A stretch of 64,000 nt of DNA, from the NCBI RefSeq assembly GCF_012935715.1, contig NZ_CP052860.1, forward strand, positions 6,014,001-6,078,000, in the 5' to 3' direction. The notes under the pieces were generated by a model. It saw nothing but the letters and a program-made list of their open reading frames with translations. It made no database searches and was not told the DNA's origin. Each line of letters starts with the position of its first letter. The stretch's first letter is position 1. Position numbers and translations under genes: made by a program. This DNA is from Pseudomonas sp. ADAK13. Lineage in GTDB: Bacteria; Pseudomonadota; Gammaproteobacteria; Pseudomonadales; Pseudomonadaceae. Shown here in pieces: positions 1 to 64,000 of this stretch.

Positions 1-17
1 ACCCAAGAAGCCCGCCC

Positions 18-908
18 ATGATCGTCCGCCCCAAACCCAACCTGCTCGGCATCCTGTTCTCCCTCAAGGGCTCAATCGCCAAGCGCATCGCCCTGCGCAG
101 CCTGCTGGTCACCTTGCTGGCCTCAGTCATCGTGCTGGTAGAAACCCTGCACCCGGCCTATTTCTCGAAGGTCAACGCCACCCCCTTCACATTGCTGGGC
201 CTGTCGCTGTCAATCTTCATGAGCTTTCGCAACAACGCCTGCTACGACCGCTGGTGGGAAGGCCGCAAACAACTGGGCCAGATGATCATTGAAGTACGCT
301 CGCTGATCCGCGAAACCCAAATTTTCACCACCGCCGAACGCGAAAGCATGCTCCGCAGCCTGTGCGGCTTTGCCCATGGCCTGGTCGCCCGCCTGCGCCT
401 GGAAGACGAAGCCCGGGCAATCCAGCCGTGGGTCAGCGTCGAGGCCAGCCACCCGAACCTGCCCGACCGCATCCTGCAAGACCTCGGCGCACACTGCTCG
501 AACCTGGCCGAACAAGGCCACATCACCGAATGGCGCTACACCCAACTGGAAACCCGGCTGTACGGCCTCAGCCAGGTCCAGGCCTCCTGCGAGCGGATCA
601 AGCACACGCCGCTGCCCTTCCCTTACACCTTGCTGCTGCACCGAACCATCTACCTGTTCTGCATTCTGCTGCCCTTCGCCATGGCCGAGCCGCTGGGCTG
701 GCTGACGCCGGTCTTTACCGCGATCGTCAGCTACACCTTCTTCGGCCTGGATGAAATCGGCGACGACCTCGAAGACCCGTTCGGCTTCGACGAAAACGAC
801 CTGCCCTGCAACGCCATCGTCCGCACCCTGGAACGCGAGATTCTCGCCGCCCTCGGCGAAACCGAGTTGCCGCCGGCCCTTGAACCGATTGAATTCGTGC
901 TGACGTGA
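18..908 (+). CDS. Bestrophin-family (UPF0187/YneE-like) anion channel
   Basis: A 296-residue inner-membrane protein. It opens with the bestrophin-like arrangement of a hydrophobic helix (about residues 25-45) and then FLLGLSLSIFMSFRNNACYDRWWEGRK-type sequence; the FRNNACYDRWWE stretch (about residues 70-82) is the family hallmark. Two further hydrophobic segments lie near residues 205-240, followed by the acidic DEIGDDLEDPFG motif (about 245-256) that helps form the bestrophin cytosolic pore. Bacterial members are about 300 residues and form pentameric ion channels; that role comes from the family. The start ATG follows AAGAAG. Only 17 bases precede it, so its promoter lies outside the window. 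It ends 75 bases before the TPR gene on the same strand. The call is firm, the conducted ion is unknown. Confidence 0.88.
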   Translation: MIVRPKPNLLGILFSLKGSIAKRIALRSLLVTLLASVIVLVETLHPAYFSKVNATPFTLLGLSLSIFMSFRNNACYDRWWEGRKQLGQMIIEVRSLIRETQIFTTAERESMLRSLCGFAHGLVARLRLEDEARAIQPWVSVEASHPNLPDRILQDLGAHCSNLAEQGHITEWRYTQLETRLYGLSQVQASCERIKHTPLPFPYTLLLHRTIYLFCILLPFAMAEPLGWLTPVFTAIVSYTFFGLDEIGDDLEDPFGFDENDLPCNAIVRTLEREILAALGETELPPALEPIEFVLT

Positions 909-983
909 TGCGGGTTTGACAGTCGCGATGACCTGACCGAAGCTGATGGCTTTGCACTAGCTCCCCAGCTTTCGGACGCCTGC

Positions 984-2042
984 ATGTCAAAGTCACGCCG
1001 TTACTCCATCATCGGCCTGTGCGCCCTGTTGTTTATCGTCGCAATCACCTGGTATTTCACCCGCACACCCCCGGTGGTCGTGCCCCCGGCCATCGCCCAC
1101 GGTTACGCCAAGGCCTTGAAACAGGCACATAACGGCGAACCCGGCGCCGCCCGTGTGCTGTATCAACAGTTGGGGCGTCCGGACCTGTCCGACGTGCGCC
1201 GCGCCGCCTTGCATGCCGAATTGCCCAACTACCCCAGCCCCCAGGCCCTGAAGCTGGCGGACAAGGACCTGGCCAACGACGCACCAATGGTGCGCGAGGC
1301 GGCGATCCACAGCATCGTCGGCCTGGTGCCCAGCGGCCAGCGCACGCTGTTGCTCGGCCCGCTGCTGGATGACCCGGAACAAAGCGTTCGGTTTGCTGCG
1401 GCGAATGCCCTGCTGGGGCTGTCCCCCGACACCCTGGGGCTGTATTTCGGCCCATTGCAGCAAGTGCTCGACGAATACGTGAAGTTGCTCAAGGGCCAGC
1501 CCGAAAGCCCCGAAGGCTGGATTCAGCTGGCGCGCCTGTACATTCACAGCGCGCTGCTGCCCGATGCACAAAACGCCCTGGAACAGGCGATGCGCCTGCA
1601 ACCGGACAACCTGCAGGCGGTGGTCGCGCAAATCGAATTGCTGGATAAACAGGGCAAGGTCGACGAGTCCCGCCAGCTCCTGGCCAGGCAGCTGCAGGCC
1701 CATCCCGATTCGGCTTACCTGCAACATGCCTTGGGCATGTGGCTGCTGCACCATGGGGAACGCCCTTTTGCCCTGCTCAGCCTGTCCCGGGCGGTGGAGC
1801 TGGAACCGAACAATCAGGATTACCGCTACGACCTGGCCACCACCCTGCACGCCCAGCAGGAAGTGGAAGCCGCCCAGCGCCAACTGGAAGAAATCGTCCA
1901 GCGCAACCCGGCCAATCGCAAGGCGCGGGTATTGCTGGTCAACTACTGGAAAGAAACCGGCCAGTTGCAGAACGTCCAGGTCTTGCTGGCGCAGCTTGAA
2001 CAGCAGAACCCGGACGACCCGGCGCTGCAACAAGGCCTGTAA
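984..2042 (+). CDS. Membrane-anchored HEAT-like/TPR protein, paralogue of the cytochrome C-terminal half at 33.4-34.3 kb
   Basis: A 352-residue protein with one N-terminal membrane anchor (about residues 8-26). A HEAT-like segment follows (about 60-140, containing AELPNYPSPQALKLADKDL), then TPR units from about residue 170 to the end. No haem motif or enzyme motif is visible. It aligns without large gaps to the C-terminal 330 residues of the seven-haem cytochrome encoded at 32055-34307: both contain AELPNYPS-QALKLA-DL and both end in NPDDPALQ or NPGDPALK. The C-terminal part is thus a shared periplasmic protein-interaction module, here without its cytochrome. Role unknown; a scaffold or assembly factor is likely. 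Confidence 0.8.
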   Translation: MSKSRRYSIIGLCALLFIVAITWYFTRTPPVVVPPAIAHGYAKALKQAHNGEPGAARVLYQQLGRPDLSDVRRAALHAELPNYPSPQALKLADKDLANDAPMVREAAIHSIVGLVPSGQRTLLLGPLLDDPEQSVRFAAANALLGLSPDTLGLYFGPLQQVLDEYVKLLKGQPESPEGWIQLARLYIHSALLPDAQNALEQAMRLQPDNLQAVVAQIELLDKQGKVDESRQLLARQLQAHPDSAYLQHALGMWLLHHGERPFALLSLSRAVELEPNNQDYRYDLATTLHAQQEVEAAQRQLEEIVQRNPANRKARVLLVNYWKETGQLQNVQVLLAQLEQQNPDDPALQQGL

Positions 2043-2103
2043 ACGCTGTAATTGATACAAAACGTTGAACCGCTACACGGCGCCACGGTCAAGTAAATAT
2101 GGC

Positions 2104-2119
2104 GCGCCCCAGCGGGCGC
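2104..2119. terminator. Short GC hairpin between the TPR gene and kaiC-like gene
   Basis: GCGCCC and GGGCGC pair around a four-base loop, 60 bases after the TPR stop. There is no T-tract after it, so it is at best a weak terminator or an RNA structure in the leader of the next gene. Confidence 0.3.
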
Positions 2120-2153
2120 TCCCCCCTACTGATACGTGACCCGAGGGCACTTC

Positions 2154-3656
2154 TTGTCTACATCCAAAGAGCTGTTCACAGCAAAGGCGGCCACCGGTAT
2201 TGAAGGTCTGGACGACATTCTTGCCGGGGGGCTTTCACGCAGCCACCTGTTCCTGCTCGAAGGTGAGCCAGGCACCGGTAAAACGACCGTAGCCCTGCAC
2301 TTCCTCCAGGCAGGCGCCCGCAATGGCGAACGTTCGCTGTACATCACCCTGTCGGAGACCGAACGCGAGTTGCGCCAGGGTGCCAGGTCCCACGGGTGGG
2401 ACCTGGACGAACACATTCATATCTTTGAACTCACCCCGCCGGAAAGCCTGCTGAATGCCGAGCACCAGCAGAGCCTGCTGTACTCCTCGGATCTTGAGCT
2501 GGGTGAAGCCACCCGGCAGATTTTCGAAGTGGTGGAACGGGTCAAACCCACCCGCGTGGTCATCGACAGCCTTTCGGAAATCCGCTTGCTGGCCCAAAGC
2601 TCCCTGCGCTATCGCCGGCAAATCCTCGCCATCAAGCATTACTTCGTGCGCTACGACGCCACGGTGTTGCTGCTGGACGACCTGACCACCGAGTCCCTCG
2701 ACAAAACCGTACACAGCGTGGCCCACGGCGTGATTCGCCTGGAAGAGCTGACCCCCAACTACGGCGCCGAACGCCGGCGCGTGCGGATAGTGAAATACCG
2801 TGGCCAGAAGTACCGCGGCGGCTTTCACGACTTCACCATCATGGAAGACGGCGTGCATGTATTCCCGCGCCTGGTGGCTGCCGAGCACCGTGGCGGCTAC
2901 AACCGTCAGACCTTGACCAGCGGCATCGGCGAGATGGATGCCTTGTTGGGCGGCGGGATCGAAACCGGTTCCAGCACCTTGATCCTGGGCCCGGCCGGTA
3001 CCGGCAAATCGCTGATCTCGATGATCTTCGCCGCCGCTGCCGTCGCCCGGGGCGAGAAAGCCGCGCTGTTCATTTTTGATGAAGAGTTGGGGCTGCTGTT
3101 CGAGCGCATGAAGAACATGGGCATCGACCTGGAAGCCCTGCAAGGCACCGGCAACCTGCTGATCGAGCAAGTCGACGCCGCCGAACTGTCCCCCGGCGAA
3201 TTCTCCCACCGGGTGCGCCGCTGCGTGGATGAGCGCGGGATCAAGACGGTGGTGATCGACAGCGTCAACGGCTACCAGGCCGCGATGCCGGAAGAAAACG
3301 CGCTGATCCTGCACATGCATGAACTGCTGCTGTACCTCAACCGCCGTGGCGCCGCGACCTTCATGACCGTGGCCCAGCACGGGCTGGTGGGCGACATGCA
3401 GGCGCCGGTGGACATCACCTATCTGGCCGACACCGTGATCCTGCTGCGTTACTTCGAAGCCCTCGGCAAAGTCCGCCGGGCCATCTCGATCATCAAGAAA
3501 CGTACGGGCAGCCACGAATCGACGATTCGCGAATACCGCATCGGCGGCCGAGGCATGACCATCGGCGAACCCCTCGACGCGTTCCAGGGTGTGTTGCGTG
3601 GCGTCCCCACCTACATGGGCACCGATAACCCGCTGCTCAAGGAAGAAGGTTCGTGA
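2154..3656 (+). CDS. KaiC-like double-domain RecA-type ATPase
   Basis: About 500 residues with two tandem KaiC domains. The first has Walker A GEPGTGKTTVA, a SETERE segment at the catalytic-glutamate site and the Walker B-like RVVIDSLSEIR. The second has GPAGTGKSLIS, a DEE segment and TVVIDSVNGYQ. This is the KaiC/RadA-like ATPase fold; cyanobacterial KaiC is about 519 residues and is the clock phosphorylation hub. No kaiA or kaiB is in the window. Around the KaiC phosphosites the sequence reads DITYLADTVIL, so the serine position appears to be Ile and the threonine is kept (my alignment by eye). The TTG at 2154 has GAGGG about seven bases upstream; a GTG at 2136 is in frame but lacks a ribosome site. 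The stop overlaps the next start (GTGA), coupling it to the histidine kinase. Confidence 0.88.
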   Translation: MSTSKELFTAKAATGIEGLDDILAGGLSRSHLFLLEGEPGTGKTTVALHFLQAGARNGERSLYITLSETERELRQGARSHGWDLDEHIHIFELTPPESLLNAEHQQSLLYSSDLELGEATRQIFEVVERVKPTRVVIDSLSEIRLLAQSSLRYRRQILAIKHYFVRYDATVLLLDDLTTESLDKTVHSVAHGVIRLEELTPNYGAERRRVRIVKYRGQKYRGGFHDFTIMEDGVHVFPRLVAAEHRGGYNRQTLTSGIGEMDALLGGGIETGSSTLILGPAGTGKSLISMIFAAAAVARGEKAALFIFDEELGLLFERMKNMGIDLEALQGTGNLLIEQVDAAELSPGEFSHRVRRCVDERGIKTVVIDSVNGYQAAMPEENALILHMHELLLYLNRRGAATFMTVAQHGLVGDMQAPVDITYLADTVILLRYFEALGKVRRAISIIKKRTGSHESTIREYRIGGRGMTIGEPLDAFQGVLRGVPTYMGTDNPLLKEEGS

Positions 3657-5323
3657 GTGGCGCACCCGCCATCTCCGAGCGGGCAATCATCCTGGCGCCA
3701 CTGGGCCGCGACAGCACTCTGGCGCTGATGATGCTCAACGAGGCGGGCTTCAGCGGCATCGTCGCCAGCCACCTGCAGATGCTGTGCGACGAACTGGAAC
3801 AGGGCGCCGGATTGCTGATCGTCGCGGCCGAGGCCATGCACGGCATCGACCTGGAACCGCTGCTGACTCATTTGCAGCATCAGCCGGCGTGGTCGGACTT
3901 GCCCATCGTGCTGATGACCCACCATGGCGGCAGCGGACAGAACGGCTCATCGCGCTTGAGTACGCTGCTGGGCAACGTCACCTTCCTGGAGCGGCCGTTC
4001 CATCCGGTGACCCTGATCAGCCTGGTGACCACGGCGCTGCGCGGTCGCCGGCGGCAATACGAAGCCCGCGACCGGCTGATCGACCTGAGCCAGAGCGAAC
4101 AACGCCTGCAAAGTACGCTGGAAACCCTCGAACAGCAGGTGGAAGAACGCACCGCACAGCTGCGCAATAACGAAGAAGCGCTGCGCCAGTCACAGAAAAT
4201 GGAAGCTGTGGGCCAATTGACCGGCGGTATCGCCCATGACTTCAACAACATGCTTACCGGCATCATCGGCAGCCTTGAGTTGCTGCGACGACGGGTGGCC
4301 AGAGGGCGCATCGACGACCTCGACAGCCTGATCGACTTGGGCGTGACCTCGGCCAACCGTGCCGCCGCCCTGACCCACCGCCTGCTGGCATTCTCCCGGC
4401 GCCAGTCGCTGGATTCAAAACCGGTGCAGATCAACCAACTGGTGGCGTCCATGGGCGAGCTGCTGCAACGCAGCCTCAACGAGAGCATTGCCCTGGACAT
4501 AAGGCTGAGCGAGCAGCTGTGGACCGCCGAGGTCGACCCCAATCAACTCGAAAGCGCCCTGCTCAACCTCGCGATCAATGCGCGGGACGCCATGCCCAGT
4601 GGCGGCCAACTGGTGGTGGAAACCACCAATCGTCACCTCGACAACGTGTTTACGGCGGCCTACGGCACCCTCACTCCCGGTGACTACGTGGAGCTGAGCG
4701 TCAGCGACACCGGCTGTGGCATGCCCGAAAGCGTGATCAGCCGCGCCTTTGACCCGTTCTTCACCACCAAGCCGATTGGCCAGGGCACGGGCCTGGGGCT
4801 GTCGATGATTTATGGCTTTGCCCGCCAGTCCCATGGCCACGTGACGATTCACAGCGTGGTCGGCGAAGGCACCACCGTCAGCCTGTTCCTGCCGCGTTTC
4901 GTCGGCGAAATAATCGCAGAAGAAACGCCCAACCCCGCCTTGCTGCCCTTCGCCAATGCGGGCGAAACCGTGCTGATCGTCGAAGACGACCCGGCCGTTC
5001 GGGTGCTGGTCAGCGCCGTGTTGAGTGAGTTGGGCTATGCGTTTGTGGAAGCCGGTGACGCCGACGGCGCCATGCCGATCATCGAGTCCAGCCAGCGGAT
5101 TGACCTGTTGATCAGTGACGTTGGCCTGCCCGGCATGAATGGCCGGCAACTCGCGGAAATCGGCCGCCAGGTGCGGCCGGACTTGAAGGTGCTGTTTATC
5201 ACCGGCTATGCGGAGCATGCGGCCGTGCGTGGGGGGTTTCTGGACCCCGGCATGCAGATGATCACCAAGCCGTTTACCTTTGATTTGTTGACGGCGAAGG
5301 TGCGGGAGATGATCAGGGCGTGA
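3653..5323 (+). CDS. Hybrid histidine kinase with N-terminal pseudo-receiver and C-terminal receiver
   Basis: 556 residues, no membrane segment, so cytoplasmic. Residues about 10-125 have receiver-like alternation, but the phosphorylatable Asp position reads LLIVAAEAM and the usual Lys-Pro is RPF, so this is a pseudo-receiver. A coiled coil (about 140-185) follows, then the dimerisation domain with GGIAHDFNNM (H195), the ATPase domain (NARDAMPSGG, DTGCGMPE, GTGLGLSMIYG) and a genuine receiver with LLISDVGLPGMNG (Asp about 489) and TKPF. The GTG start lies inside the stop of the KaiC-like gene, so the two are co-translated. KaiC partner kinases elsewhere (SasA, CikA) are also soluble, and CikA carries a pseudo-receiver. 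A functional pairing here is inference. Confidence 0.9.
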   Translation: MSGAPAISERAIILAPLGRDSTLALMMLNEAGFSGIVASHLQMLCDELEQGAGLLIVAAEAMHGIDLEPLLTHLQHQPAWSDLPIVLMTHHGGSGQNGSSRLSTLLGNVTFLERPFHPVTLISLVTTALRGRRRQYEARDRLIDLSQSEQRLQSTLETLEQQVEERTAQLRNNEEALRQSQKMEAVGQLTGGIAHDFNNMLTGIIGSLELLRRRVARGRIDDLDSLIDLGVTSANRAAALTHRLLAFSRRQSLDSKPVQINQLVASMGELLQRSLNESIALDIRLSEQLWTAEVDPNQLESALLNLAINARDAMPSGGQLVVETTNRHLDNVFTAAYGTLTPGDYVELSVSDTGCGMPESVISRAFDPFFTTKPIGQGTGLGLSMIYGFARQSHGHVTIHSVVGEGTTVSLFLPRFVGEIIAEETPNPALLPFANAGETVLIVEDDPAVRVLVSAVLSELGYAFVEAGDADGAMPIIESSQRIDLLISDVGLPGMNGRQLAEIGRQVRPDLKVLFITGYAEHAAVRGGFLDPGMQMITKPFTFDLLTAKVREMIRA

Positions 5324-5346
5324 AGAGGGAGCACGCCCCTCTTCAC
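5320..5346. terminator. Perfect 10-bp hairpin between convergent kinase and receiver genes
   Basis: GTGAAGAGGG and CCCTCTTCAC flank a seven-base loop. The left arm overlaps the stop codon of the plus-strand kinase, and the element ends seven bases before the minus-strand receiver stop. It probably serves both directions; there is no long T-tract. Confidence 0.55.
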
Positions 5347-5352
5347 CTGCCC

Positions 5353-5730
5353 TCAGGCCAACAGGCGCTGGATATGCTCCTGCAACGTATCCAGATCAAA
5401 CGGCTTGGCCAGGATCGGTGCATTGCGGGTGATCGGGCTGTTGCAGTCGAGAATTTCCTGCGGGTAGCCGCTGATAAAGATCACCTTCAATTCCGGTCGC
5501 AGCTTGATCGCGGGCTCGGCGATCTGCACGCCGGAGATGCCGCCCGGCAGGCGATAGTCGGTCACCATCAGGTCCAGGTGCGGCTTGGTGGCCAGGATTT
5601 CAAACGCCTGCTCACCGTCAATCGCCTTCAATACCCGGTACCCGAGGCCCGACAGGTACTCACCCAACACAAACATAATCGACTCGTCATCTTCGACGAT
5701 CAGAACCACATCTTGCGCATCTTCACTCAT
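5353..5730 (-). CDS. Stand-alone response-regulator receiver
   Basis: A single CheY-like receiver of 125 residues with no output domain. It shows the acidic pocket IVEDDE (about 11-16), the phospho-acceptor in LMVTDYRLPGG (D58), FISGY for the conserved Thr/Ser position, and AKPF near the end. The ATG at 5730 has AAAGG about seven bases upstream, so the in-frame extension to 5778 is not needed. It is the last gene of the minus-strand signalling operon, 78 bases after the receiver-kinase. As a single-domain receiver it would be a relay or phosphate sink for the kinases beside it. Confidence 0.88.
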   Translation of the reverse strand: MSEDAQDVVLIVEDDESIMFVLGEYLSGLGYRVLKAIDGEQAFEILATKPHLDLMVTDYRLPGGISGVQIAEPAIKLRPELKVIFISGYPQEILDCNSPITRNAPILAKPFDLDTLQEHIQRLLA

Positions 5731-5808
5731 GGGAAGCCTTTGTCCGGTCAATTGCTGCTGATACGACCATAGGGTCACGCAGAGGTTGCGTCGGATTCAC
5801 GATTGATT

Positions 5809-7002
5809 TCACGCCCCAGCCTCCAGGGGCAAACAGACGCGAAACAGGGCGCCCTCGCCTATCCGGCTTTCAACTTCGATAGTACCGCCGTGGGCCGCGA
5901 TAATCTGTTCGGAGATAAACAGGCCGAGGCCCAGGCCCGCCACGGCATGGCTGGCCGACACCCGCTCGAACTGCTGGAAAATCCGCTTCTGGTTCTCTTC
6001 GCTGATACCAATCCCGTGGTCCCGCACCTCGACGCGCGCCTCACCGTGCTCGGCATACACCCGCACTTCGACAGGGCTCTTGGCCCCGTAACGCAGGGCA
6101 TTGGTCAGCAGGTTGGACACCACTTGCTCGATACGAAACTCGTCCCAGTTGCCCACGACCGAGCCTTCTTCGATCCATTTCACCGAGGACTCGGCCGCGG
6201 CGACTTGCGGGGCAAAGTTCTCCAGCAGGTTGCGCACCAGTTGCGTCAGGTCAAAGCGCCCTGGGCGAATGGACAGCTTGCCGGTGCGGATGCGCGACAC
6301 ATCGAGCATGTCTTCGATCAAGCGGATCAGGCTCTGGATCTGCCGCTCATCGCGGTCGACCATAGCGTGCATCTTGTCCAGGGTGAACGCGGCGGCGTTG
6401 TCCCGGGCCAGGTGCATCTTGCGCAATTGGGTTTCCAGGATCAGCCCGTTCAGGGGCGTGCGCACTTCGTGGGCAACGATCGACATGAAGTCGTCACGCA
6501 TGCGCACCGCCTGCTCAAGCTCGGCCTGGGTCGCCTGCAAGCGCGTCAACAAGGCTTCCTGCTCGCGACGGCTCTGCTCCAGGGCTTCCACCTGCAGCTT
6601 CATCGCCTTGCTCTGGCGGTACAGGTCGACGAACACATTGACCTTGCTCTTGACCGCATGGATATCCAGCGGCTTGTGCAGGAAGTCCACGGCCCCGCTT
6701 TCGTAGCCCTTGAACGCATAGTTGAGTTCACGGCCGGCGGCGCTGACAAACACGATGGGGATGTTCTTGGTCTTTTCAGTGCCACGCATCAACTCGGCCA
6801 GTTCGAAGCCGTTCATGCCCGGCATCTGCACGTCGAGAATGGCCATGGCGAACTCGTGCTCCAACAGCAGCGACAAGGCCTCGTCGGCGCTCAGTGCCTT
6901 GTAGACCTGACGGTCCTCGCGCTTGATCAGCGCTTCAAGGGCCAGCAGGTTTTCCGGCAGATCGTCAACGATCAGCAGTTTGGCCTGGACAGTACTTAAC
7001 AT
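5809..7002 (-). CDS. Receiver-histidine kinase (REC-HisKA-HATPase)
   Basis: 397 residues, soluble. An N-terminal receiver carries IVDD (12-14), the phospho-acceptor in AILDVQMPGMNG (D57) and HKPLD (Lys110). A coiled coil (about 130-170) leads to HisKA with SIVAHEVRTPLNG (H178), then the ATPase motifs NLLTNALRYG, DHGIGISEENQ and GLGLGLFISEQI. The receiver-first order means another kinase, probably the large CHASE3/GAF kinase upstream in the operon, can gate it. Its ATG overlaps the end of the CheB-like gene by seven bases. Confidence 0.9.
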   Translation of the reverse strand: MLSTVQAKLLIVDDLPENLLALEALIKREDRQVYKALSADEALSLLLEHEFAMAILDVQMPGMNGFELAELMRGTEKTKNIPIVFVSAAGRELNYAFKGYESGAVDFLHKPLDIHAVKSKVNVFVDLYRQSKAMKLQVEALEQSRREQEALLTRLQATQAELEQAVRMRDDFMSIVAHEVRTPLNGLILETQLRKMHLARDNAAAFTLDKMHAMVDRDERQIQSLIRLIEDMLDVSRIRTGKLSIRPGRFDLTQLVRNLLENFAPQVAAAESSVKWIEEGSVVGNWDEFRIEQVVSNLLTNALRYGAKSPVEVRVYAEHGEARVEVRDHGIGISEENQKRIFQQFERVSASHAVAGLGLGLFISEQIIAAHGGTIEVESRIGEGALFRVCLPLEAGA

Positions 7003-7595
7003 GGGGACGATTCCAGGGAGGCCAGCAACTCGCCGATGCGGCTCAAGGTGAGGATATAGTCAGGTTCATGCAGCGCCAGGGCAGCCCGGGGCATCACGGC
7101 GACCCGTGCCTCCAAGGGATCCTGGACCACGGTGATGCCTGCGCACTGCTTGACGTGGGCCAGGCCCCGGGCGCCGTCCTGATTGGCCCCCGTCAGCAGG
7201 ACCGCCAGCAAGCCCTCGCCATAGACGTCGGCCGCCGATTCGAACAGGTAGTCAATGGCGGGCCGGGAATGGTGCACACGGTCCTCCTGGCTCAGGGACA
7301 GGCTGCGGTCGTGCTCCACCGACAGGTGATAGCCGGGGCCGGCAAAATACAGGGTGCCTGGCTGGATCAGTTCCTTGTCGCGGGCCTCGACCACGCTCAT
7401 CGACACCCGTCGGTCGAACACTTCCGCCAACTGGCTGCGACGCTCGTCTGGCAGGTGCAACACGGTGATGATCGGCAGGCTGAAGCTGGCGGGCAAGGCG
7501 CTGAAGATGCTCAGCAACGCCTCGACCCCGCCGGCGGAAGCGCCGATCACAATAGCCTCGATCCCGGATACCGGGCTGGCAGCAGCTTGGTTCAT
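6996..7595 (-). CDS. CheB-like protein-glutamate methylesterase, catalytic domain only
   Basis: 199 residues covering only the CheB esterase domain; the usual N-terminal receiver is absent. The catalytic triad is visible: Ser in VIGASAGGVEAL (S20), His in TVLHLPD (H47, the spacing expected for CheB) and Asp in LLTGANQDGARGL. CheB demethylates or deamidates glutamates on chemoreceptors. No chemoreceptor or CheA/CheW is encoded here, so the target may be a non-chemotaxis signalling protein, as in the CheB/CheR/hybrid-kinase sets known from other bacteria. The start is fixed by an ATGA overlap with the CheR-like stop; the longer upstream frame is part of cheR. Confidence 0.87.
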   Translation of the reverse strand: MNQAAASPVSGIEAIVIGASAGGVEALLSIFSALPASFSLPIITVLHLPDERRSQLAEVFDRRVSMSVVEARDKELIQPGTLYFAGPGYHLSVEHDRSLSLSQEDRVHHSRPAIDYLFESAADVYGEGLLAVLLTGANQDGARGLAHVKQCAGITVVQDPLEARVAVMPRAALALHEPDYILTLSRIGELLASLESSPC

Positions 7596-8407
7596 AATTT
7601 TCGGTAGATCCGTTCTTGCTTGACCAGGGGTTCGAACCGTTTGCTGTAGGCCGAGAAATCCAGGGTTTCCTTGCTGCCCAGCACCAGGAAGCCGCGATGG
7701 CACAGCGACTCATGAAACAATCCAAACGCTCGATCCTGCAACTTTTTATTGAAATAAATCAGTACGTTACGACATGAAATTAATTGAGTTTCTGAGAATA
7801 CGCTGTCCGTCGCCAGGCTGTGATCGGCGAAGGTCACGTTCTCGCGCAGGGTCTTGTCAAAGATCGCGTGATCGTAAGCCGCGGTGTAGTAATCGGCAAA
7901 TGAACATCGCCCACCGGCCTGCTGGTAGTTGTGGGTATACGCGCGGATGTTCTCCAGGGAGAAAATCCCCTGCTTGGCTTTTTCCAGGGAGCGGGGATTG
8001 ATGTCGGTGGCATAGATGATGGTGCGCTCCAGCAAGCCCTCCTCCCGCAGCAGGATGGCCATGGAGTAAACCTCTTCCCCGGTACTGCAGCCCGCGATCC
8101 AGATCTTGATCGACGGGTAGGTCTTGAGCAGCGGCACCACTTCCTGGCGAATCGCCAGGAAGTGCGAAGGGTCGCGAAACATCTCGCTGACGGGAATGGT
8201 CAGGAACTGCAGCAACTGCATGAACGCCGTCGGGTCGTGCAGCACCCGCTCCTGCAAGGCCGAGATGGTATTGCAGTCGAACTGGCGCAGGGCATGGGCC
8301 ACGCGGCGCTTTACCGACGCGCCGGAGTAATCGCGAAAGTCATAGCTGTACTTGAGGTAAATAGCCTCGATCAGCAAGCGCAGTTCAATATCGGTGCTTC
8401 GTTCCAA
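7592..8407 (-). CDS. CheR-like protein-glutamate methyltransferase
   Basis: 271 residues with the CheR N-terminal helical region (DFRDYSGASVKRRVAHALRQ, about 24-43) and the SAM-binding domain with IWIAGCSTGEEVYSMAILL (about 104-122), IYATDINPRSLEKAK and ISCRNVLIYF. CheR methylates receptor glutamates; here its partner is the CheB-like esterase directly downstream (ATGA overlap). It starts 15 bases after the stop of the large hybrid kinase. Placement between kinases and not next to receptors suggests methylation of the kinase itself or of an unlinked receptor (inference). Confidence 0.9.
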   Translation of the reverse strand: MERSTDIELRLLIEAIYLKYSYDFRDYSGASVKRRVAHALRQFDCNTISALQERVLHDPTAFMQLLQFLTIPVSEMFRDPSHFLAIRQEVVPLLKTYPSIKIWIAGCSTGEEVYSMAILLREEGLLERTIIYATDINPRSLEKAKQGIFSLENIRAYTHNYQQAGGRCSFADYYTAAYDHAIFDKTLRENVTFADHSLATDSVFSETQLISCRNVLIYFNKKLQDRAFGLFHESLCHRGFLVLGSKETLDFSAYSKRFEPLVKQERIYRKL

Positions 8408-8422
8408 TTAGCGTCTTTCCAC

Positions 8423-11400
8423 TTAAATGCGTTCCATCTTCGGGAGCCATACCCGAATCAACGAAAACAATCGGTCAAGGTCGATGGGCTTGGCCAGGTA
8501 ATCGTTGGAGCCCGCTGCCAGGCAGCGCTCCTGATCGTCCTTCATGGCCTTGGCCGTTACCGCGATGATCGGCAGTTTGCGCCAGCGCGGGTCCTGGCGG
8601 ATCAAGGCCGTGGCCTCGTAACCGTCCATCTCCGGCATCATCACGTCCATCAACACCAGGTCGATGTCATCGACCTCATTGAGCTTCTCGATCGCCTCAC
8701 GGCCGTTACGGCCAATGACGACAATCGCGCCCTTGTGTTCCAGGGCGCTGGTGAGGGCGAAGATATTGCGCACATCGTCATCCACCAGCAGCACCTTGCG
8801 CCCCTCGAAGACCTTGTCGCGACTGCGGGCGGTCCTGAGCATTGTCTGGCGTTCATGGGACAACTTGGATTCGACTTTGTGCAGAAAGAGTGTGACTTCG
8901 TCCAGCAGGCGCTCGGGAGAACGGGCGCCCTTGATGATGATCGAGCGCGAATACTTACGCAGTTCGGCCTCTTCGTCCCGGGTCAGGTTGCGCCCGGTGT
9001 AGACGATTACCGGCGGGAACGAACAGATGTCTTCGGTGGACATGCGCTTGAGCAACTCGTTGCCCAGCATGTCCGGCAGCTTGAGGTCGATGATCATGCA
9101 GTCGTAGATATTGTTGCGCAACAGGTCCAGGGCTTCCTGGGCGAAGCCAACGGCAGTGATTTCGATGTCATCGTCGCCGATCAGGCGGGCAATGCTGTCG
9201 CGCTGCAAGTCGTCGTCTTCCACCAGCAGGATGCGCTTGACCTTTTGCGTCAGCTTGGCCTCCAGGCGCGCAAAGACATCCTTGAGTTCTTCACGGGTGG
9301 TCGGCTTGACCGCATACCCCACGGCGCCCATGTGCATGGCCGCCTCGACGCGGTCTTCGACGGAAATCACATGCACCGGGATGTGCCGGGTCCCGGCGTG
9401 TTCCTTGAGGCGTTGCAGCACGGTCAATCCGGAATGGTCCGGCAGGCGCATGTCCAGCAGGATGGCATCGGGAATGTACTGTTCCGCCAGGCTGTAGCCT
9501 TCGTCCGCGCCATGGGCCACCAGGCAGTGGTAACCGAGTTCATGGGCGAGGTCGAACAGAATGCGCGCAAAGTTCGGCTCGTCTTCCACCACCAGGATGC
9601 AGCGGGTGGTAAACGGTGCCTTGTCACGGTCATCGATGAAGCGCGGGATCTGCGCCGCGTCGGCGACAGGCAGCGGCGAAACCTTGACCGGGGCCGGCGC
9701 GGGGGCCGGGACCACCACACGCGGCGCCTCGATGGCCGGTGCGTCTGCGTCACGCTCAACGTAGTGTTCCGGCAGCACCAGGGTAAAGACGCTGCCCTGG
9801 CCCGGCTCACTGGTCACACTGATGTACCCGCCCAGCAGGCTGGCCAGGTCACGGGAGATCGACAGCCCCAGGCCGGTACCGCCGTAACGGCGGTTGGTGG
9901 TGCCATCGGCCTGGCGGAAGGCTTCGAAGATGCTTTCCTGCTGGTCCGGCGCAATTCCGATCCCTGAGTCGCGCACGGTGAAGGCAATGCCCTCGTCCGG
10001 CTGGCGGGAGACCGTCAGGCTGACTTGGCCCTTCTCGGTGAACTTGACCGCGTTGGACAGCAGGTTCTTCAGAATCTGCTCCAGGCGCTGGCGGTCGGTG
10101 TACAGCATGTGCGGTGAACCTTCCTGCACCTGCACCTGGAACCCGAGTTTGCGGTCGGCCGCCAGGGGCTCGAACATCCCGCGCAAACCATCCACCAGGC
10201 GCGCGACGCTGGTGTTCTCGGGGCGCATTTCCAGCTTGCCGGCCTCCACCTTGGAGATGTCGAGGATGTCGTTGATCAGGTTGAGCAAGTCGTTGCCGGC
10301 CGAATAGATCGACTCGGCAAACTTGACCTGTTCCGCGCTGAGGTTTTCCTGGGGGTTCTCTGCCAGCAGCTTGGCCAGGATCAGCGAACTGTTGAGCGGC
10401 GTGCGCAGCTCGTGGGACATGTTGGCGAGGAATTCGGACTTGTACTTGCTGGAGCGCTGCAACTCGTCGGCACGCTCTTCCAGCTCGATCTGTACGCGAT
10501 TGAGCTGGACGTTCTTCTGGTCCATGGCATCGCGCTGTTCGGCCAGGGTCTGGGTCTGCTCGGCCAACTGTTCGTTGGTCTGCTCCAGTTCCGCCTGCTG
10601 GGTTTCCAGGTGCGCCTGGGACTCCTTGAGAATGCGTGACTGCTCTTCCAGCTCTTCGTTGGCGGTCTTGAGTTCTTCCTGCTGAACCTGCAGCTCTTCA
10701 TTGAGCTGTTGGGTTTCGGCCAATACTTCCTGCAAACGCTGGCGATAACGGGCGGCTTCGATGGACGTGCCGATGTTGTCGGCAATCAACTCCAGCAATT
10801 CCACGTCACGTTCATCCAGCTCGCGCAGGAAGCCCAGTTCGATCACACCGTTGACCCGGCCATCATCGCTGGTCGGCACCACCAGCACACTGCGGGTTGG
10901 GCCCTCGCCCAGGCCTGAACTGACCTTGAAGTAGTCCACTGGCACATCGTCGAGGCGAATCAGGCGGTCCTGGCGGGCCGACTGGCCGACGATGCCTTCA
11001 TCGTTGTAGATCGACTGTTCCTGCTGCTCTTGCTCACGGGAGAAGCCATAGGTGGCCACCCGAGTGAGGCCGCCGTGCTCTTCACGCACATACAGCGCGG
11101 CCACCGCCGAGCCCATGTATTGGGCGAAGAACTGCAACACATTGCGGCCCAGCATGTTCAAGGTCAGCTGGCCCAGCACCTGTTCGGCCAGTTCGGTCTG
11201 GCCGTTGCGCAGCCACGCTTGCTGTTCAAGGCGCTTGGCAATCCTCTGTTGCGACTCGAGGTTTTCGCTGTAACTTGTTGATAGCTCTAATAGATTTTTT
11301 CTTCCGATATACGCCAGGATGCCGCTCAGCCCGAGCACAAACACCAGGTACAGGCTGACGCTGATAATGGTGGTGCGAGTGACGTCTTCATTGCGGCTGA

Positions 11401-11920
11401 TGCGGAACTGTTGCTCCATCGCCACCGCCCGGTCGTACTCCTTGCGGATCTCGTCTGTCAGGCTCTTGCCACGCCCGGCTTTCACGGCCGAACGGTAATC
11501 GCCGTTCTGGCGCTGCATATCAATCATGGACTGGGCGTAGGTGTTCCACGCCATTTGCAGCGACTCCAGGCGCTTGAGTCGGTCCACCTGCTCCGGGTTA
11601 TCCGCCACCAGCACCTGCAAGTTGCGCAGGTCGGAGATGATCCGCGGCTTGGCTACTTCGTAGGGGTCGAGGAAATGCTCGTCGCCAGTGATCAAAAAGC
11701 CGCGCATGCCGGTTTCCAGGTCAACCGTCAGCTTTGAGGTTTCGTTGAGGTTGTTGATTACCCGGTCGGTGTGTTCGACCCACTGGATCACCGACAACAG
11801 GTAGGTGATCAGGCACACGAAAAACACCGCGCTGAGCACGCCGACACCCAGGGGCAATGCCACGTTGCGGCTCAACAGTTTACGGAAGCTTTTCTCATCG
11901 ACTGACGACGCGGGAGTCAT
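8423..11920 (-). CDS. Large hybrid histidine kinase: CHASE3-GAF-kinase-three receivers
   Basis: About 1165 residues. Membrane helices near residues 15-40 and 185-205 flank a periplasmic CHASE3-like sensor (NETSKLTVDLETGMRGFLIT is typical). Then come a GAF domain (about 255-380), a long coiled coil rich in Glu/Gln (about 385-500), HisKA with FLANMSHELRTPLNS, ATPase motifs (NLLSNAVKFT, DSGIGIAPDQ, GTGLGLSISRDLA) and three receivers with Asp in ILLDMRLPDHSG, MIIDLKLPDMLG and VLMDVMMPEMDG. It heads the minus-strand signalling operon. The ATG at 11920 has AAGG about eight bases upstream and places CHASE3 correctly; an in-frame ATG 45 bases earlier lacks a better site. Confidence 0.92.
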   Translation of the reverse strand: MTPASSVDEKSFRKLLSRNVALPLGVGVLSAVFFVCLITYLLSVIQWVEHTDRVINNLNETSKLTVDLETGMRGFLITGDEHFLDPYEVAKPRIISDLRNLQVLVADNPEQVDRLKRLESLQMAWNTYAQSMIDMQRQNGDYRSAVKAGRGKSLTDEIRKEYDRAVAMEQQFRISRNEDVTRTTIISVSLYLVFVLGLSGILAYIGRKNLLELSTSYSENLESQQRIAKRLEQQAWLRNGQTELAEQVLGQLTLNMLGRNVLQFFAQYMGSAVAALYVREEHGGLTRVATYGFSREQEQQEQSIYNDEGIVGQSARQDRLIRLDDVPVDYFKVSSGLGEGPTRSVLVVPTSDDGRVNGVIELGFLRELDERDVELLELIADNIGTSIEAARYRQRLQEVLAETQQLNEELQVQQEELKTANEELEEQSRILKESQAHLETQQAELEQTNEQLAEQTQTLAEQRDAMDQKNVQLNRVQIELEERADELQRSSKYKSEFLANMSHELRTPLNSSLILAKLLAENPQENLSAEQVKFAESIYSAGNDLLNLINDILDISKVEAGKLEMRPENTSVARLVDGLRGMFEPLAADRKLGFQVQVQEGSPHMLYTDRQRLEQILKNLLSNAVKFTEKGQVSLTVSRQPDEGIAFTVRDSGIGIAPDQQESIFEAFRQADGTTNRRYGGTGLGLSISRDLASLLGGYISVTSEPGQGSVFTLVLPEHYVERDADAPAIEAPRVVVPAPAPAPVKVSPLPVADAAQIPRFIDDRDKAPFTTRCILVVEDEPNFARILFDLAHELGYHCLVAHGADEGYSLAEQYIPDAILLDMRLPDHSGLTVLQRLKEHAGTRHIPVHVISVEDRVEAAMHMGAVGYAVKPTTREELKDVFARLEAKLTQKVKRILLVEDDDLQRDSIARLIGDDDIEITAVGFAQEALDLLRNNIYDCMIIDLKLPDMLGNELLKRMSTEDICSFPPVIVYTGRNLTRDEEAELRKYSRSIIIKGARSPERLLDEVTLFLHKVESKLSHERQTMLRTARSRDKVFEGRKVLLVDDDVRNIFALTSALEHKGAIVVIGRNGREAIEKLNEVDDIDLVLMDVMMPEMDGYEATALIRQDPRWRKLPIIAVTAKAMKDDQERCLAAGSNDYLAKPIDLDRLFSLIRVWLPKMERI

Positions 11921-12243
11921 GGGGATGCCTTGGCCAAATGCGGAAAAACGAGGAGTTTGCCCCAAAGTCGCGCCTGAGCGCTATTTTTCTGCCCGCATTG
12001 GCCACATTTACTGCATAAGTTATTGAAAAATATACGAGCGCCTGTGTTTTTCTACAGGTTGCAATGTGCGCTGAAACGCGGCTTCGGCACACCACGACTG
12101 AGTAACACCGGAGGACATTCCTACGCATTCCCGGCACAATGCCTACCTTGTTTCGGGAACTTGCCGAGATTGACGCAACTCATTAGAGGATGGTCTTTCA
12201 ACTGATCAAGACCTGTACCCTCCACTTCTCGGGAACTCTCACT
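11921..12243. other. Intergenic region between divergent signalling genes
   Basis: 323 bases with no supportable gene. It must carry the promoters for the minus-strand hybrid-kinase operon and the plus-strand receiver. I see an AT-rich stretch around 12000-12045 but no convincing promoter pair or dyad. Confidence 0.5.
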
Positions 12244-12603
12244 ATGTCCGCCGCAGCCTCCACCATCCTTGTAGTCGAAGACGACGCCATCGTGCGCATG
12301 CTGATCGTCGATGTCCTCGAAGAGCTGGAGTTCCAGGTGCTTGAAGCGGCAGACGCCGAAAGCGCCCTGGGTATCGTCAACAATTCCGCGCTGACCATCG
12401 ACTTGATGATGACCGACGTCGGCCTGCCAGACATGGACGGCAAGCAGTTGGCCGTCAAAGCGCGTGAATCACGCCCCGCCCTGCCCATCCTGTTTGCCAG
12501 CGGCTACGCAGAAAATATCGACGTGCCGGACGGCATGCAGGTCATCGCCAAACCCTTCTCGATTGATCAACTTCGCGACAAAGTAAAATCCATGCTGGCC
12601 TGA
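12244..12603 (+). CDS. Stand-alone response-regulator receiver
   Basis: A 119-residue CheY-like domain without output: VVEDDA at 10-15, phospho-acceptor in LMMTDVGLPDMDG (D58), FASGYAEN and AKPF. It resembles the C-terminal receiver of the kinase at 3653-5323 (LLISDVGLPGMNG, FITGYAEH, TKPF), so the two may share a partner. The ATG at 12244 gives a normal receiver N terminus; the in-frame extension to 12190 adds residues that fit no domain. It diverges from the large hybrid kinase operon. Confidence 0.85.
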   Translation: MSAAASTILVVEDDAIVRMLIVDVLEELEFQVLEAADAESALGIVNNSALTIDLMMTDVGLPDMDGKQLAVKARESRPALPILFASGYAENIDVPDGMQVIAKPFSIDQLRDKVKSMLA

Positions 12604-12653
12604 TTTCCTCGGTCACTTGCGTGATTGCCCCCGCACAAACCAACTAATTCTTT

Positions 12654-12695
12654 CGTTTGACTAGCGAGTCTGAATTTTGCTGCTAGTTTCAAACG
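12654..12695. promoter_or_regulatory. Inverted repeat upstream of the envelope gene cluster
   Basis: CGTTTGACTAGC is mirrored by GCTAG-TT-TCAAACG across 16 bases. The position, about 90-130 bases before the first gene of the long run, suits an operator or a structured leader. No known regulator site is recognised. Confidence 0.45.
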
Positions 12696-12728
12696 ACATG
12701 TCCTACAAGAAATAGTGAAAAAGGACAG

Positions 12729-12758
12729 CCCGATAGCCTGTTTAAACACGCTATCGGG
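12729..12758. promoter_or_regulatory. Perfect 9-bp stem-loop in the leader of the first cluster gene
   Basis: CCCGATAGC and GCTATCGGG flank a 12-base loop containing the palindrome GTTTAAAC. It lies 28 bases before the ATG at 12787 and is not followed by a T-tract, so an RNA leader structure or operator is more likely than a terminator. Confidence 0.45.
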
Positions 12759-12786
12759 AACGTCACCAGGGAATTGGGGAGTTGTC

Positions 12787-13578
12787 ATGTGCAGGTCATC
12801 GTATCTTCCGGCATTCGTGCTGGCGTCATCCGTGTTGCCTATGTTTGCGGCCCACGCCGATAACGCCGAGACCGCCAACAAGAGCAACAACCCCCTGAAC
12901 CTCGCGCCGGGCGCGAACCTGCAGGATTACTACACCCCCAGGCTCTTCGACAGTAATGCCCACACTAATGACCTGCTGCTGCGAGGCACATTGCCGGTAG
13001 CCCCGTCGGATTTCATTGGCGTGCCCCAGTTACTGCGCGCCACCCTGCCCCTGAGCACCCGTCCCGACCCCCACAGCGGCTACAGCACCGGGATCGGCGA
13101 CCTGAACCTGTTCGATATTTTCCTGCTCAAGACCGACGGCGTGCAGTTGGGCATTGGTCCGCAAATCACCGCGCCCACTGCCGAACACGATGAGCTGGGC
13201 ACCGGCAAATGGCAGGCGGGCCTTGCGGCGGTGGCCATCGATGCGTCGCCCCGTGGCCTGCTTGGCGCACTGGTGCAATACCAAAGCTCGTTCGCCGGGG
13301 ACCGCGACCGGGCTCATGTGGAAAGTGCCACCTTCCAGCCCTTCGTCATGCATAACCTGCCCAAGGGCTGGTACTTGCGCTCCACCGGCACCTGGACCTT
13401 CGACCTGAAGAACGACACCCATTACATCCCGATCGGTTTCGGTGTGGGCAAGGCGTGGAAAGCCGGGACCAATATCCTCAATGCCTACGTCGAACCGCAG
13501 TGGACCGTCGCCCGCAAAGGCGATGGCCTGCCGCAGTTCACCCTGTTTGCCGGGATCAACGTGACGTTTGGGAAATAA
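12787..13578 (+). CDS. Outer-membrane beta-barrel, putative transporter
   Basis: 263 residues with a signal peptide ending near AAHADNAE (cleavage about residue 24-26) and alternating barrel-like strands ending in a C-terminal FAGINVTFGK strand. It shares the segment GP-x4-PTAE-x-D-x-LGTGKW-x-GLA with the barrel encoded at 17408-18445 (GPTAMFPTAEKDVLGTGK), so the two are homologues. Related barrels include the phenol MetA-pathway type outer-membrane proteins thought to import hydrophobic compounds; substrate unknown. The ATG at 12787 is preceded by GGGGAG and opens a good signal peptide, whereas the frame extension to 12715 does not. First gene of the long co-directional run. Confidence 0.75.
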   Translation: MCRSSYLPAFVLASSVLPMFAAHADNAETANKSNNPLNLAPGANLQDYYTPRLFDSNAHTNDLLLRGTLPVAPSDFIGVPQLLRATLPLSTRPDPHSGYSTGIGDLNLFDIFLLKTDGVQLGIGPQITAPTAEHDELGTGKWQAGLAAVAIDASPRGLLGALVQYQSSFAGDRDRAHVESATFQPFVMHNLPKGWYLRSTGTWTFDLKNDTHYIPIGFGVGKAWKAGTNILNAYVEPQWTVARKGDGLPQFTLFAGINVTFGK

Positions 13579-13587
13579 GGAAGTGTC

Positions 13588-15033
13588 ATGCACGCTCTGA
13601 TTCGTAGTGCCGGTTTCTGCCTGTTAACCCTGGCCGCCGGTGTACAGGCACAGCCCCTGGATACACGCATCGGCCCGATCACCATGGAGGGCGAGCTGCC
13701 GGCCCACAGCGAAATTGCCAAGCTGTATGGCGAGCTGGATTTCCAGCAGGCCACCCAGAGTTTTCTCTGGGCCTTGCCGCTGGTGTCCTACGCCCAATGG
13801 CAGGACGAATTCAGCACCAAGCTCGGCGCGCGCAGCGGCGACCTGATGGTGCTGACCACCTACGAAGACAAGCTGGGGGTGATCACTGCCAACGCCACCA
13901 CGCCTTACATTCTCGGCTTCGTCGACCTCAACGAGACCGGCCCGCTGGTGATCGAGCTACCGCCGGGGCCAACAGCCGGCGGTGTCGGCGACTTCTGGCA
14001 ACGGGCAATCATCGACATGGGCCAGACCGGCCCCGACCAAGGCAAAGGCGGCAAGTACCTGGTACTGCCGCCGGGCCAGGAACCCCCCGCCGATGCCGGC
14101 AAGTATTATTTGGCCAAGTCAGAAACCATGAACGTGCTGGTGGGCTTTCGCGTGCTCGACCCCGACCCGGCCAAGGGCAAGGCATTGGTCGAACAATTCA
14201 AGATGTACCCCTACGCCCAACGCGCCAACCCGGCCAAGACCCGCTTGCTGTCCCCTGGCGGCAAACCCTGGTCCGGCACCCAGCCACGGGGCATGGCCTA
14301 TTGGGAGCGCCTGCACGGGATTATCCAGAAAGAACCGGTCAACGAGCGTGACCGCTTCTATATGGCAATGCTCTCCAGCCTGGGTATCGAAAAGGACAAA
14401 CCGTTCAACCCCAACGATCGACAGCGCCAGGCCCTGGAGCAAGGTGCACAGATGGGCGAGCTGATCGCCAAGGCCAACGCCTTCGCCAAGCGTTTCCCCC
14501 AGGCCCAGTACTGGAAAGACCGGCAATGGGACACGGTGCTGAACATTACCGAACCGTCCCAGCGCGTGGCCTACTACGATCAGCTCTGGGAACGCAGCGC
14601 CTGGTTCTATGAGGCCGTGACCAACACCAAGGGCATGGTCTCCAAGACCCCGGGCCTGGGCCAGACGTACCTGGGCGCCTATACCGACAACAAGGGCCAA
14701 TGGCTCGACGGTGGCCAGTCTTACACCCTGCACGTGCCCGCCAACCCGCCGGCCAAGCAGTTCTGGTCATTGACCGTGTATGACATCGCCAGCCGCTGCC
14801 TGATCGACAACCCGCAGCGTAAAGCGGACCTGTCGTCACGCCAGGACCTGAAGAAAAATGCGGACGGATCGGTAGATCTTTACTTTGGCCCTCACGCGCC
14901 AAAAGACTTCGAGAGCAACTGGGTGCAAACTCTGCCCGGCAAACACTGGTTCAGCTATTTCCGACTGTACGCCCCCACCGAGGCCTACTTCGATAAAAGC
15001 TGGAAACTCGACGACATCAGACTGATTCAGTAA
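13588..15033 (+). CDS. Exported DUF1254/DUF1214 protein (first copy)
   Basis: 481 residues with a signal peptide (about 1-21, VQAQPLD). The N-terminal half is DUF1254-like (FLWALPLVSYAQWQDEF, TPYILGFVDLNETGPLVIELPPG). The C-terminal part is DUF1214-like (VPANPPAKQFWSLTVYD, NADGSVDLYFGPHAP, WVQTLPGKHWFSYFRLYAP). The family is widespread in proteobacterial envelopes and has no settled biochemical role. AAGGAAG lies five bases before the start. It sits nine bases after the barrel gene and 12 bases before a second family member, so the two copies are surely co-transcribed. Confidence 0.85.
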   Translation: MHALIRSAGFCLLTLAAGVQAQPLDTRIGPITMEGELPAHSEIAKLYGELDFQQATQSFLWALPLVSYAQWQDEFSTKLGARSGDLMVLTTYEDKLGVITANATTPYILGFVDLNETGPLVIELPPGPTAGGVGDFWQRAIIDMGQTGPDQGKGGKYLVLPPGQEPPADAGKYYLAKSETMNVLVGFRVLDPDPAKGKALVEQFKMYPYAQRANPAKTRLLSPGGKPWSGTQPRGMAYWERLHGIIQKEPVNERDRFYMAMLSSLGIEKDKPFNPNDRQRQALEQGAQMGELIAKANAFAKRFPQAQYWKDRQWDTVLNITEPSQRVAYYDQLWERSAWFYEAVTNTKGMVSKTPGLGQTYLGAYTDNKGQWLDGGQSYTLHVPANPPAKQFWSLTVYDIASRCLIDNPQRKADLSSRQDLKKNADGSVDLYFGPHAPKDFESNWVQTLPGKHWFSYFRLYAPTEAYFDKSWKLDDIRLIQ

Positions 15034-15045
15034 GGACGCAACAAC

Positions 15046-16446
15046 ATGATTCGAACTCCGACGCGCCTGCTGTTGGCGAGCCTCTCGATTCTCATGAGCA
15101 CCGGCGCCTGGGCCGACTTCACCGCGACGCCGAGTGAAGCCCGGGCCATCGCCAAGGAAGCCTACCTCTATGGCTTCCCGGTGGTGGAGATGTACAAGAC
15201 CCTCTACACCCAGGCCGTCGACAAGACCGGGCCAAACTACAAGGCACCGTTCAACCATATCGGCAACACCGCGCAGCTGTTCACACCCAAAGACACTGCG
15301 TTCGTCACGCCGAACTCCGACACGCCCTACTCTTTCGTCTGGCTGGACCTGCGCGCCGAACCGGTGGTGCTGACCCTGCCGAAGATCGAAGACAACCGCT
15401 ACTACTCGGTGCAGTTGATCGACCTCTACACCCAGAACTTCGGCTACCTGGGCACCCGCAGCACCGGCAACAACGGCGGGCACTACATGATCGCCGGCCC
15501 CAACTGGAAAGGTCAGCAGCCCCCCAATGTCGACCGCGTGGTGTACAGCGAAAGCAACATCGCCTACGCGCTGTACCGCACACAGTTGTTCGATGACAAG
15601 GACCTGGGCAAGGTCAAGCAGATTCAAAGCGGCTACAAGGTCCAGACCCTCAGCAACTACGTGAACCAACCCAAACCCGTCAAGCCGCCGAAGATTGCCT
15701 GGCCCAAGCCAACCCCGACCATGAGCGACAGCATCCACCTGTTCCGCTACCTGAACTTCATGCTGGGTTACGCAGCCCCTCAGGACAGTGAGAAAGACGT
15801 GCTCGCGCGGTTTGCCAAAATCGGCGTCGAGGCGGGCAAGCCGTTTGACCTCAAGGCCCTGACAGTTGAGCAACGCAAGGCGCTGGAAGACGGGATTGCC
15901 GACGGCAAGGCCGAATTTGCCGCGTTCAAGAAAGACAAGATCGACACTCACCAGGTTGCCAGCGGTGACTTTTTCGGTTCGCGGGACCACCTCAACAACA
16001 ATTATCTGTATCGCTACGTGGGCGCCAACCTCGGGATCTTCGGCAACTCGACAGATGAAGCCGCCTACTTGAGCTACTTCGTCGACAGCGAGGGCAAACC
16101 GGCCAACGGTGCACGTCACAGCTACACCGTGCATTTTGCCAAGGACCAACTGCCACCGGCCGAGGCGTTCTGGTCGCTGACCATGTACGACGCCAAGACC
16201 AAGCTGCTGGTGCCCAACCTGAAGAAGCGCTACCTGCTCAACTCGCGGATGTTGCCCAACTTCAAGTTTGACGCCGACGGCGGCCTGACCTTGCTGGTGG
16301 CGCACCACGAGCCACCGAAAGCCGAACAAAGCAACTGGCTGCCGGCACCACCCGGCCCGTTCTACGCCGTATTGCGCATTTACCTGCCCAAGCCTGAGGT
16401 AGGTAGCGGCCAATGGAAGCTGCCACCGCTCACACCGATCAAATAG
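15046..16446 (+). CDS. Exported DUF1254/DUF1214 protein (second copy)
   Basis: 466 residues with a signal peptide (about 1-23, ending WADF). DUF1254: EAYLYGFPVVEMYKTLYTQ, TPNSDTPYSFVWLDLRAEPVVL and YSVQLIDLYTQNFGYLGTR. DUF1214: LPPAEAFWSLTMYDAKTKLLV, FDADGGLTLLVAHHEP and FYAVLRIYLPKP. It is the same architecture as the gene just upstream but clearly diverged, so this is an old duplication or a two-component pair and not a recent copy. The start follows AAGGA. Confidence 0.87.
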   Translation: MIRTPTRLLLASLSILMSTGAWADFTATPSEARAIAKEAYLYGFPVVEMYKTLYTQAVDKTGPNYKAPFNHIGNTAQLFTPKDTAFVTPNSDTPYSFVWLDLRAEPVVLTLPKIEDNRYYSVQLIDLYTQNFGYLGTRSTGNNGGHYMIAGPNWKGQQPPNVDRVVYSESNIAYALYRTQLFDDKDLGKVKQIQSGYKVQTLSNYVNQPKPVKPPKIAWPKPTPTMSDSIHLFRYLNFMLGYAAPQDSEKDVLARFAKIGVEAGKPFDLKALTVEQRKALEDGIADGKAEFAAFKKDKIDTHQVASGDFFGSRDHLNNNYLYRYVGANLGIFGNSTDEAAYLSYFVDSEGKPANGARHSYTVHFAKDQLPPAEAFWSLTMYDAKTKLLVPNLKKRYLLNSRMLPNFKFDADGGLTLLVAHHEPPKAEQSNWLPAPPGPFYAVLRIYLPKPEVGSGQWKLPPLTPIK

Positions 16447-16505
16447 CGCCTGATCCAGTAGCACCGCTGCACCCCTGACATCAGGCATTTACAAGGAGTA
16501 GAGCC

Positions 16506-17411
16506 ATGGTTTCACGTAGTCAATTGAGTGCGTTTACCGCCGCCACGCTGGCACTGATGCCAGGGATAGGGTTTGCCGACAATGCCAGGGATTGGCAAAA
16601 CACCCCGACGGACTTGAACATGGTGTTCGGCTACTACAACCGGCTGGACACCAACACGCCGATCGACACCTCGCTGCCGATTACCGGCCTGTCGTTGAAT
16701 GCCGACCTCTATCTGTTCCGCTACGCCCGTTCATTTGGGATTGACGGGCGCAACAGCGCGATCCAGCTCATCCAGCCTTACGCCGATATTTCGGCGTCGT
16801 TCGACAACGCGCAGTTCTTCAGCGGCACCAAGCACAACGGCGGCATGGGCGATACCCAGGTCGTGTTTGCCCACAACTTCTTCGGTGGCCCCGCCTTGAC
16901 GGCCGCCGAATTTGCCAACTGGACGCCCGAGACGTTCCTTACCGGGGCTTTCTGGTTGACGATGCCGACCGGCGACTACGACAAAGACCGCATCATCAAC
17001 ATCGGCTCCAACCGTTGGGTGTTCAAACCGGAAATCGGCTTTGGTACCCCTATTGGCCCGACCTGGCTGGAGATCAACACCTATGTGTCGCTGTTCGGCG
17101 ACAACAAGGATTACCACGGCAACAGCAAGCTCGAACAAAAGCCGCTGTATGCCATTGAAGGCCACTACAGCTACACCATCAACCGTGCGCTTTGGGTATC
17201 CCTGGACGCCACCTACAACCGTGGCGGCGAAAGCAAGATCGACGGCGACTGGCAAGACAACAAGCAGGAAAACGGCCTGCTGGGCGCCAGCCTGGGTTTT
17301 ATGCTGTCACCGCAATTTGGCGGCCTGATCGCCTATAACGACACGGTGTCCGAGCGCACCGGTTCGCCGGATGTAAACACCTGGACCTTCCGCCTGCAGT
17401 ACGTCTGGTGA
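16506..17411 (+). CDS. Outer-membrane transporter of the phenol MetA-pathway family
   Basis: 301 residues with a signal peptide (about 1-24, GIGFADN). The mature protein is barrel-like and contains the family pattern LTGAFWLTMPTGDYDKDR-INIGSNRW-FKPEIGFG and a C-terminal WTFRLQYVW strand. Members lie beside aromatic-degradation genes and are presumed to import hydrophobic substrates; no catabolic genes are present here. AAGGAG lies six bases upstream of the ATG. Its stop overlaps the next gene's start (GTGA). Confidence 0.82.
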   Translation: MVSRSQLSAFTAATLALMPGIGFADNARDWQNTPTDLNMVFGYYNRLDTNTPIDTSLPITGLSLNADLYLFRYARSFGIDGRNSAIQLIQPYADISASFDNAQFFSGTKHNGGMGDTQVVFAHNFFGGPALTAAEFANWTPETFLTGAFWLTMPTGDYDKDRIINIGSNRWVFKPEIGFGTPIGPTWLEINTYVSLFGDNKDYHGNSKLEQKPLYAIEGHYSYTINRALWVSLDATYNRGGESKIDGDWQDNKQENGLLGASLGFMLSPQFGGLIAYNDTVSERTGSPDVNTWTFRLQYVW

Positions 17412-18445
17412 ACAGCGTGCGCTACGCAGCGCTCTATGCCGGGTTACTCGGCAGTGTCGGTGTGTCCGCCGCCAACCTGCCAGACCTTGGCACCGCCTCC
17501 GGCCCGGTTGTCAAAGCCGACGCCGAGACCTGCCACCGCCTGCAGCAAGACTTTGATATCGACCTCAAGCAAGTGGTCAAGGCCGGCTGCGAGCCATCCA
17601 CCGAGCAGATCGCCAAGTTGATGGACAACCCGGTGGGCAACCTCGTGCTGCTGTTCAATCAGTTCGACTACAGCGCCCTAAAGGGCCCCCACAGCAATGG
17701 CACCCGTTACCTGGGCAAATACAGCTTCATGCCCACCTTCCCGATTTCCCTCGGTGAAGACTGGAACCTGATCAACCGCCTGCCCGTCAGCTATGTGAGC
17801 GCACCAGTCAACCAGAAGGCCGGCGACCTGGTAGGCATGAGCCCTTATGGGGTGCTGACCGACCGGGCATTCCCCTCGGTGGTCAATGACCCGTTCGACC
17901 GCACCTCGGGCTTCGGTGACTTGGCTTATGTGGGTGTGTTCTCCCCCAAGCAGCCGGTGCGCTTTGCCAATGGCGGCAAGATGGTCTGGGGCTTCGGCCC
18001 GACGGCGATGTTCCCCACCGCTGAAAAAGACGTGCTGGGCACCGGCAAGTACTCCCTCGGTCCGGCATTTGTAGCCGCCTACCTCGGTGAAGACTGGACG
18101 TTGGGGGTGTTCCCCCAGCATTGGTGGTCGGTGGGCGGCGATGCCCGGCGCAAAGACGTGAGCCTGACCAATATCCAGTACTTCATCCAGCGCAGTATTC
18201 CGGGCCCCAGCCAATGGCGGGTGGGCATGACGCCCAACGTCACCGTCAACTGGAAGGCCGAAGGCGGCAACAAGGTCAACTTCCCCATCGGCCTGGGTGC
18301 CGGGCGGATCGTGTACTTCGGCAAGCTGCCGGTGCGCATTTCCGGCGAGGTGCAGTACTCGGTGATTCACGCCGACGACCTGATCAGCAGCCGCTGGAAT
18401 TTCCGCCTGTCGTTTATCCCGGTGATCCCGACTTTCATGCTTTGA
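17408..18445 (+). CDS. Outer-membrane beta-barrel, homologue of the first cluster gene
   Basis: 345 residues with a signal peptide ending VSAANLP (about residue 22). The mature part has MWGFGPTAMFPTAEKDVLGTGKYSLGPAFVA-like barrel sequence also seen in the 12787 gene, and a C-terminal FRLSFIPVIP strand. The GTG start overlaps the previous stop; a second in-frame GTG at 17417 is an alternative that slightly shortens the signal peptide. Third barrel of the cluster, suggesting the system handles a substrate that must cross the outer membrane. Confidence 0.78.
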   Translation: MNSVRYAALYAGLLGSVGVSAANLPDLGTASGPVVKADAETCHRLQQDFDIDLKQVVKAGCEPSTEQIAKLMDNPVGNLVLLFNQFDYSALKGPHSNGTRYLGKYSFMPTFPISLGEDWNLINRLPVSYVSAPVNQKAGDLVGMSPYGVLTDRAFPSVVNDPFDRTSGFGDLAYVGVFSPKQPVRFANGGKMVWGFGPTAMFPTAEKDVLGTGKYSLGPAFVAAYLGEDWTLGVFPQHWWSVGGDARRKDVSLTNIQYFIQRSIPGPSQWRVGMTPNVTVNWKAEGGNKVNFPIGLGAGRIVYFGKLPVRISGEVQYSVIHADDLISSRWNFRLSFIPVIPTFML

Positions 18446-18457
18446 ACGAGGTGCGCC

Positions 18458-19210
18458 ATGCGCAGTTTTCAGTGCACACGCGTGTTGTTGATCGGCCTGA
18501 TATTCAGTGCCCATACCGCGGCCTGGGCCGACGAACTTGAACCCAAGGCCCTGACCGCCCTGGAGCAGATGGGCGGCTACCTGCGCAGCCTGCAACAGTT
18601 TCGCATCGACGCCCACAGCCACACCGACCAGGTGCTGGATAACGGCCAGACCATCGAATTCAGCCACCAGACCCGCCTCGTGGCGATGCAACCGGACAAG
18701 CTGCAAGTCTCGGTGGAAAGCGACGGTGAACGGCGCAGCCTGTTCTACAACGGTAAAAGCTTCACCCTGTACGACAGCCGCAGTGGCTACTTCGCCAACC
18801 AGTTAGCCCCGGCGAACATCGGCGGGCTGCTGGATCAATTGAGCGAGCGCTATGGCATCGAGTTGCCCCTGGCCGACCTGTTCCGCTGGAACCCCGGCAC
18901 CGCCAGGGAGGTGGGCATCAGCAACGCCGTGCTGATCGGCAGCGAAACCATCGACGGCCAGACCTGCACCCACTACGCCTACCGCCAGCCGGACATCGAC
19001 TGGCAACTGTGGATTCGCCAGGGCCCGCAGCCGTTGCCATGCCGGCTGGTCATCAGCCGCCGCGACACCGCCGAACACCCTCGGCACAGCGTCAACTACC
19101 TGTGGCAACTCAACAGCCCGCCCGCCTCCAGGGACTTTGAGTTCAGCCCACCGGCCGGCGCCCGCGCGGTCCCCCTGCAACAGCTGGAGCCTCAGGGAGA
19201 ACAGCCATGA
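18458..19210 (+). CDS. Exported DUF2092 protein
   Basis: 250 residues with a signal peptide (about 1-22, HTAAWADE). The DUF2092 pattern is clear: LEQMGGYLRSLQQFRIDAHSHTDQVLDNGQ, TRLVAMQPDKLQV, RRSLFYNGKSFTLYD and IDWQLWIRQGPQPLPCRLVISRR. The fold is of the LolA/LolB type, which binds lipid-like ligands; a carrier for a hydrophobic periplasmic molecule would fit the barrels upstream (inference). GAGGTG precedes the start. The stop overlaps the next ATG (ATGA). Confidence 0.82.
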   Translation: MRSFQCTRVLLIGLIFSAHTAAWADELEPKALTALEQMGGYLRSLQQFRIDAHSHTDQVLDNGQTIEFSHQTRLVAMQPDKLQVSVESDGERRSLFYNGKSFTLYDSRSGYFANQLAPANIGGLLDQLSERYGIELPLADLFRWNPGTAREVGISNAVLIGSETIDGQTCTHYAYRQPDIDWQLWIRQGPQPLPCRLVISRRDTAEHPRHSVNYLWQLNSPPASRDFEFSPPAGARAVPLQQLEPQGEQP

Positions 19211-19788
19211 AAAGCACGGCGGCGGTGCTGACCGCGAGTTTGCTCCTGACGCTGTTCGACCCGCTGGCCGCCCAGGCCTGGCAACTGCGTGGCGGTGGCG
19301 GCGCACGGACGTTTGTGGTGCCCCATGGTGGTGGCGGCGGTTACCGGCCGCCAATGCCTGCGCCGCACCCGATGCCCGCGCCCCGGCCAATGCCGCCGCA
19401 CCCGGAGCCGCACCCGCAGCCCCATCCTCAACCAGCACCGCACCCCGAGCCCGGGCCGCATCCGTATCCAGGCCCGGGACCACAACCTGGCCCACATCCT
19501 TATCCGGGACCGGGGCCACAACCGCATCCGATGCCGCCACCGCCACCGCCTCCACCGCCTCCGCCACCCCACGGAGATGACTGGTACCACCCGTGGGCGA
19601 CCGCAGCCGTCGTCGGCGCCACCACGGCGACCCTCCTCGCCATCGGTACCCGCGTGACCACGGTGCCGGTGGATTGCGTCTCGGTGGTCGCCAATGGCGT
19701 GGCCTACCAGCACTGCGGGCCCACGTGGTACCAGCCGCAATACGTCGGCAGTTCCGTGCAGTACATCGTGGTCGCCGCGCCCTGGTGA
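19207..19788 (+). CDS. Exported His/Pro-rich protein
   Basis: 193 residues. A signal peptide (about 1-25, AAQAWQ) is followed by a Gly-rich patch and then a long Pro/His tract (about residues 48-122) built from PHP, PMP, PGPGPQP and HPYPGPGP units, ending in a run of about 12 prolines. The C-terminal 65 residues (from GDDWYHPW) form a compact region with one hydrophobic helix (AAVVGATTATLLA) and two cysteines. The His spacing suggests metal binding or a periplasm-spanning rod. Function unknown. Coupled at both ends to its neighbours. In the DNA the tract is C-rich and repetitive. Confidence 0.75.
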   Translation: MKSTAAVLTASLLLTLFDPLAAQAWQLRGGGGARTFVVPHGGGGGYRPPMPAPHPMPAPRPMPPHPEPHPQPHPQPAPHPEPGPHPYPGPGPQPGPHPYPGPGPQPHPMPPPPPPPPPPPPHGDDWYHPWATAAVVGATTATLLAIGTRVTTVPVDCVSVVANGVAYQHCGPTWYQPQYVGSSVQYIVVAAPW

Positions 19789-19812
19789 CCCACTGTTTCA
19801 AGGATGATTGTG

Positions 19813-20787
19813 ATGACAGCGCTCAACGATTTAACCGCCCTGCAAGCCAGCATCGCCGAAAGCGTACTGGGCCAGGACCAGGTGATCCGGCAGATCCTCA
19901 TCGGCCTGCTGGCCAACGGTCATTTGCTGCTGGAAAGCCTGCCGGGGCTGGCCAAGACCCGCACGGTCAAGGCCCTGGCCCGGCACCTGGATGCGAAGAT
20001 GAGCCGTATCCAGTTCACCCCCGACCTGCTGCCCTCGGACATCACCGGCGCCGAAGTGCTGCACCAGGTGGACGGCCAGAACCAGATCCGCTTCCAGCCC
20101 GGCCCCTTGTTCGGCAACCTGATCCTCGCCGATGAAATCAACCGCGCCCCGGCCAAAGTCCAGGCGGCGTTGCTCGAAGCCATGGAAGAACGCCAGATCA
20201 CCGTGGCCGGTGCCAGCCACCCGCTGCCCGAGCTGTTTATCGTGGTCGCCACCCAAAACCCCATCGAACAGGAAGGCACTTATCCGCTGCCGGAAGCGCA
20301 GATGGACCGGTTCCTGATGAAAGTCCTGCTGGATTACCCCAGCGCCGACAACGAAAGCCAGGTGCTGCGCCTGCTGCGCGAAGAAGAACAGCACGCCGCC
20401 ACCGCCGCGACCCAGGGCTTCACCCTGGCGCCCGAGGTGATCTTCGCCGCACGCAAGGAAGTCAGCGCGATCCAGGTGTCCCCCGCCATCGACCGCTACC
20501 TGATCGACCTGATCAACGCCACCCGCCATCCCGCCGACTACGACGCCGACCTGGCGCGCTGGATCAGCCTCGGCGCCAGCCCCCGTGGCGGCATCGGCCT
20601 GGACCGCGCCGCCCGCGCCGATGCCTGGCTGCAAGGCCAGGCCTTCGTCACCCCGGACAACGTGCGCACGGTGGCGCATCCGGTGCTGCGTCACCGCCTG
20701 CAACTGAGCTACGACGCGGTGGCCGATGGCGTCACCGCCGACCAGGTGCTGGACCGCTTGCTGGACAAAGTGGCGATACCGGCATGA
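19813..20787 (+). CDS. MoxR-family AAA+ ATPase
   Basis: 324 residues. Walker A is SLPGLAKTRT (about 42-51, the GLAKT variant normal for MoxR), Walker B is NLILADEINRAP (about 102-113), and sensor 1 is VVATQNPIEQEGTYPLPEAQ with the arginine finger region MDRFL. MoxR ATPases act as chaperones with VWA-domain partners to activate or mature exported enzymes. The ATG at 19813 has AAGGA about eight bases upstream; the ATG at 19804 is too close to that site. ATGA overlap with DUF58 downstream. Confidence 0.92.
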   Translation: MTALNDLTALQASIAESVLGQDQVIRQILIGLLANGHLLLESLPGLAKTRTVKALARHLDAKMSRIQFTPDLLPSDITGAEVLHQVDGQNQIRFQPGPLFGNLILADEINRAPAKVQAALLEAMEERQITVAGASHPLPELFIVVATQNPIEQEGTYPLPEAQMDRFLMKVLLDYPSADNESQVLRLLREEEQHAATAATQGFTLAPEVIFAARKEVSAIQVSPAIDRYLIDLINATRHPADYDADLARWISLGASPRGGIGLDRAARADAWLQGQAFVTPDNVRTVAHPVLRHRLQLSYDAVADGVTADQVLDRLLDKVAIPA

Positions 20788-21719
20788 ACGCCGACGGCCT
20801 GGTCTATGTGTCCCTGGGGCAGTTGATGGCCTTGCAGTTCCAGACCCGCGGCCTGAGCTTTGTCGCGCGCCAGCCCCAAGGCAGCATCCTCGCCGGCAAC
20901 CATGCCTCACGGCTGCGCGGGCGCGGCCTGAACTTCGATGAGCTGCGCCGCTACCAACCCGGCGATGACCTGCGCCACCTGGACTGGCGTGCCTCGCTGC
21001 GCACCGGCAAACCGGTGGTCCGCACCTTTACCGAAGAGCGCGACCGCCCGGCGCTGATCGTGGTCGACCAGCGCATGTCGATGTTTTTTGGCTCGGTGCG
21101 CAGCTTCAAATCCGCCGTCGCCGCAGAGTTGGGCGCATTGGCGGCGTGGATGGTGTTCAACGCCGGCGACCGGGTCGGCGGCCTGGTATTCAACGATGAA
21201 CGCATCGACAGCGTGGCGCCGTTGCGCAGCCGCAAACGTGTGGAAACGCTGTGCAGCCGAATCGTCGAACAGAACGCCACCCTGAGCGCCTCCAACCCGG
21301 ACCACGAAGCCGACGGCCAACTCGACAAGGTGCTGCAACAGTGCCTGGCGCTGGCCGGGCATGACCATTTGATCTGCCTCGTCAGTGACTTCGCCGGGGC
21401 CGGTGAGCGCACCCTGCAATTGATGCGGCAGCTGTCGGCCCACAACGACGTGATCGCCCTGCAGGTCTACGACCCGCTGGCGCTCAACGTGCCGGACAGC
21501 GGGCACCTGATGGTTACCCAGGGCCAGTTGCAGGTCGAACTGGCGGTACAGAAACGCCAGGTGCGCCAGCCGTTGGGCGACTTTCTCGGTGGCCGCCTCA
21601 AAGACGTCGCCAGCCTGCTGCGCCGCAGCCAGGTGCCGTTGTTGATGATCAGCACCGCGCTGCCCGCCGTTGACCAACTGCGCGATGAACTGGGCCGGCG
21701 CGCGGGAGCGCGGCGATGA
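20784..21719 (+). CDS. DUF58 protein of the MoxR/Bat module
   Basis: 311 residues. It has the DUF58 signature FDELRRYQPGDDLRHLDWRAS (about 52-72) followed by RTFTEERDRPALIVVDQRMSM. The latter is the degenerate VWA-like strand; the full MIDAS DxSxS is replaced by DQRMS. DUF58 proteins nearly always sit beside moxR and are thought to bridge ATPase and substrate. No membrane helix. ATGA overlaps on both sides indicate tight co-translation. Confidence 0.92.
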   Translation: MNADGLVYVSLGQLMALQFQTRGLSFVARQPQGSILAGNHASRLRGRGLNFDELRRYQPGDDLRHLDWRASLRTGKPVVRTFTEERDRPALIVVDQRMSMFFGSVRSFKSAVAAELGALAAWMVFNAGDRVGGLVFNDERIDSVAPLRSRKRVETLCSRIVEQNATLSASNPDHEADGQLDKVLQQCLALAGHDHLICLVSDFAGAGERTLQLMRQLSAHNDVIALQVYDPLALNVPDSGHLMVTQGQLQVELAVQKRQVRQPLGDFLGGRLKDVASLLRRSQVPLLMISTALPAVDQLRDELGRRAGARR

Positions 21720-22183
21720 ACAGCCATGTGCCGAGCATCGAACAGCTCAAGGAGATGGGCTTGCCTGCCCCGACCAGCTATTGGCCGCAGACCTGGGGCT
21801 GGTGGGCGCTGCTGGGGTTGCTGGCAATTGCCTTGCTGGCGCTGGGCATCCGCGCCTGGCTGCGCTGGCGGCGCAATGCCTATCGCCGCGAAGCCTTGGC
21901 GCGCCTCAACGCGCTCGACGACCTGCGCGAATTGCCCGAACTGCTCAAGCGTGTAGCCCTGTCGATGCCCCTTGCGCCGCAGGAGCACCAGCGCGTGCCG
22001 ACCTTGAGCGGCGCCGACTGGCAGGCATTCCTGCTGCGCCACGCCGGTACCCCGCTGCCGGAGGACTTCAGCCGCCAACTGGCAAGCCTTGCGTATGGCT
22101 TGGCGGATGTTTCCGGCGCCCAGCGGGAACAGCTGTTGGCCCAGTGCAAAGCCTGGGTGGAGCATCATCATGTGGCAGCTTGA
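21716..22183 (+). CDS. DUF4381 small membrane protein of the MoxR/Bat module
   Basis: 155 residues with one membrane helix (WWALLGLLAIALLALGIRAWL, about 23-43) and a cytoplasmic helical tail with LSGADWQAFLLRHAGTPLP. The family is found only in MoxR-DUF58-VWA operons, in this same position. It overlaps the next gene by 14 bases. Exact role unknown. Confidence 0.88.
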   Translation: MNSHVPSIEQLKEMGLPAPTSYWPQTWGWWALLGLLAIALLALGIRAWLRWRRNAYRREALARLNALDDLRELPELLKRVALSMPLAPQEHQRVPTLSGADWQAFLLRHAGTPLPEDFSRQLASLAYGLADVSGAQREQLLAQCKAWVEHHHVAA

Positions 22184-23177
22184 TTACCCCTGGCTGTTGC
22201 TGCTGCTGCCGCTGCCGTGGCTGGCCTACCGTTACCTGCCGGAATACCGCGAAGCCCGCAGCGCCGTACGCGTGCCGTTCTTTGCCAGCCTCAGCCGGGC
22301 TGTCGGCCAGACGCCGGCAGCCAGCGGCATTCGCACCAACCGCCGGCAACTGCTGCTCAACCTGCTGGTCTGGGCGTTGCTGGTGCTGGCCATCGCCCGT
22401 CCGGTGTGGATCGAAAAACCCATCGAACGCCAACAGCCGGTCCGTGACTTGATGCTGGCCATCGACATTTCCCAGTCCATGGAAACCCAGGATTTCACCG
22501 ACGCCAACGGCCAGAAGATCAACCGCCTGGCTGCCGTCAAACAAGTGGTGCACGGTTTTATCCAGCGCCGCAAGGATGACCGCATCGGCCTGATCCTGTT
22601 TGGCAGCGGCGCCTATCCCCAGGCACCGTTGACCCTCGACCATGCCAGCCTGTCGCTGCTGCTGGACGACAGCGGCATCGGCATGGCCGGGCCCAACACC
22701 GCGATTGGCGATGCGATCGGCCTGAGCCTGAAACTGCTGGACCAGGCCCATGAGCAAGAGAAAGTGCTGATCCTGCTTACCGATGGCAACGACACCAGCA
22801 GCGCGATCCCGCCGGACCATGCAGCGTCGATGGCGGCCGCCAAGGGCGTGGTGATTCATACCATCGGCATTGGCGACCCTGACGCCTCGGGTGAAGCCAA
22901 GGTCAACCTCAGCGCCCTGCAACAGATTGCCGACGCCACCGGCGGGCGGTATTTCCGCGCGGAAAACCGCAACACCCTGGACCAAGTCTACGCCACCCTC
23001 GACCAGATCACCCCGCACCAAGTGAACACCCTGAGCCACCAGCCCAAGCGTGACCTGTTCTGGATGCCCCTGGCGGCGGCCATTGGCGTACTGGCGCTGT
23101 ATCACTTGATCGCCGCCTTGTGGCCGCACCTGAGTCAGCGCCATCGGGAGGCCCGCGATGGAACTCAACCTCAGTGA
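22170..23177 (+). CDS. Membrane VWA protein, BatA-like
   Basis: 335 residues: helix at about 5-20, a second at about 60-77, the VWA domain with intact MIDAS LAIDISQSME (D99, S101, S103), TDGNDTSS and IGIGDP, and a C-terminal helix (about 295-315). The VWA faces the periplasm or cytoplasm between helices as in BatA. The start is the ATG at 22170 inside the end of the DUF4381 gene; the longer in-frame extension lies over that gene. It overlaps the next VWA gene by 20 bases. Confidence 0.9.
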   Translation: MWQLDYPWLLLLLPLPWLAYRYLPEYREARSAVRVPFFASLSRAVGQTPAASGIRTNRRQLLLNLLVWALLVLAIARPVWIEKPIERQQPVRDLMLAIDISQSMETQDFTDANGQKINRLAAVKQVVHGFIQRRKDDRIGLILFGSGAYPQAPLTLDHASLSLLLDDSGIGMAGPNTAIGDAIGLSLKLLDQAHEQEKVLILLTDGNDTSSAIPPDHAASMAAAKGVVIHTIGIGDPDASGEAKVNLSALQQIADATGGRYFRAENRNTLDQVYATLDQITPHQVNTLSHQPKRDLFWMPLAAAIGVLALYHLIAALWPHLSQRHREARDGTQPQ

Positions 23178-24657
23178 CTTCCACTTCCTGCGCCCGGCCT
23201 GGCTGCTGCTGGGGTTGTTCGGCTTGTTGCTGCCGCTGCTGTGGCGTCGCAGCAAGGACCTGCAACGTCGGCTGCGGGGCAATATCGCGCCTCATCTGTT
23301 GCCGCATTTGCTGCTCACGCCGACGGACCCTCATCGCCTGCGGCCGGTGCACCTGGTCAGCGCCTTGCTGGTCCTCGGCGCACTGGCCAGTGCGGGCCCT
23401 ACCTGGGAACAGGACCGCCCCGATTTCCTGGAAAACCGCGCGCCGCTGATCATCGCCCTCGACCTGTCGCCGTCCATGGACACCGCCGACGTGCCGCCTA
23501 CCCGGCTACAGGCCGCCAAGCACAAGCTGCAAGACCTGGTACAGCGCCGTCAGGGTGCGCGCACTGCGTTGATGGTGTACGCCGGCAGCGCACACCTGGT
23601 ATTGCCGCCAACTGACGACCCGGCGCTGCTGGACAGCTTTATCCAGGCCCTGGCCACCGACCTGATCAGCAAACCCGGGCGGGATGTGGCCGGGGTGATC
23701 GACCAGGCCAAGCTTTTGCTGGCGGCCGAAAAGGCCCCAGGCAGCCTGTTGCTGATCACCGATGGCGCCGACCTCGCGCAGCTGCCGCAGCTCAAGCAAC
23801 ACCTCGCAGACAGCCCGTTGCAGGTGCTGGTACTGGCGGTCGGGGTGAATTTCGACGCCGGCGCGTTGAAGCAACTGGCGGCCGCCACCGACGCACCACT
23901 GGGCAGCCTGACCCTCAACGATGACGATCTGGACTGGGTTGAGCTGCACGCCCAACAGCATTTCCAGAACGCCGACGAACAACAGCGCAACCTGCAATGG
24001 AAGGACGCCGGCTATTGGCTGTGCTGGCCGCTGCTGCTGTTGGCGTTGTTCAGTGTGCGCCGGGGCTGGAGCCTGAACTGGATGGCGGTGCTGGTGCTGG
24101 GGGTGTGCCTGCAACCGGCACCCGCCGAGGCCAATGCCCTGACCGACGCCTTCTTCACCCGCGACCAACAGGGCCGCTGGGCCTTCGAGCACCATCACTA
24201 CCCCGCCGCTGCCGCACTGTTTGTCGACCCGTACTGGAAAGGCATTGCCGCCTACAACGCCGCCGACTACGACCTGGCCCTGACCACCTTTTCCCAGCTC
24301 GACACCCCGCAGGCCGCGTTCTACCGGGGCAATATCCATGTGCGCCGCTTCAAGTTCGACGATGCCATCGCCGCCTATCAACAAGCCCTCCAGCAACAAC
24401 CGCAGTTCCCCGAAGCCAGCGCCAACCTGGCCCTGGCATTGGCGCTGAAAAAGGACACCGAAAACGCCTCGGACAACGCCCCCGAGGTCAAACCCGATGC
24501 GGTCAAGTTCGACAAGGCCGCCGGCAAGGGCAAGAGCAAGACGATCCAGACCGAACAGGCGAGCAACGATGCGTTGTGGTTGCAGAACCTGACCACTTCC
24601 CCGGCGAACTTCCTGCGGCGCAAGTTCAGCCTGCAAGACCAGGGAGCCCAGCCATGA
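23158..24657 (+). CDS. Membrane VWA protein with C-terminal TPR, BatB/BatC fusion-like
   Basis: 499 residues. Helices at about 13-30 and 62-80; the VWA domain has an intact [15 protein letters not shown] (D102, S104, S106) and ITDGADLAQ; a pair of helices near 285-330 is followed by a TPR ([42 protein letters not shown]). In Bacteroides and Leptospira, BatB (VWA) and BatC (TPR) are separate, so this gene joins them. The charged Lys-rich tail contains [17 protein letters not shown]-type overlap with the BatD-like gene. Confidence 0.9.
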
Positions 24658-25703
24658 ACCGTCTCTGCTGGCTGTTGCTGCTGGTCGCGGGCCCGTTATG
24701 GGCGGTCGAGCCGCAACTGAGGGTGCAGGCGCAATTGGTGCCGGGCAACAACGTGGTGGTGGGCGAGCAGGTGCAACTGCAGGTCGATGTGTTGACCGAC
24801 AGTTGGTTCACCGCCGCCGCCAGCCTGCCGCCGCTGCACCTGAACGGTGCGCGGGTGCAGGCGCCGGACGGTGAGTCCGAGCACCTGAACCAGGTGATCG
24901 AGGGCAAGACCTTCTACGGCATGCGCTACCGCTACCGCATCACACCGGCCGTGGCCCAGACCTTTACCATTCCGGCGCTGACGGTGCAGGCCCAGCCCGG
25001 TCAAGCCAGTGCGCCCTTGAGTGCGCAGACTGCACCGCTGTCGTTCCAGGCCACCCAGCCGCCGGGGTTCGATCCCGGAGAAAGCGTGTTGGTGGCCGAG
25101 GGTTTGCGCCTGACCCAGACGGTCAGCACCCCACCGCTCAAGGTCGGCGACACCCTCACCCGCACGCTCACCCTGCAAGCCGACAACACCCCCGGCCTGT
25201 CCCTGCCGCCGCCTGACCAAGCGCAGGTAAAAGGCCTGCGCCGCTACCCGCAGTCGCCGGTCATCAGCAACCTGGATGATGGGCGCGGCAACATCAGCGG
25301 CGGCCAGCGCATCGACCGGCTGGTGTACCGCGTCGAGCAAGCCGGCAAATACACACTGCCCGCCATCAGCGTGAAATGGTGGGACAGCCGCAACCATCGC
25401 CTGCAAATCACCCGAGTGCCTGAGGTCACCCTCGAGGCAACAGCGGCGAGCGCCTACACTCCGGCATTTTCCATCGCCGAAGACCTCAAGCAGCTCGGCC
25501 AACACAGCCGCTGGCAGTTGTCGCGCCACGGGTTGGCCTGGGGCTCTGCGTTGGTGGTGCTGGTGCTGGCGGCGTACCTCGTACATGGCATCTGGCCACG
25601 TATTCCGCCGCTGTGGCGACGTGGCTGCGAGGCATTGCGCTGGCTGTTTCGTCGACTACGCTTGCTACCACTGAACCCCCGTCGCGAAAAGGATTTCCCA
25701 TGA
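24654..25703 (+). CDS. BatD-like protein
   Basis: 349 residues: signal peptide (about 1-17, PLWAVEP), a periplasmic Ig-like region with [20 protein letters not shown] and the repeat module [20 protein letters not shown], one membrane helix ([16 protein letters not shown], about 295-312) and a short basic cytoplasmic tail. This is the BatD/oxygen-tolerance architecture, in a shorter form than BatD of Bacteroides. The ATG at 24654 opens the signal peptide; the upstream in-frame extension overlaps the VWA gene and has no homology. ATGA overlap with the HAD gene. Confidence 0.87.
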
Positions 25704-26701
25704 CGTCCCTCCGTTCTGTCCTGCCCCTTCTCCTGCTTATCAGCCTGCCTGCCCTGGCCACCGACCCGCTGCCCTCGTGGAACGACGGCCCGAGCAAAAA
25801 ACACATCATCGAATTCGTCCAGGCCGTCACTGCCGAAGGCTCCCGGGACTACGTAAAACCGGCCGAGCGCATCGCCGTATTCGATAACGACGGCACGCTG
25901 TGGACCGAACAACCGGCGTACTTCGAGGTGCTGTTTGCCTTCGACGAAATCAAGCGCATGGCCCCCCAGCACCCGGAGTGGAAAACCACCCAACCGTTCA
26001 AGGCCGTGCTCGAAAACGATCACCAGGCCTTGGCCCAAAGCGGCATGGAAGGCCTGCTGAAAATCATCGGCGCGACCCATACCGGCCTCACCACCGACGC
26101 CTTTATCGACAACGCCAAAACCTGGCTCGCCCAGGCCCGCCACCCGAAAACCGGCAAGCCCTACACCGAGATGATCTACCAGCCGATGCTGGAAATGCTC
26201 GACTACCTGCGCAGCCAGCAATTCAAGACCTACATCGTTTCCGGCGGCGATACCGCCTTCATGCGCGCCTTTGCCGAAGTGGTCTACGGCGTGCCACCGG
26301 AACAGGTGATCGGCTCCAACTTTGTCACCGCCTTCCAGATCAAGGACGGCGCCCCGCAGGTACTGCGTACCGCCAAGCTTGCCCACAACGACGATGGCCC
26401 GGGCAAACCGGAAAGCATCGATTCGATCATAGGCCGCCGGCCGGTCCTGGCTTTCGGCAACTCCGACGGCGACCTGCAAATGCTCCAGTGGACGGCCGCA
26501 GGCCCGGGCAAGCGCTTCATGGGCCTGGTGCACCACACCGACGCCAAGCGCGAGTGGGCCTATGACCGCAACTCATCGATCGGCCGCCTGGACAAGGCGC
26601 TGGATGAAGCAAAGACAAAAGGCTGGAACGTGGTGGACATGGCGACCGAATGGAACCGTATCTACCCCTTCGAGCCGGCTGTGCAAAAGCAGGTGCAATA
26701 A
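25700..26701 (+). CDS. Exported HAD-family phosphatase
   Basis: 333 residues. Signal peptide (about 1-20, LPALATDP). The HAD motifs are complete: motif [10 protein letters not shown] (nucleophile D62, acid D64), motif [10 protein letters not shown], the lysine region and motif [15 protein letters not shown]. The fold is phosphoserine-phosphatase-like, but the export signal points to a periplasmic substrate. Its ATG overlaps the BatD stop, so the MoxR/Bat module and this enzyme are one translational unit, making it a candidate client of the module (inference). Confidence 0.85.
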
Positions 26702-26777
26702 GAAAAGACGTCGCGATGGACTGTAATAAACGTTGGTCGCAGGCAATGCGACTCAAGCCGAGAAAGGAGCAAGTCAT

Positions 26778-28364
26778 ATGACTCGCAGATGCAAGTGGCT
26801 ACCGAAGCTCGCCCTGGTGGCGGCCTCGGTAATGGGGATCTCGGCGTTAGCCGGGGCCGCCGAAAAACCCAATATCCTGGTGATATTCGGTGATGACATC
26901 GGGCAAACCAATATCAGCGCGTACTCAATGGGTGTGGTGGGCTACAAGACCCCGAACATCGACCGTATCGCCAAAGAAGGCATGATGTTCACCGATTACT
27001 ACGCGGAGAACAGCTGCACCGCCGGGCGCTCATCCTTTATCACAGGCCAGACGCCGTTGCGCACAGGCTTGTCCAAGGTGGGGATCCCGGGTGCACCGGT
27101 AGGCCTGCAAAAACGCGACATCACCATCGCCCAGGCGCTTAAAGGCCTGGGCTATTCCACCGGGCAATTCGGCAAGAACCACCTGGGGGACAAGGATGAA
27201 TACCTGCCCACCAACCACGGTTTCGACGAGTTCTTCGGCAACCTGTACCACCTCAACGCCGAAGAAGAGCCGGAGCGTCCGTACTGGCCCAAGGATGACG
27301 CCGAGTTCGTCAAGGCCAACACCCCGCGTGGCGTGATCCACAGCTTCGCCGACGGCAAGATCGAAGACACCGGCGCCCTGACCGCCAAGCGCATGGAGAC
27401 CATCGACGACGAAACCACGGCCGCCGCCCAGGCGTTCATCAAGAAACAGGCCGAAGCCAACAAACCGTTCTTCGTGTGGATGAACACCACGCGCATGCAC
27501 GTGTTCACCCATGTGCGTGACTCGATGAAGGGCCAGAGCGGCATGCCCGGCAACGAATACGCAGACGGCATGCTGGAGCACGACGGTGATGTGGGCAAAC
27601 TCCTGCAAACCCTCGACGACCTGAAAATCGCCGACAACACCATCGTGGTCTACACCACCGACAACGGGCCGAACCAGTTCTCGTGGCCGGACGCGGCCAC
27701 CACGCCGTTCCGCAACGAGAAAGACTCCAACTGGGAAGGCGCCTACCGGGTGCCGGCGATCATTCGTTGGCCAGGCAAGATCAAGCCCGGCGAAGTCTCC
27801 AACGAAATGGTCTCGGGCATGGACTGGTTCCCTACCCTGCTGGCCGCCGCGGGTGACGCGGACGTGAAAGACAAGCTGCTCAAGGGCTGGGCCCCGACCG
27901 CTGGCGGCAGCAACTTCAAGGTGCACCTGGACGGTTACAACCAACTGCCCTACCTGACCGGCCAACAGCCCAAAGGCGCACGTCACGAGTTCTTCTACTT
28001 CAACGACGACGGCGCGCTGGTGGCAGTGCGTTTCGACAACTGGAAAGTGGTGTTCGCCGAACAGCGCCAGCCGGGCGGTTTCCGGGTGTGGAGCGAACCG
28101 TTCGTGCAACTGCGGGTGCCGAAGATCTTCAACCTGAGGATGGACCCGTATGAGCGGGCGGACGTGGTGTCTGACCAGTACTACGACTGGAGCACCAAAA
28201 ACGTCTACCTGGGTGCAGTGGCGGTGACCAAATCGGCGAAGTTCCTCGAGACCTTTATCGAGTACCCGCCGAGCCAGAAACCGGCCAGCTTCAGCATCGA
28301 CCAGATCCGCGCCGCCGTGGACAAGAAGATTGATGAAAAAATGAAGGCTAACCCGGCGCAATAG
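26778..28364 (+). CDS. Exported arylsulfatase-family hydrolase
   Basis: 528 residues with a signal peptide (about 1-27, ALAGAAEK). Metal ligands appear in NILVIFGDDIGQTNISAYS (D39, D40) and YTTDNGPNQ. The active-site motif is SCTAGRSSFITGQ with C80, the residue to be converted to formylglycine; Ala replaces the more usual Pro at the third position (C-x-[PA]-x-R). No formylglycine-generating enzyme is in the window. AAAGGAG lies about 10 bases before the ATG at 26778; an in-frame start at 26733 lacks a site. It follows the HAD gene by 76 bases. Sulfatases release sulfate from organic esters; substrate unknown. Confidence 0.9.
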   Translation: MTRRCKWLPKLALVAASVMGISALAGAAEKPNILVIFGDDIGQTNISAYSMGVVGYKTPNIDRIAKEGMMFTDYYAENSCTAGRSSFITGQTPLRTGLSKVGIPGAPVGLQKRDITIAQALKGLGYSTGQFGKNHLGDKDEYLPTNHGFDEFFGNLYHLNAEEEPERPYWPKDDAEFVKANTPRGVIHSFADGKIEDTGALTAKRMETIDDETTAAAQAFIKKQAEANKPFFVWMNTTRMHVFTHVRDSMKGQSGMPGNEYADGMLEHDGDVGKLLQTLDDLKIADNTIVVYTTDNGPNQFSWPDAATTPFRNEKDSNWEGAYRVPAIIRWPGKIKPGEVSNEMVSGMDWFPTLLAAAGDADVKDKLLKGWAPTAGGSNFKVHLDGYNQLPYLTGQQPKGARHEFFYFNDDGALVAVRFDNWKVVFAEQRQPGGFRVWSEPFVQLRVPKIFNLRMDPYERADVVSDQYYDWSTKNVYLGAVAVTKSAKFLETFIEYPPSQKPASFSIDQIRAAVDKKIDEKMKANPAQ

Positions 28365-28420
28365 CCGTTGAGCGCCGTTCTCGCGAGCGGCGCGTAACCT
28401 GTGGCGAGGGGGCTTTTCCT

Positions 28421-28552
28421 GTGGCGAGGGGGCTTGTCCCCCGTTGGGCTGCGCAGCAGCCCCAATAAGCTGACCGCGGTGCTTCAGGCAGCACTTCGTT
28501 GCATGCTTTGGGGCCGCTTCGCAGCCCAACGGGGGACAAGCCCCCTCGCCAC
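28421..28552. repeat. Inverted repeat with 'gtggcgagggggctt' arms
   Basis: The left arm at 28421-28464 (GTGGCGAGGGGGCTTGTCCC...) and the right arm at 28508-28552 are near-perfect reverse complements of about 44 bases with a 43-base centre. An extra copy of the 15-base unit starts at 28401, and a degenerate one follows at about 28554-28570. It looks like a dispersed pseudomonad intergenic repeat. It could form a strong hairpin between the sulfatase and the spermidine-synthase-like gene. Confidence 0.8.
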
Positions 28553-28622
28553 AACAAGCCCCCTCACCACAACAATCTCTTTCGCCACATTTTGATCCGT
28601 GTTCCCTATAAGGCTATTTGCA

Positions 28623-31115
28623 ATGTCGTCACGCACCGCCGGCAAACCCGCTGCACTGGCTCACACGTCCACCACCCTGATCCCCGCCCTGCTGCTGTTC
28701 ATCTCCGGCATGGCCGCGCTGGTGTACCAGGTGTTGTGGATCAAGCAACTGTCGCTGGTCGTGGGGGTGGAGGTGTACGCCATCACCACCGGCATCAGCG
28801 GATTTTTTGCCGGGCTGGCGCTGGGTGGCTTGCTGTTCGGACGCTGGGCGGATCGCCTGTCGCGACCGCTGCTGCTGTATGCAATCCTCGAAATTCTTGT
28901 CGCCGTGCTCGGCGTGGGCGCCACTGTCGCCCTGAGCATGGCGGCCAGCCCGTTTGCCTGGCTGGAGCAACACATCGGCCTGCTGGCCTGGGTGCTGCCG
29001 TTTGTACTGGTGGGCATTCCGGCGCTGCTGATGGGCGGCACCTTGCCGGTGCTGGTGCGCTCGCTGGACATCGACCCCAAGGCCCTGGGCCAGGCCGGCG
29101 GCCGCCTGTACGCGGCCAACACGGCGGGAGCGATTGCCGGCACCCTGCTCACCGCCTTCGTGCTGATCGCCACGTTTGGCGTGCGCGGCAGTGCCCTGGT
29201 GGCCGCGATGCTCAACCTGCTGGCCGCCGTCGGCGCGCTGCTGTATGTGCGACAGCACACGCCCGCGCCGTTAACCCACACCCATGACACCCAGCCAGCG
29301 CGCCTGGCTCTGGTCCTCTACGCGATCGCCGGCGGCGTGGCCCTGGGTTATGAGGTGGTGTGGTCGCAATCCATCGTGCAATTCATGAGTACCCGCACCT
29401 ATGCGTTTGCGGTGGTGCTCGCCACCTACCTGGCCGGGCTGTTCATCGGCAGCCAACTGATGGCGCGCCGGGTGGAACGCATTCGTGATCCCTGGGGCGT
29501 GTTCGGCCTGCTGATCGCCGGTGCCGGGCTGGTGGCGCTGCTGGAAATCGCCCTGCTGGGCCGCTGGCTGGTGCTCCTGCAAACCCAGGCCGAAGCCCTG
29601 GTGCTGAGCCTGGGCGGCGCCGAACTGCCCGGCATGAGCGCGCGCTTTGCAGTGGCGGCGCTGTGCATCGTGTTTGTACCGACGCTGTTGCTCGGCGCGG
29701 CGTTTCCCCTGGCCCTGCGCTTGAGTGTGGGCAGCCAACACGTTGGGCGGGATGTGGGTGCCGTGGTGGCGTTCAATACGCTGGGCGGGATTGTCGGGGT
29801 GATGCTTTGTGGTTTTGTGCTGATTCCCTGGCTGGGGCTGGTGCGTACCCTCGGTTTGCTGGCGGTGATTGCCGGTACCGTCGGTTACATGGCCGTACGC
29901 CGTGGTCACGGGGTGAAGAAAGGCCGGCGCCAGGCGGTGGTCGCACTCGGCTTGTTGTCACTGGCCGTGGCGCTGCTGACCCCGGTGGACCGCCTGGCCA
30001 AGCTGCTGCCCGGGGCGCGCAATGCTAGCCTGGCGTTTTACCAGGAAGGTCGTGGCGCCACCGTCGCCGTGGTCACCCAGGGCCAGGGCGCGCGGAGCTT
30101 TCAGCGCCTGTACATCCAGGGTGTGTCCAACACCGGCGACGCCATGCCGTCCCTGCGCTATATGCGGATCCAGGCGCTGCTGCCACTGCTGATTCACACC
30201 GGCGAACCGCGTTCGGCACTGGTGATCGGCTTCGGCACCGGAATTACCGCCGGGGCCTTGTTGCGCTATCCCGGGCTGGAACACCGGGTGGTGGCCGAGT
30301 TGCTGCCATCGGTGATCCAGGCGGCGCCGCTGTTCAAGGGCAATTTCAACGCCGCCGCTGACCCGGGCGTGGACGTGCGCCTGCGGGATGGTCGCCAGGA
30401 ACTGCTGCGCAACCCGCAGGCCTACGACCTGATCACCCTCGAACCACCGCCGCCGTCGGCAGCCGGCGTGGTCAACCTGTATTCCCGCGATTTCTACCAA
30501 CTGGCCGCCCGGCGCCTGGAAAAAAACGGCCTGCTGGCCCAGTGGCTGCCATTGCCGACGCAAAACATCGAGGACTCGCAGTCGCTGGTGCGCAGTTTCC
30601 TCGACGTGTTCCCGTACGCGACGCTGTGGACCAGTGAGTTCCACGAAATGCTGCTGGTGGGCTCCATGGCGCCCATCACGCTGGATGCCACACGGATTCG
30701 CCAGCGCTTTGAGCAACCCACCGTCAGCAGCGCCTTGGGCGATGTGGGCATCGATTCGGCCGCCACCCTGCTCGCCACCTGGGTCACCGACCGCCAGGGC
30801 CTGGAGCGTTTTGCCGGGAGTGCGTTACCGGTCACCGACGACCAGCCGCGCATCGAATACGCCCCCTGGGTACGCAGCAAGGAAATCGCCCGGGTGCTGC
30901 CGGCGTTGCTGGACTTGCGTGTACCGGCGCCACTGTTGAATGCAGACCCGGCGTTCGCACGCACGCTGGCCAGCGAGCAACAGCGCCTGATGCAGTTCTA
31001 TCGCGCCAGCCTGCATGCCTACGACGGCGACCGTGCCGCCTGGGGCCGGGATATCCAGGCGGTGTTACAACAAGACAGCGCCAACCCGTACTACCGCTGG
31101 TTTATAGGCCAATAG
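28623..31115 (+). CDS. Membrane transporter-like/spermidine-synthase-like fusion protein
   Basis: 830 residues. The N-terminal half is a polytopic membrane domain (about 14-460, helices such as LIPALLLFISGMAALVYQVLW). The C-terminal half has a Rossmann SAM-type domain with ALVIGFGTGITAG (about residues 530-545). The true spermidine-synthase pocket needs two aspartates (D-x-x-D); here the equivalent reads LITLEPPPPSAAG, so aminopropyl transfer is unlikely and the real reaction is unknown. Related fused proteins are common in proteobacteria. The ATG at 28623 is chosen over an upstream in-frame GTG at 28599 that lacks a ribosome site. Confidence 0.8.
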   Translation: MSSRTAGKPAALAHTSTTLIPALLLFISGMAALVYQVLWIKQLSLVVGVEVYAITTGISGFFAGLALGGLLFGRWADRLSRPLLLYAILEILVAVLGVGATVALSMAASPFAWLEQHIGLLAWVLPFVLVGIPALLMGGTLPVLVRSLDIDPKALGQAGGRLYAANTAGAIAGTLLTAFVLIATFGVRGSALVAAMLNLLAAVGALLYVRQHTPAPLTHTHDTQPARLALVLYAIAGGVALGYEVVWSQSIVQFMSTRTYAFAVVLATYLAGLFIGSQLMARRVERIRDPWGVFGLLIAGAGLVALLEIALLGRWLVLLQTQAEALVLSLGGAELPGMSARFAVAALCIVFVPTLLLGAAFPLALRLSVGSQHVGRDVGAVVAFNTLGGIVGVMLCGFVLIPWLGLVRTLGLLAVIAGTVGYMAVRRGHGVKKGRRQAVVALGLLSLAVALLTPVDRLAKLLPGARNASLAFYQEGRGATVAVVTQGQGARSFQRLYIQGVSNTGDAMPSLRYMRIQALLPLLIHTGEPRSALVIGFGTGITAGALLRYPGLEHRVVAELLPSVIQAAPLFKGNFNAAADPGVDVRLRDGRQELLRNPQAYDLITLEPPPPSAAGVVNLYSRDFYQLAARRLEKNGLLAQWLPLPTQNIEDSQSLVRSFLDVFPYATLWTSEFHEMLLVGSMAPITLDATRIRQRFEQPTVSSALGDVGIDSAATLLATWVTDRQGLERFAGSALPVTDDQPRIEYAPWVRSKEIARVLPALLDLRVPAPLLNADPAFARTLASEQQRLMQFYRASLHAYDGDRAAWGRDIQAVLQQDSANPYYRWFIGQ

Positions 31116-31187
31116 TTTCACCCTGCCGCCGCAGCGGAGTGACGACTGCCTGCCACTGCGCTGCAACGTCGGGTTCACCTGTGAGGC

Positions 31188-31859
31188 TTAACCCTTTTTA
31201 AGCTTCAGGTACGACTGATGCAGGTCCGAAGCCCAGCCGTCGATGACGCTCTTCACGTCATCGGCCTTCATCACCTGGGAGTCGTTCGACAACGGCTTGC
31301 CGGTGCCTTTGCGCACGACCTGGGCGACTACTTTGCCGCTGTCGCCATCGAGGAACTGGGCTTCGGTGCCCAGGGTGGTTTCCTGGTCACGAATGCCGGT
31401 GCCGGTGCTCACCGCTGCGGCCACCAGGGCCACGGGAATGTACTCATACGGCTTGAGGCTTTCGGTCTTGCTGCTGACGGCCGTGATCGCCGCCCGCACC
31501 ACAATCACACCCGGGCCAGGCCCGTTGGCCAGTGGCAGGGACTTTTCCAGCTCACGCTTGAGCGCCTGGTTGTAGTAGGTGTTGATGCCCTGCAAGGTGC
31601 TGTCCGGAATCTTGGTGGTGGCTTGCGGCTTGGGGTAGTACTGGGTGGGCTCGATGTACACCGCGGTATACCGGCTCAGGTTCAGGTCGGGATCTACCCA
31701 ACGCATTACCTCAGCGCCTGACGGTGACTTGGCCTCCTTCAGGTGGCTGTAGTCGGAGAGAAACCCGGAGTATTCATCCGGCTGCGTCACCTTGCTGGAA
31801 CACCCCACCGCCCCGATCGAGGCAATGCACACCGTGCCGATCATTAGTCCTAGCTTCAT
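31188..31859 (-). CDS. DUF3313 lipoprotein
   Basis: 223 residues. A lipobox sits at IGAVGCSSK (Cys about residue 20). The body has the DUF3313 pattern YSGFLSDYSHLKEAKSPSGAE, YTAVYIEPTQYYPKPQ, VIVVRAAITAVSSKTE and an AQFLDGDSGKVVAQVV ending. The fold of this family is that of small envelope lipoproteins; role unknown. It is transcribed toward the fused transporter gene, which ends 72 bases away, and diverges from the cytochrome gene. Confidence 0.85.
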   Translation of the reverse strand: MKLGLMIGTVCIASIGAVGCSSKVTQPDEYSGFLSDYSHLKEAKSPSGAEVMRWVDPDLNLSRYTAVYIEPTQYYPKPQATTKIPDSTLQGINTYYNQALKRELEKSLPLANGPGPGVIVVRAAITAVSSKTESLKPYEYIPVALVAAAVSTGTGIRDQETTLGTEAQFLDGDSGKVVAQVVRKGTGKPLSNDSQVMKADDVKSVIDGWASDLHQSYLKLKKG

Positions 31860-32054
31860 CGTCGAACTCCCTGGCTGTCATCGAAGGAACACTGAGCTGT
31901 AGGTATAGCCAACTCTGGAAAAATCGCCCGCCCCGCGTGGCAGGTTGGGAGCTATTTCACAGCACGGATTTGACAGGCATGCGCTCAACGTCAAAGCTGC
32001 ACGAAGCTTAAGCGCGCCGTTAGAGCGTCAATGCATCGGACATCGGAAGTCGTA

Positions 32055-34307
32055 ATGCCCAAGCCTGACCATAAAGCCGTACCTCACCGTGATTCATCCA
32101 GCCGTTACCTGTACCCCGTCGTGATCGCCCTGTTGCTGTCGGCCATGGCCGGGATCTGGTTTTTCCTCCAGGCCAGTACGCCCACGCTGCCGGTGTCGCC
32201 CCCTGCGCCCGTGGCCAAGCCGGTGGCCGTTGTGCCGGCGGCGGCAATGGTCGATGAGCAGCAATGCCAGGGCTGCCACCAGGCTCAGGTCAAGGACTGG
32301 CAAGGCTCGCACCACCAGTTGGCAATGCAGGCGGCCACGCCCGAGACGGTGCCAGCCGACTTCAACGATGTGTCGTTCAGCAGCGAAGGCGAGACCACCC
32401 GGTTCTCGCGCCGGGGCGATGAATTCTGGGTCAACACGCCCGGTGCCGACGGCAAGGCTGCGGACTTCAAGGTGGCCTATACCTTCGGCATCGCACCGTT
32501 GCAGCAGTACCTGATCGAGGTTGGTGACGGGCGCCTGCAAGCCCTGGGCGTGGCCTGGGATACGCAGAAAAACCGCTGGTTCCACCTCTACCCCGGCCAG
32601 GGCGTGAACTTCAAGAACCCGCTGCACTGGAGCAAACCCAGCCAGAACGCCAACTTCATGTGCGTGGAATGCCACACCACCGGCTACAAACGCAATTTCG
32701 ATGCCGCCAAAAACAGCTTCGACAGCCAGTGGAACAGCCTGGGCGTCGGCTGCCAGGCGTGCCATGGCCCGGCGTCGAACCATGTGGCATGGGCGGCGAA
32801 AAAAGGTGACCTGCTGCACGCAGGCTTTGCCGTGGACCTGAAAGACAAGGACGCCACCGTCGAGATCGAAACCTGCGCCCGCTGCCACGCGCGCCGCGCT
32901 CCGCTGGGGGACGGCTATACCGTCGGCAAGCGCCTGATGGACGACTACCTGCCCAGCGTCCTGACCCGCGAGCTGTATGCGCTGGACGGCAAGATCAAGG
33001 ATGAAGTGTTCGAACACGGCTCCTTTGCCCAAAGCAAAATGGCGGACAAGGGTGTGCGCTGCAGCGACTGCCACAACCCCCACAACGCCGAGCTGAAGGC
33101 GCCAGGCAATGGCGTGTGCCTGCGATGCCACAACACCGCAGGCAAAACTGCCGTGGCCACGGTGGACGGTCGCGGGTTGCAGGCCAAGAATTACGACTCC
33201 CCGGAACACACCCGCCACGCGGCCGGCGAACCGGGTTCGTTCTGTGTCGATTGTCATATGCCCGGCAAGTTCTACATGGGCAATGACTTCCGGCATGACC
33301 ATAGCTTCAGCATTCCGCGGCCCGGGGACAAGGTCAGCGAGCAGTTCAAGCTCTGGAGTGCCAGCGAGCCCGAGCATGCGCCGCGTTACGCCGAGAGCAT
33401 GGTGTTGATCCGTGGCGGTCAGCCGGGGGCGGCGCAGGCCTTGTATGACCAACTGGCCCGCAACAACCTGCCGGCGATCCAGCGCGCGACATTACTCGCC
33501 GAACTGCCCAACTACCCGAGTGAACAGGCGCTGAAACTGGCGACCCGGGACCTCGGCAACCCGGCGCCGCAAGTGCGCGAGAGCGCGGTGCGGGCGATCA
33601 GCGCGTTTCTGCCGCCGCCTGAGCGGGTCGCTTTGTATGGGCCTTTGCTTCGGGACCCGGTGCTGGCGGTTCGGATCATCGCCGCCCGGGACCTGTTGAG
33701 CGCCGCCGGGCAAGGCCTTGGGCCGGCCTGGGACAAGGCGATCGTGGAATACGAAAACGTGCAGTTGAGCTTGCTGGAGCGGGCCGAAGCCAACCTCAAC
33801 CTGGCGATGCTGTATCAGGCCAGCGGTCGGGGCGACAAAGTGGAAGCGCAGTTGCGTACCGCGCTGCTGCGCGACCCGGATTTCTTCCCGGCGCTGGTGA
33901 CCCTGGCGCAGTGGCTGGAGGCCAATGGTCGCGCCCAGGAGGCGCGCACGCTGATCGCGGACAACCTCAAGCAGCACCCGCAGGCGCCACTGTTGCAGCA
34001 CACTCAGGGGCTGATGCTGATTCGCGCCGGGGACACGGCCAACGCCATGCCGCATCTGCGCGAGGCTGCGCGCCTTGAGCCGGCGAACCCGCAATACACC
34101 TACGTGCTGGCGGTGGCGCTGCATGACAGCGGGCAGGCGGACCAGGCCTGTGAGCAGCTGGAAAAACTGCTCGCGTTGCAGCCGTATAACCGCAATGCGC
34201 GGCTGTCGCTGATCCAGTATTACCTGGAGAACGGAAAAGAGCCCAAGGCGCAGGTGGTGATGCAGTCGTGGAAGAAGCTTAACCCTGGAGACCCGGCATT
34301 GAAGTAA
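32055..34307 (+). CDS. Seven-haem c-type cytochrome with HEAT/TPR tail
   Basis: 750 residues. One N-terminal anchor (about 19-40), then seven CXXCH haem sites: CQGCH (71-75), CVECH, CQACH, CARCH, CSDCH, CLRCH and CVDCH. The haem part ends near residue 430 (KFYMGNDFRHDHSFSIPRPG). The remainder is the HEAT-like/TPR module shared with the protein at 984-2042 (AELPNYPSEQALKLATRDL). Similar cytochrome-554-like/TPR proteins occur in envelope clusters with sulfatases; electron partner unknown. GGAAGT lies five bases before the ATG at 32055; an in-frame ATG at 32031 lacks a site. The gene diverges from the DUF3313 gene across about 195 bases with no evident promoter motif. Confidence 0.9.
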   Translation: MPKPDHKAVPHRDSSSRYLYPVVIALLLSAMAGIWFFLQASTPTLPVSPPAPVAKPVAVVPAAAMVDEQQCQGCHQAQVKDWQGSHHQLAMQAATPETVPADFNDVSFSSEGETTRFSRRGDEFWVNTPGADGKAADFKVAYTFGIAPLQQYLIEVGDGRLQALGVAWDTQKNRWFHLYPGQGVNFKNPLHWSKPSQNANFMCVECHTTGYKRNFDAAKNSFDSQWNSLGVGCQACHGPASNHVAWAAKKGDLLHAGFAVDLKDKDATVEIETCARCHARRAPLGDGYTVGKRLMDDYLPSVLTRELYALDGKIKDEVFEHGSFAQSKMADKGVRCSDCHNPHNAELKAPGNGVCLRCHNTAGKTAVATVDGRGLQAKNYDSPEHTRHAAGEPGSFCVDCHMPGKFYMGNDFRHDHSFSIPRPGDKVSEQFKLWSASEPEHAPRYAESMVLIRGGQPGAAQALYDQLARNNLPAIQRATLLAELPNYPSEQALKLATRDLGNPAPQVRESAVRAISAFLPPPERVALYGPLLRDPVLAVRIIAARDLLSAAGQGLGPAWDKAIVEYENVQLSLLERAEANLNLAMLYQASGRGDKVEAQLRTALLRDPDFFPALVTLAQWLEANGRAQEARTLIADNLKQHPQAPLLQHTQGLMLIRAGDTANAMPHLREAARLEPANPQYTYVLAVALHDSGQADQACEQLEKLLALQPYNRNARLSLIQYYLENGKEPKAQVVMQSWKKLNPGDPALK

Positions 34308-34427
34308 CTCAGCCCGGGGCGGCCCCCTATTAACAGTCTTTGACACTTTCCCGACAAAGCTCACAAAGACGCATGGACGGGCCGCCCCTAGCATTCGAGC
34401 ATCCAAACCACCCCTCGGGTGCTCATC

Positions 34428-36251
34428 ATGTTTCGCACTTTGCGCAGTATCCCGCTGCTGGGTTGCCTGCTGGGCAGCATCGGCTGCCATGGCCAGCCAC
34501 CGGCCCCGCCGCCCATCCCCAAAGGCGACTACAGCGCAATCATCCGCTACCTGCAAAAACGCATCCCCGTTGAAATGGCCAGGCAAGGCACCGCCGGCCT
34601 GTCCATCGCGCTGGTCAACGGCCAGGAACTGATCTGGGCCCAAGGGTTTGGCGTTGCCGACAAAACCCTGGGCAAACCGGTCACCCCCAACACCGCCTTC
34701 CGCGGCGGTGCCCTCTCCAAACTGCTCACCGCCACCGCTGCCCTGCAACTGGTGGAGCAACAGCGGCTGGACCTCAACGCCCCGATCCAGGACACCCTGC
34801 GGGAATTCTACGTACGCTCGCGCTTTCACTCCGACCAGGCCGCCGCCGACCGCGACATCACCCTGCGCCGCCTGCTCAGCCACCAGTCCGGGCTGCCCAG
34901 TGAACACCTGCGGGACGTGCGCAACACCTTCGCCATGGGCCAGATGCCGATGCGCATTTCCGGGGTGTGGCTGAGCACGCCACCGGGCACCCAGGTGGCC
35001 TACTCCAACCTCGGCTACGCCCTGGCCGGTGCCGCTATCGAGCGCAGCAGCGGGCAAGACTTCGAAACCCGGTTGCAAAACAGCCTGCTCAAGCCGCTGG
35101 AGATGAACCAGTCGAGCTTCGTCGGTACCGGCGCGCAACCGGGTTTCCGCGCCCGGGGTTATGAAGACGGGATTGCCAGCGCCGACGCCCAGGTACGCGA
35201 CCTCGCCGCCGGTGGGTTGTGGACCAGCCCCAAAGACCTCAGCCACTACGTGCGGATGCTTTTTGCCCGGGGCCTCTACAAAGACAAACAGGTGCTGGGC
35301 AGCCCGTCGATTGATGAAATGTTCACCCGACAAAACACCGGCAACGCCCTGGATTTCGACTGCCAGATGGGCCTGGGATGGTTTCTCGCGCCCTGCGGTG
35401 ACGAGCCGGTGGCCCCAGGCATCCGCACCTATCAGCACAGCGGTGGCGGCGACGATTTCGCCGCGCAACTGACAATGCTGCCGGACCAGCAACTGGCCGT
35501 GATCGTGATGGCCAACGACAGCAACGCCGAAGAGCTGGTGGTGTCCCTGACCACCGACACCCTGCGCCTGATGCTTCAGGCCCAGACCGGCAACCCGGTG
35601 TGTGCCGACACCTGCCAGGAACCCACCCACGGGCTGAAAATTCGCCAGGTGCCCGCAGCCATCGACCGCACGCGCCTGGCCGGTTTCTATGCCACGGCCT
35701 GGGGCGTGTTCCGCATCAAGGATGAAAACGGCAAGTTGTATGGCGAGTTGGCCGACACCCGTTTCGAACTGCTGCGCGACGGCCAGGGCTGGCTGCGGGC
35801 ACAGCAGAAGTTCCTGGGTTTCTGGCTCAAGGACCTCGGCGAGTTGGGCCGCGTACAGCTGGATGTGGTGACGGTGCAAGGCCGCCAGATGCTCACCGCC
35901 CGCAGCCACGGCCAGCGGGTGCCGGTGGGCGAACGTATCGAACCGACGCCACTGAGCAACGCCTGGGCCGACACCATCGGCACCTATCAGGTGCTCAACA
36001 CCCATGAGCCCGACGCGCCCTTGAGCGGCATCAGCGTGCGCCTGGAAAACGGCTTCCTGGTGATCCGCGGCCAACTGCATGACGAGCCACTCACCGACTA
36101 CATCCTGCTGCCCGTGGACAACGCCCACGCGGTGCTGGCCGGCAACGGCTATGGCCTGGGCGACACCGTGAGCCGCCAGGTCAACGGCCTGAGCGCCTCC
36201 GGCTACCACTTCAAACGTACCGATTCTCCCCACAACCCCTTGAGCCTCTGA
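34428..36251 (+). CDS. Beta-lactamase-fold lipoprotein lacking the catalytic serine
   Basis: 607 residues; lipobox SIGC (Cys20). The serine-hydrolase (class C/esterase-like) fold is clear: GLSIALVNGQELIWAQGFGVAD, VTPNTAFRGG, AYSNLGYALAGAAIE (Y192, N194, the YxN motif) and QHSGGGDDF (H337, S338, G339). The SxxK motif, however, reads GGALSKLL with Ala95 in place of the nucleophilic Ser, while Lys98 is kept. The DNA is unambiguous (GCC). A C-terminal lipocalin-like region extends past residue 400. Probably a binding protein and not an enzyme. MipA follows six bases later. Confidence 0.85.
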   Translation: MFRTLRSIPLLGCLLGSIGCHGQPPAPPPIPKGDYSAIIRYLQKRIPVEMARQGTAGLSIALVNGQELIWAQGFGVADKTLGKPVTPNTAFRGGALSKLLTATAALQLVEQQRLDLNAPIQDTLREFYVRSRFHSDQAAADRDITLRRLLSHQSGLPSEHLRDVRNTFAMGQMPMRISGVWLSTPPGTQVAYSNLGYALAGAAIERSSGQDFETRLQNSLLKPLEMNQSSFVGTGAQPGFRARGYEDGIASADAQVRDLAAGGLWTSPKDLSHYVRMLFARGLYKDKQVLGSPSIDEMFTRQNTGNALDFDCQMGLGWFLAPCGDEPVAPGIRTYQHSGGGDDFAAQLTMLPDQQLAVIVMANDSNAEELVVSLTTDTLRLMLQAQTGNPVCADTCQEPTHGLKIRQVPAAIDRTRLAGFYATAWGVFRIKDENGKLYGELADTRFELLRDGQGWLRAQQKFLGFWLKDLGELGRVQLDVVTVQGRQMLTARSHGQRVPVGERIEPTPLSNAWADTIGTYQVLNTHEPDAPLSGISVRLENGFLVIRGQLHDEPLTDYILLPVDNAHAVLAGNGYGLGDTVSRQVNGLSASGYHFKRTDSPHNPLSL

Positions 36252-36257
36252 CCTCAC

Positions 36258-37061
36258 ATGAAGACCCTCCTGCGTTCAAAACCCCTGTGCCTGTCCCTGA
36301 CGTCACTGTGCCTGCTGGCCAGCGCCGACACCCTGCGGGCCGAAGATTGGGAATACACCCTCAAGGCCGGCGTGGCCAACCTGCCCCGCTACAGCGGCAG
36401 CGACGAGCGGGTGACCGCGCCGGTGCTGGGGGCGGCCATCGTCAGCCCGTGGGGGATTTTCCTCGACACCGACAAGGGCCTGGGCTGGGGGTATGACGGC
36501 GGCGGCGCGAGCTTCAGCGCCTACGTCGGCGCCAGCAGCTCACGCAAGGACGAGAGCAAAAGCGGCCGGCCGGGCTCGAAGAAACTCAAGGGCATGGGCG
36601 AGATCAAGACCCGCGCTCAGGTGGGTGTCAGTGGCAGCTATAACCTGGGCGGGGTGATTATCGGCGCGACCCTGGAACATGCGCTGAAGGAGGACGATCA
36701 CAAGGATTCCGGCAAGGCCTTCACCCATCTGGAGCTGAGCCTGGGCACCAACCTGTATGACGGCGACTACGGTTCGCTGGACGCCAGCCTCAGCAGCCAT
36801 TTTGGCGACAGCAACTACATGCAGACCTGGTACGGCGTCACCACCGGCCAGGCCGCGCAGAGTCGCTTCAAGGCCTACAAGGCCAGCGGTGGCAATATCA
36901 GCAACGGCATGAATGTGGTGTGGAGCTTGCCGATCAGCGAGCACACCAAGTTCTCGACCTTGCTGGACGTGCAGTACCTGGCCGACAAGGCCGGCCAAAG
37001 CCCGATTGTGGAGAGACGCTTGCAGACGTCGGTGATGGGGATGGTCGAGTACACCTTCTAA
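36258..37061 (+). CDS. mipA: MipA/OmpV-family outer-membrane protein
   Basis: 267 residues, signal peptide (about 1-24, ADTLRAED). The mature protein shows the MipA/OmpV beta-barrel pattern LKAGVANLPRYSGSDERVTAPVLGA and GLGWGYDGGGASFSAYVGAS, and ends with the C-terminal VMGMVEYTF strand. MipA links the outer membrane to peptidoglycan synthases (MltA, PBP1B) in E. coli. It sits in one operon with the inactive beta-lactamase-fold lipoprotein, which would itself fit a peptidoglycan-related role (inference). Confidence 0.85.
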   Translation: MKTLLRSKPLCLSLTSLCLLASADTLRAEDWEYTLKAGVANLPRYSGSDERVTAPVLGAAIVSPWGIFLDTDKGLGWGYDGGGASFSAYVGASSSRKDESKSGRPGSKKLKGMGEIKTRAQVGVSGSYNLGGVIIGATLEHALKEDDHKDSGKAFTHLELSLGTNLYDGDYGSLDASLSSHFGDSNYMQTWYGVTTGQAAQSRFKAYKASGGNISNGMNVVWSLPISEHTKFSTLLDVQYLADKAGQSPIVERRLQTSVMGMVEYTF

Positions 37062-37081
37062 TTGGGTAACCCAATCAATAA

Positions 37082-37168
37082 TGTGGGAGCTGGCTTGCCT
37101 GCGATGCAGGCACCTCGGTCTTTCAGTGAGACTGAGGTGATGCTATCGCAGGCAAGCCAGCTCCCACA
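37082..37168. repeat. REP/REPIN-type inverted repeat
   Basis: TGTGGGAGCTGGCTTGCC starts the left arm and the mirrored arm ends in CCAGCTCCCACA. An inner mirrored pair ACCTCGGTC/GACTGAGGT lies at the centre. It lies in the gap between convergent mipA and the rstB-like gene. The same family recurs at 42479, 53253 and at the end of the window. Confidence 0.85.
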
Positions 37169-37193
37169 TCTGATCTCCATCGTTCCTCACTCG

Positions 37194-38471
37194 TTACTCC
37201 ACATACGCCCACGTCATGCGGAACGACGCCCCGCCCCACTCCGAGTCCAGCACTTCAACCTGCCCGCCATGCCACTGGCACACGCGCTGCACCAGTGCCA
37301 GGCCCAGGCCGAAGCCGCCGGTGCGGCGGTCGCGGCTGGCATCCAGGCGCAGGAACGGTTCGAAAATCTTCGCCCGCCCTTCCACCGGCACGCCCGGGCC
37401 GTCGTCATTCACCCGGACTTCATAGCCGGCACCAAACTTCACCAGTGACACTTCCACGCGCCGGTCGGCGTAGCGAATCGCATTGCGCAACAGGTTGATC
37501 ACCGCCCGCGCCATAAAGCGCGGCTCGATGCGGATGTAGTCGACTTCGCAGGTGCGCAGCAGCAACTGCACCCCTTCCGCCTCGGCCTCCAGGGCGACGC
37601 TGCCAATCACGCTGTCGAGCCAGCTGTGGGCCTCGATGCTTTCCCGGGTGATCTGCGTGGCGCCACGCTCCAGGCTGGCGTAGGTCAACAGCTCCGAGAC
37701 CATTTCTTCCAGCTCGCCGAGGTCGGCGTACATGTCCTCGATCAGCGCGCGGCTTTGCCGTGGGTCGGCCTGTTGCTTGAGCTGGTCCAGTTCAAACGAC
37801 AACCGCGCGATCGGCGTGCGCAGCTCGTGGGAGACCGCGTTGGTCAACTCGCGCTGATTGGCGATCAGGCTTTCGATGCGCTCGGCCATTTGGTTGAAGT
37901 GCCCCGCCAGCTCGCGCACCGTGGAGCGGCGCGGCAGCAGGATGCGTGAGCCGAGGTCGTTGTCGCCGAAACGTTGCGCCGCCAGGCGGATGTGCTCCAG
38001 GTCGCGCCAATGGGGCCGAACCCAGAAATACAAAACAATCGCCAGGCACAGTCCGAGGAAACCGTACGCCCACATGTACAGCCACTTGGGTTCTTCCGGC
38101 AGTTTGATTTCGAGCATTTGCGGGCCGCCATCGATATCCACCAGGAACTCCATGAAGTCCCCCCGCACCAACAACTGCCCGGCGGCCAGCAACTGTTTCT
38201 CACGCTCGGTCATCGCCAGTTGGTCACGCTGTACCAGCGCCAGGCGCAGCCCATAGTGCGGTTGCAGTTCGGCCAGGCGTGCGGCCCGGGCGTCCCCTTT
38301 CACCGGGCGCAATTGCTCCACCAGCCCATACGCCGGGCCGCGCAGGGCCTCGCGGTTGTAGGTTTCGTTGGCCTCCGGCAGCAACTCGTCGAAGGTGTAG
38401 TTCACCAGCCAGATTGCCCCGGCCAGGCCGATGGCCAGGATGATATACAGACGCAGAAACAGCCGTAACAT
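37194..38471 (-). CDS. Sensor histidine kinase, RstB-like
   Basis: 425 residues with two membrane helices (about 4-24 and 133-150) around a periplasmic sensor of about 105 residues, then HAMP-like LAAQRFGDNDLGSRI, HisKA with LTNAVSHELRTPIARL (H215), and the ATPase domain (NLLRNAIRYA, DDGPGVP, RTGGFGLGLALVQRV). The layout matches RstB. The ATG follows the response-regulator stop directly (TAGATG), with GAGG inside the regulator's last codons, so translation is coupled. Signal unknown. Confidence 0.85.
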   Translation of the reverse strand: MLRLFLRLYIILAIGLAGAIWLVNYTFDELLPEANETYNREALRGPAYGLVEQLRPVKGDARAARLAELQPHYGLRLALVQRDQLAMTEREKQLLAAGQLLVRGDFMEFLVDIDGGPQMLEIKLPEEPKWLYMWAYGFLGLCLAIVLYFWVRPHWRDLEHIRLAAQRFGDNDLGSRILLPRRSTVRELAGHFNQMAERIESLIANQRELTNAVSHELRTPIARLSFELDQLKQQADPRQSRALIEDMYADLGELEEMVSELLTYASLERGATQITRESIEAHSWLDSVIGSVALEAEAEGVQLLLRTCEVDYIRIEPRFMARAVINLLRNAIRYADRRVEVSLVKFGAGYEVRVNDDGPGVPVEGRAKIFEPFLRLDASRDRRTGGFGLGLALVQRVCQWHGGQVEVLDSEWGGASFRMTWAYVE

Positions 38472-39179
38472 CTAGACCTCCCACGCAAACGGATTGAACA
38501 GGTAGCCCTTGCCCCAGATGGTCTTGATGCACACCGGCTCCCGGGGGTTGTCGTTGAGCTTGCCGCGCAGCTTGCTGATGTACACATCGACGCTGCGGTT
38601 GAGCCCGTCGAAGGCGATCCCGCGCATGCGGTTGAGAATGTCATCGCGGGAGAGGATTTTCCCGGCAGAGCTTGCCAGCAACCACAGCAATTCGAATTCC
38701 ATGGTGGTGAGGTCGATCTTCTCGCCGCCCAGGCTGACTACACGGCAACTGCGGTCGATGGCCAGCCGGCCGAACTCAAGGGAGCCGCGCACGGTGGGTT
38801 CCGGGGTCTGGCGGCGTTGCAGGGCACGCAGGCGGGCCAGCAGCACCGGCGGTTTGATCGGTTTGATCACGTAGTCGTCGGCGCCGGACTCCAGGCCGAG
38901 GATATGGTCCAGGTCGTCTTCCTTGGCGGTAAGGATCACGATAGGCGTGTCGGACACGTTACGAATTTCGCGGCACACATGCAGGCCGCTCTGGCCCGGC
39001 AGCATCAGGTCGAGCACGACGATCTTGGGCTTGAATTCCAGGAAAGCCGCCAGGGCCAGGTCGCCCCGGTGCACCGCCAACACCTCGAAGCCATGCTGGG
39101 ACAGGAAATGGGCAATCAGCCCTGCCAGCTTCTGATCGTCCTCCACGAGCAAGACCTTGCCGAGACCCAAGTTATCCAT
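38472..39179 (-). CDS. OmpR-family response regulator, RstA-like
   Basis: 235 residues: receiver with VEDD (about 12-15), phospho-acceptor VVLDLMLPGQSG (D57), IKPIKP; then the winged-helix DNA-binding domain with TTMEFELLWLLAS and VDVYISKLRGKLNDNPREPVCIKTIWGKGYLF. The paired kinase is immediately downstream. The ATG at 39179 opens the usual N terminus; a GTG at 39194 is in frame but less likely. A TATAAT box sits about 35 bases upstream. Confidence 0.87.
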   Translation of the reverse strand: MDNLGLGKVLLVEDDQKLAGLIAHFLSQHGFEVLAVHRGDLALAAFLEFKPKIVVLDLMLPGQSGLHVCREIRNVSDTPIVILTAKEDDLDHILGLESGADDYVIKPIKPPVLLARLRALQRRQTPEPTVRGSLEFGRLAIDRSCRVVSLGGEKIDLTTMEFELLWLLASSAGKILSRDDILNRMRGIAFDGLNRSVDVYISKLRGKLNDNPREPVCIKTIWGKGYLFNPFAWEV

Positions 39180-39214
39180 AAATTTCCAGTGCACGCGCGG
39201 ATTGAAGTGTGCGC

Positions 39215-39220
39215 ATTATA
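39215..39220 (-). promoter_or_regulatory. Candidate -10 element for the rstAB-like operon
   Basis: A perfect TATAAT on the minus strand, 36 bases upstream of the ATG at 39179. No good -35 is found at 17±1 bases, so it may need an activator. Confidence 0.4.
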
Positions 39221-39333
39221 GGTGGCAAGCTGACCAACTAAAGCAGCTGGCCATCACTGGCCGACGAAGCTTCATGCTTTTAAGAGTTTTTAACAAATAG
39301 CCTGCAATCTTTAACGCCATCACAGGGAGTTGT

Positions 39334-40533
39334 ATGCGCAAGGATTACCTGGCGTTCTTCATGTCGTTGTTCCTGTCCCGCCTCGCTGACCAGATTCTGT
39401 TGTTCATCGTGCCGTTGATCGTGTTCCAGACTACCAACAGCGTGTCCTGGGCCGGCCTCGCGTTTTTCGTCGAGTCTTTGCCGCGCTACCTGTCGTTCCC
39501 GGTGTGCGGGGCGTTGTGCGACAAGTATCCCGCCGTGCGCATCCTGCATATCAGTCAGGTATACCGGGCACTGGCCTGTGTGGCGGCGGTGCTGCTGTAC
39601 GGAATGTTCGACGGGATTTACTGGATTGTCATCCTTTCGGCCCTGTGCGGCGTGTTGACCACCCAGGGCATCATGGCCCGGGAAGTGTTGCTGCCGCATA
39701 TCTTCAAGCATTACAGCTATGCCAAGACCTTGTCCTATTCGCAGATTGCCGACCAGACCGGGCTGGTGCTGGGCCCCCTGGTGGCGGCGCTGATGCTGGA
39801 GGTGTGGGCGTGGCACTGGGTGGTCATGGGGATTGCCGGGTTGTTCCTGCTGGCAGACCTGGCCATGGGCATCTGGCAACGCAACACCACCGTCAATCTG
39901 GAGACTTTCGAGCAACACAATGACATCTGGCTGCAACCGCTGCGTATTGCCTTCGGGCATATCCGCGACCTGCCGGAGCTGAAAAAGATCATTGCCCTGG
40001 CGGTGGGCGTGAACCTGATCATCGGCGTGACCCTGGCCACTTCGGCGGCCATGGTCATCGGCCAATACGCCGCCGGCAAAGACACCTACGCCGGATTGCA
40101 GGCGGCGGGCGCGGTGGTGACCATTGTCATTCTGTTCTACCTGGCGCGTGCGTCGCTGCCGCTGAAGGTACTGGGCGGTTTGTCGTATTCGATGATTGCC
40201 GTGGGGGCGCTGATCACCGCCATCAGCCCCAACGTATGGGCGTATACCCTGGGCTTCCTGCTGGTGACCGGTTTCGACAAGATGTTCAACGTGTACATCC
40301 GCAGCACCCGCCAACGGGTGATCCCGGTCCGGGACTTTGGCAAGACGGTGGGCGTATTGACCTTGCTCAACAACCTCTCGCAGCCAGTGGCCGGGTTGTT
40401 GATTGCGCTGCTGGCGGCGCCGCTGGGGACGCAGACGGTGATCCTGCTGCTGGCCGGGATCACCGCATTGATCGGTGCAGCGGTTGCGTCAGGCTGGCAC
40501 GCCACTGTGAAAGCGGAACTCGACGTCCGTTGA
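39334..40533 (+). CDS. MFS-type permease
   Basis: 399 residues with about 12 hydrophobic segments (first: YLAFFMSLFLSRLADQILLFIVPLIVF), a short charged central loop near residues 180-215 (WQRNTTVNLETFEQHND), and no enzymatic motif. The loop GALCDKYPAVRIL after the second helix is MFS-like. The gene diverges from the rstAB-like operon, which may control it. Its 3' end overlaps the miaE 3' end by 45 bases on the opposite strand. Substrate unknown. Confidence 0.8.
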   Translation: MRKDYLAFFMSLFLSRLADQILLFIVPLIVFQTTNSVSWAGLAFFVESLPRYLSFPVCGALCDKYPAVRILHISQVYRALACVAAVLLYGMFDGIYWIVILSALCGVLTTQGIMAREVLLPHIFKHYSYAKTLSYSQIADQTGLVLGPLVAALMLEVWAWHWVVMGIAGLFLLADLAMGIWQRNTTVNLETFEQHNDIWLQPLRIAFGHIRDLPELKKIIALAVGVNLIIGVTLATSAAMVIGQYAAGKDTYAGLQAAGAVVTIVILFYLARASLPLKVLGGLSYSMIAVGALITAISPNVWAYTLGFLLVTGFDKMFNVYIRSTRQRVIPVRDFGKTVGVLTLLNNLSQPVAGLLIALLAAPLGTQTVILLLAGITALIGAAVASGWHATVKAELDVR

Positions 40534-41091
40534 TTCGATCAGCTCCTGCTCGGCAGCGCGCACCCGGTCGATGACCTGGGCAATGTCCTTGGCATCGCCG
40601 TACTGGTAAGCCAGTTTCAGGTAACCCTGGAAATGCCGGGCCTCGCTTTTCAGCAGGCCGAAGTAAAACTTGCCGAGTTCTTCGTCCAAATGCGGCACCA
40701 GTGCTTCGAAACGCTCGCAACTGCGAGCTTCGATAAACGCACCGACCACCAGGGTGTCCACCAGTTTGACCGGTTCATGGCTGCGCACCACTTTGCGCAA
40801 ACCTGACGCGTAGCGGCCGGCAGACAATTGGCGCAGCTCGATCTTGCGCTTCTTCATCAGGCGCATGACTTGCTCATGGTGCACCAGTTCTTCACGGGCC
40901 AGGCGCGACATCAGGTTGATCAGGTCGACATGGGAATGGTACTTGGCGATCAGGCTCAAGGCGGTGCTGGCGGCCTTGAATTCACAGTTCTTGTGGTCGA
41001 TCAGCAAGGTTTCCTGGTCGGCCAACGCGGCCTGGACCCAGCCGTCGGGGGTGCGGCAACCGAGGAATTCGTGGATTTCTGGCAGGTTCAT
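40489..41091 (-). CDS. miaE: tRNA-(ms2io6A)-hydroxylase MiaE
   Basis: 200 residues with the non-haem diiron helices of MiaE: DHKNCEFKAASTALSLIAKYHSHVDLINLMSRLAREELVHHEQV (E and ExxH ligands) and VVGAFIEARSCERFE ... SEARHFQGY. MiaE hydroxylates the isopentenyl group at A37 of tRNAs reading UNN codons. The ATG at 41091 gives the standard MNLPEIHEFLG start; the upstream in-frame extension is not typical. The 3' end overlaps the MFS gene. Confidence 0.93.
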   Translation of the reverse strand: MNLPEIHEFLGCRTPDGWVQAALADQETLLIDHKNCEFKAASTALSLIAKYHSHVDLINLMSRLAREELVHHEQVMRLMKKRKIELRQLSAGRYASGLRKVVRSHEPVKLVDTLVVGAFIEARSCERFEALVPHLDEELGKFYFGLLKSEARHFQGYLKLAYQYGDAKDIAQVIDRVRAAEQELIESTDVEFRFHSGVPA

Positions 41092-41165
41092 CGGGCTCAC
41101 GGGCAAAGAATCACAAAAAGGGCCGCGATTATACCGACCACACCGCAGACCGCCAGCCACCGGGC

Positions 41166-41179
41166 TTGATGTGCATCAA
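41166..41179 (+). promoter_or_regulatory. Anr/FNR box
   Basis: TTGAT-GTGC-ATCAA matches the Anr/FNR consensus TTGAT-N4-ATCAA at every conserved base. Its centre (41172.5) lies about 42 bases before the expected start of transcription set by TATAGT at 41204-41209, the class II position. It controls the universal stress gene downstream. Confidence 0.88.
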
Positions 41180-41203
41180 CATGACGTGTGCCGGGCAGCA
41201 ACT

Positions 41204-41209
41204 ATAGTT
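41204..41209 (+). promoter_or_regulatory. -10 element of the Anr-controlled promoter
   Basis: TATAGT placed 24 bases after the Anr box gives a predicted transcript start near 41215, about 28 bases before the ATG of the stress gene. A -35 element is not needed in this class of promoter. Confidence 0.6.
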
Positions 41210-41242
41210 GTTCCACGCCCACCTTTTTTGGAGAACCCGATC

Positions 41243-42103
41243 ATGCAAGCCATCCGCAGCATCCTGGTGGTCATCGAGCCCGAGCATTCGGAAAGCCTGG
41301 CCCTCAAGCGCGCCAAGCTGATTGCCGGGGTAACGGGGGCGCACCTGCATTTGCTGGTGTGCGACAAAAAGCACGAGCATTCGGCGATGTTGAGCCTGCT
41401 CAAGGCGGGTTTGCAGGAGGATGGCTACAGCGTCACCACCGAACAGGCGTGGAATGACAGCTTGCATGAAACCATCATCGACGTGCAGCAGGCCGAGGGT
41501 TGTGGGTTGGTGGTCAAGCAGCACTTTGCTGACAGCCCGCTGAAAAAAGCACTGTTGACGCCGGCGGACTGGAAGCTGATGCGTTACTGCCCTACGCCCG
41601 TTCTGCTGGTGAAAACCTCCAGGCCGTGGGCGGGTGGGGTGATCTTGGCGGCCATTGACGTGGGGAATTCCGATGCCGAGCACCAGGCTCTGCATAATTC
41701 GATCATTGATCACGGGTTTGATATCGCCAGCCTGGCCAAGGCGCAGTTGCATGTGATCAGTGCGCATCCTTCGCCGATGCTGTCGGCGGCGGATCCGGTG
41801 TTTCAGCTCAAGGAGACGATCGAGGCGCGGTATCGTGAGCAGTGCAAGGCGTTTCAGGCGGAGTTTGATATTGATGATACCCACCTGCATATCGAGGAAG
41901 GGCCGGCGGATGTGTTGATTCCTCATGCGGCGCACAAGTGGCAGGCGGCGGTGACCATTATTGGTACGGTGGCGCGTACCGGGATTTCCGGGGCGTTGAT
42001 CGGGAATACGGCGGAGGTGGTGCTGGATGCGGTGGACAGTGATGTGTTGGTGCTTAAGCCGCAGGAGTTGATGGATCATCTGGAAGAGCTGGCTAATGGG
42101 TGA
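41243..42103 (+). CDS. Tandem-domain universal stress protein
   Basis: 286 residues, two UspA domains. The first starts RSILVVIEPEHSESLALKRAKLIAGVTGAHLHLLV; the second ends with the nucleotide-binding pattern GTVARTGISGALIGNTAEVVLDAVDSDVLVLKP. GGAGA precedes the ATG. Anr-activated Usp proteins aid anaerobic survival in P. aeruginosa, and the exact Anr box upstream supports the same here. The start is fixed by the site and by the match to Usp N termini; the long in-frame upstream extension is antisense to miaE. Confidence 0.92.
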   Translation: MQAIRSILVVIEPEHSESLALKRAKLIAGVTGAHLHLLVCDKKHEHSAMLSLLKAGLQEDGYSVTTEQAWNDSLHETIIDVQQAEGCGLVVKQHFADSPLKKALLTPADWKLMRYCPTPVLLVKTSRPWAGGVILAAIDVGNSDAEHQALHNSIIDHGFDIASLAKAQLHVISAHPSPMLSAADPVFQLKETIEARYREQCKAFQAEFDIDDTHLHIEEGPADVLIPHAAHKWQAAVTIIGTVARTGISGALIGNTAEVVLDAVDSDVLVLKPQELMDHLEELANG

Positions 42104-42116
42104 GGCTTTTGGGGGG

Positions 42117-42939
42117 GCATATCCGTTTTTTGGGTGATGGCTTCGATGGGTTCCGCTCTTACAGCGGGTCACTTTTGAAAGGAGCCCAAAAGTAACCAAA
42201 AGGCTCTTGCCCCACCACTCGGCACCTCGCTAATGCTCGGTGTGCCCTCACTCCGGTACTACTCCGCGGGCCGCCGCGACGGGGCGTCCCTGCCCCGTCG
42301 CGGCTAAACCGGCGTCCTGCCGGTTTACCCGCTCCGTACTACCTGCGTTCGGCCAGCGTGGTTTAACGGGGCGCCTAGGATCAAGATCAAAAGCAGATCA
42401 AGAACACAGCGGCCTACAGGCCGGCTTGAGTGGTGTGAAGCAAAGGCAAAATCAAAATCTAAAGCGGGCACGATCCCCTGTAGGAGCTGGCTTGCCTGCG
42501 ATGGCATCACCTCGGTGCATCTGAAAAACCGAGGTGTCTGCATCGCAGGCAAGCCAGCTCCTACAGAAAAGCAGAGCTGCAGCAGTTTCAGATTTGGTTT
42601 TCGCTTTGGCTTTTGATCTGGCTTCTACCACTCAAGCCGGCCTGTAGGCCGCTGTGCTGTAGATTTTGATCTTGATCTGGCCCTGACTGCCCCAATAAGC
42701 CCGAGGCCGAACGCAGGGATTGAGGAGCGGGTAAACCGGCAGGACGCCGGTTTAGCCGCGCCCGGGCCGGGCCGCCCCGTCGCGGCGGCCCGCGGAGCAA
42801 TGCCGGAGTGAGGGAACACCGAGCCTTAGCGAGGTGCCGACAGGCGGGGCAGAGCCCTTTGCTTACTTTGGGGCTTTTCCAAAGTGAGTCGCTGTAAGAG
42901 CGAAACCATAGGTGGCCGTTACCCGAATAACGGATATGC
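42117..42939. repeat. Large nested imperfect palindrome (two arms of about 320-350 bp around a REP element)
   Basis: The sequence from about 42117 (GCATATCCGTT) to 42463 is mirrored by about 42590-42939 (ending AACGGATATGC). Landmarks pair in order: CGCTCTTACAGCG, CGGCACCTCGCTAA, CTCACTCCGG, CCGCGGGCCGCCGCGACGGG, CTAAACCGGCGTCCTGCCGG, CTGCGTTCGGCC and CAGCGGCCTACAGGCCGGCT. The two arms differ at many positions, so it is old. It fills nearly all of the 842 bases between the convergent usp and DUF1289 genes. No gene is supportable in it. Confidence 0.9.
42479..42565. repeat. REP/REPIN-type inverted repeat at the centre of the palindrome
   Basis: TGTAGGAGCTGGCTTGCC is mirrored by GGCAAGCCAGCTCCTACA, with inner ACCTCGGT/ACCGAGGT pairing. 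It belongs to the family at 37082 and 53253 but with TGTAGGAG in place of TGTGGGAG. Confidence 0.85.
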
Positions 42940-42945
42940 ACTCAA

Positions 42946-43410
42946 TCACAAGGCATCCCTGAGAAACCCCGGCGCGATATACCGCTGATAATGCGCCTCA
43001 GACAAAATAAAAAACTCCCGATCAATGGCATCCCGCAATTCAGGCAACCCCCACTCCCGAAACTCCGGCATCAACACCATCCCATAAGCCTCAAGATTGC
43101 TGATCACCCGCGCCCCCCGGGCAATCAACTGATAGGCCCAGCAGTACTCCGACTGATGCGGCACAAACCGAATCTTGCGCTGTTCAAGCTGCCCCCGAAG
43201 CATTTTGGGGTCAAACACCTCAACCTTCCCCGCCATCACCTGCACCAACAACTGCTCCAGCCTCAGCCAAACCGCACGTTTTTCTTCCTCGTTATACCCG
43301 TTCCACTGAATCACCTCATGGTGAAACCGCTTACACCCCCGGCACACTAGATCGCCGTAAACCGTGGAGCACAGGCCTACGCAGGGGGTCTTGATGGTTT
43401 GGTTGGACAT
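42946..43410 (-). CDS. DUF1289 protein
   Basis: 154 residues. The N-terminal 40 residues are DUF1289: TPCVGLCSTVYGDLVCRGCKRFHHEVIQWN with Cys pairs arranged CxxxC...CxxC, likely a small metal site. The remainder (from ERAVWLRLEQLL on) is longer than in most DUF1289 proteins, which are often under 100 residues. The ATG at 43410 is preferred over a TTG three codons upstream. Function unknown; lies between the palindrome and the acnB leader. Confidence 0.85.
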   Translation of the reverse strand: MSNQTIKTPCVGLCSTVYGDLVCRGCKRFHHEVIQWNGYNEEEKRAVWLRLEQLLVQVMAGKVEVFDPKMLRGQLEQRKIRFVPHQSEYCWAYQLIARGARVISNLEAYGMVLMPEFREWGLPELRDAIDREFFILSEAHYQRYIAPGFLRDAL

Positions 43411-43804
43411 GGTCGACAACGCACAAATCAGCGAAACAGTTGCACATGTTAGCCCTTTGTCTAAGGTTCATCACCCTGCAAACTTGGCGCGGCAACTTAC
43501 GTTTAGAAATTTTTTGCCGTAGAATCACCCGGCCTTGTAAGGCGCCAATAATCCGTTGGAAGCTGTTTTCAAAGCGTCACGAGCACAGTCGTTCCTAAAG
43601 AACGGTGTTGGCGATGGTTATTTACCCGGTAAATAGCCAGCGCCAACCCTCATCAGCTCCGTTCTGCAGGCGTAAAACTTTGAAAGCAGCTTCTGTGAGG
43701 ATTGCCGGCAGCGCTGGCTCTACGGCCCAAAAAGCCCCCGAGCGCATGCGTGCCGTGCATTTCTGGATGAGCGTCCCGTGGGACCACTGATGAGGGTAAT
43801 AACT
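43411..43804. promoter_or_regulatory. acnB leader and promoter region
   Basis: 394 bases without a supportable gene. A TAGAAT box at 43520-43525 could be a -10 with a weak -35 (TTACGT, 43497-43502). The region also holds the long hairpin at 43607-43647. If transcription starts near 43531 the leader would be about 270 bases, unusually long. Confidence 0.45.
43607..43647 (+). ncRNA. Long stem-loop in the acnB leader
   Basis: GTTGGCG pairs with CGCCAAC, then TGG with CCA, then TATTTAC with GTAAATA around a CCG loop, with single mismatches between blocks. It sits about 160 bases before the acnB start. It is listed as a leader RNA structure, possibly regulatory; no riboswitch class is recognised. 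Confidence 0.5.
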
Positions 43805-46405
43805 GTGCTTGAAGCCTACCGCAAACATATCGAAGAGCGTGCAGCCCTGGGTATCGTTCCCCAGCCGCTTAATGCCGAACAAACCGCAGGCCTGGTCGAG
43901 CTGCTGAAAAATCCCCCGGCTGGCGAAGAAGAATTCCTCGTTGACCTGATCACCAACCGCATTCCACCAGGCGTTGACGAAGCTGCCTACGTCAAGGCCG
44001 GTTTCCTGTCTGCCCTGGCCAAGGGCGAAGCCACTTCTCCCCTGATCGACAAGAAACGCGCTGTTGAACTGCTCGGCACCATGCAAGGCGGCTACAACAT
44101 CGTGACCCTGGTCGAGCTGCTGGACGACGCCGAACTGGCGCCCGTCGCTGCCGCCCAACTCAAGCACACCCTGTTGATGTTCGATGCATTCCACGACGTC
44201 GCGGAAAAAGCCAAGAATGGCAACGAACACGCCAAAGCCGTGATCCAGTCCTGGGCCGACGGCGAGTGGTTCAAGAACCGCCCGACCCTGGCCGACAAGA
44301 TCAGCCTGCGCGTGTTCAAGGTCACCGGCGAAACCAACACCGACGACCTGTCCCCTGCCCCGGACGCCTGGTCCCGTCCTGACATCCCGCTGCACGCCCT
44401 GGCCATGCTGAAAATGGCCCGTGAAGGCATCGTGCCGGATGAGCAAGGCAAGACCGGCCCGATGAAACAGATCGAAGAAATGCGCGGCCAAGGCTTCCCG
44501 ATCGCCTACGTCGGTGACGTGGTCGGTACCGGTTCGTCGCGTAAATCGGCCACCAACTCGGTGCTGTGGTTCTTCGGCGACGACGTTCCTTACGTGCCGA
44601 ACAAGCGCGCTGGCGGCTTCTGCTTCGGCAGCAAGATCGCTCCGATCTTCTACAACACCATGGAAGATGCCGGCGCACTGCCCATCGAGTTCGACGTCAC
44701 CAACATGAACATGGGCGACGTGATCGACCTGTACCCGCATGCTGGCAAAGTCACCAAGCACAACAGCGATGAAGTCCTGACCACCTTCGAAATGAAGACC
44801 CCGGTCCTGTTGGACGAAGTCCGTGCCGGCGGTCGTATTCCGCTGATCATCGGCCGTGGCCTGACCGAAAAGGCACGTGCCGAGCTGGGTCTGCCACCTT
44901 CGACCCTGTTCAAACTGCCGGAAGCTCCGGCTGAAAGTGACAAGGGCTACACCCTGGCGCAGAAAATGGTCGGCAAGGCGTGCGGCGTGGCTGGCGTTCG
45001 TCCAGGCACCTACTGCGAACCGAAGATGACCACCGTGGGTTCCCAGGACACCACCGGTCCAATGACCCGTGACGAACTGAAAGACCTGGCGTGCCTGGGC
45101 TTCTCGACCGATCTGGTAATGCAGTCGTTCTGCCACACCGCGGCCTATCCAAAGCCGATCGACGTGACCACCCACCACACCCTGCCTGACTTCATCATGA
45201 CCCGTGGCGGTGTATCGCTGCGTCCAGGCGACGGCATCATCCACAGCTGGCTGAACCGCATGCTGCTGCCGGACACCGTCGGTACCGGTGGTGACTCCCA
45301 CACCCGTTTCCCGATGGGCATTTCGTTCCCGGCCGGTTCCGGCCTGGTAGCGTTCGCCGCAGCCACTGGCGTTATGCCACTGGACATGCCGGAATCGATC
45401 CTGGTGCGCTTCAAAGGCGAAATGCAGCCTGGTATCACCCTGCGTGACCTGGTTCACGCCATTCCTTACTACGCGATCCAGGCTGGCCTGCTGACCGTAG
45501 AGAAGAAAGGCAAGAAGAACGCCTTCTCCGGCCGCATCCTGGAAATCGAAGGCCTGGACAACCTGAGCATCGAACAAGCCTTCGAGCTGTCCGACGCCTC
45601 GGCTGAACGTTCGGCTGCCGGTTGCACCATCAAGCTGTCGAAAGAGTCCATCACCGAGTACCTGAACTCCAACATCACCCTGCTGCGCTGGATGATCGGT
45701 GAAGGCTACGGCGATGCGCGTACCCTGGAACGTCGTGCCCAAGCGATGGAAGCCTGGGTTGCCAACCCTGAGCTGATGGTTGCCGATGCTGACGCCGAAT
45801 ACGCTGAAATCATCGAAATCGACCTGGCCGACATCAAAGAGCCTGTGCTCTGCGCGCCAAACGATCCGGACGACGCCCGTCTGCTGTCGTCGGTACAAGG
45901 CGAGAAGATCGACGAAGTGTTCATCGGTTCGTGCATGACCAACATCGGTCACTTCCGCGCTGCCGGTAAACTGCTGGATCAGGTCAAGGGTCAGCTGCCT
46001 ACCCGTCTGTGGCTGTCGCCGCCGACCAAGATGGACGCTCACCAACTGACCGAAGAAGGCTACTACGGCATCTACGGCAAGGCTGGCGCGCGCATGGAAA
46101 TGCCGGGCTGCTCGCTGTGCATGGGTAACCAGGCACGTGTAGAGCCGAACTCGACGGTTGTGTCGACGTCGACCCGTAACTTCCCGAACCGCCTGGGTGA
46201 CGGCGCGAACGTCTACCTGGCTTCGGCCGAGCTGGCGTCGGTAGCTTCCATCCTGGGTCGCCTGCCGACCGTCGAGGAGTACATGGAATACGCCGCGAAG
46301 ATCAACACCATGGCCAGCGACGTGTATCGCTACCTGAGTTTTGACCAGATCGCCGAGTTCCGTGAAATTGCTGCAAGCGCCAACATCCCTGTGGTTCAAG
46401 CCTAA
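43805..46405 (+). CDS. acnB: Aconitate hydratase B
   Basis: 866 residues, the expected length (E. coli AcnB 865). It interconverts citrate and isocitrate in the TCA cycle and also acts on 2-methyl-cis-aconitate in the methylcitrate route. N-terminal [14 protein letters not shown] is the AcnB HEAT-like start; the 4Fe-4S cysteines are in [12 protein letters not shown] and [10 protein letters not shown]. The GTG at 43805 has AGGG eight bases upstream and matches family N termini; in-frame ATGs at 43778 and 43790 do not. Codon choice is visibly biased to GGT, CGT, GCT and GTT compared with neighbours, typical of strongly expressed genes. Its stop overlaps the MerR stop by three bases. Confidence 0.97.
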
Positions 46406-46860
46406 GGTTTTGTTGCTGTAAACGAACGCCGCGTATCGTCAGATGCGCGGCGTTTTTTATGCGCCTCGATTGAGGCCCAGACCTTGTCCTGCGCCTGGGT
46501 GCACGGCGTGCCTTCCGGGTGCGACTGGATCGTGGCGATCACCGCCCGCAACTCGGCCTTGCTCTGGTCCATACGGGTCTGCAGCTCTTCTATCTGCGCA
46601 ATCCTGCGTTCCAGCCTCAACACGATATCGGCGCGCTTGGCCTCGCTCGGCGAATCGTCCGGCATCAGCGCCTTCAACTCCTGCAAGCTGAAACCCGCCC
46701 GCTGAGCGCCCTGGATCAATTGCAGCGTCTGCAACGTCTGCGTGGGATAACGGCGATAGCCATTGCCTTGCCGCTCGACCTGGATCAGCCCCTGGGCTTC
46801 GTAAAAACGAATCTTCGAAGCAGCCAAGCCACTGCGTTCCGCCAGTTCACCGATATTCAT
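46402..46860 (-). CDS. MerR-family transcriptional regulator
   Basis: 152 residues. N-terminal [41 protein letters not shown] is typical MerR; a long coiled coil follows ([26 protein letters not shown]). No metal-binding Cys cluster or SoxR Fe-S motif; only one Cys (GTPCTQ). Divergent from the flavin oxidoreductase, which it probably controls through the dyad at 46877-46894. Its last codons contain the acnB terminator stem. Confidence 0.9.
46425..46458 (+). terminator. Intrinsic terminator of acnB inside the merR 3' end
   Basis: AACGCCGCG (46425-46433) pairs with CGCGGCGTT (46446-46454) across a 12-base loop and runs into a T-tract. The whole element lies in the coding region of the convergent MerR gene, so that gene's last residues are shaped by it. 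Confidence 0.75.
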
Positions 46861-46872
46861 CGCCTACCCCAT

Positions 46873-46902
46873 TGACCTTAAAGTTACCTTTAAGCTTAGC
46901 CT
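46873..46902 (+). promoter_or_regulatory. MerR-type operator/promoter of the flavin oxidoreductase
   Basis: CTTAAAG-TTAC-CTTTAAG (46877-46894) is a perfect dyad placed between TTGACC (-35, 46873-46878) and TAGCCT (-10, 46897-46902), an 18-base spacer. A dyad inside an over-long spacer is the hallmark of MerR-activated promoters. Confidence 0.75.
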
Positions 46903-46929
46903 GAGCGCTCCCATTGTGAGGAGTCAAGC

Positions 46930-48162
46930 ATGTCGCCCTTTGAAGCATTGCAATTGCCCAACGGCCAAGTCGTCAGTAACCGCATCGCCAAGGCGGCGAT
47001 GGAAGAGAACATGGCCGATGCCGACCAGGCGCCTTCCGAAGCCCTGATGCGCCTGTATCAAGCCTGGGCCCAGGGCGAACCCGGCCTGATCCTGACCGGC
47101 AACGTGATGATCGACCGCCGAGCCATGACCGGCCCCGGTGGTGTGGTGCTCGAAGACGAACGCCACCTGGACGCGTTCCGCCGGTGGGCCACCATTGGCC
47201 GGGCCAAGGGCGCGCAGTTCTGGGTGCAGCTCAACCACCCGGGCCGCCAGACCATGGCCAACCTCGGCCAGCAGGCACTCGCGCCTTCGGCGGTGCCTCT
47301 GGACCTGGGTGGCTTCTCGAAGATGTTCGCCCAGCCCAAGGCGATGACCGAGGAAGATATCCAGGACGTCGTCACGCGCTTCGCTACCAGTGCACGCCTG
47401 GCGGAAAAAGCCGGCTTCAGCGGGGCCCAGGTCCATGCGGCCCACGGCTACCTGCTCAGCCAGTTTCTCTCACCCTTGAGCAACCAGCGCACAGACCGCT
47501 GGGGCGGCTCCGTGGAAAACCGTGCACGACTCCTGCTGGAGGTGATCAAGGCCGTGCGCGCCGCCGTGAGCGCTGATTTCTGCGTGGCCGTGAAACTCAA
47601 CTCCGCCGACTTCCAGCGCGGTGGCTTTGACGCCGCCGACGCCCGCGCCGTGGTCGAACTGCTCAACCCGCTGGCCATCGACCTGCTGGAGCTGTCCGGC
47701 GGCAGCTACGAAGCCCCGGCCATGCAAGGCGAAGCCCGCGATGGGCGCACCCTGGCCCGCGAAGCGTATTTCATCGAGATGGCCAGCGACCTGGCGAAGG
47801 TCGCCCGCATGCCGGTGATGGTCACCGGCGGGATCCGGCGCTTGCCCATCGTCCAGCAAGTACTCGACAGCGGCATCGCCATGGCCGGGATCGCCACCGC
47901 CCTCACCCTGGAACCGCACCTGATCAAGCAATGGCGCGCAGGCCGTGACCTCAACCCGCAACTGCCGCCGATCCGCTGGAAACGCAAACCCCTGGCCAGC
48001 CTGGCGAGCATGGCGGTGGTGCGCTATCAGCTACGCCGCCTGAGCCGTGGCCGCCAGCCCAAACCCGGCGTGGCGCCGCTGCTGGCGTTGATCAAGGACC
48101 AACTGTTTATCGCCCGCCGCACCCGCCAATATCGCGCGGCGATGACCAATTCTTCACATTAA
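46930..48162 (+). CDS. NADH:flavin oxidoreductase, old yellow enzyme family
   Basis: 410 residues. The FMN-binding TIM barrel shows ILTGNVMIDRR, FWVQLNHPGRQ, VHAAHGYLLSQFLSPLSNQRTD-RWGGSVENR and VMVTGGIR. Such enzymes reduce alpha,beta-unsaturated carbonyls and other electrophiles; preferred substrate unknown. GAGGAG lies upstream of the ATG. Divergent from the MerR gene, whose dyad lies in its promoter, so induction by an electrophile or redox compound is likely (inference). poxB follows. Confidence 0.9.
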   Translation: MSPFEALQLPNGQVVSNRIAKAAMEENMADADQAPSEALMRLYQAWAQGEPGLILTGNVMIDRRAMTGPGGVVLEDERHLDAFRRWATIGRAKGAQFWVQLNHPGRQTMANLGQQALAPSAVPLDLGGFSKMFAQPKAMTEEDIQDVVTRFATSARLAEKAGFSGAQVHAAHGYLLSQFLSPLSNQRTDRWGGSVENRARLLLEVIKAVRAAVSADFCVAVKLNSADFQRGGFDAADARAVVELLNPLAIDLLELSGGSYEAPAMQGEARDGRTLAREAYFIEMASDLAKVARMPVMVTGGIRRLPIVQQVLDSGIAMAGIATALTLEPHLIKQWRAGRDLNPQLPPIRWKRKPLASLASMAVVRYQLRRLSRGRQPKPGVAPLLALIKDQLFIARRTRQYRAAMTNSSH

Positions 48163-48240
48163 CCGGGGAGCATTCAGCGCCATGGAGCTGTCCTCTACTG
48201 ATCAGCAGCTTTTTACCCTCACTGACGATTGGAGTTCTTC

Positions 48241-49965
48241 ATGGCGAAAATCACCCTGGCCCAGCAATTGGCGACCACCCTTGAACAGGCGGGCATCAAG
48301 CGCATCTGGGGCCTGACCGGCGACAGCCTCAACGGCCTGACCGACTCCCTGCGCACCATGGACAGCATCGAATGGATGCACGTGCGCCACGAAGAAGTGG
48401 CCGCATTCGCCGCCGGTGCCGAAGCCGCCGCCACCGGCGAGCTGACGGTGTGCGCCGGCAGTTGCGGCCCCGGCAACCTGCATTTGATCAACGGCCTGTT
48501 CGACTGCCATCGCAACCATGTGCCGGTGCTGGCCATCGCGGCGCAGATCCCCTCCTCCGAGATCGGCCTGAACTACTTTCAGGAAACCCATCCCCAGGAG
48601 CTGTTCAAGGAATGCAGCCACTTTATCGAGCTGGTGACCAACCCCGAACAGATGCCCCACGTGCTGCACCGCGCCATGCGCTCGGCGATCCTCAATCGTG
48701 GCGTGGCCGTGGTAGTGATTCCGGGTGATGTGTCGCTGCTGGAAGTGGAAGACACCTTCAAACCGTGGCCGGCCCTGCTCGCGCCACGTACGCTGCCGGC
48801 GGAACAGGACCTGCAACGCCTCACCGACATCCTGGAACACAGCGGCAAAGTCACCCTGCTGTGCGGCAGTGGCTGTGCCGGCGCCCACGATGAGGTGGTG
48901 GCCCTGGCCGACGCCCTCGGTGCGCCTGTGGTGCATGCCCTGCGCGGCAAGGAGCACGTGGAGTGGGATAACCCGTTCGACGTCGGCATGACCGGCCTGA
49001 TCGGCTTCAGTTCCGGCTACCACGCCATGCTCAACTGCGACACGCTGATCATGCTCGGCACCGACTTTCCGTATCGCCAGTTCTACCCCACCGACGCGAA
49101 GATCATCCAGGTCGACCGCAACCCGCAGGCCCTGGGCCGGCGTGCCACCCTGGACCTGGGGATTGCTGCAGACGTCAGCGAAACAATCCAGGCGCTGCTG
49201 CCGCGCCTGACCCGCAAGACCGATCGCAGCTTCCTCGAAACCTCGCTCAAGCATTACGAGAAAGCGCGCCAGGGCCTGGATGACCTGGCTGAGCCGTCAA
49301 AGGCCGGCCGTCCGATCCACCCGCAATACGTTGCGCGCCTGCTCAGCGAACTGGCGGACGACGACGCAATCTTCACCGCTGACGTTGGCTCGCCTACGGT
49401 ATGGGCGGCGCGCTACCTGAAAATGAATGGCAAGCGCCGACTGATCGGCTCGTTCAACCACGGCTCGATGGCCAACGCCATGCCCCAGGCCATCGGCGCG
49501 CAAGCGGCGTTTCCCGGGCGCCAGGTGATTTCCATGTCCGGCGACGGTGGCTTCACCATGTTGATGGGCGACTTCATCAGCCTGGCGCAGTTGAACCTGC
49601 CGGTGAAACTCGTGGTGTTCAACAACTCGTCCCTGGGCTTTGTCGCCATGGAGATGAAGGCTGCCGGCTACCTGGATACCGGCACCGAGCTGAAGAATCC
49701 GGACTTTGCCGCCATGTCCAATGCCATGGGCATCCTCGGTATTCGGGTCGAGCAGTCCGAAGACCTCGAACCTGCCCTGCGCCGCGCCCTGGCCCACGAC
49801 GGCCCGGTACTGGTGGACGTGGTCACCGCCACCCAGGAACTGGTGATGCCGCCGAGCATCAAGCTGGAACAGGCCAAGGGCTTCAGCCTGTACATGCTCA
49901 AGGCGGTGATGAGCGGGCGCGGTGATGAGGTGATCGAGTTGGCGCGGACCAACTGGTTGCGTTGA
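48241..49965 (+). CDS. poxB: Ubiquinone-dependent pyruvate dehydrogenase (pyruvate oxidase)
   Basis: 574 residues, near-identical length to E. coli PoxB (572). Long runs match that family: [95 protein letters not shown] and [28 protein letters not shown] (ThDP site). The C-terminal [16 protein letters not shown] tail is the lipid-binding peptide that activates the enzyme at the membrane. It oxidises pyruvate to acetate and CO2, passing electrons to ubiquinone. GGAG lies eight bases before the ATG at 48241. A hairpin terminator follows. Confidence 0.95.
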
Positions 49966-49991
49966 TAGCGCCATAGCGGCTGACCGCAGAC

Positions 49992-50025
49992 AAAAAGACC
50001 CCGCCTAAAAAGCGGGGTCTTTTTC
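49992..50025. terminator. Bidirectional intrinsic terminator
   Basis: AAAAAGACCCCGC pairs with GCGGGGTCTTTTT over a seven-base loop, with A- and T-tracts on both sides, between the convergent poxB and FMN-reductase genes. Confidence 0.92.
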
Positions 50026-50035
50026 GTGCGGCCTG

Positions 50036-50593
50036 TCAGCCGTGTTGTTTTTCGACCCACTTGCCATAGGCGTCGATAAACGCCTGCAAAAACGGCTTGG
50101 TCTTTTCCGAGACCTTGCCCGACTCGTCGAACACGCTGCCCGCACCGCCCAGGTAGGCTTCCGGCTGCTGCATGCATGGCACATCGAGGAACACCAGCGA
50201 CTGGCGCAAATGGTGATTGGCGCCAAAACCGCCGATGGCACCGGGGGACACACTGATCACCGCACCCGGCTTGCCACTGAAGACACTTTGGCCGTACGGG
50301 CGCGAACCGACGTCAATCGCATTCTTCAATACACCCGGTACGGAGCGGTTGTATTCGGGGGTCACAAACAGCACCGCGTCGGATGACCGCACGTGCTGGC
50401 GGAAAGTACTGTAGGCTGCCGGCGGTGCAGCACCGTCGATGTCCTCGTTGTAGAGCGGCAAATCGCCAATTTCGACAATGTTCAACGTGAGATTGGCGGG
50501 CGCCAACTCGGCCAATGCCAGGGCGACCTTGCGGTTGATCGACTCTTTTCTCAAGCTGCCGACCAGTACGGCAATCGTGTAGACCTTGCTCAT
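50036..50593 (-). CDS. NADPH-dependent FMN reductase, ChrR-like
   Basis: 185 residues, flavodoxin-like. FMN site: GSLRKESINRKVALAL (residues about 12-27) and FVTPEYNRSVPGVLKNAIDVGS. This matches the chromate/quinone reductase family of E. coli ChrR. It provides two-electron reduction of quinones, giving protection from redox cyclers. Convergent with poxB. The gap upstream to the next gene (50594-50821) is AT-rich around 50725-50755 but shows no clear promoter. Confidence 0.88.
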   Translation of the reverse strand: MSKVYTIAVLVGSLRKESINRKVALALAELAPANLTLNIVEIGDLPLYNEDIDGAAPPAAYSTFRQHVRSSDAVLFVTPEYNRSVPGVLKNAIDVGSRPYGQSVFSGKPGAVISVSPGAIGGFGANHHLRQSLVFLDVPCMQQPEAYLGGAGSVFDESGKVSEKTKPFLQAFIDAYGKWVEKQHG

Positions 50594-50821
50594 TGGGGTT
50601 TCCCGGTTTCTGACTTAAGGAGCTTGTAGTTATAGAGCCTGCGCGGCGCTATCACCAGCGTGTTTTTGCAATCTCCAGGGACGTTCACACCGCAGACGGA
50701 TTTGTAAGTAATGTCTGAAAAAGTCAACGAATAGTATTTTTTTTCAATAGGTAAACTACCCCGCTCTCCTACGGTCTACAGAACCGCAAATCGAGTGTTT
50801 ATCTCCAGAGGTTCTAAACAG

Positions 50822-51058
50822 ATGGCAGCAGTACTTGTCGGACAGTTCCATGCCAGAGACGCGGAAGGTCGCGTTTATTCGGTGCATGAGTTCCAGGAAT
50901 CCAACCCGCCCCAAGGCGACCTGACTGGCTCGGCGCCCACCATTACCTACAAGCTGGCCATTGGCGATCGTGTAGAAAAACTGGACGGCGATGAATTCAG
51001 ATTGATTCAGTCGGGCACCATCATCACCCGCGAATCCGCAACGACCCACGCTTCATAA
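50822..51058 (+). CDS. Small hypothetical protein
   Basis: 78 residues, soluble, no signal or membrane segment. The sequence is strand-rich (HARDAEGRVYSVHEFQESNPP, TITYKLAIGDRVEKLDGDEFRLIQSGTIITRE) and ends with a typical small-domain turn. Not recognised. It is supported by codon use and AGAGG upstream of the ATG at 50822; a GTG at 50795 is in frame but lacks a site. It stands alone between the FMN-reductase and the minus-strand membrane-protein gene. Confidence 0.6.
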   Translation: MAAVLVGQFHARDAEGRVYSVHEFQESNPPQGDLTGSAPTITYKLAIGDRVEKLDGDEFRLIQSGTIITRESATTHAS

Positions 51059-51148
51059 GACCTCGCCGTAACGCAACGTCTTGGATGTGTACCTGCTCAG
51101 TCCTGGCCATACGTGGCATGGTGACTGGGCCGGGACGGATCGCAGCGT

Positions 51149-51745
51149 TCAGCTTCCCCAGCCGTTCATGCCCATCAGCATAGTTATAAATCCCATCAGT
51201 ACCAGACCCAGGCCCAGCGGCCACTTCAGGTAGCGGCTCCACCCCGGTCGAAGTTCGAAAAAGCGCCACACGCCTTCGCGATGCCTGGCAATCACCCGAT
51301 CCCCCCAGATCATTCCCGCAATGCCCCCCGTCAACACCAGCAAGCCCATGCAGGTCAGCGCCGTATTGAAAGGTGCCTTGCCGAGTTGTACCTGCGTTAT
51401 TTCGATCGGATGGTCGCTATCCTCTCGCCTGACCTCGACCGTGGCCTGCCCGCGCTCACCCACCACACGGTACAAAGACTGCGTATAGCCGGGTGTATCG
51501 CCATGAACGCCACCATAGCCCGGGTAGAGTGTCACACGCTTAAGGAGCTCAACGGATGAAACGGTCCCCACCTGCGACGTGACCTGCGCCTGTGAGCGAA
51601 TAAACGCCTGAAACGCCAGGTTCGTCGGATCTTTTTCTTCGTAATGCTTGACCACTACGCCCAAAGCCACCACCGCCACGGCTGCCAACAGCCAGTTCCT
51701 GGCACGTCGTGAAACGCCGGAGGCGCCGCCGATGCTACTCGCCAT
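51149..51745 (-). CDS. Membrane protein of unknown function coupled to the pseudopilin gene
   Basis: 198 residues with helices at about 15-30 and near 120-140 and 165-185. The periplasmic part between them has VSSVELLKRVTLYPGYGGVHGDTPGYTQSLYRVVGERGQATVEVRRED. A DUF3592-like or Gsp-associated protein is possible, but I do not recognise it. The ATG at 51745 overlaps the end of the GspG-like gene by 11 bases, so the two are co-translated; a longer frame to 51811 overlaps that gene more. Confidence 0.65.
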   Translation of the reverse strand: MASSIGGASGVSRRARNWLLAAVAVVALGVVVKHYEEKDPTNLAFQAFIRSQAQVTSQVGTVSSVELLKRVTLYPGYGGVHGDTPGYTQSLYRVVGERGQATVEVRREDSDHPIEITQVQLGKAPFNTALTCMGLLVLTGGIAGMIWGDRVIARHREGVWRFFELRPGWSRYLKWPLGLGLVLMGFITMLMGMNGWGS

Positions 51746-52160
51746 AGGCAATGTCCACGTTGTCGCCTTCACCTCCCAGCGTCCGGTCCTTACCGAACGA
51801 AAACAACTCAAAGGGCGCGCTCGGCTGGGTAGCCGGGAAATGGTACTGATAGGCCACGCCCCAAGGGTCTGTGAGGATATCCTCCTTGAGGTACGGCCCC
51901 TTCCACTTCGCCTCGCCTTGAGGCTGAACCATCAGCGCGCTCAGGCCCTCGTCATCCGTTGGATACCGCCCCACATCCTGATGAAACTGCTCCACCGCCT
52001 TGCCCAGCGCATTCAACTGGACCTTGGCCGTGGCGATTTCCGTTCGGGTCACGTCGCCAAATAGCCGCGGCCCCACCGCAACCGCCAGCACGCCAACCAC
52101 CAGCACCACCACCAGCAGGTCCCACAACGAAAACCCGCGCGTATCTGCTTTACCCAACAT
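51735..52160 (-). CDS. Orphan GspG-like major pseudopilin
   Basis: 141 residues. A type-II secretion/type-IV pilin-type N terminus with prepilin cleavage after Gly9 (RGFSLWDLLVVVLVVGVLA) is followed by a GspG-like globular part: QLNALGKAVEQFHQDVGRYPTDDEGLSALM, WKGPYLKEDILTDPWGVAYQY and FSFGKDRTLGGEGDNVDI with its Ca-binding signature. The +5 residue is Asp (D14), whereas nearly all such pilins have Glu there. No other type II secretion gene is in the window. GGGGGAG lies upstream. A partner membrane protein follows. Confidence 0.87.
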   Translation of the reverse strand: MLGKADTRGFSLWDLLVVVLVVGVLAVAVGPRLFGDVTRTEIATAKVQLNALGKAVEQFHQDVGRYPTDDEGLSALMVQPQGEAKWKGPYLKEDILTDPWGVAYQYHFPATQPSAPFELFSFGKDRTLGGEGDNVDIAYGE

Positions 52161-52335
52161 CGACGTGGCTCCCCCTTGGATCCCTTGGTTGATACGCCCT
52201 TTGTATGACCGTTGGTGGCAAGTCTCAGGGGTCTTGATCGTGCAAGTCTAGTTGGGCCGTTCCCGCGCCGGGTCTTTTTTCCACACCCGGGCCCAAGCCA
52301 TTGAATCCACGTCGCACTGAACATAGACTCCGGCC

Positions 52336-53238
52336 ATGCGTTTACGTCATATCGAAGTCATTCAAGCGATTTTGCAGACCGGACACCTCGGCACCGCCGC
52401 CGAATGGTTGCAACTCCCTGTGGCCGATGTGGAGGCGACGCTCAAGGATGCCGAGCTGCAACTGGGCTTCATGCTGTTCGCCAGTGTGCGCGGACGCTTG
52501 CAGGCCACCCGCGAAACCCTCGAACTGCAGGGCCAGATCGCCCACCTCTACGCCGCCCTTGAGCCGGTGCAGCGCCTGGCCAGCAGCCTGAAGCACCATC
52601 ATGCCCCGCCCTTGCGCGCGCTGTGCACCCCGCCCCTGGCCAATCAGTTGCTGCCCCAGGCGATCGCCGTGCTGCGCCGACGCTTTCAAGACACGCCGTG
52701 CAACCTGTCCAGCCACTCCACCCGGGATATCGTCAAGAGCCTGCTGCTGCACGAAGCGGACCTCGGCCTGAGCCTGCACGACCCGGAACACCCGCAAATC
52801 CACAGCACGCCACTGGCCCACGGCAAGCTGCAATTGCTCGCGCCCCATGGCTGGCTGAAACCGCGACAGAAGTACATTGCGCTGCAGGAGTTGGCCGGGC
52901 AGTCGATGATCGGACTGGAGGGCCAGGACCCGCTGAGCCGCCTGCTGGACAGCAAGCTGCAAGCCCTGCGCCCGCTGCCGGTGGTACAGACGCGGGTGCA
53001 GACCTACCAGATGATGCGCAGCATGGTTGAAGCCGGGGAAGGTCTGGCGATTGTCGACCCGTTCACCGCCACCGGTGCACGGGAAGCCGGGCTGGATGCT
53101 TGCCCGTTGTCACCCCCGATTGGGGTGACCTTGTATGCGTTGACGCTGGAAGGCCGTGAGGCGTCGCCCGCCTTGAATGCGCTGCTGGAGATTGTCACCG
53201 AGAAGGCCGAAAGCCTGCTGACAAACACACTCTCCTGA
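52336..53238 (+). CDS. LysR-type regulator with a diverged HTH
   Basis: 300 residues, the LysR length. The N terminus has the family's helix pattern MRLRHIEVIQAILQTGHLGTAAEWL, but the recognition region (QLPVADVEATLKDAELQLGFMLFASV) departs from the usual SQPAVSxxIxxLE. The C-terminal part is substrate-binding-like, with ALCTPPLANQLLPQAIAVLRRRF and MMRSMVEAGEGLAIVDPFTATGA. Target unknown; it may bind a variant site or have lost binding. A REP element follows. Confidence 0.8.
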   Translation: MRLRHIEVIQAILQTGHLGTAAEWLQLPVADVEATLKDAELQLGFMLFASVRGRLQATRETLELQGQIAHLYAALEPVQRLASSLKHHHAPPLRALCTPPLANQLLPQAIAVLRRRFQDTPCNLSSHSTRDIVKSLLLHEADLGLSLHDPEHPQIHSTPLAHGKLQLLAPHGWLKPRQKYIALQELAGQSMIGLEGQDPLSRLLDSKLQALRPLPVVQTRVQTYQMMRSMVEAGEGLAIVDPFTATGAREAGLDACPLSPPIGVTLYALTLEGREASPALNALLEIVTEKAESLLTNTLS

Positions 53239-53252
53239 CCAACAGAGATAAA

Positions 53253-53339
53253 TGTGGGAGCTGGCTTGCCTGCGATGCGCACACTGCGGTGTATCAGTAA
53301 CACTGAGGTGATGCTATCGCAGGCAAGCCAGCTCCCACA
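53253..53339. repeat. REP/REPIN-type inverted repeat
   Basis: TGTGGGAGCTGGCTTGCC mirrored by GGCAAGCCAGCTCCCACA, in the gap between convergent LysR and GNAT genes. Confidence 0.85.
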
Positions 53340-53357
53340 CTGAATCAGCGCCCGGCT

Positions 53358-53945
53358 TCAGACCGCTTCCAGCTCCGACCTGAACAACCGATACCAGAAA
53401 ATCGCCACCTCGCGCGTCTGCGGATCAATCCCGCGATAGCGCAGGTGGTCGATTCCGCCCATCACATACCCGCAGCGCTCGTACAACCGGCAGGCACCGA
53501 GGTTGTTGTTCTGGGTCTCCAGCATCATCCCCGGCAGGTTCTTCTTGCGGCTCCAGAACTGCGCCACGTCGAGCAACGCCTTCGCCACCCCGTGGCGCCG
53601 CGCGGGCAATACCACTGCCAGTTCGTCCACATGGGCAAAGCCGTTCCAGTTGGTGCTGACCACGATATGCCCCACGGGCCGGTCATCCAGGTACGCCATG
53701 AACACTGCACTGTCGGCCGCGTCACGGAAGCTGGCGAACTCCTCGGGGTCGATGCCATAGCATTTGCGGTACGGCACAATGCGCTCCACCGCCCACTGAT
53801 CGACGCGCTTGCCCATCTCCGGCATGCCGTAGGCGTTGACCTCAAAGCTGAAGTCGTTACCCCACACGTACGCGTCAAATCCTTCGTCAGCCACCCGGAC
53901 ACTGAGGCCCGGGTACTTCGGGTTCATCACAGCTTGCATAAACAT
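53358..53945 (-). CDS. GNAT acetyltransferase coupled to the decarboxylase gene
   Basis: 195 residues. GNAT core: VFMAYLDDRPVGHIVVSTNWNGFAHVDELAVVLPARRHGVAKALLDVAQFWSRK (acetyl-CoA loop) and NNNLGACRLYERCGY. The ATG at 53945 comes two bases after the decarboxylase stop, with the site inside that gene's end, so both form one operon. A role in acetylating the decarboxylase's product (for example cadaverine) is plausible but not shown. Confidence 0.85.
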   Translation of the reverse strand: MFMQAVMNPKYPGLSVRVADEGFDAYVWGNDFSFEVNAYGMPEMGKRVDQWAVERIVPYRKCYGIDPEEFASFRDAADSAVFMAYLDDRPVGHIVVSTNWNGFAHVDELAVVLPARRHGVAKALLDVAQFWSRKKNLPGMMLETQNNNLGACRLYERCGYVMGGIDHLRYRGIDPQTREVAIFWYRLFRSELEAV

Positions 53946-53947
53946 TC

Positions 53948-56203
53948 TTAACCCTTGATGCAGTCGACGGTGTAACAACGACCAGTGCCGTCGTCTTCGT
54001 GTTGCAGTCCATGCACATCCGCGACAAAGCCGGGGAAACTGCTATCGAACGTCCTGGCAAATGCCAGGTAATCAATGATCGAGCGAGTCGATTCGGTAAA
54101 ACGCTCCCCCGGCATGATCAATGGAATGCCCGGCGGATAAGGCACCAGCATGACCGCTGCAACGCGTCCTGGCAAAGCGTCGATGGACACCGCCTCGACT
54201 TCGCCCTTGACCAGCAGGTCGTAGGCATCGGCCGGTTTCATGGCGATTTCCGGCAATACGGTGTACATCCGCTTCAGGTGCTTGGCCGTGGCATTACTGC
54301 GGTAGCAGCCGTGCAACTGATCGCACAGATCCTTCAAGCCCAGGCCCTGATACCGTGCCGGCCCCTGCGCAAACACCGAGGGCAAACAGCTGGCGAGGCT
54401 CACGTTGGCGTCATAACTGCGCTTGAATTCCAGTAATTCGGTGAGCAGGGTACTCCACTTGCCTTTGGTGATGCCCATGGAAAACAGCACGAGGAACGAA
54501 TACAGCCCGGTCTTTTCCACCACCAGCCCACGTTCCCAGAGGAATTTACTGACCACCGCCGCCGGGATTCCGCACTCGCTCAGCGCCCCTCCGGCGTTCA
54601 GGCCGGGCATCACCAGGGTGACTTTTATTGGGTCCAGCAACACGTAGTCTTCGGCGATATCGCCAAAGCCATGCCACTCCGCCTCGGGTTGCAGCAGCCA
54701 GTCCGCCGTCACCACCCGGTCGATGCCCGCCACCAGCGGCGGCTGCCAGATGGAAAACCACCAGTCTTCGGCGGCAATGTGCTGGCGCAGGTTGGCCAGG
54801 GCGCGACGAAAGCTCAGGGCTTCGTCAAACATTTCTTGCAGCAACGAACGCCCCGCCGGGCCTTCCATCATGGCCGACGCCACGTCCAGGGAGGCGATGA
54901 TGCTGTACTGCGGCGAGGTGGAAATATGCATCATGAAGGCTTCGTTGAAGCGGTCGCGGTCCAGCTTGCGCACCCCGCCATCCTGCACATGGATCATCGA
55001 GGCCTGGCTGAATGCCGCCAGCAGCTTGTGGGTGGAATGGGTGGTGAACACCAGCGGGCTGTCGGGCGTGCGCGAGGTGCCCATGCCGTAGCGGCCGGCG
55101 AAGAACTCGTGAAACGCCGCGTAGGCGTACCAGGCTTCGTCAAAGTGCAGCACCTCGACGCTGTTGCCCAGTTGCTGCTTGATCAGCTCGGCGTTGTAGC
55201 ACAGGCCGTCGTAGGTGGAGTTGGTGACGACCGCCAGCTTGACCTTGGCGGGCCGGCCACGGGTCAGCGGGCTGGCGTCGATCTTGGCGCGGATCGAGTC
55301 CGGGCTGAACTCGCTCAGGGGAATCGGCCCGATGATCCCCAGTTCATTGCGCTCCGGGCACAGGTACAGCGGGATCGCGCCGGTCATGATGATCGAATGC
55401 AGCACCGACTTGTGGCAGTTGCGGTCCACCAGCACCAGGTCATCACGGCCCACCATGGAGTGCCAGACGATCTTGTTGGCGGTGGACGTACCATTGATCA
55501 CGAAGTAAGTGTGATCGGCGCCAAAGTTACGTGCCGCACGGGCTTCGGCCTCGGCCAGCGGCCCGGTGTGGTCCAGCAGCGAGCCGAGTTCCGGCACCGA
55601 CACCGACAAGTCCGAACGCAGGGTGTTTTCCCCGAAGAACTGATGAAACGCCTGCCCCACCGGGCTCTTGCGATAGGCCACGCCACCGCCGTGACCGGGG
55701 GTGTGCCAGGAGTAATTGGAGTCCGCCGTGTGCTGCACCAACGCCTTGAAGAATGGCGGCAACAGGCCATCCAGGTAAGCCCGCGCCGCCCGGGCCACTT
55801 GCCGGGCGAGAAACGGCACGGTGTCTTCAAACAGGTAAAGAATGCCCCGCAGCTGGTTGAGTTCGCTCATGGCATCGGCCGGGGCGTTTTCCAGGGTGAC
55901 TTGCTCACCGAGGGCGAAGATCGGCAGGTTCGGTGCCCGTACCCGCGCCAGGCGGATCAGCTCCACCATGTTTTGCATCAGGTGGGTATTTTCCCCGGCC
56001 CCTTCGGCGGCAATCAGCATGCAGGCCAGGCCGTGATGGGTGGAAGCCACCAGGCGGCCCTCGGCGTAGTCCACCGCCGAAAAGATACTGAAGCCCTCCT
56101 GTTCCAGCTCCCGGGCGATGCCCCGGACGCGGTCGCCGGCAACGGTGTCGGCCTTGATGTCGCGGTGTACGATCAGAACCGGGAACTTCAGGTCTTTGTA
56201 CAT
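53948..56203 (-). CDS. ldcA: Orn/Lys/Arg decarboxylase, LdcA-like
   Basis: 751 residues with the wing domain, then the PLP core: DSNYSWHTPGHGGGVAYRKSPVG, VINGTSTANKIVWHSMVGRDD, HKSVLHS, FDEAWYAYAAFH and the PLP-binding lysine in TTHSTHKLLAAFSQ. Fold-type I inducible-type decarboxylase; P. aeruginosa LdcA has the same 751-residue length and decarboxylates lysine. Specificity for lysine versus ornithine or arginine is not proven by sequence. Coupled to the GNAT gene downstream. Confidence 0.88.
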   Translation of the reverse strand: MYKDLKFPVLIVHRDIKADTVAGDRVRGIARELEQEGFSIFSAVDYAEGRLVASTHHGLACMLIAAEGAGENTHLMQNMVELIRLARVRAPNLPIFALGEQVTLENAPADAMSELNQLRGILYLFEDTVPFLARQVARAARAYLDGLLPPFFKALVQHTADSNYSWHTPGHGGGVAYRKSPVGQAFHQFFGENTLRSDLSVSVPELGSLLDHTGPLAEAEARAARNFGADHTYFVINGTSTANKIVWHSMVGRDDLVLVDRNCHKSVLHSIIMTGAIPLYLCPERNELGIIGPIPLSEFSPDSIRAKIDASPLTRGRPAKVKLAVVTNSTYDGLCYNAELIKQQLGNSVEVLHFDEAWYAYAAFHEFFAGRYGMGTSRTPDSPLVFTTHSTHKLLAAFSQASMIHVQDGGVRKLDRDRFNEAFMMHISTSPQYSIIASLDVASAMMEGPAGRSLLQEMFDEALSFRRALANLRQHIAAEDWWFSIWQPPLVAGIDRVVTADWLLQPEAEWHGFGDIAEDYVLLDPIKVTLVMPGLNAGGALSECGIPAAVVSKFLWERGLVVEKTGLYSFLVLFSMGITKGKWSTLLTELLEFKRSYDANVSLASCLPSVFAQGPARYQGLGLKDLCDQLHGCYRSNATAKHLKRMYTVLPEIAMKPADAYDLLVKGEVEAVSIDALPGRVAAVMLVPYPPGIPLIMPGERFTESTRSIIDYLAFARTFDSSFPGFVADVHGLQHEDDGTGRCYTVDCIKG

Positions 56204-56284
56204 GAGCGCTTGGCGTCCTGAGGGCTATGCCTTCAGGGTAGAAGCTTGGGGCCGATGTGGCGAATGAAGATGTTCAACCAGTCT

Positions 56285-57658
56285 TCATAAAGCGCCGTCG
56301 ATGACCTCGCGCAACACCAACGCCGCCTCCATGGCCTGCTGGCGAGTTGCCAGGTTGGTGAAGCCCATCAACAGGCCTTGCTGGCGACCGGGTTCGATGC
56401 TCCAGCCAGACACGGCCTGAATCCCCAGCCCCGCACGAGCGGCGGCCGCCGCGATCGCCTGGTCAGGGACGTCCACCCGCAGCCGCGCCAACAAGTTGAT
56501 CCCGCCCGACTGCTCATCCACCTGCAAAAACTCCCCGCAATGACTGGCCAACGCTTCCACCAGGAAACCGCGCCGCACGGTGTAGAGCTGGCGCATTTTT
56601 TTCAGGTGCCGGGTGAAATGGCCTTGTTCAAGAAAGTCGGCCGTGGTGGCTTGCAGCAATTCAGCGCTGCGGTTTTGCAGGACGCCGGCGCTGGCCTCAA
56701 AGGCCGGGCGCAACGCCTGAGGCACCACCAGGTAGCCCAGGCGCAACCCCGGGAACAGCATCTTGCTGAAGCTGCCCGAGTAGATCACCCGGTCGGCAGT
56801 GTCCTGGCTCTTGAGCGCCGCCAGGGGTTGGCCCCTGTAGCGAAACTCGCTGTCGTAGTCGTCTTCCACCACCCAGCCGCCATGGGCCTGCGCCCAATCG
56901 AGCAAACCGAGCCGCCGGGAGGCACTGAGGGCCACCCCCAGCGGACTTTGGTGGGCCGGGGTGACAATCGCCAGCCGCGCCTTTGGAGCGCGCCGTACGC
57001 CCGCCTCCACATCAAGCCCGTCACGGTCCACCGGCACCGGTACCAATTTCACGCCCAAGTGGCGTAACAATTGCCGCGCATGCAGGTAGCCCGGGTCTTC
57101 GAACCAGCAGTCCTGGCCGGCCATCTGCAGCGCATCACACACCAGCGCGAGGCACGCCGAATAACCGGCGCACACAAACACCTGCTCCGGCGAACACTCC
57201 ACGCCCCGATACAGCGCCAGGTACTGCGCAATCGCCACACGCAGCGAACGGGCACCACGCACGTCGCCCATGGCCAGGCTGTTCACGTCGATACGCCGCA
57301 CTTGGCGGGTGACCAGCCGCGCCCACAACTTGCGCGGGAAACTGTCGAGCGCCGGCAAGCCCAGTTGCAGCAGGCGCAGGTTGGATGCCGGTGCCACGGG
57401 TTCGGATGCCACCGGCAGCGTCTTGATCGACCGCTGCGGCAGTGCCTCGGCCACCACCGTGCCCGCTTGGCCGCGCGCGAGGAAGAAGCCTTCGCTGACC
57501 AGCAACTGATAGGCCGTCTCCACGGTGCCACGGGCCACCTTCAGTTCCTGGGCCAGGCTGCGCACCGACGGCACCCGTTCGCCGGGGCGCAGTTGGCCCT
57601 GGTCGATGGCCTGGCGAAAGCGCCGGTAAATCTCCTGGTATTTGGGCAGTGACGACAT
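56285..57658 (-). CDS. MocR/PdxR-type GntR regulator with aminotransferase domain
   Basis: 457 residues. GntR winged helix MSSLPKYQEIYRRFRQAIDQGQLRPGERVPSVRSLAQELKVARGTVETAYQLLVSEGF, then a fold-type I aminotransferase domain with APAHQSPLGVAL, VVEDDYDSEFRY and YSGSFSKMLFPGLRLGY (PLP Lys). These use PLP as effector. The ATG at 57658 is the only well-placed start; a TTG at 57679 is in frame. Divergent from the AhpD-GNAT-flavodoxin operon, its likely target. Confidence 0.9.
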   Translation of the reverse strand: MSSLPKYQEIYRRFRQAIDQGQLRPGERVPSVRSLAQELKVARGTVETAYQLLVSEGFFLARGQAGTVVAEALPQRSIKTLPVASEPVAPASNLRLLQLGLPALDSFPRKLWARLVTRQVRRIDVNSLAMGDVRGARSLRVAIAQYLALYRGVECSPEQVFVCAGYSACLALVCDALQMAGQDCWFEDPGYLHARQLLRHLGVKLVPVPVDRDGLDVEAGVRRAPKARLAIVTPAHQSPLGVALSASRRLGLLDWAQAHGGWVVEDDYDSEFRYRGQPLAALKSQDTADRVIYSGSFSKMLFPGLRLGYLVVPQALRPAFEASAGVLQNRSAELLQATTADFLEQGHFTRHLKKMRQLYTVRRGFLVEALASHCGEFLQVDEQSGGINLLARLRVDVPDQAIAAAAARAGLGIQAVSGWSIEPGRQQGLLMGFTNLATRQQAMEAALVLREVIDGAL

Positions 57659-57793
57659 CGTTATCCGGCTCACAGTCAATCAGCCCTGAAGTCTGATCTT
57701 GTCCCAACCCGCTTGTCCATTCTTGGCCCTATTGAGCCGGCGACCCGGCCGCCAGACTGGCGGCATCACTTCACGACAGTCAGGAGCCACCCC

Positions 57794-58270
57794 ATGCAAC
57801 ACCGTCTCGACTACGCCCAGGCGGCACCCGTCGGCTACAAAGCCCTTGGCTCGGTGCACAGCTATATCCACGGCTGCGGCCTGGAGAAGGAATTGATTGA
57901 CCTGGTGTACCTGCGGGTCTCGCAACTCAACGGCTGCGCCTATTGCCTCGACTCCCATTCCCGCGACCTGCTCAAACAGGGCGTGAGCCTGGAAAAACTG
58001 ATGCTGCTGGCCGCCTGGCGCGAAGCCTCGCCGCTGTTCACCGCCCGCGAATCCGCAGCCCTGGCCTGGGCCGAGTCAGTCACCCGGGTCGCGCAAACCG
58101 AGGTGCCGGACGCGGACTATGCCGAGGCCACCGCGGTCTTCAGTGCCAAGGAAATCGCCGACCTGACCCTGGCCATCGCCCTGATGAACGCCCTGAACCG
58201 CGTCGCCATCAGCTTTCGAAAAGTACCCGCAGCGGTGAAAGCCCACCTGGAGCACGGCCACCATGAATGA
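57794..58270 (+). CDS. AhpD/carboxymuconolactone-decarboxylase-like protein
   Basis: 158 residues. Active-site region LRVSQLNGCAYCLDSHSRDLLKQG has the CxxC (Cys47-Cys50 region) and the downstream His of alkylhydroperoxidase D family proteins. Member proteins act in peroxide or alkyl radical defence. AGGAG eight bases before the ATG. ATGA-type overlap with the GNAT gene. Confidence 0.88.
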   Translation: MQHRLDYAQAAPVGYKALGSVHSYIHGCGLEKELIDLVYLRVSQLNGCAYCLDSHSRDLLKQGVSLEKLMLLAAWREASPLFTARESAALAWAESVTRVAQTEVPDADYAEATAVFSAKEIADLTLAIALMNALNRVAISFRKVPAAVKAHLEHGHHE

Positions 58271-58703
58271 TCATGTGGAGTTCGTGCACATTGAAACCGA
58301 CGCCGACTGCCAGGCCTGCTTTGCCGTCATGCAGCAACTGCGGCCCATGCTCAGCGACCCGCAAGCCTTTACCCGGCAAATCCAGCGCCAGCGGGACAAC
58401 GGCTACCGCCTGCTCGCCGCCCGGGAAAACGGCCAGGTGCTGGGCCTGGCCGGTTATCGCCTGACCGAAAACCTGCTGTATGGCCGCTTCATCTACGTCG
58501 ATGACCTGGTGGTAGACGCTTCTCTGCAACGCCGGCGCCTGGGTGAGCAACTGCTGGACCAGGTACGCCAGCAAACCCGCAGCCTGGGTTATCGCTACCT
58601 GGTGCTGGACACGGGCATGCACATGGCCCTGGCCCAGCGCTTCTACTTTCGTCAGGGCCTGCTGCCGCGGGGGATGCACTTTTCCCAGGACCTCAGCCAA
58701 TGA
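58263..58703 (+). CDS. GNAT acetyltransferase
   Basis: 146 residues: YVDDLVVDASLQRRRLGEQLLDQVRQQTRSLGYRYLVLDTGMHMALAQRFYFRQGL is the GNAT acetyl-CoA core. Overlaps both neighbours (ATGA), so it is tightly coupled to the AhpD- and flavodoxin-type genes. Substrate unknown. Confidence 0.88.
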   Translation: MNDHVEFVHIETDADCQACFAVMQQLRPMLSDPQAFTRQIQRQRDNGYRLLAARENGQVLGLAGYRLTENLLYGRFIYVDDLVVDASLQRRRLGEQLLDQVRQQTRSLGYRYLVLDTGMHMALAQRFYFRQGLLPRGMHFSQDLSQ

Positions 58704-59323
58704 GCCGCGCGCTGCTGCTGAGCTTCAGCCCCCATGGCAAGGCCGCCCAGACCTTCCGCCTGGCCCGCGCCCTGCTCCGTGAACAGGCGCCAGAGGCCCA
58801 GGTGACCGAGCGTGACTACGGCGGCCAGGCGCTGCCGCCGCTGACCCGGGAATACGCCAGCGCCCTGACCACGCCCGGCGGCCTCAGTGGCCCGGCAACG
58901 GAGCGCTCCGAACAGCTGATCGTCGAGCTGGAGGCCTGCGACCTGTTGATTATCTGCACCCCGGTGCACAACTTCACCCTGCCGGCGGCGCTCAAGTGCT
59001 GGATCGATCATGTGGTGCGTATCCATCGCAGCTTCACGGTCAGCCCGCAGTTTGAAAAAGTCGGCCTGCTCAAGGACCGGCGCACTTTTGTATTGGTGAG
59101 TTCCGGAAACTCGCGAAAAAGCCGCGAGCCGGACTTCCTGAGCCCGTACCTACAGGCGATCCTCGCAACGGTGGGTATTCACACCGTGCGCTTCGTCTAT
59201 CTGGGCGCCATGGTCCGGGGCGAAGCGGCCGTCCAGCGCAGCTTGGCACAGGCCCATGAACAGTTGTCCAGGGCGTTTGACCGGCAGACGGGAGGCCACG
59301 CGACAATCAGCGCTGGCGCGTAA
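58700..59323 (+). CDS. Flavodoxin-fold NAD(P)H dehydrogenase, AzoR-like
   Basis: 207 residues. FMN site SFSPHGKAAQTFRLARALLRE and LIICTPVHNFTLPAALKCWIDHVVRIHRSF, the azoreductase/quinone reductase motif. Reduces quinones or azo compounds with NAD(P)H. Third gene of the AhpD-GNAT operon; a hairpin follows. Confidence 0.87.
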   Translation: MSRALLLSFSPHGKAAQTFRLARALLREQAPEAQVTERDYGGQALPPLTREYASALTTPGGLSGPATERSEQLIVELEACDLLIICTPVHNFTLPAALKCWIDHVVRIHRSFTVSPQFEKVGLLKDRRTFVLVSSGNSRKSREPDFLSPYLQAILATVGIHTVRFVYLGAMVRGEAAVQRSLAQAHEQLSRAFDRQTGGHATISAGA

Positions 59324-59327
59324 AATT

Positions 59328-59351
59328 AATGGCGCTAGAATCAGCGCCATT
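59328..59351 (+). terminator. Hairpin after the flavodoxin-type gene
   Basis: AATGGCGCT and AGCGCCATT flank a six-base loop, five bases after the stop and 32 bases before the next ATG. Only TTT follows, so it is a modest terminator. Confidence 0.55.
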
Positions 59352-59382
59352 TCCTCGCCCGCCTCCCTGACTTGAGCCACCC

Positions 59383-60531
59383 ATGAGCTTTAATTTCGAC
59401 ACGATCCACTCCCGCCTCGGCACCGGCAGTACCAAGTGGAGTCGTTACCCGCAAGACGTTCTGCCGATGTGGATTGCCGACATGGACATCGCCGCGCCAC
59501 CGGCTGTGCTTCAGGCGCTGCACGAGCGCCTTGGCCAGCAAATCCTCGGCTACAGCGTGGCCTGCGATGGCGTGCGCGAGGCGATCGTCGCCGACCTGTG
59601 GGCCAAGTACGCCTGGCGCGTGCAGCCGGATGAGCTGCTGTTCCTGCCGGGGGTCGAGCCGGGTTTCAACATGGCGCTGCATGCGTTTGTGCAGCCCGGC
59701 CAACCGGTGGTGCTGCAAACCCCCAACTATCGCCCGATCCGCCTGGCGCCGGGCCACTGGAACCTGCCAAAAATCGAAGTGCCGTTTGAACTGAGCGCCG
59801 AGGGCGAGTACCTCACGCCGTTGCCGGCCATGCGGGAAGCCCTCACCGGCGCCGGTGCGCTGCTGTTGAGCAACCCGCACAACCCGATGGGCAAGGTCTT
59901 CCCTCGCGAAGAACTGCTGGCCGTGGCCACCGCCTGCCTCGACCAGGGCGCGCTGATCGTCTCCGATGAGATCCACGCCGAGCTGTGCTTTGATGGCCGC
60001 CGGCATATTCCCACTGCCAGCCTCAGCCCCGAGATCGCCCAGCGCACTATTACCCTGATGTCGGCGAGCAAGGCGTATAACGTCGCCGGGCTGAAGACCT
60101 GCTTTGCGGTGATCCAGAACCCGGAAATTCGCGAGCGCTTCAACCACGCCCGCTGCGGCATGGTCGACAGCGTCAGCCCCCTGGGCCTGGAAGCCACCCG
60201 TGCAGCCTATAGCGACTGCGGCGACTGGCTGGAAGCGCTGGTGGCGTACCTGCAAGCCAACCGCGACTACCTGCTGAACGCCGTGCAAACCCGCCTGCCC
60301 GGCGTGGTGATGCATGCGCCCCAAGGCACCTACCTGGCCTGGCTGGATTGCAGCGCCTTGGGCCTGGATGACCCGCAACAATTCTTCCTCGAACAGGCCA
60401 AGGTCGGCTTGAGCGCCGGGATTGAATTCGGCGATGACAGCCAGCAGTTCGTGCGCCTGAACTTCGGCTGCCCACGGGCGATGCTGGAAGAAGGCATTGC
60501 CCGTATGGAAGCCAGCCTGCGTCACCGTTAA
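59383..60531 (+). CDS. MalY/PatB-type aminotransferase or C-S lyase
   Basis: 382 residues. LPMWIADMDIAAPPAVLQAL, LLLSNPHNPMGKVF, VSDEIHAELCFDGR and the PLP lysine in SASKAYNVAGLKTCFAV define the MalY/PatB family (cystathionine beta-lyase or cysteine desulfhydrase plus aminotransferase). It splits C-S bonds of cysteine conjugates in the cytosol. Standing after a hairpin, it is probably its own unit. Confidence 0.88.
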   Translation: MSFNFDTIHSRLGTGSTKWSRYPQDVLPMWIADMDIAAPPAVLQALHERLGQQILGYSVACDGVREAIVADLWAKYAWRVQPDELLFLPGVEPGFNMALHAFVQPGQPVVLQTPNYRPIRLAPGHWNLPKIEVPFELSAEGEYLTPLPAMREALTGAGALLLSNPHNPMGKVFPREELLAVATACLDQGALIVSDEIHAELCFDGRRHIPTASLSPEIAQRTITLMSASKAYNVAGLKTCFAVIQNPEIRERFNHARCGMVDSVSPLGLEATRAAYSDCGDWLEALVAYLQANRDYLLNAVQTRLPGVVMHAPQGTYLAWLDCSALGLDDPQQFFLEQAKVGLSAGIEFGDDSQQFVRLNFGCPRAMLEEGIARMEASLRHR

Positions 60532-60569
60532 GGCGCAATTCACAACTTTTCGCAACGACCACCGAACCC

Positions 60570-60613
60570 CTGCTGTTACTGTTTTTGCCGATTCGTCCCA
60601 CCGGTAACAGCAG
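60570..60613 (+). promoter_or_regulatory. Leader hairpin that covers part of the ribosome site
   Basis: CTGCTGTTAC (60570-60579) and GTAACAGCAG (60604-60613) are perfect 10-base complements across 24 bases. The right arm overlaps the first bases of AGGAG (60612-60616), the ribosome site of the 1115-residue protein, so folding could block translation. It could also be a DNA operator. Confidence 0.5.
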
Positions 60614-60620
60614 GAGTTCC

Positions 60621-60629
60621 ATGGCATGA
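60621..60629 (+). other. Two-codon reading frame overlapping the start
   Basis: ATG-GCA-TGA overlaps the main start as ATGA. AGGAG is only four bases before the first ATG and nine bases before the second. It may be chance, or a minimal coupling frame. Confidence 0.3.
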
Positions 60630-63600
60630 CGACCCAGCCGCTCAACCGCTCGACCGACCCCAAGGCCCTTCCCCTCACACCGCCCAAGTCCGGCGCGGCG
60701 TTCCATGTGCTGCTCAAGAACAGCGCCAACAACAAGAAGGTCGAGGCCGGCGACAAAACCGCGCAAGGGCTCGCTGCCAGCAAGGAACAAGGCTACGAAC
60801 TGGCCGCCAAGGACGCCGCACCGCCCACCACCCTGGGCGACTACAAGGCCATCGGCCCGGCGGACGAAGTCGGCCCCGGCCTGATTCGTTATGAAACCCA
60901 GGACGGCAAGAAAGTCATCGTCAGCGAAAAAGACAGCCCCGAGCTGTTCAAGCAAGTCAGCGCCGACTTCAAGGCACTCTCCGGCGTCAACGCCAGCGAA
61001 GCCGCCGGCTACCAGCGCCTGGGCGGCGACGCCACGGCCCCGGAAAAGCTCGGCGACTACAAATCCCTAGGCCCACCGGACGAAACCGGCCCGGGTGTGA
61101 TCCGCTACGAAACCCAGGACGGCAACAAGTTCGTCATCAGCCAGCGCGACAACCCCGAAGCGTTCCAGAAAGCCAAGGAAGCCTATGAAAGCTTCACCGG
61201 CCTGGCCAGCAGCGAAGACGCCGGCTACAAGCGTGCCAGCGACAACGAAGTGTGGCCACCCTACGCCGGCACCACCGTCGGCCCCGAGGATGAAGTCGGC
61301 CCGGGCCTGATCCGCTTCGAAAGCAACGGCCAGAAAATGGTCGTGGCCCGGGACGACAACCCCAAGCTGTTCGATTACCTGGCGGGCCTGCACGAGGTCT
61401 ACACCCACCCGGACAAAAAGGCCGCCGTGGAGTCCGCACTCAACGACGGCTCCACCCTGGCGGACGCCAACACCCAACCGCCGGAACTGAATGACTACAA
61501 GGGCTTCGGCTGGATCGAAGGCCAGCAAGGCAATGTACTGACTTATGAAACCCACGACGGCACCAAAGTCGTGGTGTCGGCCGACGTCAGCCCGGAACTG
61601 TTCAAGAGCGTGGCCACCGCCCAGGACACCTGGAGCAAGATCCACTCCAGTGAAGACGCCGGCTACAAGCTGGCGGGGCCGAATGATTTCCTGAAAAACA
61701 CCGAGATCACTTTCGGCTCCCCCGATGAACTGGGTGACGGCCTGATCCGCTATGAAACCAGTGAAGGCAAGGTCATCGTCTCCAAGGAACTCAGCCCGCA
61801 GCTTTACGACGAAGTGGTCGCCAAGTGGGAAGCCTGGAGCGCCGGCACCGTCGACGAAACCCGCGCCAAGTACAACCTGCCGAGCAACGACGAACTGGAC
61901 GTGCTCAACCTCGACACCGGTGTGCACGCCGACAAGGACGACGATAAATCGCCGACCCAAAGCGTCAGCGAACTGGCCACCACCGAACTGATCGACACCT
62001 ACCGTGCCGGGGTCAAGGACGGCTCGATTCCCAAGGACGACCCGCGGGCCAAACTGGTCCGGGCCCTGGAAGCCCAGGCGGCCTACCAGAACGGCCACGG
62101 CATCACCGGCTACGAAGAATCCAAGCGCCCGTTCAACACCACCTGGCGCGAGTTCGATGACAAGCAGACCGAACTCACTTCAGCCGACATGCACGACATC
62201 ATCGACGGCAAGGCGGTGCAGGAGCAGATCGGCGAACTGTTCAAAGACCCGACCGTGCAGGCCGACTACAAGACCAAGATGGACGACGCCATCAGTCACC
62301 TGCCCAACAAGGACGAGATCAAGCAGAAGCTCCTCGACCTGACCAACAACCCTGACTACGTGCTCTACCTCAAGGACCTGCAAAAACAGGGCAAGAGCCA
62401 CGAAGCCCAACAGGACCTGAGCAACACCCTCACCTCGCTGTCGCTGTTCGACCCGGAAGCCGCCACCAAGGCTGCGCAGAATATCCAGGCCGACGGCCTC
62501 ACCACCGACCTCAACGAGATCCTGTCGGACCCGAGCAAGATCTCCGACGAGAACAAGGAACTGGCCACCAAGGACCTGTTCGGCCTGCTCAAGGGCGTGC
62601 TCAAGGGCAACCTGCTGGACTTGCCGCGACGCAGCCAGGAAGTGCTGGAGAAATTCCTCAACGAAGGCCTGGAGGGCAAGGAGAAATCCTCGGCCGTGAC
62701 CAAGGCCCTGGAAGAACTCGGCGATGTCTACAAGAACAGCGGCACCATCAGCGAAGCCGACGTGAAAACCGCCCTGAGCAAACCCTATATCCCGGTGGCG
62801 GATCGCGGCATGCTCGGCGAGGTGTTCAACACCCTCAACAGCAAAGGCATCCTCGGCTCCATGGGCGCCGGCGTCAGCCTGTTCTCAGGGATTTACCAAC
62901 TGGTGGGCAAAGGCGGCAAGCTCGGCGAAACCCCGGCCCAGCGTATGACCATCGCCAAGGACTTCCTGAGTTTTGCCGGCGGCGCGAGCCACTTCGTCAA
63001 GCTCGGCGACAAGATCGGCGAAGCCCTGGGCAAGGGCGGCCTGGTGGACTTTCTCGGCCTGGACAAGACCCTGCCGGAAATCTGGGGCAAGGAAGGTGCG
63101 GCCGGCAAAGTCATCGACTTCAGCAAGCCCACCGAGATCGACTCAAAGGTCAGCAAGGAAATTGCCGCGGCCCTGGACGCGGTTCCCGACAGCCAGTACG
63201 ACGGCGTCGCCAAACTGTTTGGCGAAGGCGATAAAGCCGTGACCGAAGCCACCGAAGGCCTGGCCACCCACCTGGATGACGGCCTGAAGGCTGCCGGTGC
63301 GGCCAAGCTGGGCGCTTCCCAATCGGCGAAGATCGCAGGTTCGGTGATCAAGGTGCTGGGCCCGGCCACGGATATCGCCGGTGGTTTTGCCGATATCGTA
63401 CTCGGCGCCCTGGCGATCAAAAGTGGCGTGGACAGCAAAGACCCGTTGGCTCAGGCGGCGGGTGGATTGCAGGTGGCGGGCGGTGCGTTCGGTGCATCGG
63501 CCGGCGTATTGGGTGCGGCGGCGCTGTTTGGCGCAGGCACGGCGGCAGCGCTGACCGGGCCGCTGTTCCTGGTGGGCGTGGTGTTGGCGGTGGTGGGCGG

Positions 63601-63973
63601 GATCATCGGCTACTTCGTCGACCACAACAAAAAACAGAAGGCCACCGAGAAGGAAAACGACTGGTACCGCGACCTGGCGGGCGACGGTTTATTGCAGGAC
63701 AACTGGGCGGACAAGGTCGAATACGCCCACTACGAAATCCACCACTACCACGGCCGCGACACGCCGACCGATGACAGCCTGTTCCGCTTCCAGCAATCGG
63801 AGTGGGAACACTTTGACGCGACACCGCAAAGCGGCGGCTCGTCGAGCAACCGGCTGGATGGGGATTTGCACAAGGACTACAAGGACCCGAGTGAAAAGCC
63901 CAAGGAACTGCCGGATGCTTCGGGTGAGAAGCCCGGGTCCCGTCCGTCTGGAGGCGGCCCTCGGCTCAACTAA
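60626..63973 (+). CDS. Large repeat protein with Gly/Ala-rich hydrophobic C-terminal segment, possibly HrpK-like
   Basis: 1115 residues, no signal peptide. From about residue 50 to 405 there are five diverged copies of about 70-80 residues: GYxL..., LGDYK-IGP-DE-GPGLIRYET-DGKKVIVS-SPELF. A helical middle (about 430-790) holds LKDLQKQGKSHEAQQDLSNTLTSL-type segments. Residues about 890-1000 are rich in Gly/Ala with two strong hydrophobic stretches (ASAGVLGAAALFGAGTAAALTGPLFLVGVVLAVVGGIIGYFV). The tail is Pro/Gly/Ser-rich and hydrophilic. The layout recalls type III translocator-like HrpK proteins, but no type III genes or hrp box are present. Function unknown. Confidence 0.6.
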   Translation: MTTQPLNRSTDPKALPLTPPKSGAAFHVLLKNSANNKKVEAGDKTAQGLAASKEQGYELAAKDAAPPTTLGDYKAIGPADEVGPGLIRYETQDGKKVIVSEKDSPELFKQVSADFKALSGVNASEAAGYQRLGGDATAPEKLGDYKSLGPPDETGPGVIRYETQDGNKFVISQRDNPEAFQKAKEAYESFTGLASSEDAGYKRASDNEVWPPYAGTTVGPEDEVGPGLIRFESNGQKMVVARDDNPKLFDYLAGLHEVYTHPDKKAAVESALNDGSTLADANTQPPELNDYKGFGWIEGQQGNVLTYETHDGTKVVVSADVSPELFKSVATAQDTWSKIHSSEDAGYKLAGPNDFLKNTEITFGSPDELGDGLIRYETSEGKVIVSKELSPQLYDEVVAKWEAWSAGTVDETRAKYNLPSNDELDVLNLDTGVHADKDDDKSPTQSVSELATTELIDTYRAGVKDGSIPKDDPRAKLVRALEAQAAYQNGHGITGYEESKRPFNTTWREFDDKQTELTSADMHDIIDGKAVQEQIGELFKDPTVQADYKTKMDDAISHLPNKDEIKQKLLDLTNNPDYVLYLKDLQKQGKSHEAQQDLSNTLTSLSLFDPEAATKAAQNIQADGLTTDLNEILSDPSKISDENKELATKDLFGLLKGVLKGNLLDLPRRSQEVLEKFLNEGLEGKEKSSAVTKALEELGDVYKNSGTISEADVKTALSKPYIPVADRGMLGEVFNTLNSKGILGSMGAGVSLFSGIYQLVGKGGKLGETPAQRMTIAKDFLSFAGGASHFVKLGDKIGEALGKGGLVDFLGLDKTLPEIWGKEGAAGKVIDFSKPTEIDSKVSKEIAAALDAVPDSQYDGVAKLFGEGDKAVTEATEGLATHLDDGLKAAGAAKLGASQSAKIAGSVIKVLGPATDIAGGFADIVLGALAIKSGVDSKDPLAQAAGGLQVAGGAFGASAGVLGAAALFGAGTAAALTGPLFLVGVVLAVVGGIIGYFVDHNKKQKATEKENDWYRDLAGDGLLQDNWADKVEYAHYEIHHYHGRDTPTDDSLFRFQQSEWEHFDATPQSGGSSSNRLDGDLHKDYKDPSEKPKELPDASGEKPGSRPSGGGPRLN

Positions 63974-63988
63974 ATCTACACAAATCAG

Positions 63989-64000
63989 TGTGGGAGCTGG
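63989..64000. repeat. Left end of a REP element, cut by the window
   Basis: TGTGGGAGCTGG starts 15 bases after the stop of the large repeat protein and matches the left arm of the copies at 37082 and 53253. The rest lies outside the window. Confidence 0.65.

Follow-up and report, generated by a model that had tools for sequence, protein, structure and literature searches.

A sulfatase and HAD hydrolase gene block with its own MoxR/Bat set in some Pseudomonas and relatives, possibly a dedicated chaperone locus

Does the long gene run at 12787..28364 of the window (the whole 64,000-nucleotide stretch of Pseudomonas sp. ADAK13 DNA analysed here) form one system, and what might it do? By ORF coordinates it comprises 15 genes, all on the forward strand; an earlier note on this DNA had recognised the shared direction, counting 14. 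The run opens with barA (12787..13578), a predicted outer-membrane barrel, followed after 9 bases by DUF1254a (13588..15033) and after a further 12 by DUF1254b (15046..16446; solved relative 3u07, VPA0106). A gap of 59 bases leads to a PF13557 (Phenol_MetA_deg) outer-membrane channel (16506..17411), which overlaps by 4 bases barrel3 (17408..18445), a predicted FapF/COG4313-like outer-membrane beta barrel. A DUF2092 periplasmic protein (18458..19210) lies 12 bases further on and overlaps by 4 a Pro/Gly/His-rich protein with an N-terminal hydrophobic leader (19207..19788), the usual companion of DUF2092 in our locus comparison. The MoxR AAA+ ATPase (19804..20787) begins 15 bases downstream; each of the next six genes overlaps its predecessor: DUF58 (20784..21719, 4 bases), DUF4381 (21716..22183, 4), a BatA-like VWA protein (22170..23177, 14), a BatB-like VWA protein with TPR (23158..24657, 20), BatD (24654..25703, 4) and a HAD hydrolase with an N-terminal leader (25700..26701, 4; solved relative 4ovy). 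The type I sulfatase (26778..28364), also with an N-terminal leader, follows after 76 bases.

Eight of the ten junctions within 16506..26701 overlap, bearing out the earlier description of that part, and the coordinates confirm its ATGA coupling of the HAD gene to BatD. Pfam confirmed DUF1254 with DUF1214 twice, PF13557, DUF2092 at 2.7e-62, MoxR as PF07726, DUF58, DUF4381, BatD, HAD, sulfatase and two VWA proteins, of which one also has TPR. The run includes a MoxR/VWA (Bat) module, with a MoxR AAA_3 ATPase, DUF58, two VWA proteins and BatD together. Scans gave 23 terminator-like hits against 16.1 (sd 4.4) in shuffles, and one promoter hit against 2.3, neither count being informative. The same gene order recurs in many loci, so it is not due to chance.

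Locus comparison divided the run into a conserved core and a variable upstream module. The core consists of MoxR-DUF58-DUF4381-BatA-BatB-BatD-HAD-sulfatase and a protein with an MFS-like part fused to a spermidine-synthase-like domain (28599..31115, forward), so that the conserved block continues past the border drawn earlier; it occurs in some Pseudomonas and relatives. The upstream module (the DUF1254 pair, channel-like barrels and DUF2092) changes in content between loci. Sixteen loci carried the same MoxR type as the window (type-2) and showed 7 kb or more of sequence upstream of MoxR; of these, two held a same-strand DUF1254b relative, one the window's PF13557 barrel and none DUF2092. Another DUF1254 pair with a related barrel stands free at a different site in the window genome. 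The earlier reading of the whole run as one system therefore does not hold as an obligatory arrangement, and the variable upstream module rules out the 15 genes as a single unit.

We surveyed 119 Pseudomonadaceae genomes, counting a genome as having a second MoxR/Bat set when at least two DUF4381 matches exceeded the cut-off, and setting aside matches weaker than the stated E-values; a second match in G013 (24.6 bits, below the cut-off) was not counted. The HAD was found in 16 genomes, exactly the 16 with a second set (naive Fisher 3.7e-20, uncorrected for kinship), and the sulfatase (E<=1e-60) in those 16 and one more (17/119). Presence varies within all five genera that have the HAD and second set. 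Seventeen type-2 sets were found via DUF4381 alone (16 fetched plus the window); the sulfatase was present in all 17 stretches and the HAD adjoined BatD in 14. Loci L034-L113 and L231-L261 were gathered via the HAD and cannot serve to ask whether MoxR sets lack it. Neither enzyme was found in 27 control loci with MoxR of the other clade, made up of seven from earlier sampling and 20 fetched to seek counter-examples (0/20).

The ordinary Pseudomonadaceae set (MoxR-DUF58-DUF4381-BatA-BatB-BatD) has the same genes in the same order, with MoxR approximately 50-55% identical, and is near-universal in the family (PF14316 match in 118/119 genomes). For the PF14316 matches, 16 type-2 and 25 other sets were read, and the remainder, compared by coordinates only, had no HAD or sulfatase row within 20 kb. 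The ordinary MoxR, however, falls in a separate clade. Type-2 and other MoxR proteins lay on opposite sides of a 100/99 branch (43 vs 7 rows), with the window MoxR outside the clade of the near-universal (housekeeping) copy, and were again separated when controls were added (28 vs 27 rows); both trees left out near-identical Pseudomonas rows. The window's MoxR/Bat set is thus a second paralogue, distinct from the ordinary one. The co-distribution and locus comparison uphold, for this paralogue, the earlier claim that MoxR/Bat, HAD and sulfatase form a unit. MoxR/Bat sets without the HAD, sulfatase and DUF1254 genes, named beforehand as evidence against that interpretation, do exist as the ordinary set, and type-2 sets do occur without DUF1254; no type-2 set lacking both HAD and sulfatase was seen among the loci read. 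The earlier interpretation is thus partly supported, standing for the core and failing for one obligatory run.

MoxR/Bat was not seen in the stretches of two of 38 Pseudomonas HAD loci (L042, L061), the HAD was unlinked to the type-2 set in genomes G046 and G082, and locus L008 had a type-2 set without the HAD. In a second family, MoxR was present in 13 of the 31 HAD loci read, and all 13 had the order FGE-MoxR-DUF58-BatA-BatB-BatD-HAD-sulfatase, with a true formylglycine-generating enzyme (FGE) directly before MoxR and its Cys-pair motif present every time. Versions in Nitrobacter, Bradyrhizobium and Bosea are rearranged yet still linked. Outside these lineages, HAD and sulfatase often occur as a pair with no MoxR/Bat inside 10 kb, so the two enzymes do not generally depend on the set. 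A Pfam tally of HAD neighbours outside Pseudomonas (84 of 248 unlabelled proteins within 6 kb, plus one barrel) found no family in more than two of 85.

We lean, if only slightly, towards an accessory sulfatase locus whose own MoxR/Bat set is a dedicated chaperone or activator of the sulfatase and/or the HAD, the two most likely clients. A cytosolic MoxR ATPase and its DUF58 partner, with the VWA proteins BatA and BatB, DUF4381 and BatD, would privately serve a sulfatase of the CTAGR type and a HAD hydrolase, both presumably exported, and would remodel the client to insert or retain a metal or another feature of its active site. This step is drawn by analogy with NorQ/NorD, CbbQ/CbbO and RavA/ViaA, in which a MoxR-type AAA+ protein and VWA partners likewise lie beside the client, a pattern described in part in PMC9976466; the named clients are nitric oxide reductase, rubisco and respiratory complexes. 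At the window locus, by comparison, the neighbours are hydrolases, presumably exported, and the VWA set is larger and of the Bat type. The sulfatase-maturing FGE within the MoxR/Bat-sulfatase run of the second family supports this explanation. Against it, adjacency is not physical interaction, the enzymes look exported and MoxR should be cytosolic, and the set could serve the nearby fusion protein or a cytochrome instead. What the comparison shows is which genes are present, their order, the specificity of the paralogue and the co-distribution; export, the chaperone relation with its client, and the substrate are inferred.

That last alternative, with the sulfatase and HAD in the same pathway as the fusion or the multihaem cytochrome c (32031..34307, forward), gains from the fusion following the sulfatase in the window and in all 13 DUF4381-found loci with the HAD beside BatD (L007, L009-L020); membrane metalloenzymes are also among the known clients of MoxR (PMC9976466). 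In Nitrobacter L197, Bradyrhizobium L090 and Bosea L076 (one of two Bosea loci), however, neither was seen in the stretch and MoxR/Bat still adjoins the sulfatase. This reading is quite improbable. It is less improbable, while still unlikely, that MoxR/Bat and the enzymes simply travel together for a shared habitat benefit with no chaperone-client relation. Mere co-inheritance would also predict the correlation of HAD, MoxR and BatB distances (0.93-0.97) and agrees with the patchy presence (1/13 sampled genomes of the window's genus), but it sits poorly with linkage that persists despite rearrangement in Bosea, Bradyrhizobium and Nitrobacter, with the 4 bases that BatD and HAD share in 22 of the 55 loci whose gap was measured, and with a paralogue-specific MoxR clade.

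Sulfatase activation raises a further possibility, namely that type-2 MoxR/Bat is the missing activator in FGE-less Pseudomonas, making or installing formylglycine or an alternative cofactor in CTAGR. The window sulfatase is of type I by its PF00884 domain and its CTAGR motif; PMC6189696 gives the type I motif as (C/S)-X-(P/A)-X-R. CTAGR was kept in 9/9 aligned sulfatases and 75/78 motif matches. Type I sulfatase and FGE share one run in Achromobacter/Bordetella-type loci, whereas in the 17 Pseudomonadaceae genomes with the sulfatase the catalytic Cys pair was absent from all 25 PF03781 matches, and MoxR/Bat and HAD are added. G094 (rated 100% complete) had no PF03781 match, and its match to anSME of approximately 112 bits is a quinohaemoprotein amine dehydrogenase maturase. 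An anSME exceeded the cut-off in one of the 17 genomes; the window genome has no anSME match and two PF03781 proteins, both without the Cys pair. With FGE and anSME undetected (this one anSME excepted) and the modified-cysteine motif kept, these 17 genomes are a good place to seek a third route, an acknowledged gap reported from E. coli with the enzyme not identified (PMC6189696, citing Benjdia 2007). MoxR/Bat activation of an exported CTAGR sulfatase without FGE or anSME, a candidate for this route in Pseudomonas, seems improbable, and the idea was demoted as the main reading after two results. In the second family, each of the 13 loci with MoxR also holds a Cys-pair FGE; and in G158 a CTAGR sulfatase occurs although its top PF03781 locus lacks the Cys pair and MoxR was not found at 1e-60. 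The survey behind the G158 result fetched 30 PF03781 loci, so for 11 of 23 genomes the lack of a Cys pair was judged on the top-scoring locus. Three further sulfatases in the window genome (motifs CSPTR, CAPSR and CGPSR) make a more general activation route likely. We are aware of no MoxR/VWA chemistry that yields formylglycine.

In the HAD, motifs DNDGT, SGG and GNSDGD are kept, and D62, D64, D256 and D258, which we take to be the DxD nucleophile and acidic motif IV, are invariant in nine sequences, consistent with a HAD phosphatase. An anti-phage MoxR-VWA defence system was rejected, as ten proteins compared with defence models gave two partial matches only (DolB and mad2, 16.7 and 21.3 bits).

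To our knowledge, little has been established about which clients Bat-type MoxR/VWA sets serve, and a paralogue tied closely to one sulfatase/HAD pair offers a concrete, testable one; the conserved block may shed light on how sulfatases are activated in some bacteria. In open-licence PMC literature we found no description of a sulfatase/HAD pairing with its own MoxR/Bat set, and no report of DUF1254 with a sulfatase or of MoxR with haloacid dehalogenase and sulfatase.

The upstream module (DUF1254 pair, COG4313-type channels, and DUF2092 with its Pro/Gly/His-rich partner) probably imports or binds a hydrophobic substrate. barA and barrel3 had no Pfam match at E<=0.01; their AlphaFold models are mostly strand at low to middling confidence (mean pLDDT 68.6 and 61.2, the latter for barA), and the best Foldseek matches of both are outer-membrane barrels, including the COG4313 channel 4rl8. 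barA matched FapF best, with 4rl8 at E 2e-2. Barrels near the core match COG4313/PF13557 channels (4rl8, P. putida F1) and FadL, although which channel accompanies the core differs between lineages. Such channels would fit the earlier note's proposal that a hydrophobic compound, sulfated or phosphorylated, is brought in. None of the searched-for barrels was found in the stretch of the Nitrobacter version (FGE-sulfatase-MoxR/Bat-sulfatase), and a barA relative lies upstream of MoxR in 10 of the 63 compared loci, which are not all independent: L009 and L063, with identical MoxR rows, are probably one locus, and four short FGE loci (L157-L160) come from the genomes already represented by L075, L076, L092 and L072.

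Beyond the fusion gene, a convergent DUF3313 gene (31188..31859, reverse) is frequent in P. fluorescens-type loci, where the multihaem cytochrome c, which carries TPR, follows the block. A multihaem cytochrome c also lies near a sulfatase in loci L089, L105, L182 and L193.

The window occupies G000:C1:6014001-6078000 on a single contig of 7.3 Mb. Fifteen genes, all on the + strand, run from 12787 to 28364 with the Pfam families listed for the parts, and 8 of the 10 junctions between 16506 and 26701 overlap; BatD and the HAD gene (25700..26701) share an ATGA at their junction. Read by eye, the N-termini of HAD and the sulfatase (26778..28364) carry hydrophobic Sec-type leaders. Two upstream proteins of no classified family, barrel3 and barA, are predicted with modest confidence to be barrels (mean pLDDT 68.6 and 61.2, respectively); their structural matches include outer-membrane barrels, FapF and the COG4313 channel 4rl8 among them.

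PF14316 (DUF4381), used as a marker of MoxR/Bat sets, was matched in 118 of 119 Pseudomonadaceae genomes, 16 of which had at least two above the cut-off; the window genome carries an ordinary set at 5294795 of the genome plus the window set. HAD was present in 16 of the 119 genomes, exactly the 16 with at least two DUF4381 matches above the cut-off, and the sulfatase (E ≤ 1e-60) in 17, namely the 16 HAD genomes and G100. Of 13 genomes sampled from the genus of the window, 1 had HAD. Loci picked via DUF4381, independently of the enzymes and in stretches of up to 20 kb, yielded 16 sets of the second paralogue (type-2), with the sulfatase inside the stretch in 16/16 and HAD adjoining BatD in 13/16 (exceptions L008, L023 and L024). 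With the window added, these counts become 17/17 and 14/17. The genomes of L023 and L024 (G046 and G082) have HAD elsewhere, in a 20-kb stretch without other core genes. In G068 (L008 and L009), two of the three DUF4381 sets are type-2, and the window sulfatase has seven matches at E ≤ 1e-60.

Neither HAD nor the sulfatase was found in the stretches read around seven other-clade MoxR genes (L021, L022, L025, L030, L033, L198, and L199), nor at any of 20 further DUF4381 places fetched as a test, 11 of which came from one genus (g5) with DUF4381 scores close to that of the window set. MoxR of these 20 controls was 50–55% identical to window MoxR, and that of Pseudomonas sp. locus L034 98%. In a midpoint-rooted MoxR tree of 50 rows, with some long branches, a single branch with 100/99 support split the 43 sequences from sulfatase/HAD loci from the 7 others; a tree rooted likewise, built after the controls had been added and some near-copies dropped, was split again at 100/99 (28 vs 27 rows). 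Distances of MoxR, BatB, HAD, and sulfatase across 54 loci correlated at 0.83–0.97 with species kinship uncorrected, and this therefore shows co-inheritance, not interaction.

Scanning the HAD alignment against named genomes gave at least 80 loci, and the best 80 comprised 38 from Pseudomonas and 42 from outside, including Achromobacter, Bordetella, Bosea, Bradyrhizobium, Variovorax, Planctomycetes, Desulfobacterota, Nitrospira, and Ignavibacteria. The MoxR/Bat set, or a contig-limited part of it, was present in 36 of the 38 Pseudomonas loci and not found in the stretches of L042 and L061. The Pseudomonas mandelii stretch (L042:1-20990) also lacks a detected sulfatase, retains DUF1254, DUF3313, and cytochrome relatives, and gives the impression of a locus that has lost its core. 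Outside Pseudomonas, MoxR occurred in 8 of the 42 loci (Achromobacter L072–L075, Bordetella L092, Bosea L076 and L080, Bradyrhizobium L090), and many of the remainder had HAD paired with the sulfatase and no MoxR in the stretch. HAD was found in 32 of 200 genomes of the Bordetella family; one of these (G493) is the genome of L092, and stretches from the other 31, with L232 and L242 cut by contig ends, contained MoxR in 13, the sulfatase in 22, and the Cys-pair motif of formylglycine-generating enzyme (FGE) in 18. All 13 MoxR loci showed the order FGE-MoxR-DUF58-BatA-BatB-BatD-HAD-sulfatase, with DUF4381 recognised in 12. Nitrobacter L197 is ordered FGE-sulfatase-MoxR/Bat-sulfatase, and HAD was not found in its stretch.

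Sixty-three loci, not all independent, had a MoxR at least 55% identical to that of the window. In the 16 with at least 7 kb visible upstream, same-strand genes included barA in 1, DUF1254a in 1, DUF1254b in 2, and the window's PF13557 barrel in 1; barrel3 and DUF2092 were found in 0/16. A different PF13557 barrel (C10, a Pfam match) occurred in 23 of the 63 loci, and L011 and L015 have a FadL-type channel divergent from MoxR. Near 5.909 Mb the window genome carries another DUF1254 pair, whose adjoining barrel (L029) is C10-like at 27.9% identity; no core genes were found in this 20-kb stretch. The combination of DUF1254 and barrel thus seems to be a module that can be reused, placed before the core in the window. 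DUF2092 and the Pro/Gly/His-rich protein (18458-19788) form a recurring pair, together in 9 of the 10 DUF2092 loci among the HAD-scan loci and further loci read. In L187 they lie beside sulfatase-FGE-barrel.

The window sulfatase has the motif CTAGR, as do 75 pattern matches over L007–L113 (others, 3); further sulfatases of the genome have CSPTR, CAPSR, and CGPSR. The catalytic Cys pair of GGSxLCxxxYC is retained by FGEs at a number of loci, including those of Achromobacter, Bordetella, Bosea, and Bradyrhizobium. The 17 sulfatase-bearing Pseudomonadaceae genomes gave 25 PF03781 (FGE family) matches in 16 genomes, none with the pair, and no match in G094, rated 100% complete. The other known maturase, anSME (TIGR03942), exceeded its cut-off in 1/17 (G107); weaker or stronger matches occurred in 14/17 and none in the window genome. 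The ~112-bit match in G094 is a quinohaemoprotein amine dehydrogenase maturase (629 bits). Loci read in 12 of 23 further sulfatase or HAD genomes held a Cys-pair FGE, and none was found in the best-scoring locus of the other 11. A class search found the sulfatase at 1e-130 in 14 of 370 genomes, the window's included; 3 of the other 13, all of which belong to these 23, had no MoxR at 1e-60. One study lists a P. aeruginosa sulfatase produced in E. coli as carrying 95% formylglycine and calls the E. coli machinery unidentified (PMC6189696). Pseudomonas therefore probably has a route that depends on neither FGE nor anSME. MoxR/Bat might conceivably be that route.

BatA, BatB, and BatD span or face the periplasm and would be a natural link from the cytosolic MoxR ATPase to the putatively exported enzymes. 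Gene content, order, paralogue identity, and co-distribution are direct observations; by analogy with other MoxR/VWA pairs, which act in this way on their clients according to PMC9976466, MoxR/Bat probably remodels the sulfatase and/or HAD, which might serve to set up a metal or the active site. COG4313/FadL-type channels near the core suggest a hydrophobic substrate. The component parts are of known kinds, and among the best 120 of 7877 sulfatase relatives in the protein collection those named are just arylsulfatase or sulfatase. No description of the paralogue-specific coupling of MoxR/Bat to the sulfatase and HAD was found in the open-access literature, outside which most subscription papers lie.

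Just upstream of the run, a hybrid CHASE3/GAF histidine kinase (−) and a short response regulator (+), at 8423-12603, are possible regulators. After the sulfatase, as in most core loci, comes a fusion of an MFS-like part with a spermidine-synthase-like domain (28599-31115); further on lie a multihaem cytochrome c with TPR (32031-34307) and a beta-lactamase-family protein (PF00144) followed by MipA (34419-37061). Cytochromes of this kind also occur close to a sulfatase or HAD gene in distantly related bacteria (L089, L105, L182, and L193). An ARAGORN tRNA-Thr(agt) call at 49750-49843 (− strand), within a long + strand ORF (48229-49965), is probably false.
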